From positions 1-24,658 of the IMG/VR virus record IMGVR_UViG_3300027826_000147: a DNA stretch of 24,658 bases; one strand, 5' to 3'. The stretch comes from a virus. This document shows positions 1 to 24,658 of the stretch, piece by piece. Numbering within the stretch: position 1 is the first letter of the stretch; the number at the start of each line of letters is the position of its first letter. The notes under the pieces were generated by a model, which was not told the DNA's origin, made no database searches, and saw nothing but the letters and a program-made list of their open reading frames with translations. The translations under genes and the position numbers were made by a program.

Positions 1-1074
1 ATGGCCACATTCGGAGAGGTCCTGAAAGAGATACAGGACGTCCAATCGCAACGGCAACGCGAAGGCGTTGCTGACCCTATAAGACGAAAATATATCGCTC
101 AGCTACATCAGCTCACGGGCCGCAACGTCGTCGTATATTACTCGGCCTTCCTTCACAGACAAGGCCCGGAGCACTTTCTCACCGTTCAAATCAACGATGA
201 AGACAAGCACGGCTTCATGGCAGCGTTTGCCGGCTTAGATTTCGATCGCGGCCTTGACCTCGTACTTCACTCGCCGGGCGGCGATATTGCTGCGACGGAA
301 AGTATCATCGACTATTTGCGAAGCAAATTTTCAACGAATATCCGAGCGATCGTTCCTCAGATTAGTATGTCGGGTGGAACAATGATCGCTCTTGCGGGAC
401 GCGAGATCGTCATGGGGCGCCATTCCAATCTCGGTCCTATTGATCCCCAGCTCGGGGGCCGACCGGCAATTGCTATTCTTGAAGAATTTGAACGAGCGCG
501 GAACGATATCGCGGCGAACCCGAATAACGCGTTTTTGTGGCAGCCCATACTGCAGCAGTACGTACCCACACTGTTATCTCAGGCTGAACACGCGATTAAG
601 TGGTCCCAAGAAATCGGGCGAAAGACGCTGATTGAAGGCATGTTCAAGGACGATACCCAAGCGGACGACAAGGCGAGCGCGATCGTTGATTTCCTATCGA
701 GCCACAATGTACATCGAGCCCATGGCCGGCACCTCCACCGTAATGAGCTTCGCGCAAAAGGTCTAAATATAGCGGATTTGGAGGCGGATCCTGCATTGCA
801 GGACGCAGTGCTCAGTGTGCATCATGCCTGCATGCTCACCGTTGGAAACTATAACGCCAACAAACTCGTTGAAAACCATAACGGAATTGCACATATGAAG
901 GTGGTAGGCATTGCGGTACAGATGCCGAACATTCCGATTCAGGTTCCCGTGCCCATGCCGGGCGCCCCGGTTCAACCGCCAAGCCCGGTGATGCCCCAAC
1001 CTAAACTGCCGACCAAACCAAGCCTTTGGCAGCGATTACGGATTGCGCTGCGGCTTCTCATCCTTGGAAAGTAA
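1..1074 (+). CDS. SDH-family Clp-fold serine protease (SppA/ClpP-like)
   Basis: The 357-residue product has the motif order of SDH/SppA-type Clp-fold serine proteases: HSPGGD at residues 90-95 (oxyanion and substrate strand), SMSGGTM at 122-128 with Ser124 the expected nucleophile, and SNLGPIDPQ at 142-150. A later HRAHGR motif (238-243) recurs in the protease at the other end of the window. After residue 300 the chain is Pro-rich and ends in a basic, hydrophobic stretch (LWQRLRIALRLLILGK), which may be a membrane or partner contact; no signal peptide is seen. G+C is clearly lower than in the phage genes downstream (about 38% in bases 841-900), which suggests a separate origin. The family is recognised by motif; the substrate is unknown. 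It starts at the first base of the window, so an upstream in-frame start cannot be excluded. A prohead protease role is possible but not favoured, because scaffold and capsid genes are far away. Confidence 0.8.
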   Translation: MATFGEVLKEIQDVQSQRQREGVADPIRRKYIAQLHQLTGRNVVVYYSAFLHRQGPEHFLTVQINDEDKHGFMAAFAGLDFDRGLDLVLHSPGGDIAATESIIDYLRSKFSTNIRAIVPQISMSGGTMIALAGREIVMGRHSNLGPIDPQLGGRPAIAILEEFERARNDIAANPNNAFLWQPILQQYVPTLLSQAEHAIKWSQEIGRKTLIEGMFKDDTQADDKASAIVDFLSSHNVHRAHGRHLHRNELRAKGLNIADLEADPALQDAVLSVHHACMLTVGNYNANKLVENHNGIAHMKVVGIAVQMPNIPIQVPVPMPGAPVQPPSPVMPQPKLPTKPSLWQRLRIALRLLILGK

Positions 1075-1267
1075 TCCAAAACCTGCCCACGCCGAAGCTC
1101 AGGCCTCATCCGCAGTAGCGACTGGGCCATCTGTGGATGCGTGTGCCGCGACCGCGACGCCCGTTCAAATCACAACACCGTTGCGCCGGATTGGAACGGC
1201 GTGAATTTCTAAAGCCTTGTCCGCGGCGAGCCTTGCCAGCTCGCGTGGCCAACATCGCGGGTCCGCC

Positions 1268-1871
1268 ATGCAATACTCCCCCTATGATCCGTGGCGGAAA
1301 TATGCTTCGCCGCCGCGCGATCCCCTCAGCACGACGGCGGCGGCGCTCGCCACCCTCGGCGGCGGCAGCGCGGCGACCGGCGGCGCCATGGGGCTGACCG
1401 GCATCGGCACGGGGATTTCAGCGGCGAACACGATCGCGGGCGGCAGCTACGCTGCGCAGATGGGCCGGGCGAAACAGGCCGAGGCCAATTTCGAGGCCGA
1501 TCAGGATGTCGCGCGAGATCGCGGCTGCCCAGCGCCAGGCGATCGATCTCAATCAGAGGGCCGGCCTCATGCGCTCATCGGCGGTCGCCCAGGCGGCCGC
1601 CAACGGCGTCAACGCAGGCGCGGGCAGCGCGCTGACCAGCCAGGCGCAGATCGCGGCGCGCGGCCGCTACCAGGCCGACATGGACCTCTGGTCTGGCCAG
1701 AACCAGGCCAGCGGCCTGATGAACCGCGCCGCCGGGAAGAGATACAGCGGCGACCTGGACGCGCTGGCCGGCGAGGAGATGCAGCGGGCATCGACGCTCA
1801 ACGCGCTCTCGACGATCGCCGGAGGCGGCGCGTCGTTCATGCGCATGTATGGCGGCCGGGCATCGTTCTAA
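1268..1871 (+). pseudogene. gp14-like internal virion protein, frameshifted
   Basis: Two reading frames together give one Ala/Gly/Gln-rich protein of about 200 residues. The first runs from ATG 1268 (MQYSPYDPWRKYAS) to about base 1510, and the second from about 1512 (REIAAAQRQAIDLNQRAG) to the TAA at 1869-1871. Length, a glycine-rich hydrophobic N-terminal segment and a long helical Ala/Gln-rich remainder resemble T7 gp14-type core proteins, which leave the capsid to help form the DNA channel in the cell envelope; this is an analogy, not a proven homology. The frame changes by +1 in the GC-repeat tract 1509-1516, as from one extra base. Translation straight through the first frame gives an Arg/Pro-rich low-quality sequence, so the shift is real or a sequencing error. 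It lies immediately upstream of two other probable ejection proteins. Confidence 0.6.
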
Positions 1872-1888
1872 CTCCGAGGGAAGCTCCT

Positions 1889-3478
1889 ATGCCCGCAGTT
1901 CCCTCTCCCGAGGAGCTTGGCGGCGTGCTGCACGCGCCCGGCTCGCGCCCGATCGGCGGCTACGACCTTTCATCCTATGCGGCCGGCGCGCGTGAGATCG
2001 CCGATGCCGGCGCGCGATTCGGCCAGGCGATCGAGGATATCGGCAAGGCGACCTATAAAATTGGCCGGCAACAGGCCATAACGGAGGCCGTCAATGCCGA
2101 CGCGTTCATTCACGGCCGGCTGATCGAGGCGCGCGAACGCTACCGGAACGATCCCGACTACGCGACTCTTGCGCAGCGTTGGAGCGAGGAAGCCGGAAAG
2201 ATCGTTGAGGACGGACTTTCCCGGATTTCAGATGAAGGCTTGCGGGAACACGTCCGCGCCAAACTCGCCGCGCCGCTCGCGCAGGAAAGCGCCGCGATCG
2301 ACAACCAGGCGTTTCGCGGCGCCGCCAGCGCCCACGCGGCGAGCCGCGAAAGGTACCTCCACAATCTCATACAGCACAGCACCCTCGACCCGAACGATAC
2401 CCTGTTCGCCGGCGGCGTCGATGCCCTGCATTCCACCATAGACGACGCGGTCGCGCGGCGATTTCTCACTCCCGAGCAGGCCCTGGAGGAGAAGCGACGC
2501 AGCGCCCTTGCGCTTTGCGCCGGCCAATATGCCCGAATGAGCCGCGGCGATCCCGCGCGGGCGATCCGCGAGCTTCAATCTCCCGAGAGCGGCCACCCGC
2601 TGCTGGGCGAGCTTCCGCAGCAGGTGAAAGATTCCCTGATCCAGCAGGCGCGGGAGCAGCAGGAAAATAACCTGAAGGATGCGGAGCATGCCGTTGTCCG
2701 TCGCGGGCAGGACATTCAGCGCATGTCGGATCAGGCCGAACAGGAAATCGTCGCCGATTTGATGAGCGATAAGCCGACGGCTACCAGGGCCGACATTTCC
2801 GATAATCCAAACCTCACGCCAGCCGCCAAAACTTACATGCTCGCCTTGGAGGACCGGGCCGCGGTCCCGGACCCCGATGCGGCCACATCGAGCGTCACGG
2901 CGCGCGGCTTGCTTGACCGCATCCGTCTGCGTGACGGCGATCCGAACAGGATCGCCTCGCTCAATCAGCTCTACGATGCGTACATTGCCGGAAGACTCAG
3001 CAGGGAGGACTTCAATTTTGTCCGCAAGGAATTCTTTGCGAACCAGACGCCCGCCGGCGCCGCGCTGCTGGCTCACAAGCAGGCCTTTCTGAAGTCGGTC
3101 GCGCCTGCGATCGACCAATCCGATCCGCTGATTGGGGACATCGATCAGCTTGGCAGGGCGAAAATGTATCTCCTGGAGCGGGATATCGACCGGAAAATCG
3201 GCGAATGCCTCAAGGAGGGCAAGGACCCGCTCGATCTGTTTGATCGCTTGAAGCCTGACTATATCGGCAAGCCGGAGTCGCTCGAGCGCTATCGAACCAC
3301 GGCGCGGGAGGCGCTGGAAGAAAACGCCCGCGAGCTTGGCTCGAAAGGGCTCTCCGGCGCGGATGCGGCGTCTCAATCTGTTCCGCCGCGCCTCAACGGC
3401 GAAACGCCGGCCGAGTACCTCGCGCGCATGAACGCCGCCCTGCCCGACGCCAACGTGCGCGTTCCCCTTTCGAGGTGA
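1889..3478 (+). CDS. Large helical internal virion (ejection) protein
   Basis: This 529-residue protein is rich in Ala, Arg, Glu and Gln and looks almost wholly helical, with no signal peptide or membrane segment. I chose ATG 1889 because GAGGGAAG lies about 8 bases upstream and because the in-frame sequence before it is shadow translation of the preceding gene. The segment around residues 10-70 (YAAGAREIADAGARFGQAIE) is the kind of amphipathic helix found near the N-terminus of phage internal core proteins. It sits between the gp14-like gene and the zincin gene with gaps of 17 and 6 bases, so the three are probably one translational unit. Role as a capsid-borne ejection protein, comparable to T7 gp15, is inferred from position, length and composition. 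No catalytic motif is visible. Confidence 0.6.
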   Translation: MPAVPSPEELGGVLHAPGSRPIGGYDLSSYAAGAREIADAGARFGQAIEDIGKATYKIGRQQAITEAVNADAFIHGRLIEARERYRNDPDYATLAQRWSEEAGKIVEDGLSRISDEGLREHVRAKLAAPLAQESAAIDNQAFRGAASAHAASRERYLHNLIQHSTLDPNDTLFAGGVDALHSTIDDAVARRFLTPEQALEEKRRSALALCAGQYARMSRGDPARAIRELQSPESGHPLLGELPQQVKDSLIQQAREQQENNLKDAEHAVVRRGQDIQRMSDQAEQEIVADLMSDKPTATRADISDNPNLTPAAKTYMLALEDRAAVPDPDAATSSVTARGLLDRIRLRDGDPNRIASLNQLYDAYIAGRLSREDFNFVRKEFFANQTPAGAALLAHKQAFLKSVAPAIDQSDPLIGDIDQLGRAKMYLLERDIDRKIGECLKEGKDPLDLFDRLKPDYIGKPESLERYRTTAREALEENARELGSKGLSGADAASQSVPPRLNGETPAEYLARMNAALPDANVRVPLSR

Positions 3479-3484
3479 CCGACC

Positions 3485-5161
3485 ATGCCGACCCGGATCG
3501 AGCTGTTGAAACAGGCCGGCTTTTCCGATGGCGAGATCGGCGATTGGGCGACCGCAGAGCGGCAGCGAATGCGGCAGGCGGGATTTACCGACAGCGAGAT
3601 CGACGATGAGTTTGGCGTCACGCGGCCGCCGAAACAGGTTCCAGCGGCGTTCATCCATCGCATCCTCGGCGCCGCCCGCGAATATGCGCAAGGCTATTTC
3701 GGCGATGAGCCGTTGGGATTTTCGCCGGAAACCCAGGAGGCGTTGCGCAAGCTCGGCATTGCCGGCGACATCATTATCCCGGCCGGAAAACCGATAGACG
3801 CAGCATTGAGAACGCTGTCGGCGGGGACGGCAGGCATTGGCGCAGCGGTCGGACAAGCTGTGGAGGAAGGCCAGGAGGCCATCTTTGGGCCCGGGCCGTA
3901 TGGGAGAGGCAAGGCTGCGCGCGATTTCGCGCAATTCGCGCAGATCGCCGCGATGCTCTTGGGCGCAAGCGGGCGGACGCCGGGCGCCGCGCGTGCGCCC
4001 GCGCCAAAGGCCGCCGCCGCGGACGCGCCCGTCAGCGCGCTGCCGCGCGCCGAAGATTTTCGCAATGCCGCCAGCGTCATCTCCGGGACTGCGGCAAGCT
4101 TCCCCACAGAGCAGAAGCTCCTCCGATTATGGAATGATCACGGCATTCCTCCGGCCGAGGTCGCGGAAGACGCGCTGCGCGACCGAACCATCGGGGACGC
4201 CATCAGGTCGGACTCCGACAAACTCCCTGAAGCCTATGTGGGGACCGGCGAGACCACTACGCCAACCGGCGCCGAACCGGGCGCAACGACGCGGCCCGCC
4301 AAGCCTGCCGAGGCCGAGCCCGCAACCGCTCCAATGGGAATCAAGGCTGCCCTCGTGGAAGCGGGCGACGGGTCCGCCGGAAACCTGAATGCTTCTGAGC
4401 GGGCGAATATGATTGCCGAAGCTCGCGTCCGTATGAGACACCCGCCGGCGAGACCGCAGCGCCCATTCAGCGAGGACTATCCCCGCCGCGCTCCAACCGA
4501 TGTGAACAACCAGCTTCTATATGATATTGAAGGGCGTCCCCTGGGAGCCACGTCCGTTGCTGGACGTCGATTTGCCGGGAAGGCTGATGAAGCGCTTTCG
4601 CCGGAAGATATCAGACGCGCACTGGCGGAAACAGGCATCAACCTGACGGATATACCTCGGAAGCAGTGGAATCAGTTTCCGCGAGGACTTCGCGGACTTT
4701 ATTGGGGGCGCGATGAAGCGAACGGGCCGGCTCTCGACATTTATCTAAAAACCGGACCCAAGGCGGCCGACCGCGACAAAGTCATAGCGCATGAATTTGG
4801 TCACGCTATTGACCAGTTGAGCGGGAACATCTCGGAAACGCTCACGCCGGAGGAGATCGCCGAACTCCGCTCGGTCTACGGCAACCTGAGATACCGTCCG
4901 AAAAAAGAAGGGCCTAGCCCGCAGCCTGAGCACTTCGGCTATCCGCCTGAACTTGTAAACTCGGAACTCGTGGCCGAAGGCTTAAGGGCCTATCTGACGA
5001 ATCCAAATTATTTCAAGACAATGGCGCCGAAGGCGGCAGCCAAGATCCGGGCCGCCGTCAATGAAAATCCCTGGCTTCAGCACGCCATTCAGTTCAATTC
5101 GCTCCTCGCTGCGGGTCTGATCGGCGCTGGCGCTCGCGGTCAGGATCGGGACGACCAATAG
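3485..5161 (+). CDS. Internal virion protein with zinc metallopeptidase motif
   Basis: The 558-residue product starts with two copies of a short motif, QAGFSDGEIGD (about 10-20) and QAGFTDSEIDD (about 30-40), a pattern seen at the N-terminus of phage internal virion proteins. A glycine/alanine-rich hydrophobic region follows (about 95-165), then a long Pro/Ala/Thr linker (about 170-300). The C-terminal third carries HEFGH at 436-440, a zincin HExxH site. SELVAEGLRAYL lies about 55 residues later, with Glu494 or Glu498 as possible third ligand. The last 30 residues are hydrophobic near the end (FNSLLAAGLIGAGARG). GAGGT at 3472-3476 serves ATG 3485, six bases after the previous stop. It is probably injected with the DNA, the metallopeptidase perhaps opening peptidoglycan crosslinks or processing a host protein; target unknown. 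Confidence 0.65.
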   Translation: MPTRIELLKQAGFSDGEIGDWATAERQRMRQAGFTDSEIDDEFGVTRPPKQVPAAFIHRILGAAREYAQGYFGDEPLGFSPETQEALRKLGIAGDIIIPAGKPIDAALRTLSAGTAGIGAAVGQAVEEGQEAIFGPGPYGRGKAARDFAQFAQIAAMLLGASGRTPGAARAPAPKAAAADAPVSALPRAEDFRNAASVISGTAASFPTEQKLLRLWNDHGIPPAEVAEDALRDRTIGDAIRSDSDKLPEAYVGTGETTTPTGAEPGATTRPAKPAEAEPATAPMGIKAALVEAGDGSAGNLNASERANMIAEARVRMRHPPARPQRPFSEDYPRRAPTDVNNQLLYDIEGRPLGATSVAGRRFAGKADEALSPEDIRRALAETGINLTDIPRKQWNQFPRGLRGLYWGRDEANGPALDIYLKTGPKAADRDKVIAHEFGHAIDQLSGNISETLTPEEIAELRSVYGNLRYRPKKEGPSPQPEHFGYPPELVNSELVAEGLRAYLTNPNYFKTMAPKAAAKIRAAVNENPWLQHAIQFNSLLAAGLIGAGARGQDRDDQ

Positions 5162-5302
5162 CCACGCGCCGCGCCCGGGCGCGGCTGTTCCCGCCGAGCC
5201 CGGCGATAATCGCTCTGCCATGCAGCGGCATCGCATCTGTGCGCCGCCCTGCGGCGAGCATTCCGACACGAATTCTTCTCGCGAACCTGACGGAGTTTCA
5301 CC

Positions 5303-5659
5303 ATGCCTGCTGTTACCCCGGATAACGTGCTCGTCTGGCTGCACGGCCGCCGCCTTGGGCTTGTTGGCGACGGCAGCTTCAGCGCTTCCTCGGGGCTCAT
5401 GGTCGACAACCAGCTCGTCGGCTCCAGGCGCGGGCCCGTCATCTCCCAATTTGCGCCCGGCAACAACGGAGCCGGCGGCGTCGCATTTCCGGCCGCGGTC
5501 GATGGCGATGTCGTGCTGTTTGCGCTCGATCTCACGACGCCGGCCAACGTGACGTCAAGTTTCGAGGCCGTGATTTCCGCCGCCGGGCAGATCAGGCAGA
5601 TCTCCGCCGCAAACCTCAGCACCAAGAACATCTTCTTTCAAATCGCACCGGCCTCATAA
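5303..5659 (+). CDS. Small beta-rich phage structural protein, function unknown
   Basis: A 118-residue protein with alternating hydrophobic residues and many Gly, Val and Ser suggests a beta-sandwich. No signal peptide, membrane segment or known motif was recognised. ATG 5303 follows GGAG (5292-5295) at a normal spacing, which supports this start over upstream possibilities. It lies between the zincin ejection gene and a scaffold-related gene, so a minor head, decoration or connector protein is plausible, but that rests on position alone. The 141-base gap before it contains no convincing gene. Confidence 0.55.
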   Translation: MPAVTPDNVLVWLHGRRLGLVGDGSFSASSGLMVDNQLVGSRRGPVISQFAPGNNGAGGVAFPAAVDGDVVLFALDLTTPANVTSSFEAVISAAGQIRQISAANLSTKNIFFQIAPAS

Positions 5660-5677
5660 AGCTCAGGGAAAACGACC

Positions 5678-6358
5678 ATGCACCGCTATCGCGAATTCGG
5701 ATTGTTCAGCGAACAGGACGAAGTCTTGCGGCGCGCCTTTCGCGACGGCTTCAAGCGGGCGGGCTTGTCATTTGCGCAGTTTCTGGACGCGCTTTCCTGG
5801 TATCGCGACCATGCGCGGCCGGCGGCCGATGAAGCGCAACTTGCCGACGCGTTTGCGCAGTTCGCAGCCGACAGCGGCTGGCCCGCGCACCAGCGCGACG
5901 GCATCCTCGATCTCTACCGAACGATCCGCGACGACGGGCCTGCGGCGGTGATGCAGCCGCCGGCCCCGGACGAGGACCGCGCGACCCTCGCGCGGGCCGA
6001 TGATCTCCTGCGCCGCGATCCGGCGCGCTATTGGGGCGATATGGAGCTGCAAGACGCGGCATTCGAGGCGCGCGAACGGCTTGACGCTGCGCAGGCGGAC
6101 GGCGCTGCGCAGGCGGACGGCGCTGCGCGGGCGTCGCCAGCGAAAGCGAGCCCCGATCAGCAGCGGATCCAGGAGATTGAGGCGATGCTTCATCACCCGA
6201 GCGGCGACGGACAGCGCCGGTACTGGACCGACGCCGCACTGCGCGCCGACTATGCTCAGGCGCTGGGCCGGCTCTACGGCAGCCCCGGCAGCGGGGTTGC
6301 CGAAACGACGGCGTCTTCGCCGGCGGCGCCGGAGAATGTCGGGGCGGCGCGCTCCTGA
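5678..6358 (+). CDS. Scaffold-related phage protein with repeated YW motif
   Basis: This 226-residue acidic, helical protein has an N-terminal part of about 85 residues (FGLFSEQDEVLRRAFRDGF) that I do not recognise. Two copies of a motif follow. The first is around ARYWGDMELQDAAFEAR with Tyr118-Trp119. The second is RIQEIEA at 163-169 followed by RRYWTDAALRADY with Tyr182-Trp183. The second closely parallels the C-terminus of the scaffold gene at 7246-8328 (RIAEIEG, then YWTGDAGARMQQEY), so the two proteins share a module. An 18-bp tandem repeat gives AAQADGAAQADGAA between the copies. AGGG about 10 bases upstream supports ATG 5678. A head-assembly role is inferred from the shared module and position. 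Confidence 0.55.
   Translation: MHRYREFGLFSEQDEVLRRAFRDGFKRAGLSFAQFLDALSWYRDHARPAADEAQLADAFAQFAADSGWPAHQRDGILDLYRTIRDDGPAAVMQPPAPDEDRATLARADDLLRRDPARYWGDMELQDAAFEARERLDAAQADGAAQADGAARASPAKASPDQQRIQEIEAMLHHPSGDGQRRYWTDAALRADYAQALGRLYGSPGSGVAETTASSPAAPENVGAARS
6086..6121 (+). repeat. 18-bp tandem repeat inside the scaffold-related gene
   Basis: Two perfect 18-bp copies (6086-6103 and 6104-6121) with a decayed third after them. They keep the frame and encode AAQADG twice, forming an Ala-rich linker between the two YW motifs. Confidence 0.85.
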
Positions 6359-6397
6359 ACGCGCTTCATCTCCTCGTCCCATCGCAAGATCACGCGA

Positions 6398-6424
6398 TGA
6401 CGATCCGATGCGCCGGGATCGTCA
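6398..6424 (+). other. Nine-base-pair hairpin between small head genes
   Basis: TGACGATCC (6398-6406) pairs perfectly with GGATCGTCA (6416-6424) around a 9-base loop. It lies between the stop at 6358 and the likely start at 6458. There is no T-run after it, so an intrinsic terminator is not well supported; an mRNA processing or stability element is possible. Confidence 0.4.
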
Positions 6425-6457
6425 ACCGTTCGTTCCCGGGCGCCACAGGACCAAGTC

Positions 6458-6613
6458 ATGAATCACGCCATCCAGCCCGCAAAGCGGAGCGCGCGCAAGG
6501 CGTAGGCCGCGGCGCCCGTCCCGCAAGCCATCGCGGACGCCTCAAAATCTTCACCGAAGACCGAGGCCGCAGCGCGCGCAGCGCTGCCGGCAGCGCCCAT
6601 CCCGCAGAGCGCC
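6458..6613 (+). pseudogene. Probable 5' part of the next gene, interrupted by an amber codon
   Basis: ATG 6458 follows AGGA at a good spacing and is in frame with the 145-residue protein downstream. The reading is MNHAIQPAKRSARKA, then TAG at 6503-6505, then about 36 codons of Ala/Pro/Lys-rich sequence (AAAPVPQAIADASKSSPK and on) that run straight into the methionine at 6614. The start at 6614 has no clear ribosome binding site. The simplest reading is that the gene once began at 6458 and acquired a nonsense mutation. TAG is used as an ordinary stop elsewhere in the window (5159, 23701), so recoding is unlikely. Confidence 0.5.
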
Positions 6614-7051
6614 ATGCAAGATGCCGCCTTTGCCCGCAACTGGTGGCGGGTCGTGATCGACGCGGAACGCACCCCCTATGACAGCGTGCTTGCCGATGTG
6701 GCGGTGTGGGGTCCGAACGAGGCCAAGCTGCGCGCTGGCGACCTTGTCGAAGTGGTAGACGAGCAATCCACGCTGTTCGCGCTCATCTATTTGGTCGAGC
6801 ACGTGCCGGCGAAATTCATCCGCTTCGCCGAACTGATCAAGGCGCCGCTCGGCGGATTGGCGACCGGCCGCATCGAGGCGCGAGGATCCTATTATGCTCA
6901 ATGGCGCGGCCCGGCCAGGCGCTGGTGCGTCATCGGACCGACCGGAACGGTGGTGCGCGACGGCATCCTCAGCAAGGAAGAGGCGGATCGCGATGTCGCC
7001 ACGCGCAACATGCCGACCAGCATGGCCTTTGTCAGCCATCCGCGCATGTGA
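6614..7051 (+). CDS. Phage protein of unknown function, possibly truncated at its 5' end
   Basis: The open frame from ATG 6614 gives 145 residues beginning MQDAAFARNWWRVVIDAE. It appears to be mixed alpha/beta and soluble, with a charged segment (LRAGDLVEVVDEQSTLFALI) suggestive of a small beta-barrel or OB-like strand pattern, though I recognise no family. ATG 6614 lacks a Shine-Dalgarno sequence; the natural start is probably 6458, blocked by the TAG at 6503 described separately. The gene sits directly upstream of the scaffold gene, where many podoviruses carry the portal gene, but it is far too short to be a portal. A minor head or connector role is only a guess. Confidence 0.5.
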   Translation: MQDAAFARNWWRVVIDAERTPYDSVLADVAVWGPNEAKLRAGDLVEVVDEQSTLFALIYLVEHVPAKFIRFAELIKAPLGGLATGRIEARGSYYAQWRGPARRWCVIGPTGTVVRDGILSKEEADRDVATRNMPTSMAFVSHPRM

Positions 7052-7068
7052 GGGCCCGCGGGGGCCCT
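7051..7068 (+). terminator. GC-rich hairpin directly after a stop codon
   Basis: AGGGCCC (7051-7057) pairs perfectly with GGGCCCT (7062-7068) around a 4-base loop. The first base is the last base of the TGA stop of the preceding gene. No T-run follows, so termination, if any, would not be a classic intrinsic one. Confidence 0.4.
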
Positions 7069-7101
7069 GCAGCGTGCTCCGCCTCGACCCTCTGCCCCGC
7101 A

Positions 7102-7188
7102 GCCCGGGATGAGCGCCATCAAAACCCGGGTCGGCGTTGCAGCGTGGAGCCGGCGGCCCCGGATTTCGCTCCGCTCAATCCGGGCTAC
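7102..7188. repeat. Inverted pair of REP-like palindromes
   Basis: Two units of the same intergenic palindrome face each other. The first is GCCCGGGATGAGCG at 7102-7115, ending in AAACCCGGG at 7122-7130. The second is CCCGGATTTCGCTCCGCTC from 7158, then AATCCGGGCTAC (7177-7188), read in the opposite orientation. In the second unit CCCGGATT (7158-7165) pairs with AATCCGGG (7177-7184). The element type, of the form GTAGCCCGGATGAGCG, is one I know from Bradyrhizobium-like genomes. A related pair occurs at 15836-15962. It lies in the gap before the scaffold gene. Confidence 0.65.
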
Positions 7189-7245
7189 AGGAGGCTGGCG
7201 GGCAGGGAGAGGGCGGGCGACCAGATGCAAGCAACGAGGTGATCA

Positions 7246-8328
7246 ATGCAGGACAGTCATATCGCGCCCGCACCGCGCGCCGCCACGCCTGAGGGCGAAG
7301 CGGCGGCCGGCAGCGGCGTTGCCTGGCCATCCTCGAAGCCTGCGGGCGGCGCCCCGAATACCGCCGCTGCGGCGGGCCGCGGCGGCGCTCCGCTCGGAGC
7401 GCGAATCGATGCGGCGATGGCGGCGAGCGCGCAAACAAAGGATGCTGCGCCGACGTCAAGAAACGCGGCGTCGATCGCGGAGCCCGCGGCCAGAACCTTT
7501 CCGGAATCCTGGCGTGAGGACCTCTCCGGCGGCGACAGGGCATTCCGCAAAACGCTCGATCGATTCGAAAGCCCGGCGGCTCTTGCAAAGGCTTACAAGG
7601 AGCTCACGGCGAGGCTGTCCTCCGGCGACCTCAAAGCCACAAAGCCGCCTCCCGCCAACGCGACGCCGGAGCAGATTGCGGCCTGGCGCGCCGAACAAGG
7701 CTTGCCGCAGAACGCTGCCGCCTATGTGGACGGATTGCAGCTTGGCGACGGCACAGTAACCGGCGAAGCCGAGAAGGCGTTGCTCGCGTCCTTTGCGGAA
7801 GAGGCGATGAAAGGCCGGTGGACGGCGGACCAATACAACCAGGCCGTCCGCTGGTATTTCGACACGCAGGACAGGCTGGCTGCAAAGCGCGGCGAGGCCG
7901 ATGCGGCGTTCAAGCACGAAGCCTTGGCGGACCTCACCCGCGAATGGGGGCATGATTACGCGACCAACCGCAATGCGGTTGCACAGTTTTTCGATCGAAG
8001 CTTTCCGGCAGACTTCAAGGAAGCATTGCTGACCGCCCGCTTGCCCGACGGCAAGCTCCTTGCCAATCATCCGACTTTCAACAAGGCGATCCTGGAGGTG
8101 GCAAAGGCCATCAATCCGGGCGGCGCGATGCTGCCGAACGCCTCCGGCGGCGGCCTGTCCAACGTGGAAAGCCGGATTGCCGAGATCGAAGGGAAATACA
8201 TGCGCGCGCCCCACGGCTCGGACCTCTGGAAGAGCTACTGGACCGGCGATGCCGGCGCCCGCATGCAACAGGAATATCGCGGCTTGCTCGCCGCCCGCGA
8301 GCACGCCCGTCGCGGCCACGCGGGGTGA
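7246..8328 (+). CDS. Capsid assembly scaffolding protein
   Basis: This 360-residue protein is placed upstream of the capsid gene and has the composition of a scaffold. An Ala/Pro/Gly-rich disordered N-terminus (about 1-80) is followed by FPESWREDLSGGDRAFRK (from about 85), LARF-like and SSGDLKA segments that I recognise from podoviral scaffold-type proteins, and then charged helices. The C-terminus has RIAEIEG (310-316) and YWTGD (331-335) and ends in the basic EHARRGHAG, fitting a capsid-binding tail. It would organise capsid subunits inside the procapsid and leave before maturation. A strong GAGGTGA lies just before ATG 7246. Its stop is only three bases from the end of the convergent ModE-like gene, which now separates it from the capsid gene by about 780 bases. 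Confidence 0.75.
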   Translation: MQDSHIAPAPRAATPEGEAAAGSGVAWPSSKPAGGAPNTAAAAGRGGAPLGARIDAAMAASAQTKDAAPTSRNAASIAEPAARTFPESWREDLSGGDRAFRKTLDRFESPAALAKAYKELTARLSSGDLKATKPPPANATPEQIAAWRAEQGLPQNAAAYVDGLQLGDGTVTGEAEKALLASFAEEAMKGRWTADQYNQAVRWYFDTQDRLAAKRGEADAAFKHEALADLTREWGHDYATNRNAVAQFFDRSFPADFKEALLTARLPDGKLLANHPTFNKAILEVAKAINPGGAMLPNASGGGLSNVESRIAEIEGKYMRAPHGSDLWKSYWTGDAGARMQQEYRGLLAAREHARRGHAG

Positions 8329-8331
8329 CCC

Positions 8332-8739
8332 TCATCGCCGCGGCGACGACGCGCGCACCGAGCGTTTGAGCGAGGGGCCGGCGCGCTGCGGCTTCGGCGT
8401 CTTCAATGCAGCTTCGAGATCGTGAAGATGCTTGCGGGTCGCGACCAGCGCCTCGGCCTCGATCGCGCGATAGCGTTCGACAAGCCGCTGCCCGAACGGC
8501 GTCAGCGTCGCGCCGCCGCCATGGAGGCCGCCCGGCTGTGCGGCGATCACCGCATCGCGAAAGCAATTGTTCATGTCATCGACCAGAAGCCAGGCGCGGC
8601 GATAAGACATGCCCAGCATACGGCCTGCCTGTGAAATCGACCCGGTCTGGTCGATGGCTTCGAGCAGGCGAACCTTGCCCGGCCCCAAGGCGCGGCCGCT
8701 GCCCAAATCCACTCTCAGCGTCAGTCTTGGCGTATCCAT
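8332..8739 (-). CDS. ModE-type winged helix-turn-helix regulator (DNA-binding domain only)
   Basis: On the minus strand a 135-residue protein begins MDTPRLTLRVDLGSGRALG and contains VRLLEAIDQTGSISQAGR and MLGMSYRRAWLLVDDMN, the characteristic winged helix-turn-helix of the ModE N-terminal domain. It then has a wing region (GGGATLTPFGQRLVERYRA) and a short basic tail. The molybdate-binding TOBE domains of full ModE are absent. The single-domain form is known in bacteria, where it usually lies near molybdate transport genes; none is seen here. I chose the start at 8739 because the family fit begins there; a longer frame from 8796 exists. It is the only confident minus-strand gene, convergent with the scaffold gene and divergent from the capsid gene. 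It may be a moron or a host gene caught in the prophage. Confidence 0.8.
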   Translation of the reverse strand: MDTPRLTLRVDLGSGRALGPGKVRLLEAIDQTGSISQAGRMLGMSYRRAWLLVDDMNNCFRDAVIAAQPGGLHGGGATLTPFGQRLVERYRAIEAEALVATRKHLHDLEAALKTPKPQRAGPSLKRSVRASSPRR

Positions 8740-9108
8740 GATCGCGACGGCCCGAACTCGAACTGGGTCACCATAGCATTTCCGCTGATTTGCCACCCGA
8801 ACGTTTTCCGCAAGACGATCGGATATCCCGTCAGCACCCGTGAGGGCAAGGTTCTCTCGGAACCTTACCCGACCCGGCCGCTACGGCCCCGAACGGCTTG
8901 CATTTCACCCGCCGATGGAAAGCCCTGCGGGGCATGTGCCGGCGCCGGCTTCAGGGAAGCAGGAATTCAGACGTCAGGCGGTCGAACGCATCTCACGCCA
9001 AGACCGCCAACGATTGATTTCGGTCCCCGAAGCCGGCTAACCCCAATCATGCGCCCGCAGACAACCGGAACGGAGGCATCGAAACGATGACCACGAAGGA
9101 CTGGATCA
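8740..9108. promoter_or_regulatory. Divergent intergenic region with a hairpin, no convincing gene
   Basis: This 369-base stretch lies between the start of the ModE-like gene and the capsid gene, so it should hold promoters or leader sequence for one or both. A perfect 7-bp hairpin, AAGGTTC (8848-8854) with GAACCTT (8860-8866), is the clearest structure. GCCGGCGCCGGC near 8940 is palindromic. GGAGG at 9072-9076 lies before an ATG at 9087 that opens only a short overlapping frame. I could not identify definite -35 and -10 boxes. Confidence 0.4.
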
Positions 9109-9942
9109 ATGGCCGATTCGGCGTTCCAGATTCAATTCCGTCAGGAGTTCATCGCCCAGTTCGAGCAGGGCCAGTCATGGCTGCGCAACGTCTGCACGAC
9201 AGAGGCGGTGATCAAGGGCAACCAGGCGATGTTCCTGGTGGCCGGCTCAGGCGGCGCTACCGCCGTGACGCGCGGGCTTAACGGCAACATTCCGCCGCGC
9301 GTCGACAGCCTCACCCAGGTGCCTGCGACTCTCGTGGAATGGCACGACAAGCCGCAGCGCACCGAGTTCAACATCTTCGCGAGTCAGGGCGACGGCCGCC
9401 GCATCATGCAGATGTCGACGGTGAAGGTGATGAACCGCAAGATCGACCAGGACATCCTGGGCGCGCTTTCCGGCGCGTCGAGCAGCCTCGGCCCGGCTCA
9501 GGCAATGACTCTCGCGCTCGCAACGCGGGCGCTGGCGCACCTCGATCTGCAGGACGTCGACACCACCGAGGAAGACAACATGTTCTTCGTCGGTTCGCCC
9601 GCCATGCGGGCCTATCTCATGCAGATCCCGGAATTCCAGAAGGCTGAATATGTCGAGATCAAGCCCCTGGCCGGGCCGGCTCGGCGCTTCCGCCGCTGGG
9701 CCGGCTTCAACTGGATCTTCCATCCGCATGTTCCGAACGTGGGCACCGCCAACGAGCAGTGTTTCGCATTCCATCGCTCGGCTGTCGGTCACGCGGTGAA
9801 CACGGGCGAGATGGATGTCCGCGCCGGCTACAACGAGGAGAACGCCTACTACTGGGCGCGCTCCTCGATCTTCATGGGCTCGGCGCTGCTGCAGAACGCG
9901 GGCGTGGTCGTGGTCAGCCACGACGGCTCGAAATACACCTAA
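9109..9942 (+). CDS. Major capsid protein (podovirus-like)
   Basis: The 277-residue product begins MADSAFQIQFRQEFIAQFEQ and continues with TTEAVIKGNQAMFLVAGSGG, FNIFASQGDGRR and KIDQDILGAL. I recognise these segments from the major capsid protein family of Bcep22-like podoviruses and many alphaproteobacterial prophages. It would form the icosahedral shell. ATG 9109 is preferred because the conserved N-terminus begins exactly there and AAGGA lies at 9093-9097. A better Shine-Dalgarno sequence precedes ATG 9087, but that frame is different and ends at 9281. The gene follows a scaffold gene (interrupted by the ModE-like gene) and precedes a fibre gene. It appears intact. Confidence 0.8.
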   Translation: MADSAFQIQFRQEFIAQFEQGQSWLRNVCTTEAVIKGNQAMFLVAGSGGATAVTRGLNGNIPPRVDSLTQVPATLVEWHDKPQRTEFNIFASQGDGRRIMQMSTVKVMNRKIDQDILGALSGASSSLGPAQAMTLALATRALAHLDLQDVDTTEEDNMFFVGSPAMRAYLMQIPEFQKAEYVEIKPLAGPARRFRRWAGFNWIFHPHVPNVGTANEQCFAFHRSAVGHAVNTGEMDVRAGYNEENAYYWARSSIFMGSALLQNAGVVVVSHDGSKYT

Positions 9943-10121
9943 CGGGAATCAGTAATCGGGAATCAGGGGTCAGGAAGCAGGGTTGGGAAGCGCAGTCCTG
10001 ACTCCTGGCGCCTGACTCCTGACGCCTGAATAACGGGAATCAGTAATCGGGAATCAGGGGTCAGGAAGCGGGGTTGGGAAGCGCAGTCCTGACTCCTGGC
10101 GCCTGATTCCTGACGCCTGAA
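9940..10121. repeat. 91-bp tandem duplication after the capsid gene
   Basis: Two 91-bp units, 9940-10030 and 10031-10121, differ at two positions only (A/G at 9978 or 10069 and C/T at 10016 or 10107, approximately). Each unit is built of imperfect GGGAATCAG, GGGGTCAGGA and CTGACTCCTGGCGCCTGA blocks. The left half (GGTCAGGA) can therefore pair with the right half (TCCTGACTCC) in a long imperfect stem. The first unit includes the capsid gene stop codon TAA. A shorter related block is at 15794-15822. Confidence 0.9.
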
Positions 10122-10137
10122 AATCCGAAGGATTTTC
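10119..10137 (+). promoter_or_regulatory. Hairpin that contains the ribosome binding site of the fibre gene
   Basis: GAAAATCC (10119-10126) pairs perfectly with GGATTTTC (10130-10137) around a GAA loop. The only good Shine-Dalgarno sequence for ATG 10142, AAGGA at 10128-10132, lies partly in the loop and partly in the 3' arm. The stem could therefore limit ribosome access and lower translation of the fibre relative to the capsid protein. This effect is inferred from sequence only. Confidence 0.5.
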
Positions 10138-10141
10138 GAAC

Positions 10142-11470
10142 ATGGCATACACTACCGGCACTCTGACATACATCGCGGGCGGCCCGATCGAGGGCGCGTG
10201 GAAGCTGTGGGAATACACCACGACCGACACGCTGGCCCAGGTGACGGCCGCAGGTTACATCACCGATGCGACCTTCAAGGGCATGAGCCCTGGGGATTTC
10301 GTCATCGTGGTGAACCAGACGAACCCGCAGGGCTATATCCTCCAGGTCCAGAATCTGACGCCCGGCGCCATGAATGTCTCCGGTACGGCGACACTTGCTG
10401 CTCCGGCCGGCGTCGGCGGATCGCAGTTGGCGTTCCCGCGCAACCTCATCGACGGCGGCGACTTCACCACCAATCCGTGGCAGCGCGGCGTGAGCTTCAC
10501 CGGAATCGCCGGCGCCGTCACCTACACGGCAGATCGCTTCTTTGCGGTCGGCGGCGCGTCGTCCTCGATCTCGGTGTCGCAGGTCACCGGCGTCACGGCC
10601 GTATCGGGGTTCACGCAGGCGCTGCAGTTCGGCCGCGCGGCGGCGAACGCCAACACGGCGGCGATCAGCCTCGGCCAGGTCATCGAGACGCTCGACTCCA
10701 TTCGCTGTCAGGGCCAGACCGTCACGCTGTCGTTCTGGGCCCAGGCCGGCGCCAATTGGTCCCCGGCGAACGGCGCTCTCAACGTGCTTCTTGCCAGCGG
10801 GACAGGCGCGAACCAGAGCGCCGCCAGCCTGGCGGCGGGTGCGTGGACGGGCTATACCTCCCTCACGCTGACGCCGCAGCAGAACCTCTCGCCCAACTCT
10901 TCGCCCAATAACGCCGTGCTCACGCCGGGCGCAAACATCGCCCAGCAGATCACGACGAGCTGGCAGCGCTACGTGTTCACGGCATCGGCGCCGGCGAATT
11001 GCACGCAGCTTGGCCTGCTGTTCAACGCCACGCCGGTCGGCACGGCCGGCGCCGCAGACTTCGTGCAGATCATGGGCGTCCAGCTCGAGATCGGCGCGCA
11101 GGCAACTCCGTTCGAGCATCGCGATATCGAATTGGAGTTGGCGATCGCCCAGCGCTATTTCTTCAACATTCCGGAGCCGGCATCAGGTGTCATCGTCGGC
11201 GCCGGCATGGTGGCGGGCGCCGCGTCGGAAATCATCTTCATTCCGCTGCCGGTGCAGATGCGCGCGGCGCCGACCGTGACGGTATCGGCCGGCTCCTTCA
11301 AGTTCAACCTCGCCGGCGCCGCCACCGCGGTCGGAACCTTCGCGCCCGGCGCCACCCACACGCCGAACTACATCAGCGTGACCGGCACCGCCGCGGGCAC
11401 TGCCGGCCAAGGCACGCTGCTGCAGGGCGGCGGCGGCGCCGGATTTATTCAGGCCAGCGCGGATTTCTGA
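10142..11470 (+). CDS. Head or tail fibre protein with carbohydrate-binding-like domain
   Basis: The 442-residue protein has three visible parts. Residues 1-85 form a beta-rich N-terminus (MAYTTGTLTYIAGGPIEGAW). From about residue 101 comes a jelly-roll pattern known from phage fibres: NLIDGGDFTTNPWQRGVSF, YTADRFF, GQTVTLSFWAQAGA, TTSWQRYVF and VQLEIGAQATPFEHR. A final Gly/Ala-rich beta region follows (about 340-442). The jelly-roll type often binds sugars, so the protein probably decorates the capsid or contacts the host surface. Its place directly after the capsid gene and before the tail tube genes favours a head fibre. Its ribosome binding site lies in a hairpin, and it is flanked by repeat elements on both sides. 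Confidence 0.6.
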   Translation: MAYTTGTLTYIAGGPIEGAWKLWEYTTTDTLAQVTAAGYITDATFKGMSPGDFVIVVNQTNPQGYILQVQNLTPGAMNVSGTATLAAPAGVGGSQLAFPRNLIDGGDFTTNPWQRGVSFTGIAGAVTYTADRFFAVGGASSSISVSQVTGVTAVSGFTQALQFGRAAANANTAAISLGQVIETLDSIRCQGQTVTLSFWAQAGANWSPANGALNVLLASGTGANQSAASLAAGAWTGYTSLTLTPQQNLSPNSSPNNAVLTPGANIAQQITTSWQRYVFTASAPANCTQLGLLFNATPVGTAGAADFVQIMGVQLEIGAQATPFEHRDIELELAIAQRYFFNIPEPASGVIVGAGMVAGAASEIIFIPLPVQMRAAPTVTVSAGSFKFNLAGAATAVGTFAPGATHTPNYISVTGTAAGTAGQGTLLQGGGGAGFIQASADF

Positions 11471-11575
11471 AAAACAGAGGACGGAGGACAGGGGGACGGA
11501 TGACGGAAATCCGTCCTCCGGCCTCTGCCTTCCAACTCTGCCGTCTGTCGTCCGCCATCTGTCGTCTGGAGCACC
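11471..11575. repeat. Inverted-repeat element of the GACAGAGGACGGAT family (copy 1)
   Basis: The gap between the fibre and tail tube A genes is filled by ACAGAGGACGGAGGACAG-type sequence followed by its imperfect complement (CTGTCGTCCGCCATCTGTCG). A strong local hairpin joins 11491-11501 with 11509-11519, with one G-U pair. The 3' end of the element supplies GGAG, the ribosome binding site for ATG 11577. Related copies are at 15260-15370 and 19139-19201. Confidence 0.7.
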
Positions 11576-11576
11576 C

Positions 11577-12245
11577 ATGACTACGCAGCTCTTCATCTAC
11601 AACGAGGCGCTCGGCCATCTCGGGGAGCGCCAGCTCGCGAGCTTGTCCGAGCCGCGCGAGCCGCGCCGCGTCCTTGATTCCTACTGGTCGGACGTGGCCG
11701 GCTTCTGCCTGGCGCAAGGCTTGTGGAAGTTCGCAAGGCGCACCGTCCAGATCGACAACAGCTCCACTCTCACACCGCAGTTCGGCTTCAACTATTGCTT
11801 CTCGATCCCGATCGATTGGGTGAGGACGATCCAGGTCTCGACTTCGCCAAATATGGATCCGCCGCTGCTGCAATACAGCGACGAGGCGGGGCTCTGGTAC
11901 GCCAATCTCACGCCGATCTATGTCTCCTATGTTTCGAACGATCCGCTCTACGGGATGAACATCGGGAACTGGCCTGAGCATTTCGCCGACTACGTCTCGC
12001 TTCGCCTGGCGCGGCAGGCGTGCCTGCGCATCACCAACGACAAGGAGTTGAAGGCTGCGCTGCTCAGAGAAGAGGACCGCGCCCGCCGCGTCGCGAAAGC
12101 CGAGGAGGCGATGGATGAGCCGCCCGGCCTGCCGCCTGTTCCGTTCTGGGCGCGCGCCCGGCGCGGCGCATTCGGGCCCGGAGGATTGTGGCTCGGCGGC
12201 GGCGCCGGCGGATCGATCGCAACCGGGCCGCAGGGGAATGACTGA
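11577..12245 (+). CDS. Tail tubular protein A (gp11-like adaptor)
   Basis: This 222-residue protein begins MTTQLFIYNEALGHLGERQL and has FCLAQGLWKFARRT, FSIPIDWVRTIQV, WPEHFADYVSLRLARQACLR and a charged helical part with LREEDRARRVAKAEEAMDEP. This pattern is the T7 gp11/tail tubular A family. The protein forms the ring joining the portal to the nozzle. The last 45 residues are Gly/Pro-rich and look flexible. It overlaps the next gene by one base (TGATG), so the two tail tube genes are translationally coupled. The gene appears complete and in the usual order. Confidence 0.85.
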   Translation: MTTQLFIYNEALGHLGERQLASLSEPREPRRVLDSYWSDVAGFCLAQGLWKFARRTVQIDNSSTLTPQFGFNYCFSIPIDWVRTIQVSTSPNMDPPLLQYSDEAGLWYANLTPIYVSYVSNDPLYGMNIGNWPEHFADYVSLRLARQACLRITNDKELKAALLREEDRARRVAKAEEAMDEPPGLPPVPFWARARRGAFGPGGLWLGGGAGGSIATGPQGND

Positions 12246-15200
12246 TGCGCGCAAACGCAGCGTTATATTCCTTAAATGCCGGCGAGGTCTCCAAGATCGC
12301 GCTCGCGCGCGTCGACGTGGCGAAGCTGCGCATGGCGGCTCAATGTCAGGTCAACTGGCTGCCCTATGTGGTCGGGCCGATGACGTTGCGGCCCGGACTC
12401 TCCTATGTGGGCGAGGTGCTGGGCGACGCGCCGGCGCGGCTCTTGCGTTTCATATTCTCCAAGCTCGATACGGCGTTGATCGAGCTTACCGCCAACAATA
12501 TGCGCGTATGGGTCAACGAGACGCTCGTCAGCCGCGCCGCGGTCGGAACCTCGATCGGCGACCCGTTCTTTTCCGGCCTTGGCAACTGGTCGAATGCCAA
12601 CACCACCGCGGGCGCGAGCGCGACTGTTTCGGGCGGCGTCGCCACGCTCGCCTGCCAGCCGGTTGGCGGGCTCGCGCAAATCCAGCAGACCATCTCGATC
12701 GCTCCTGCTGACCAGGGCAAGGAGCACGCGATCCGCCTCGTCATCACGCAGGGGCCCGTGGTGTTCCGGGTCGGCTCGACGGCCGGCGCGGCGGACCTCA
12801 TCGCGCAGACGACGCTCGACACCGGCGCCCACTCGCTCGCCTTCACGCCGTCGTCCGGCAACGCCGCCATTCAGATCGAATCGACCGACGCGTGGTCGAA
12901 GACGCTGACGCAGTGCTCGATCGAGAGCGCAGGCACCATGGTGCTGCCGACGCCGTGGAGCGTGAATGACCTTCCCAATATCCGCTACGACCAGTCCGGC
13001 GACATCATCTTCATCGCCTGCTACGGCCAGCAGCAGCAGAAGATCGAGCGCCGCTCGCTGCACTCGTGGTCGGTCGTTCAATTCTACAGCAACAATGGGC
13101 CGTTCCAGTCGACGCCCGGAATCGTCGCCAACTTCACGCCGGGCAATTACCACGGCAACACCACGCTGACATCGGACCGGCCGTGGTTTCAGGCAGGCCA
13201 CGTCGGCTGCCTGTTTCGCCTGTTCACCAACGGCCAGTTCAACCAGACCATCCTGGGCAACCAGAATGCCTTCACGCCGCCGGTCCGGGTCACGGGAGTA
13301 GGCGTCGGCGTCGGTAATCCGCCGGTGCCGCAGTCGAACCAGGGGCGCAACTATACGTGGACGATAAGCGGCACATGGTCCGGCGTGCTGACCATGCAGC
13401 GCAGCTTTGATTCCGCCGCGTCGGGCTATGTCGATACGGTCGCCGCCACCGGACCCAACGGCGGCCCGTCGTCCGGCGGCGCGCTCACCGCAAACGGCGC
13501 CCTGCAATCGGTGACCGGAAGCGCCGGCGCTCCCACCGACCTCGATAACGCCATCTGCTGGGAGCGCATCGGCTTCAAGGCTGGGCAGTATACGTCGGGG
13601 AGCGCCGTCGTATCGTCGAACTATTCAGGCGGCGGCGGCTTCGGCATCTGCCGGGTGACGGGCTATGTCTCGCCGACCCAGGTCAACATCGAAGTTCTTT
13701 CCCCGTTCACCTCGCTTGCCGCCACCACGGACTGGGTGGAGGGCGATTGGTCGGGCGTCATCGGCTATCCGACGTCGGTCGCCTTTCACGAGGGGCGCCT
13801 GTGCTGGTTCGGCCGCGACCAGGCCTGGCTGTCGGCCTCGGACGACTTCACCAACTATGCCGACATCAATCTGGACGGCACCTCGACCGGAGACGGCGGC
13901 GCCATCAATGTTGCGCTGGGCTCGGGGCCGGTCGACACCATCTCGTGGGGGCTCTCCCTCACCCGGCTGATGATCGGCCGCGAGCAGTCGATCGCCTCGG
14001 CGCGCTCATCGAACTTCGACCAGCCGGTGACGCCGTCGCAGATCGTGATCCGCGACTGCTCCGACCAGGGCGCGCAGCGGCTGCCCGCCATCAAGGCGGG
14101 CAAGCGCGGCATCTTCGTGCAGCAATCGGGGCGGCGCGTCTACGAGCTGGCGTTCAGCGCCCAGGAGATGGATTACGACGACCGCGATCTCACGAGGCTC
14201 AACCTCGACATCGGCAAGGCCGGCTTCACCGACATCGACAAGGCGACCCAGCCCGACAAGATGATCCTCCTGCCGCGCGGCGACGGCCAGGCAGCGTGCC
14301 TGTTGTATGACGTGAAGGACGAGGTCGAGGCGTGGTGGCGGCTGCAGACCCTCGGCGTCATCGAGAATGCCGCGGTGCTTCCTTCCCCAGGCTCTCCGGC
14401 GGGCTCCGAAGCCAGCGGTATCGAGGACCTCGTTTATTTCGTGGTGCGGCGCACGATCAACGGGGTGACGCGGCGCTTCATCGAGCGGCTCGCCCCGCGC
14501 GACAATTGCGTGGGCGGCGCCATCAACCAGCAGCTCGACTGCCACGTGGTCTATCGAGGCGCGCCGGTCTCGGCCATTACGCTATCGCATCTGCCGAACA
14601 CCCCCGTTTCGGTTTGGGCGGACGGCCAGGCGATCGGGTCCGCCACGACGAGTGCGTCCGGCGTGCTGACATTGCCCGACGGGCAGGCCCATTCCAATAT
14701 CGTGGCCGGCCTCGCCGGCGCCGTCATCTCGAATACCGCCGCGTCCCCAACCGGCACGCTCATGGTCGGCACGCAATATAACGGGTATCCGGCAGAGGTC
14801 TTCGCCGATATCGGCGCAACCGGCGAGCCGGTTCATATCGGTTCCATCGTGGTCGCAGACGGCGCCATCACGCTTCCCAACGGGCAGACTGCGCTCACCG
14901 TTGTCGCGTGCCTCGGCTATGTGGCGCCGTTCATGTCGGCGAAACTTGCCTATGCGGCGCAATTGGGGTCCGCGCTGACGCAACGCAAGCGGATCGATCA
15001 TGTCGGGCTCGTGCTGTACGACACCAACTCCCAGGGCATCGCGTTCGGGCAGCGGTTCGACGCGCTCGACAATCTGCCGCTCTGCGAGGCGGGGGCGGCG
15101 ACGCCCGCGGCGACGACCTGGAGCGAGTACGACGAGCCCATGATCGAGGTGCCGGGCAGTTGGCAGACCGACGCACGGCTGTGTCTGCTCGCGCAAGCCC

Positions 15201-15259
15201 CGAACCCCTGCACTGTCGGGAGCGTGGTGATCGGACTGACCACGAATGAGCGGGGATGA
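12245..15259 (+). CDS. Tail tubular protein B (gp12-like nozzle)
   Basis: At 1004 residues this is the largest gene. The start MRANAALYSLNAGEVSKIAL and the segments VNWLPYVVGPMTLRPGLSYV, FEGRLCWFG-like AFHEGRLCWFGRDQAWLSA and GIFVQQSGRRVYELAFS identify the tail tubular B/gp12 nozzle family. It forms the end of the short tail through which DNA passes. It is longer than T7 gp12 (about 790 residues). A Gly/Thr-rich beta region (about 115-230) and Gly-rich segments near 400-440 may account for inserted domains. The start overlaps the stop of tail tubular A, with AGGGGAA just upstream. No break in frame was seen. Confidence 0.85.
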   Translation: MRANAALYSLNAGEVSKIALARVDVAKLRMAAQCQVNWLPYVVGPMTLRPGLSYVGEVLGDAPARLLRFIFSKLDTALIELTANNMRVWVNETLVSRAAVGTSIGDPFFSGLGNWSNANTTAGASATVSGGVATLACQPVGGLAQIQQTISIAPADQGKEHAIRLVITQGPVVFRVGSTAGAADLIAQTTLDTGAHSLAFTPSSGNAAIQIESTDAWSKTLTQCSIESAGTMVLPTPWSVNDLPNIRYDQSGDIIFIACYGQQQQKIERRSLHSWSVVQFYSNNGPFQSTPGIVANFTPGNYHGNTTLTSDRPWFQAGHVGCLFRLFTNGQFNQTILGNQNAFTPPVRVTGVGVGVGNPPVPQSNQGRNYTWTISGTWSGVLTMQRSFDSAASGYVDTVAATGPNGGPSSGGALTANGALQSVTGSAGAPTDLDNAICWERIGFKAGQYTSGSAVVSSNYSGGGGFGICRVTGYVSPTQVNIEVLSPFTSLAATTDWVEGDWSGVIGYPTSVAFHEGRLCWFGRDQAWLSASDDFTNYADINLDGTSTGDGGAINVALGSGPVDTISWGLSLTRLMIGREQSIASARSSNFDQPVTPSQIVIRDCSDQGAQRLPAIKAGKRGIFVQQSGRRVYELAFSAQEMDYDDRDLTRLNLDIGKAGFTDIDKATQPDKMILLPRGDGQAACLLYDVKDEVEAWWRLQTLGVIENAAVLPSPGSPAGSEASGIEDLVYFVVRRTINGVTRRFIERLAPRDNCVGGAINQQLDCHVVYRGAPVSAITLSHLPNTPVSVWADGQAIGSATTSASGVLTLPDGQAHSNIVAGLAGAVISNTAASPTGTLMVGTQYNGYPAEVFADIGATGEPVHIGSIVVADGAITLPNGQTALTVVACLGYVAPFMSAKLAYAAQLGSALTQRKRIDHVGLVLYDTNSQGIAFGQRFDALDNLPLCEAGAATPAATTWSEYDEPMIEVPGSWQTDARLCLLAQAPNPCTVGSVVIGLTTNERG

Positions 15260-15370
15260 CCGACGGCAGACGACCGAGGACGGATGAAAGATATCCGAAC
15301 TTCGGGGCGAGCATGCCGCCCGTCTCCACCCTCCGATCCGTCATCTGTCGTTGGTCCTGCGTCCTCTGAA
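15260..15370. repeat. Inverted-repeat element of the GACAGAGGACGGAT family (copy 2)
   Basis: The left arm ACGACCGAGGACGGAT (15270-15285) and right arm ATCCGTCATCTGTCGT (15336-15351) are complementary at about 13 of 16 positions, with a spacer of some 50 bases. The element fills nearly all of the gap between tail tubular B and the GNAT-like gene and leaves the latter without a clear ribosome binding site. Confidence 0.65.
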
Positions 15371-15372
15371 CA

Positions 15373-15849
15373 ATGCCGAAAGTCACGCTGCGGCCGACGA
15401 TTGCCGCCGATCTGGCTCATGTCATTGGCGAACCCTTGCCTTACCGCATCCGCGCCATCACGGCCCTCGTCGATGACCGCGTGATCGGCATCGGCGGGAT
15501 CGCGTTTCCGCCTTACGGGCCGGCAATCGCGTTCGTGCAGCTTGCGCCCCCGTCGGGACAGGACGCCGATGGCGATGCCGGGCGGACCGCGCCAGGCGTT
15601 CCTGAGGCGAGGCGTTATCCGGTTGCATTTCACCGCGCCGGCCTGACGGCGATGGAGATGATTCGGAAGTCTCCCATCACACAAGTGGTGGCGACCGCAG
15701 ATGCCGCCAGCGAGGTGGCGGTGCGCTGGTTGAAGCGGCTGGGCTTCCAGCCGGCGCAGCGCCAGCCGATCGCCGGCAAGATCCTTTTCGTGTGGAATCG
15801 GGAGTCAGGAGTTCGGGGTCAATCCTGCAGCCCGTGCAGCCCGGATTGA
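15373..15849 (+). CDS. GNAT-like internal virion protein (gp13-type)
   Basis: The 158-residue protein starts MPKVTLRPTIAADLAHVIGE and has VDDRVIGIGGIAFPPYG, YPVAFHRAGLTAMEMIRKSP and SEVAVRWLKRLGFQPAQ. This matches the shortened acetyltransferase-like fold often found after the tail tube genes in podoviruses (T7 gp13 type). The usual acetyl-CoA loop is not clear, so catalysis is doubtful. The final residues (NRESGVRGQSCSPCSPD) are encoded by repeat sequence (a TCAGGAGTC block and a REP-like unit holding the stop codon), so the natural C-terminus was probably shorter or different. There is no good ribosome binding site before ATG 15373, where a repeat element abuts the start. Confidence 0.6.
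   Translation: MPKVTLRPTIAADLAHVIGEPLPYRIRAITALVDDRVIGIGGIAFPPYGPAIAFVQLAPPSGQDADGDAGRTAPGVPEARRYPVAFHRAGLTAMEMIRKSPITQVVATADAASEVAVRWLKRLGFQPAQRQPIAGKILFVWNRESGVRGQSCSPCSPD
15794..15822. repeat. Short block related to the 91-bp duplication
   Basis: GGAATCGGGAGTCAGGAG and the following GGGGTC are the same word types that build the 91-bp units at 9940-10121. The block lies within the 3' end of the GNAT-like gene and is translated. Confidence 0.5.
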
Positions 15850-15962
15850 ACCACCGGGTCCGGTCTTAGGCCGGCCCGATGATAAACGCCGCGAAATCCG
15901 GGGCCAGCCGCGCCGCGCGTCACTGCCGTTCCCGGGTTTCGTTTCCGCTCAACCCGGGCTAC
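15836..15962. repeat. Second inverted pair of REP-like palindromes
   Basis: One unit runs from GCAGCCCGGATTGA (15836-15849) to GCGAAATCCGGGG (15891-15903). A second, in opposite orientation, starts with CCCGGGTTTCGTTTCC at 15931 and ends AACCCGGGCTAC at 15962. The arrangement matches the pair at 7102-7188. The stop codon of the GNAT-like gene (15847-15849) lies inside the first unit. Confidence 0.6.
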
Positions 15963-15987
15963 GACGCCTAAAACGGAGAGGATGCCG

Positions 15988-16992
15988 ATGGCGACCATCG
16001 ATCGTCGTGGCGCGACCGTATCTGCGGCCGATCCGCCGATTGCGACCAATCCGAACCCGGATCTTGCCTGGAAGGCGCCGGCGCGCGTCGCGACGACGGG
16101 CAGCAATATCACATTGTCCGGGCTGCAGACGATCGACGGCGCAGCGCTCAATGCCGGCGACCGCGTGCTGGTGAAGGACCAGACGGACGCCGCCACCAAT
16201 GGGCTCTACAATGCGCAGACCGGGCCGTGGACGCGCACGATCGATGCGCAGAACAATTCGCAATGGACGCAGGGCACCCAGATCGCCGTCACCCAGGGCG
16301 CGGCGAATGCCGGGGTCGTCTTCCGGCTCACCGCGGCCAATCCGGTCGTGCTCGGCGTGTCCGCGCTCACATGGGCCGGCGACGCGAGCAGCACGATCGT
16401 CGGCGACCGTGATTATGCGATCCTGGGGACCGACCGGGTGCTCAACGGGGGCCTACTGACCGCCCCGCGCACGTGGACGCTCCCGCCAGTCGCGTCGGTC
16501 AATCAGGGGCACCGTATCCTCATCGCCACCGGCGGCATCTCTCCCGTCAATACGCTGACCATCGCGACCCAAGGCGCCGATCAGATATGGTGGCCGACCG
16601 GGGCCGCCGTGAGCGATGTCACCATCCCGTTTCCTAATGTCCTCATGGAGCTGCTTGCGCTCACGAACAGCTCCTCCAGCCTTTGGGTCGTGACGGCCTT
16701 CTACGTCTACAGTGTCCCGGTGATCCTGACCGGCACCTCCGGTCTTCTCTCTTCGGCCTCGCAGATCATCAATGCGAGCGGCACATTCACCCTGACGTTG
16801 CCTCCCGCCGCTCAATTCGGCGGCCAGTGGATTTGGATCAAGTCCATCTCGCCGCAAGCCATTAACTCGGCAAGCAGCAACGTAGTGCCGCTCGGATCAT
16901 CGACACCCGGCACAGCGATCTTGAATGCGACCGGCAAGTTCGCGGCCCTCCAGTCTGACAATGCGAACTGGCAGATCATGTTCGCGGGCTGA
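15988..16992 (+). CDS. Tail fibre-like protein with common phage fibre module
   Basis: The 334-residue protein carries, at about residues 35-130, a module common in prophage tail proteins: LQTIDGAALNAGDRVLVKDQ, TNGLYNAQTGPWTRT and NAGVVFRL. The same module occurs in the 19489-21066 gene. The rest is Ser/Thr/Gly-rich beta structure, with two repeats of a 'TLPP' turn (WTLPPVASVNQGHRI and LTLPPAAQFGGQWIW) suggesting two similar domains. I chose ATG 15988 over 15982 because GGAGAGG at 15975-15981 has correct spacing only for 15988. The start context ATGCCGATGGCG is repeated before the gene at 19222. It is probably part of the tail appendage that binds the host. Confidence 0.6.
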   Translation: MATIDRRGATVSAADPPIATNPNPDLAWKAPARVATTGSNITLSGLQTIDGAALNAGDRVLVKDQTDAATNGLYNAQTGPWTRTIDAQNNSQWTQGTQIAVTQGAANAGVVFRLTAANPVVLGVSALTWAGDASSTIVGDRDYAILGTDRVLNGGLLTAPRTWTLPPVASVNQGHRILIATGGISPVNTLTIATQGADQIWWPTGAAVSDVTIPFPNVLMELLALTNSSSSLWVVTAFYVYSVPVILTGTSGLLSSASQIINASGTFTLTLPPAAQFGGQWIWIKSISPQAINSASSNVVPLGSSTPGTAILNATGKFAALQSDNANWQIMFAG

Positions 16993-17026
16993 TTTTTCAA
17001 CGCTGGCGACGGCGGCGATTGGCATT

Positions 17027-17068
17027 GCGGCTGTGAGCCTTCATGGGCGGCGTAAGGGCCGCAGCCGC
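17027..17068 (+). other. Hairpin between fibre genes
   Basis: GCGGCTG (17027-17033) pairs with CAGCCGC (17062-17068), and inside it CCTT can pair with AAGG, giving an interrupted stem. It is in the 130-base gap between two fibre genes. There is no T-run, so its role is uncertain. Confidence 0.35.
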
Positions 17069-17122
17069 CAGACCGCCTACCCTCGATCCTGATCCCCGTC
17101 ACTCGACATCGGAGACAATGAG

Positions 17123-17707
17123 ATGGCGCTATTTCCTCTGAGCTCCGCCTTTGCGGCGCAGCAGCACATCGGGCAGGTGGGCGGCCTCAGCAATGTGTGG
17201 CAGCCGGCCGACTCTGCGCTGACGCGGCCTGCGAACACCACCGCTTATGCGGCGAACCAGGCGATCGGGTCGGGCACGACCGCGCTGTTCAAGTTCTCGG
17301 GCTTCTTCCGGGCCAATGGCGGGTCCGCCCTGCTGACCGGGCTGCGCCTCGTTGCGTCGCTCTCAGGCATTGCAGCCTCCAACATGGGGGCGATCCGCGC
17401 CCACCTGTTCAATGCGGCGCCGTCGATCGCCGCCGGATTGGTTGACCAGGGCGCGTTCAACACGCTGTTGGCCGACGACCTGCTCAAGCTCGGGACGGTC
17501 GATTTCTCGACCTGGAATATCGGCGGCGGCGGCTCGAACCTGATCGAAAGCTATGGCGCGCCGGCGCTCTCGCCGCTGCCGATCATCGGCGCGCAGACGC
17601 CCGCGCCGGGCGCGCGCGACCTCTACATGATCCTGGTTGCGACCGGCGCATTCACGCCGGCCTCAGGCCAGACGATCCAGGGCTATGCCTCGGCGACGGT
17701 GGACTAA
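17123..17707 (+). CDS. Phage tail-associated protein of unknown function
   Basis: A 194-residue protein with no signal peptide or membrane helix and a beta-rich, Ala/Gly-rich composition: FRANGGSALLTGLRLVASLS, HLFNAAPSIAAGLVDQGAF, and YMILVATGAFTPASGQTI near the end. The alternation suggests a beta-sandwich like those in tail accessory proteins. No specific family was recognised. GGAG upstream supports ATG 17123. The next gene begins three bases after its stop, so the two are probably translated together, and the product may assemble with the LamG-like protein. Confidence 0.55.
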   Translation: MALFPLSSAFAAQQHIGQVGGLSNVWQPADSALTRPANTTAYAANQAIGSGTTALFKFSGFFRANGGSALLTGLRLVASLSGIAASNMGAIRAHLFNAAPSIAAGLVDQGAFNTLLADDLLKLGTVDFSTWNIGGGGSNLIESYGAPALSPLPIIGAQTPAPGARDLYMILVATGAFTPASGQTIQGYASATVD

Positions 17708-17710
17708 GCC

Positions 17711-19138
17711 ATGGCGCTCGCTGAAATCCCAGCGCGGAGATTGCTGCTGCTCGGCGGCAGACGAGGCTTCGCCGGAGGGGTCGACCCCAACTGGTGGAAG
17801 CGCTTCCAGTTCGGCGGCGTGCTGCCGACCGTGGTGATGGATTTTGCCAACGGGCTCTACTACGACGGCGCGCAGACCAGCACCGACCCCGCCGCCTTCG
17901 TCAGCAACGGCACGGTGACGGCCGGCTCGGGCCTCCTCTGCAACGCCGCCAACATCACCGCGAAGGGAGCGCTCCTCGCCGCCTTCCAGGGCGCGAGCGG
18001 CTACAACGCGCAGATCGCAACCTTCGGCGCGCCGGCGGCGGCCGGAGCAAATGTCGGGATGCTCGCTGACGATCATACCAACGGCATTTTCATGAACGCC
18101 GCCAGCGGCGGGTTTCTGACCTGGAACCAGGCCGCAGGCTCTGCGCTGCAAGACAGCGCCGGCTTCGACTGGACCAAGACCTGCTGGGGCAGCCTGTCGA
18201 CGAATGGCTCTACCTTCCGCCGCCTTTCCTCCCTTGGCCCCGGCGCCGGGACAACCGGCGCGACCGGCAATCATCTGGCCGATGCGAACGGCTACGCGAG
18301 CCCGGCAACAATTTTCCTCGGCTCGTGGAACTCCGGCTTCACCTTCCAGGGCTTCATCGCCCAGCTCGCCGTGTGCAAGAACAACCCGCTCGCCGACCGC
18401 GTCATTCCGCCCGCTGCCTTTACCGGCACGAACGGCTGGTGGTGGAACGGCGATGCGGCAAATTCCAGGATCACCTACGGCAACGTCCTTGCCTACGAGT
18501 ACACCCAGCCATGGACGCTCGTTGCCGCCATCTGCTGCTTCGCCGCCGCGGGCGGAGGACATGCCGGCGTCTCCGGCATCGTCTTCACCAACGTCACCGG
18601 CCCCGGCAACGCGGCGCAGCCAGGCTACGAGTTCTGGCCCGACGGCAACGGCCATATGACCATCCGCGTCATCCATGTGGCGAACACCGCCTGGATCGAC
18701 GTGAACGGCGGCACGTTCATTGCGGACGGCAAATGGCGCGTCGTGGCGGCCTCCTACGACGGCTCCGGCCGCGCGGCTGGCTGCAAAATCTACGTTGACG
18801 GCATGCCGGAAACCATCACCGTCAATGCCGATAGCCTCGGCGGCGGGTCGATCATCTCGACCGATGGCGCAAACCCGAACGGCTATGTGATCGGCAACCA
18901 GCAGGGCCAGAGCTTCGGCAACATCGGCGCGATCGGCCTGTTTCGGCAGTTCAACCGGGTTTTATCGCAATCCGAGATTCAGAAATACAAAATCAACATG
19001 ACGTTGCCGCCGATCGATTCATCGTGCGTGCTGGCGCCGGCGTTGAATGAAGGCGGATCCAGCACGACGACAGCCGATCTCTCGGCGAGCGGCCTGACCG
19101 GCACGCTCAACTCGGCAAGCTGCTGGCTGAGAGGATGA
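17711..19138 (+). CDS. LamG-like (concanavalin A-like) tail fibre or receptor-binding protein
   Basis: The 475-residue protein starts with a basic segment (ALAEIPARRLLLLGGRR), then a Gly/Ala-rich beta region. From about residue 255 to 430 it has a LamG/concanavalin A-like pattern: QPWTLVAAICCF, GYEFWPDGNGHMTIRV, GKWRVVAASYDGSGR, CKIYVDGMPE and IGLFRQFNRVLSQSEIQKY. The last is the typical closing strand and helix of a LamG domain ('...LS..EI...'). Such domains bind glycans, so a role in host recognition is likely. It starts three bases after the previous stop without its own clear ribosome binding site. A 14-bp perfect inverted repeat follows the stop. Confidence 0.65.
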   Translation: MALAEIPARRLLLLGGRRGFAGGVDPNWWKRFQFGGVLPTVVMDFANGLYYDGAQTSTDPAAFVSNGTVTAGSGLLCNAANITAKGALLAAFQGASGYNAQIATFGAPAAAGANVGMLADDHTNGIFMNAASGGFLTWNQAAGSALQDSAGFDWTKTCWGSLSTNGSTFRRLSSLGPGAGTTGATGNHLADANGYASPATIFLGSWNSGFTFQGFIAQLAVCKNNPLADRVIPPAAFTGTNGWWWNGDAANSRITYGNVLAYEYTQPWTLVAAICCFAAAGGGHAGVSGIVFTNVTGPGNAAQPGYEFWPDGNGHMTIRVIHVANTAWIDVNGGTFIADGKWRVVAASYDGSGRAAGCKIYVDGMPETITVNADSLGGGSIISTDGANPNGYVIGNQQGQSFGNIGAIGLFRQFNRVLSQSEIQKYKINMTLPPIDSSCVLAPALNEGGSSTTTADLSASGLTGTLNSASCWLRG

Positions 19139-19201
19139 CGACAGAGGACAGAGGACAGAGGACGGATGGAGGCGCGAGGCTCTGGCAATCCGTCCTCTGT
19201 C
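19139..19201. repeat. Inverted-repeat element of the GACAGAGGACGGAT family (copy 3)
   Basis: GACAGAGGACGGAT (19154-19167) and ATCCGTCCTCTGTC (19188-19201) form a perfect 14-bp stem with a 20-base loop. The left side has two more GACAGAG-like copies in tandem (19140-19153). It fills the gap between the LamG-like gene and the next small gene and is the cleanest copy of this family. Confidence 0.85.
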
Positions 19202-19221
19202 GTCCGCTAAGGAGAATGCCG

Positions 19222-19485
19222 ATGGCGCGAACCGTCAAACTGATCGAAGGCGAGATGTTTTCATCGAAGCGCGTGCTCATCGAGGTGCTGTCGCTGCCGC
19301 CGCAGGGCTGCAACATCGCCGAGATGCGCAAGCGCATGCGGGTGATGGATGCGATCGAGGCGGCACAGGGGGATGAGATGACCTTGGAGGATGCGGACTA
19401 CGAGCTGCTCAAGGCGGTGTTTCATTCAAACCAGTTCCGCCTGGCGCACAAGGATCTGCTGGCGATTGCCGACACGCTGACCTGA
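19222..19485 (+). CDS. Small phage protein of unknown function
   Basis: I chose ATG 19222 because GGAG at 19211-19214 is spaced seven bases from it. A longer in-frame start at 19135 would translate the repeat element and is unlikely. The 87-residue product (MARTVKLIEGEMFSSKRVLI, then CNIAEMRKRMRVMDAI and MTLEDADYELLKAVF) is small, charged and helical, with no membrane segment. I do not recognise the family. It could be a tail assembly helper or a small regulator of the fibre genes. The next gene starts three bases after its stop. Confidence 0.55.
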   Translation: MARTVKLIEGEMFSSKRVLIEVLSLPPQGCNIAEMRKRMRVMDAIEAAQGDEMTLEDADYELLKAVFHSNQFRLAHKDLLAIADTLT

Positions 19486-19488
19486 CCC

Positions 19489-21066
19489 ATGTCGACGATC
19501 AATCTTGCGGGCGGCAACACGCTGCTCTCCTCGGGCTCGTTTCCGCCCGTGCGCGCAGCCTCGACCGGCGCGCCGCTCAACCCGGCGATCGGCGGGCTCC
19601 TTGTGGTCGACGGCGTGCAGCTTGCGGCGGGCGACCGCGTGCTGGTGAAGGACGAGGCGAACGCGGTCAACAACGGCATCTATGCGGCGAGCACGGGCCC
19701 GTGGACGCGCACCAGCGACGCCAATACCAACACGCAGTTCTTCTCCGGGATGGCGGTGACGGTCGCGCTCGGCAATGTCAATGCCGGGCAGACCTTCATC
19801 TGCACCTGCACGGACGATCCTGTCGTCGTGGGAACGTCGCTCATCACCTTCGCCTCGCAGCAGGCGGTGGCGACCGCGCAGCAGTCCGCGACTTCGACGA
19901 CATCGCAGACGATCGGCACCGGCTCAAAGACCTGGGCGGTGCAGTCCGGCAAGGCGTTCCAGGCCGGGCAATGGGTGCTGGTCGAGGAGACCAGCAACAG
20001 CGCCAACCAGATGCTGGGCCAAATCTCAAGCTACAGCGGCGGCTCGCTGACCGTAAATGTAACCGCGACGGGCGGCGCGGGCACATATTCCGACTGGACG
20101 ATCGTGCTCACCAACAGCCCGGCCGCGGCGGGCTATCAGCCGCCGGTGGGCACGGGTAACGTCACGGGGCCGGGCTCCTCGACCGCGGGCCACGTTGCGA
20201 CCTTCGCTGACGCGACCGGGAAGGTGCTTGCCGATGGGGGGGCGGTCTTCAACGTCCCCTACAGCGGAGGGCTATTCACCAACGGTTCACCAGCAGCGAC
20301 GATCACGAGACTGGACAGGCTGCTCGTCAGCACGGCGACCATCAACAGCGGCGACAACCCCGTCACCACGAAAGATTGGCTTGAGGGGCTGATCCCGCAT
20401 ACGACCTCAAATGCCCAGCTGGCCTCCATCAGCCCGCTAAGCGCCATCGGGGTGCTCGGCGGCTCACGAACCAGCGATGTGGCGACCGGCCAGGGGTCCA
20501 TCGCGGTCGCCGGGTTTCAGAACAACAACAGTTCGGCCGGCGGCCAAAACGGCTGGGCGCTCTACGGTGAGGCGTGGCACAACAATACTGCTGCGGTCTT
20601 TACGACCGCAATGGAACTGGACATCGTCAACAAGCAAAGCCTCGTCCAGATTGATCCGTACAATGTCAATCCCGGTCATCAATGCACGGCCATGTGGATT
20701 GGGAGCGGCGGGAGCAGAGCGGGAGCACAGATCGCATCTGCGGCTGCGGTATTTATCGCCAACGGCGCGACCTTCGACAAGGGCATCATCTTTCAATCAG
20801 GTTCGCTGACCGCATCGAACGGCCTCGCCCTCGCTCTGCCGGCCGGGTACCAGATTGGATGGTATAGTTCCGCCGGCGTCCTCGGCCCGACGATACAGGG
20901 CAATGCGGGCGGCATGGCGCTGGGCCGCGTCGCCACCGTCGGAAACGGCACCGTCGGACCAATGACCATGGGGTCAGCGGGACCGCCAGGATCAAACGCT
21001 GGCGTTCAGGAGTGGATGGTGATCACCAATCCTTTTGGCGTCACTAGGTACATTCCATGTTTCTAA
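19489..21066 (+). CDS. Tail fibre protein sharing the fibre module of the 15988 gene
   Basis: The 525-residue protein begins MSTINLAGGNTLLSSGSFPP and has the shared module at about residues 35-125: LLVVDGVQLAAGDRVLVKDE, NNGIYAASTGPWTRTSD and NAGQTFICTCTDDPVVVG. A second beta region follows (130-220), then GKVLADGGAVFNV and a long Gly/Asn/Ser-rich C-terminal domain ending in EWMVITNPFGVTRYIPCF. The arrangement (N-terminal attachment module, variable C-terminus) fits a tail fibre whose C-terminal part contacts the host. It starts three bases after the previous stop. It appears intact. Confidence 0.6.
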   Translation: MSTINLAGGNTLLSSGSFPPVRAASTGAPLNPAIGGLLVVDGVQLAAGDRVLVKDEANAVNNGIYAASTGPWTRTSDANTNTQFFSGMAVTVALGNVNAGQTFICTCTDDPVVVGTSLITFASQQAVATAQQSATSTTSQTIGTGSKTWAVQSGKAFQAGQWVLVEETSNSANQMLGQISSYSGGSLTVNVTATGGAGTYSDWTIVLTNSPAAAGYQPPVGTGNVTGPGSSTAGHVATFADATGKVLADGGAVFNVPYSGGLFTNGSPAATITRLDRLLVSTATINSGDNPVTTKDWLEGLIPHTTSNAQLASISPLSAIGVLGGSRTSDVATGQGSIAVAGFQNNNSSAGGQNGWALYGEAWHNNTAAVFTTAMELDIVNKQSLVQIDPYNVNPGHQCTAMWIGSGGSRAGAQIASAAAVFIANGATFDKGIIFQSGSLTASNGLALALPAGYQIGWYSSAGVLGPTIQGNAGGMALGRVATVGNGTVGPMTMGSAGPPGSNAGVQEWMVITNPFGVTRYIPCF

Positions 21067-21294
21067 GCCGGTGAGGCTTTCTGCACGATTGCGATGTTGG
21101 TAAGAACCACCAGCCGCTCTATACCAAGCGCCGATGCCGTAAATCCTGGCGCCACGCCTCTGCTGGAGGATGCTGACCACGCCACATTGCGAGAGGCGAT
21201 CGAATGATTTCAGTTCGGGGTCGCCAACCGACTTGTCCTGCGCATCATTGATGACGTGATCGAGGCCAAAGCGCCAGCCTCTGACCTTTGACAT
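20992..21294 (-). CDS. Doubtful minus-strand reading frame after the last fibre gene
   Basis: A 100-codon frame on the minus strand (MSKVRGWRFGLDHVINDAQD, later QQRRGARIYGIGAWYRAAGG) covers the 226-base gap between the fibre and endolysin genes and overlaps the fibre's 3' end antisense. Its start is preceded by AAGGG at about seven bases. Many codons end in G or C, but the plus-strand frame of the same stretch is similar, so coding is not established. The start codon overlaps that of the plus-strand endolysin gene. I recognise no family; it may be a remnant or a chance frame. Confidence 0.25.
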   Translation of the reverse strand: MSKVRGWRFGLDHVINDAQDKSVGDPELKSFDRLSQCGVVSILQQRRGARIYGIGAWYRAAGGSYQHRNRAESLTGLETWNVPSDAKRIGDHHPLLNASV

Positions 21295-21650
21295 GCAGCA
21301 CCCTTATCTCCTTCTCGCCCCCGAATACACCGCGCTGCTTGCCGCCATGCGCCTCGATCCGGCCCGCGAGCATGAGCTGGCGCAGCGCGCGGCCAAGGTG
21401 CTGGAGCTCGCCCACCGCCACTGCGACGAATGGGCCGAGGTCGAGGCCAGGACGGGCGTGCCGCGGCTGTGGGGGCTCGCCTCGTTCGAGCGCGAGGCCT
21501 CCTCGGACTATTCCCGCTCGCCCGCGCAGGGCGACCGCTGGGACCGCGTCTCGGTGCATGTGCCGGCCGGGCTCGGGCCCTACCGCTGCTGGGCCGAAGC
21601 GTGCGTCGAGGCGTATCGGATTGATCGGCTGGATGAGGTTGCGCGATCTC

Positions 21651-21687
21651 CCTCCCCCGCAAGCGGGCGAGGTTTGGGGAGGGGGCG
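21651..21687. repeat. GC-rich palindrome inserted in the endolysin frame (family CCCCCGCAAGCGGGGG, copy 1)
   Basis: CCTCCCCCGC (21651-21660) and GCGGGCGAGG (21663-21672) are complementary except at one position, with an AA loop. They are followed by TTTGGGGAGG, which can pair with upstream CCTCCC. It is translated as PSPASGRGLGRG within the inserted segment of the endolysin. Confidence 0.7.
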
Positions 21688-21727
21688 CGATCCAGAAATG
21701 ACGGCGTCGCCGTCGGGCTCGGCCGCC

Positions 21728-21787
21728 TCCCCCTCCCCTGACCCCTCCCCTGACCCCTCCCCTGACCCCTCCCCCTCCCCTGACCCG
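21728..21787 (+). repeat. 12-bp tandem repeat encoding DPSP
   Basis: CCCTGACCCCTC repeats with a period of 12 bp three times, then an 18-bp variant. It is in frame and encodes repeated Asp-Pro-Ser-Pro. It lies between two GC-rich palindromes inside the endolysin gene. Confidence 0.8.
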
Positions 21788-21842
21788 TCCCCCGCAAGCG
21801 GGGGAGGCGAAGGGGGGCTGGCCACCGCAAGCAGGGGAGGGG
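21788..21842. repeat. GC-rich palindromes in the endolysin frame (copies 2 and 3)
   Basis: TCCCCCGC (21788-21795) pairs perfectly with GCGGGGGA (21798-21805) across an AA loop. A second, decayed copy, CCACCGCAAGCAGGGGAGG, follows at about 21822-21840. All are translated in frame (SPASGGGEGG, TASRGG). Confidence 0.7.
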
Positions 21843-21853
21843 AAATGGTGGGC

Positions 21854-21890
21854 GAGCCCTTCGACAAAGGCTCAGGACCCGCGCTCCCAG
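21854..21890. repeat. CCTTCGACAAGG palindrome, copy in endolysin insert
   Basis: GAGCCCTT (21854-21861) and AAAGGCTC (21866-21873) pair with one mismatch around CGAC. The tail CAGGACCCGCGCTCCCAGG follows (21872-21890). It encodes EPFDKGSGPALPG in frame. The same core and tail recur in opposite orientation at 22131-22167 and 22876-22912. Confidence 0.75.
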
Positions 21891-22130
21891 GCTGGACCTG
21901 GCCCCGCGCCTGCTACGAGGGCGAGGCTTTCAACGGGTTCGGGCCGCGCGCGCACGGCCGCCGCACCAGCTATCTGTGGAGCTGGACCAACATTTACGAC
22001 GGCGGCAAGTACGTCGCCGACGGCCGCTGGGACCCGGATGCGCGCGATGCGCAATGCGGCATGGCGCCGATGATGGCGGCGCTGGCGCGGCTGGACAGCA
22101 CGCTTGCGCTCGGGGATGCGCCGCCGTGGG

Positions 22131-22230
22131 CCGGGAGCGCAGAGCCTGAGCCCTTGTCGAAGGGCTCGGCTGCCCCCGTCCTGCGCTCCCCTGCATCCTT
22201 CGACAAGGGCTCATCCTTCGACAAGGGCTC
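22131..22230. repeat. CCTTCGACAAGG palindromes, cluster in the endolysin linker
   Basis: GAGCCCTT (22148-22155) and AAGGGCTC (22160-22167) form a perfect 8-bp stem with a GTCG loop, preceded by GGGAGCGCAGAGCCTGA, the reverse-complement tail of the element at 21854. A perfect 18-bp tandem duplication, ATCCTTCGACAAGGGCTC, follows at 22195-22212 and 22213-22230. All read in frame (EPLSKGS, then SFDKGS twice). Confidence 0.8.
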
Positions 22231-22360
22231 AGGCGGGGGAGCAGACGGGGCTTCGGCCAGCGCTCAGCTGTCCGCGCGCCCAGGGCCTCCCATCGTGCCG
22301 GACGTGTTCGCCGCCGACGCGACCGCGTGGATGCAGACGGCGCTCAACCGATGGGGCGCC

Positions 22361-22404
22361 GAGCGCTTGTCGAAGCCTGGGGGCTCGTGGAAGCACGAGC
22401 GCCG
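22361..22404. repeat. 44-bp palindrome-bearing segment that splits the binding domain
   Basis: The segment begins GAGCGCTTGTCGAAGC, a degenerate member of the CCTTCGACAAGG family, and contains GCTCGTG (22383-22389) paired with CACGAGC (22394-22400). Its length is not a multiple of three and removing it would join the two frames of the peptidoglycan-binding domain (tgg ggc gcc to gcg aac gat). The boundaries are inferred from that join. Confidence 0.5.
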
Positions 22405-22580
22405 GCGAACGATCTGCCGCTTCTCGTAGACGGCTGCTACGGCCGCCATACCCGGCGCGCGGTGGCGGCATTCCAGGCTGCGCATGGCCTTGTGCCGGAC
22501 GGCCTCGCCGGGCCGCTGACGCTCGCGGCCCTGCGCGAGCTTGCGCCGTAAGCGCACCCCCAACCGAAGGAGAATCCATC

Positions 22581-22790
22581 TTGGACGAAACCAAGGCCCT
22601 CATTCAGTCGAAAACCTTTTGGGGCGCCGTGGTGGCGCTCATCGGTGCGGCGCTCACGCTCGGCCGCTACACGCTCTCGCCGGCCGATGCCGCCGCGGCC
22701 GTCGATCTCCTCAGCGGGATCGCCGGCGCCGTCGGCGCCCTCATCGCCATCTATGGCCGCGTCGTCGCGACGAAGAAGATTGGAGCCTGA
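22581..22790 (+). CDS. Putative holin with two membrane helices, TTG start
   Basis: The 69-residue product starts at TTG 22581, chosen because AAGGAG (22567-22572) lies eight bases before it and no ATG is available. It reads MDETKALIQSKTFWGAVVAL, IGAALTLGRYTLSPADAAAA and LLSGIAGAVGALIAIYGRVV, with two hydrophobic segments around residues 14-30 and 43-62 and a basic C-terminus (ATKKIGA). This is the size and layout of small phage holins, which make the membrane leaky so that endolysin reaches the wall. It is just downstream of the endolysin gene, in a conventional lysis module. The TTG start may limit its synthesis and so delay lysis; that is inference. Confidence 0.7.
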   Translation: MDETKALIQSKTFWGAVVALIGAALTLGRYTLSPADAAAAVDLLSGIAGAVGALIAIYGRVVATKKIGA

Positions 22791-22793
22791 CCC

Positions 22794-23432
22794 ATGCGCA
22801 CGCTCGTGTCTTTCATCCTGTTGCTTGTGCCGTCGCTCGCGATGGCGCAGAGCAAACCGCCATCCTATCCTCCGCCTGGGAGCGCGGGCCCCGAGCATCT
22901 GTCGAAGGGCCCGTCCGCACCTTCGCGGAGTGCGGGCGAGCCCTTCGACGCAGCCGCAGCGCCTGCTGTCCGAGGTCGAGCGGCGGCCCCGTTGAAGATC
23001 GCGACCGAACGCGGCGGCGCACTCCCAAAGCGCGCCGCGCTGCAGATTGCAACGCCCGATGAATTGTGGAGAAAAATCCGCGCCGCCGACGCCGCCGATT
23101 TGCAATACGCCAAGGCGCTGGCGGATTCCGTCGGATCGGCCGCCGCCAGGGAGCGCGCCGCCTGCTACGAAGCGTTAATCGTCATCATCGCGCAAGCCCA
23201 GGGCGCGGGTTTGAAGGACGCCAACGGGAACGCGCTCACGCAGCCGGACCCGCACGTGTTCTCGTCTTTCGAGCAGCTTGCCGAGGTTGCGGAGGCGCTG
23301 CAGCCGACCGGACCGCTGATGGCGGCCTGCGCGCCCGCGTGGACCGCGCTCAAGCTCTCCGCCTTTGAGTTCTTCACCCTGGCCGTGAGCGGCGCGGCCG
23401 GCCTTTCCGCGCTTGGCGTCGCAATCCCGTGA
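22794..23432 (+). CDS. Secreted phage protein of the lysis region, with repeat-derived linker
   Basis: The 212-residue product has a signal peptide (MRTLVSFILLLVPSLAMAQ, cleavage expected after AMA). A Pro/Ser/Gly linker follows in which repeat sequence is translated (PEHLSKGP, GEPFDAAAAPA). Then comes a conserved-looking helical domain (IATPDELWRKIRAADAADLQ, ARERAACYEALIVIIAQAQG). A hydrophobic C-terminal segment ends it (FFTLAVSGAAGLSALGVAIP). I do not recognise the family, but its place after the holin and before a coiled-coil membrane protein suggests a periplasmic lysis or assembly factor, perhaps of spanin-like role. GGAG (22782-22785) gives a good start at 22794, overlapping the end of the holin gene. 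Confidence 0.55.
   Translation: MRTLVSFILLLVPSLAMAQSKPPSYPPPGSAGPEHLSKGPSAPSRSAGEPFDAAAAPAVRGRAAAPLKIATERGGALPKRAALQIATPDELWRKIRAADAADLQYAKALADSVGSAAARERAACYEALIVIIAQAQGAGLKDANGNALTQPDPHVFSSFEQLAEVAEALQPTGPLMAACAPAWTALKLSAFEFFTLAVSGAAGLSALGVAIP
22876..22955. repeat. CCTTCGACAAGG family copies in the secreted-protein gene
   Basis: CCTGGGAGCGCGGGCCCCG (22876-22894) followed by GAGCATCTGTCGAAGGGC is the element of 21854-21890 in reverse orientation. A partial copy, GCGAGCCCTTCGACGC, follows at 22937-22952. The segments translate in frame as a linker just after the signal peptide. Confidence 0.65.
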
Positions 23433-23439
23433 GCCGCCC

Positions 23440-23703
23440 ATGAGCGAGGCGCAAGACCGGCAATGGCACGTCGACAAGAAGGTGCCGCTCGCCCTCATCA
23501 TGACCATCATCGGCCAGACGGTCGTCGCCGCCTGGGGCGCATCGAACCTGTGGACCCGCGTCGGCGAGCTTGAGCGGCAGATGCAGCTCGCCGCGCCTCA
23601 GTTCGAGCGCATCATCCGGCTGGAGACCAAGGTGGACGGGATCACAGGCAGCCTGTCCGAGATCAAAGCGCTGATCAACCGGCGGATCGAGCAGAAGCCT
23701 TAG
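23440..23703 (+). CDS. Small membrane-anchored coiled-coil protein of the lysis module
   Basis: The 87-residue product has one membrane helix (VPLALIMTIIGQTVVAAWGA, about residues 13-32), then a heptad-like coiled coil (VGELERQMQLAAPQFERIIR and ETKVDGITGSLSEIKALINR). This layout resembles XhlA-type holin partners and some inner-membrane spanins. I chose ATG 23440; a longer in-frame start at 23413 would overlap the previous gene more. It follows the secreted protein by seven bases. Function is suggested by layout and by place after holin and endolysin genes. Confidence 0.6.
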   Translation: MSEAQDRQWHVDKKVPLALIMTIIGQTVVAAWGASNLWTRVGELERQMQLAAPQFERIIRLETKVDGITGSLSEIKALINRRIEQKP

Positions 23704-23788
23704 CGCCAGCCCCGCTTCTTAGCGCACTTTACGATGACACTGGGATATGTGAAGGCAAAGCGCACGCCCCCGAATCATCAGGCACAAA

Positions 23789-24658
23789 ATGGCCGTTTAC
23801 GACGATATCATTTTCAAAGTAGTGCGCGATGCCGAAGCTGACCTTGAACAGCGGCTCGACGCGGACATCATGTATTTCAACAGCGAAATTCGCATGAACA
23901 TATTCCCATGGTTTCGGGAGGTGATCGAAAAGCTCGCCAGGCGGCCGGAGAAGAAGTCCGCGATCGCGATCTTCCTTACCACCCCAGGTGGTCAAGCCGA
24001 AGTTGTGGAAAAACTGGTCGAAGTTGTGCGGGCTCATTTCGACCTGGTTAATTTCGTCGTGCCTGTCGCCGCAATGTCCGCGGGCACCATTTTTTGCATG
24101 TCGGGCGATAAGATTTTCATGGACTACTCGTCCTCGCTCGGACCGATCGATCCGCAGGTGCCAGACCGTGAAGGCAAGTATCTCATCCCAGCACTTGGTC
24201 ATCTCGACAAGGTCAAGGAGATCATCGAGAAGTCGCGCAACAACACCATTACCCCGGTCGAGTTTCAATGGCTTCTGAACCAGGACCTCGCAATGCTGCG
24301 CTTCTACGAACAGGCGCGCGATTTGTCGATCGCGTTGCTGGAAAAATGGCTTGTTCAGTACAAGTTCAAGGATTGGCTAACTCACAGGACAAGCAGTCCA
24401 GGGACAGCCGTTACGCTAGAAGAGAAGCGGACGCGGGCAAACGAAATTGCCAAGCTCCTCTCAAACAACGCCCACCGGCACTCGCACGGCCGAATGATCG
24501 GGATGAACACGCTCAGGAAGACATGTAAGCTCGAGATAGATGATTTCGGTGGAGACCCGGATCTCCAGAAGGCTGTTCGGACTTATAACGATGCGCTATC
24601 GGAATACTTGGCACGTGCGCAGATCCGGAACTTTTTGTACAATCGACACCTGAACTGA
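23789..24658 (+). CDS. SDH-family Clp-fold serine protease (second copy type)
   Basis: The 289-residue protein has LTTPGGQ (63-69), AMSAGTI (95-101, with Ser97 the expected nucleophile), SLGPIDPQ (116-123) and HRHSHGR (229-235), in the same order and spacing type as the protein at 1-1074. It lacks that protein's Pro-rich C-terminal tail. No signal peptide is visible, and a soluble cytoplasmic protease is expected. Its G+C is lower than in the lysis genes before it (about 47% in bases 24001-24060), suggesting a cargo gene or host chromosome at the prophage edge. The start at 23789 has only a weak AGG upstream. Substrate and role are unknown. Confidence 0.8.
   Translation: MAVYDDIIFKVVRDAEADLEQRLDADIMYFNSEIRMNIFPWFREVIEKLARRPEKKSAIAIFLTTPGGQAEVVEKLVEVVRAHFDLVNFVVPVAAMSAGTIFCMSGDKIFMDYSSSLGPIDPQVPDREGKYLIPALGHLDKVKEIIEKSRNNTITPVEFQWLLNQDLAMLRFYEQARDLSIALLEKWLVQYKFKDWLTHRTSSPGTAVTLEEKRTRANEIAKLLSNNAHRHSHGRMIGMNTLRKTCKLEIDDFGGDPDLQKAVRTYNDALSEYLARAQIRNFLYNRHLN

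Follow-up and report, generated by a model that had tools for sequence, protein, structure and literature searches.

The ModE-type gene lies between scaffold-like and capsid genes

The window, that is, the whole stretch of 24,658 nucleotides analyzed here, corresponds to bases 149-24806 of contig C239 (54,616 bases) of draft genome G000 (6.07 Mb, 353 contigs). A minus-strand ORF of the ModE type sits between a scaffold-like gene and the capsid gene. The TGA of the scaffold gene is followed by CCC at 8329-8331 and then by the stop codon of the ModE gene. The order given in the original prediction (scaffold, three bases, minus-strand single-domain ModE-type gene, 369 bases, capsid) matches the ORF coordinates exactly. 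The features of the locus are the following:

7246-8328, plus strand: scaffold-like gene, phrog_3742; role inferred from its place before the capsid gene
8332-8739, minus strand: single-domain ModE-type winged-helix regulator, 135 aa, start ATG at 8739 (TIGR00637, PDB 2ijl, AlphaFold2/Foldseek)
8740-9108, no strand: divergent intergenic region from the ModE start to the capsid start, 369 bp, without a ModE box
8770-8778, minus strand: TGCTATGGT, extended -10-like motif, ~31-39 nt before the ModE start codon, mostly kept across phage contigs
8885-8950, plus strand: conserved capsid-upstream element, present also in ModE-less contigs
9109-9942, plus strand: major capsid protein (PF19821 / phrog_3437)

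Since phrog_3742 is unannotated, the name "scaffold" follows from position. GC content by codon position in the minus-strand ModE frame was 0.69/0.54/0.76, which is of the coding type and resembles the scaffold gene, whereas the plus-strand ORF opposing it was not of the coding type. The TGCTATGGT motif is a candidate promoter for the ModE gene. A scan of the ModE locus for a sigma-70 consensus promoter and a terminator found neither, and Rfam searches of the window and of 8300-9200 returned no family. When late-promoter repeats were sought, the capsid-upstream element was found to occur a single time in the window. Two further observations were made around the capsid gene. A possible leader peptide, starting at an out-of-frame ATG (9087) that is preceded by GGAGG (9072-9076), overlaps the capsid start (window 9087-9108), and the stretch between capsid and next gene (window 9943-10120) holds two copies of a ~90-base unit rich in GGGAATCAGTAATC/TGACTCCTG motifs.

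The protein is a single-domain ModE-like regulator

The protein matched the NCBIfam profile TIGR00637 (ModE_repress) with E=2e-24 and 85.4 bits, which is under the curated cut-off of 98.5, so that the profile does not formally assign it to the ModE family. The match to PF00126 (25.7 bits) was likewise under its cut-off of 26.6. Among PDB sequences, only 2ijl (E=6e-30) and E. coli ModE (1o7l/1b9m, E=1.5e-12) were matched, and the same entries were the top Foldseek matches of an AlphaFold2 model (pLDDT 84), whose C-terminal part consists of a helix and a disordered tail. Judged by its nearest solved structures, the protein is ModE-like, and the closest of these is the single-domain Agrobacterium protein 2ijl. 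Domain profiles detected no Mop/TOBE domain in the 135 aa, so the protein is not a full-length, molybdate-sensing ModE, and a PHROGs search gave no family for it. As it is a single domain without a known molybdate pocket, it is doubtful that it senses molybdate directly.

The gene is conserved at one site in a single phage clade

Relatives were searched for the regulator at the same site, as the original prediction had proposed, and 12 metagenome phage contigs carry it there. In each of them ModE keeps both its scaffold-gene neighbour and its orientation, and its placement is therefore not due to chance. Eleven of the 12 contigs extend to the capsid gene, with ModE at the identical site and orientation; the remaining one (L129) ends before it. 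The capsids of the carriers are 94-97% identical to that of the window, except for L038, which is a 100% match. Some contigs show local peculiarities. In L048, a gene that by eye resembles an SDH-type Clp-fold serine proteinase (4519-5415) lies between ModE and capsid. The capsid match starts at residue 11 in L056, L057, L058 and L064, and the L064 capsid gene has its 5' end replaced by foreign DNA (5671-6030) that may be an insertion sequence.

The ModE gene is missing from L050 and L051, two members of the carriers' clade. They nest among the carriers in a weakly resolved part of the capsid tree, which suggests that ModE was lost in them. Sister-clade phages, with capsids 79-82% identical, are also without ModE. 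The gene thus has the distribution of a phage moron, an extra gene between phage genes that is absent from relatives: it occurs in one clade, and neither in the sister clades nor in L050/L051. Among the phage copies, dN/dS was 0.12 for ModE and 0.08 for its HTH part, compared to 0.05 for the capsid, indicating that phage ModE is under purifying selection. The reading frame is intact in every phage copy read.

A thirteenth copy (73% identical) was found in a different gene cluster, which is siphophage/GTA-like with an rcGTA-like tail (L128:4090-6408); its neighbours there are a serine recombinase and an IS630-like transposase, these names being partly assigned by eye. Annotated phages gave only weak ModE matches (28-49% identity), the best two being records of Acinetobacter phage MD-2021a. 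A 48% match in L200 was rejected as a phage gene, as by eye it resembles a modABC region of a bacterium where it borders a prophage.

Phage ModE is related to genes of cellular molybdenum/tungsten islands

The phage copies group as a single clade in the ModE tree (support 89/81), nested in a supported group (99/97) that includes cellular genes of genera g12 and g3 as well as L146. These cellular relatives are located in molybdenum/tungsten gene islands with tupA-, modA-, fdhD-, mobA- and moeA-type neighbours, of which tupA-like, fdhD and modA were confirmed by HMM and the remaining ones were named by eye. A scan of genome contigs yielded a single relative, L146, beside modA and a modB-like gene. 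The HTH stretch is near-identical in phage and cellular copies. The palindrome CGCTATAT-N8-ATATAGCG is present in the cellular islands, and these boxes fit the E. coli ModE consensus ATCGNTATATA-N6-TATATANCGAT (PMC545781).

The original prediction had named, as part of a result that would speak against it, a location beside molybdate transport genes in close relatives with the prophage lacking the gene. The first half applies, as ModE relatives in bacteria do adjoin molybdate/tungstate genes, but the phage lineage holds its own conserved copy. We propose that a temperate podovirus lineage acquired single-domain ModE once, probably from an alphaproteobacterial molybdenum/tungsten island, and has since retained it in working form, always at the one site that separates scaffold from capsid.

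The phage is most likely a prophage of a soil bacterium

The phage is in all likelihood a prophage, and its host a soil bacterium that, from its relatives, we would place among the Alphaproteobacteria. To the right of ~24.9 kb, contig C239 reads by eye as bacterial chromosome (TctC-like receptor, M24 peptidase, cysteine synthase, ABC transporters), and contig C195 carries bacterial-looking genes together with terminase, a CI-like S24/XRE protein taken by eye as a repressor candidate, and a portal gene cut at the contig end. For these reasons, the phage is most likely integrated and assembled in two pieces (C239 and C195). At window 1264-1859, the counterpart of a 188-aa protein of related phages is interrupted by a frameshift or an assembly error, so that its ORF occupies two frames; because of this and the cut portal gene, the prophage may be decaying. 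Genes for SDH-type Clp-fold serine proteinases were noted on both sides of the phage cluster (window 1-1074 and 23789-24658).

A tyrosine integrase is present in 7 of 13 records of more distant relatives of 45-58 kb. Any capsid match was found in 9 of 391 family genomes, and the ModE clade in this host alone, which makes it the only known lysogen genome. A single inherited domesticated prophage is not favoured, as the right flank of the relative L151 has genes other than those of the host chromosome here.

The host genome contains ModE boxes and no other detectable modE

Seven host sites have at most one mismatch to CGYTATAT-N8-ATATARCG, compared to 0 in the reversed control; this is the maximum among 198 family genomes. 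An eighth box (C288:6224) has two mismatches, and a weaker 13/16 box lies ~21 bp before modA of the host modABC. The box contigs are C36, on which five sites cluster, C100 and C288 (L177, L179 and L180, respectively). The boxes are located near or ahead of genes for an NAD-dependent formate dehydrogenase, a cupin protein, aldehyde dehydrogenases, a DUF2325 protein, DUF2478 and a molybdopterin-domain protein. The NAD-dependent formate dehydrogenase is a molybdenum-free enzyme. On the basis of these sites, we predict a host ModE regulon that includes molybdenum-free isoenzymes. A gene for a stand-alone Mop protein (L180:3523-3786) adjoins the host DUF2325 gene, and this separate protein could be the molybdate sensor.

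Across the family, boxes track single-domain ModE strongly: they were found in 70 of 101 genomes with it and in 3 of 80 without it (p=1.6e-21, a Fisher test that overstates independence because family genomes are related). Two or more boxes occur in 27 of 101 and 0 of 80 genomes, respectively. In the host assembly, a TIGR00637 search found no ModE beyond the prophage gene (next match 20.8 bits), and neither modE nor a recognisable remnant was found beside the host modABC (C270) or DUF2325 (C288) loci. These searches cover the 353-contig draft, and a chromosomal modE could lie in an assembly gap. Since the host assembly has many ModE sites and no other ModE gene, the virus seems to supply the molybdenum switch.

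With reasonable, though far from full, confidence we propose that the molybdenum regulon of the host is the target of a phage-acquired, host-type ModE, probably the sole ModE in the cell. The idea of the original prediction that a moron links molybdenum metabolism to the prophage is hence retained as the best model, by way of the host boxes and the lack of another ModE in the assembly. The more far-reaching version, in which the prophage gene is the sole ModE, controls a regulon with eight or more operator sites on the chromosome and makes the host dependent on a virus for molybdenum homeostasis, is put forward tentatively.

Alternative explanations

The alternative that survives best, albeit as an unlikely one, is that phage ModE is a redundant lysogenic-conversion gene, which acts on the host regulon while a chromosomal modE also exists in an assembly gap. 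Cellular relatives usually have their own modE and the host assembly is a draft of 353 contigs, but its completeness estimate is 100% and the modABC and DUF2325 loci bear no trace of the gene.

Somewhat less probable still is a phage-internal role, in which ModE would bind 8740-9108 to repress its own gene or the capsid promoter. The gene is divergent and adjoins the capsid promoter region, and a conserved noncoding element lies upstream of the capsid. However, this element persists in ModE-less L050 and L051, and the sister phages also do without ModE. The best match to the known ModE box, which is the only operator type covered, in 8740-9108 was 8/16, and all 300 shuffles scored equal or higher; nor did the phage contigs contain boxes above chance. 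Moreover, the CI-like S24/XRE protein (by eye) near the terminase genes could maintain lysogeny. These results argue against the repressor of the capsid promoter that the original prediction had offered as its second option.

We consider it very improbable that ModE is a host-takeover factor, produced during the lytic cycle so that molybdenum uptake is blocked or opened to the advantage of the phage: its position among late genes and its strong conservation would fit, but the gene opposes the late genes, and because it faces against them late transcription would be antisense to it. That ModE is passenger DNA, without function in the phage and on its way out, is the least credible explanation, given a dN/dS of 0.12 and intact frames in all copies read, even though L050 and L051 are without the gene and a frameshift is present elsewhere in the prophage.

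Discussion

In the favoured model, in which phage ModE acts on the host regulon, the gene faces against late transcription, so its own promoter could express it in the lysogen. There, ModE would most likely bind the host boxes CGYTATAT-N8-ATATARCG and control, presumably by repression, the host modABC, the DUF2325 gene, DUF2478 and molybdenum-free isoenzymes (such as NAD-dependent formate dehydrogenase and aldehyde dehydrogenases). Molybdate might be sensed via the separate Mop protein.

Several known systems share parts of this arrangement. The single-domain ModE of Agrobacterium tumefaciens (PDB 2ijl), the best structural match, has the same architecture and length (135 aa), but it is a bacterial protein with a solved structure, whereas the gene described here lies within a phage structural cluster. 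E. coli ModE (PDB 1b9m, 1o7l) shares the winged-helix DNA-binding domain, and the host boxes fit its consensus; unlike the phage protein, it is chromosomal and has C-terminal molybdate-binding domains. In Rhodobacter capsulatus, the ModE-like repressors MopA and MopB target mopA-modABC as well as anfA, whose product regulates a molybdenum-free system (PMC6925177). This set of targets parallels the boxes found here ahead of modA and of molybdenum-free enzymes, but MopA and MopB are chromosomal and molybdate-responsive rather than phage-borne. Delta-proteobacterial single-domain ModE is also a stand-alone DNA-binding domain, for which the mechanism of Mo sensing was called unclear (PMC545781). 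It is chromosomal, however, and the operator predicted for Desulfovibrio, CGGTCACG-N14-CGTGACCG (PMC545781), is unlike the host boxes. Finally, prophage HK022 alters torS expression in E. coli by a phage promoter that reads into the host gene (PMC6814406). In that case, too, a prophage resets host respiratory regulation, but by a promoter and not by a phage-encoded transcription factor. We found no paper on ModE in a phage, in a literature search weakened by "mode" as a search word.

Phage genes that alter host metabolism are already known. A conserved, phage-borne ModE-type factor with chromosomal targets, and with no other copy found in the host, would clearly exemplify how a cell can come to rely on a prophage for one of its core regulatory circuits. 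If this is true, molybdate uptake and the shift to molybdenum-free isoenzymes would escape control once the prophage is lost or induced. The ModE gene thereby connects soil phages with the use of molybdenum in a way that can be tested directly.

Follow-up and report, generated by a model that had tools for sequence, protein, structure and literature searches.

An excess of heptamers among long repeats of bacteria has been reported (Mrazek et al. 2007, cited in the accessible parts of PMC4679880 and PMC4692102). In Xanthomonas, GGGAATC/(GGGANTN)n heptamer arrays occur in pairs, with 70 and 75 face to face, and the available portion of the report describes these pairs as lying mainly between genes and closest to the end of the upstream gene, with four units most commonly and no known role (PMC4692102). 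Heptamer and octamer pairs on opposite strands were found in Geobacter metallireducens, where the accessible text of the report considers them possible IHF/HU sites (PMC2700814). Beggiatoaceae carry TAACTGA heptamer arrays near gene starts, which are spread over distant phyla (accessible part of PMC4679880), and the Rickettsia palindromic elements (RPEs) are palindromic inserts that lie in frame inside unrelated genes (accessible part of PMC10969869).

The window examined here, a stretch of 24,658 nucleotides (IMG/VR virus record IMGVR_UViG_3300027826_000147), contains a podovirus-like prophage gene set (major head, fibre, two tail proteins and a LamG-like protein) and, in its tail-gene gaps, three elements with the unit GACRGAN, which belong with the paired heptamers already described in Xanthomonas and Geobacter. 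Like the Xanthomonas pairs, they consist of degenerate heptamers in opposed arrays, with the purine-rich arm first and placement at gene ends; the Xanthomonas pairs differ in having another unit, ~185 copies per genome and the ability to form G-quadruplexes, and the available portion of the report does not describe the paired form in frame in conserved genes, in prophages or in other phyla, all of which were found in the present analysis (PMC4692102). Opposite-strand heptamer arrays are also shared with Geobacter, whose MTYCTGA, when reversed, is a TCAG-type heptamer comparable to that of a fourth element in the window; however, the Geobacter repeats comprise 16 sequences with a unit that is not GACRGAN, and the IHF/HU proposal is presented without experiment in the accessible text (PMC2700814). 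The unit of elements 1-3 is neither GGGANTN nor MTYCTGA, and the fourth element, built of TCAGNNN, is of the MTYCTGA form. The Beggiatoaceae repeats are likewise heptamer arrays, and their reverse strand, TCAGTTA, fits TCAGNNN, but as described in the available text, they almost invariably repeat one exact unit in a single direct array and not in an inverted pair (PMC4679880).

Inverted heptamer elements in the prophage

Each of the tail-gene gaps at 11471-11576, 15260-15372 and 19139-19221 contains one inverted element (Table 1), which confirms the inverted repeats that the initial annotation had placed there. When up to 3 mismatches were allowed, 13 matches to GACAGAGGACGGAT were detected in the window, compared with 2.21 on average and at most 6 in 100 shuffles; 11 of them fall inside the three gaps, and the two strays, at 13767 and 20654, have 3 mismatches each. 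The perfect 14-bp stem proposed for one of the elements was also recovered (19154-19167 pairs with 19188-19201, 20 nt apart). On the other hand, the arms named in the initial annotation are exact in the third element only, and the true unit is the heptamer GACRGAN/NTCYGTC with imperfect outer units. A single 14-bp stem was rejected as the unit, since copies elsewhere in the genome have a unit of 7 bp.

Element 1 directly follows the TGA at 11468-11470 that ends the fibre-like gene and lies 7 bp upstream of the ATG of the next tail protein gene (11577). Element 2 abuts the stop codon of tail protein B (TGA, 15257-15259), and its terminal CTCTGA ends 3 bp from the ATG at 15373; element 3 starts 1 bp past the stop codon of the LamG-like gene (TGA, 19136-19138). 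The suggestion that the elements sometimes supply a ribosome binding site holds only in part: elements 1 and 3 are followed immediately on the right by GGAG and AAGGAG, which belong to the flanks and share with the elements no more than their final bases, and element 2 has no such site. In the fourth gap (9940-10121), the architecture is as in elements 1-3 with a different heptamer, TCAGNNN, and the element is present in tandem copies that are 98% identical over 91 bp, whereas a phage with 100% identical proteins (L190) has a single copy. The coordinates in Table 1 may differ from the exact insertion borders, as no exact empty site was available from a close relative.

Table 1. Heptamer elements and neighbouring genes in the window
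Feature	Position	Strand	Description
Major head protein gene	9109..9942	+	phrog_3437, E 4.2e-57; upstream of the TCAGNNN element
TCAGNNN element	9943..10121		TCAGNNN/NNNCTGA heptamer, tandem duplicate, just past the major head gene stop TAA 9940-9942
Tail fibre-like gene	10142..11470	+	phrog_4492 tail fiber protein, E 1.7e-33; upstream of element 1
Element 1	11474..11569		GACRGAN heptamer arms; the left one starts at 11474 and the right one ends at 11569
Tail protein gene (tubular A-like)	11577..12245	+	phrog_394, E 1.7e-34; phrog_9239 tail tubular protein, E 2.6e-9; downstream of element 1
Tail protein gene (tubular B-like)	12245..15259	+	phrog_376 tail protein, E 1.8e-127 (database match; the name tubular B is from the initial annotation); upstream of element 2
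Element 2	15260..15369		GACRGAN arms, ~50-nt loop
Small gene	15373..15849	+	No family match; downstream of element 2
LamG-like gene	17711..19138	+	PF13385 Laminin_G_3, E 2.6e-10; upstream of element 3
Element 3	19140..19207		(GACRGAN)4, 20-nt loop, right arm; includes the perfect 14-bp stem
Small gene	19222..19485	+	No family match; downstream of element 3

The architecture of the family is (GACRGAN)n–loop–(NTCYGTC)n, i.e., degenerate heptamer arrays inverted around a loop of any sequence. Across 100 elements taken from viral and genome contigs, each array, left or right, begins at the C of CRGA, and position 7 can be any base; A or G at position 4 was demanded by the search pattern. Among 30 imperfect interior units, G5 was unchanged in all 30 and C3 in 28, and position 7 takes all four bases. 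The period is specific: in the viral contigs, 19 stretches showed the inverted pattern with period 7, whereas periods 6 and 8 gave no stretch and period 9 gave 1. So is the order of the arms, as the purine-rich arm comes first in these 19 stretches and the pattern with the pyrimidine arm first gave 0; for TCAGNNN, the TCAG-first order was found at least 120 times versus 8 with the swapped order. The commonest arm length of TCAGNNN elements is four units (71 and 65 of 132), and the two arm lengths of one element are uncorrelated (rho 0.18, P 0.12; for TCAGNNN, 0.05 and P 0.56).

Neighbouring units within an arm agree at both variable positions with a frequency of 0.245, against 0.142 for random units, in a set from which all 14 elements with 6-nt loops were left out. 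Adjacent units are mostly unlike at the variable positions, and positions 3 and 5 are constant. Comparison of orthologous copies at nine phage loci revealed that unit order is mostly kept, with differences at scattered positions, so most of the variety from unit to unit predates the phage splits. One orthologous pair, L039 and L053, differs by a two-unit duplication. In the loop, target-duplication, arm-sharing, unit-permutation and stop-codon tests, a single copy stood for all orthologues at a given phage junction, which removed nine loci; 13 Streptomyces loci, which have short loops and represent another conserved form, were left out of these five tests, of the open-frame tally and of the 174-arm tally of stop distances given below.

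Occurrence in genomes, at gene ends and in protein loops

The genome that carries the prophage comprises 6,074,248 bases in 353 contigs. As proposed in the initial annotation, the repeat was counted and mapped throughout this genome: the tandem unit pattern gave 30 matches on 11 contigs, including copies outside the prophage, and the reversed control pattern gave none. GC content and tetranucleotide composition of the element loci are inside the range of the rest of the genome, and mis-binned contigs were therefore rejected as the source of these copies. An unbiased period scan of 920,801 bases (contigs C1-C74) detected no period-7 inverted array, which adds no positive support for the class and implies that GACRGAN elements are low-copy and patchy.

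Among 61 genomes (this one and 60 kin), the occurrence of the GACRGAN family is sporadic (8 genomes); the TCAGNNN family is present in 6, and both are present in 4 (P 0.0018 for the overlap). In genome contigs, the GACRGAN pattern was found in at least 117 stretches. The titles of 80 loci among the matches listed name about ten phyla, with Planctomycetota, Verrucomicrobia-type, Nitrospinota, Bacteroidetes, Desulfobacterales, Anaerolineae and Berkelbacteria represented besides Proteobacteria. The Streptomyces copies, which make up 13 of these 80, have short loops (mostly TTCAAT/ATTGAA) and were set aside as a different, more uniform palindrome.

Arms of both families are concentrated just behind stop codons. 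In 55 of 78 GACRGAN and 82 of 132 TCAGNNN elements, an arm lies at -12 to 50 bp relative to the stop codon that closes a long open frame, and the distance of 4-10 bp is enriched 24-fold and 22-fold, respectively, over random positions in the same loci; in the prophage elements, the first unit is frequently in contact with the stop codon or overlaps it. Two tallies of stop distance were made, one of 174 arms (orthologues unreduced, outer unit included) and one of 156 arms (measured from the first perfect unit), whose distance bins differ because arm starts are defined differently. A position close behind stop codons is also typical of REP/BIME palindromes. REPs are GTAG/CGTC-tagged single stems with no heptamer arrays, whereas the elements of the window are heptamer arrays and lack such a stem.

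The occupancy of four prophage junctions was compared among 23 loci with relatives of the tail B protein, plus the window and L051, most of which are metagenome-assembled genomes. Between the head and fibre genes (19 rows), 2 rows have a GACRGAN element, 7 a TCAGNNN element (one of them together with another palindrome) and 3 other palindromes; 5 have only 12-16 bp, and 2 junctions of 73 bp have no recognised repeat. Between the fibre and tail A genes, 10 of the 15 rows aligned at both ends have GACRGAN, 3 have other palindromes and 2 are unclear; when three identical phages were merged, GACRGAN remained in 8 of 13. Between tail B and the next gene, GACRGAN was found in 3 of 15 rows, two of which are one phage; one row has a TCAG-like stretch plus a palindrome, 2 have other palindromes, and the rest are short, overlapping or unclear. 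Upstream of the element 3 junction, the LamG-like gene was found among the relatives only in the identical phage (L047/L175). In L176, another palindrome lies within the right arm of the heptamer element, and more distant phage relatives have junctions without any insert. These varied occupants show that the phage junctions accept several kinds of insert. Turnover was also observed at a chromosomal junction, whose flanking genes we take from the sequence to be mdh and sucC: 30 loci were fetched, 29 were readable, and the element was found in the prophage's own genome only.

The placement at gene ends only, which the initial annotation had emphasized, holds within the window but not genome-wide. 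On contig C90, an element lies in frame within the gene for the B12-dependent ribonucleotide reductase NrdJ (NF005736, 2253.9 bits). The NrdJ loop between conserved flanking motifs spans 48 aa in this genome, against 6-7 aa at 23 of the 30 loci; five others have 12-19 aa, two of which (L286 and L292) have the palindrome CTCCCCCGCxAGCGGGGGAG in the same loop, and at one locus (L287) the stretch is longer but broken, includes a run of N and carries a further palindrome. Five more elements lie inside family matches, namely polyprenyl synthase (L075), RecB (L076), DNA polymerase I (PolA, L094), cysteinyl-tRNA synthetase (CysRS, L109) and porphobilinogen synthase (HemB, L123). Only elements spanned by a family match were counted as in-gene (these 5 plus NrdJ), and four others near or between domains (L061, L088, L101 and L130) were excluded; 36 of 87 elements fall in some open frame, but most of these frames are only putative genes. 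In-frame insertion in such conserved genes is a feature shared with RPEs. RPEs, however, form families of ~150 bp with a conserved peptide, whereas the heptamer elements have no shared loop or conserved peptide, and their arms are read in different frames. In the open-access literature searched, no report of GACRGAN pairs, or of heptamer pairs inside housekeeping genes, was found.

Explanations for the elements

The elements are best explained, with a probability of about 0.7, as a dispersed, low-copy spreading repeat that is tolerated at gene ends and in protein loops, and not as a tail-specific control signal. One of the two readings offered in the initial annotation, a mobile repeat that tolerates such sites, fits the presence of the family in the host and in unrelated genomes, the turnover at junctions and the in-frame copy in nrdJ. 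Short inserts of two opposed degenerate-heptamer arrays around a unique loop, with the purine-rich arm always first, would spread through bacterial chromosomes and their resident prophages and persist where they are least harmful, i.e., just past stop codons and in frame in protein loops; the prophage elements would then mark insert-tolerant junctions. Architecture, polarity, occurrence across phyla, copies in genes and the turnover of occupants at a junction are observed directly; from these we infer a selfish or neutral nature of the inserts, with purifying selection setting their placement. Several observations pull in another direction: the unshared loops and unit orders and the lack of a clear excess of target duplications are unlike a normal transposon, the fixed unit positions 3 and 5 could instead reflect a selected binding site, and the retention of element 1 at one junction in 8 distinct phages could be due to function or to descent.

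A bolder reading, which is unlikely, regards the elements as repair scars: each 3' end at a DNA break would be extended with the same degenerate heptamer, and the two would then be joined via a random loop. A telomerase-like or reverse-transcriptase-like enzyme might, for example, add six copied bases and one uncopied base per round. The independence of the arms and their strict polarity would be expected if the same repeat were added to both break ends. If true, end extension would explain the fixed arm order, the independent unit order and length of the arms and the fixed motif with its free seventh base, as well as the unique loops, the lack of clear target duplications and the sporadic spread across phyla.

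It appears quite unlikely that the elements were selected as RNA hairpins which stabilise, process or terminate mRNA at its 3' end and so dose head and tail proteins. The arms of both families lie just past stop codons, and REPs within 15 nt of a stop codon influence translation in E. coli (cited in the accessible part of PMC5082802). The window elements also fold better than shuffles, with z of -2.4, -2.8 and -3.7 (-2.39 for element 2 and -3.65 for element 3) and, in the case of the TCAGNNN element, -5.0, which is to be expected of any inverted repeat. However, the variable positions of facing units pair no better than in within-element permutations in either family (GACRGAN, 0.457 vs. 0.427, P 0.067, 78 elements; TCAGNNN, 0.476 vs. 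0.468, P 0.19, 132 elements), and selection for arm pairing was rejected on this basis. A small effect was seen for TCAGNNN when arms were aligned from the outer end (0.493 vs. 0.474, P 0.012); in a test against other elements, with all 14 elements with 6-nt loops left out, the innermost unit pair gave P 0.02 and the next three pairs no effect. Some outer units match in the fold of element 2, which may be an exception to the lack of arm pairing. None of the 6 terminator-like matches (stem then T run) in 9000-19600 lies within an element, the regional total is as in shuffles (5.7), and no Rfam match at the gathering score was found in the window. Moreover, junctions of relatives manage with 12-16 bp. 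The heptamer unit, and not pairing, therefore looks like what is kept. The other reading in the initial annotation, mRNA processing signals that balance expression, is not supported by these data, and the copies inside genes, of which nrdJ is an example, speak against it, since the annotation had itself named such placement as refuting. Judged from sequence, any effect on mRNA, such as a stem or a block to ribosomes or nucleases, would be a by-product.

A non-autonomous transposon of a known sort, either a MITE or a REP moved by a RAYT/Y1 transposase, is improbable. The elements are palindromic, dispersed and mostly intergenic, occur in unrelated replicons, and include a pair in one genome (L126/L137) with a four-unit arm in common. 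Target-site duplications, however, show no clear excess (at least 4 bp in 8 of 76 vs. 5.0 in shuffled sequences; at least 5 bp in 4 vs. 1.6), and only 3 of 2346 loop pairs are alike. Near-identical copies within a genome, the mark of a MITE, are absent, as of 56 arm pairs compared within genomes, a single one has at least 3 consecutive units in common, and the loops of that pair differ. Y1_Tnp was detected in just 3 of the 10 genomes bearing either heptamer family among the 61 searched (G000, with a partial match, G012 and G032), several element-bearing genomes being incomplete assemblies; in these assemblies it does not appear to track the elements, and a RAYT link is not supported by them.

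It is equally doubtful that the arrays are binding sites, with the heptamer as the half-site of a host DNA- or RNA-binding protein that sets the polarity. The position-specific conservation of the unit, the strict order of the arms and the preference of TCAGNNN arms for four units would all suit such a protein, as does the IHF/HU-type proposal in the accessible text on Geobacter (PMC2700814), but the elements are low in copy number, sporadic in kin genomes and present in unrelated coding sequences, and several unit sequences have the same placement. Least probable of all is an ordinary slippage microsatellite, with local unit multiplication by replication slippage mirrored via hairpin template switching: the heptamer excess among long bacterial repeats, the L039/L053 duplication and the partial likeness of neighbours favour it, but neighbours mostly differ while positions 3 and 5 are fixed, the arms lack in-register complementarity, and local slippage would not give one motif at unrelated sites.

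If the elements are a spreading, tolerated repeat, junction hairpins of such a build should not be taken for dedicated terminators or expression balancers. Paired heptamer repeats have so far been reported lineage by lineage, with regulatory guesses. The present data link these reports through one polarity, one period, several units and a shared placement behind stop codons, a link that also covers many bacterial phyla, their prophages and in-frame insertion in housekeeping proteins, and the origin of paired heptamers is now a testable question.

Copy number of the TCAGNNN elements

The TCAGNNN element, an inverted heptamer array after the major head gene, is present in the window as a tandem duplicate (91 bp at 98%), whereas only one copy is found in L190, a related phage locus whose proteins are 100% identical to those of the window. 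This doubling might reflect either a very recent duplication or an effect of assembly. At least 14 TCAGNNN inverted elements were detected in IMGVR_UViG_3300045936_000120 (L363, L380, and L381), a 34-kb contig classed as viral.

Other repeats and genes of the prophage

A second palindromic repeat occurs as inverted copies in the same prophage, and further repeats lie within or adjoining late genes (see the table). One of them, CCCTCCCCCGCAAGCGGGGGAGG, also occupies nrdJ loops and phage junctions in relatives. A 144-bp stretch, found twice at 71%, marks a duplicated virion domain; the two genes that contain it match the same phage families over their N-terminal parts. Between the scaffold-like gene and the head gene, the minus strand carries an open frame that, judged by eye, resembles a ModE/LysR-type regulator.

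Features of the window and of L190
Feature	Coordinates	Strand
CCCGGATTTCGCTCCGCTCAATCCGGG-type repeat, inverted copies	7098-7188; 15891-15963	
Open frame	8332-8796	minus
TCAGNNN tandem duplicate	9940-10121	
TCAGNNN single copy	L190:2601-2711	
144-bp repeat	16119-16262; 19593-19736	
CCCTCCCCCGCAAGCGGGGGAGG; CTTCGACAAGGGCTC repeats	21651-21807; 21850-22230; 22870-22980	

Arms and loops in other genomes

In two element loci of one MAG (L126 and L137), the left arm of four units is identical and the first two right units are also common, yet the loops differ. Loops are variable in the heptamer inverted-element class, but conserved in the uniform Streptomyces palindrome, GACAGATGACAGAT-TTCAAT-ATCTGTCATCTGTC or its form with an ATTGAA loop (loci L066, L067, L092, L095, L108, L112, L117, L119, L125, and L128). 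The reversed control patterns (heptamer patterns run backwards) match in the relative G046, with 52/10 hits in one search and 5/12 in another; these hits suggest that it carries a further family of heptamers, built on a GACT core.
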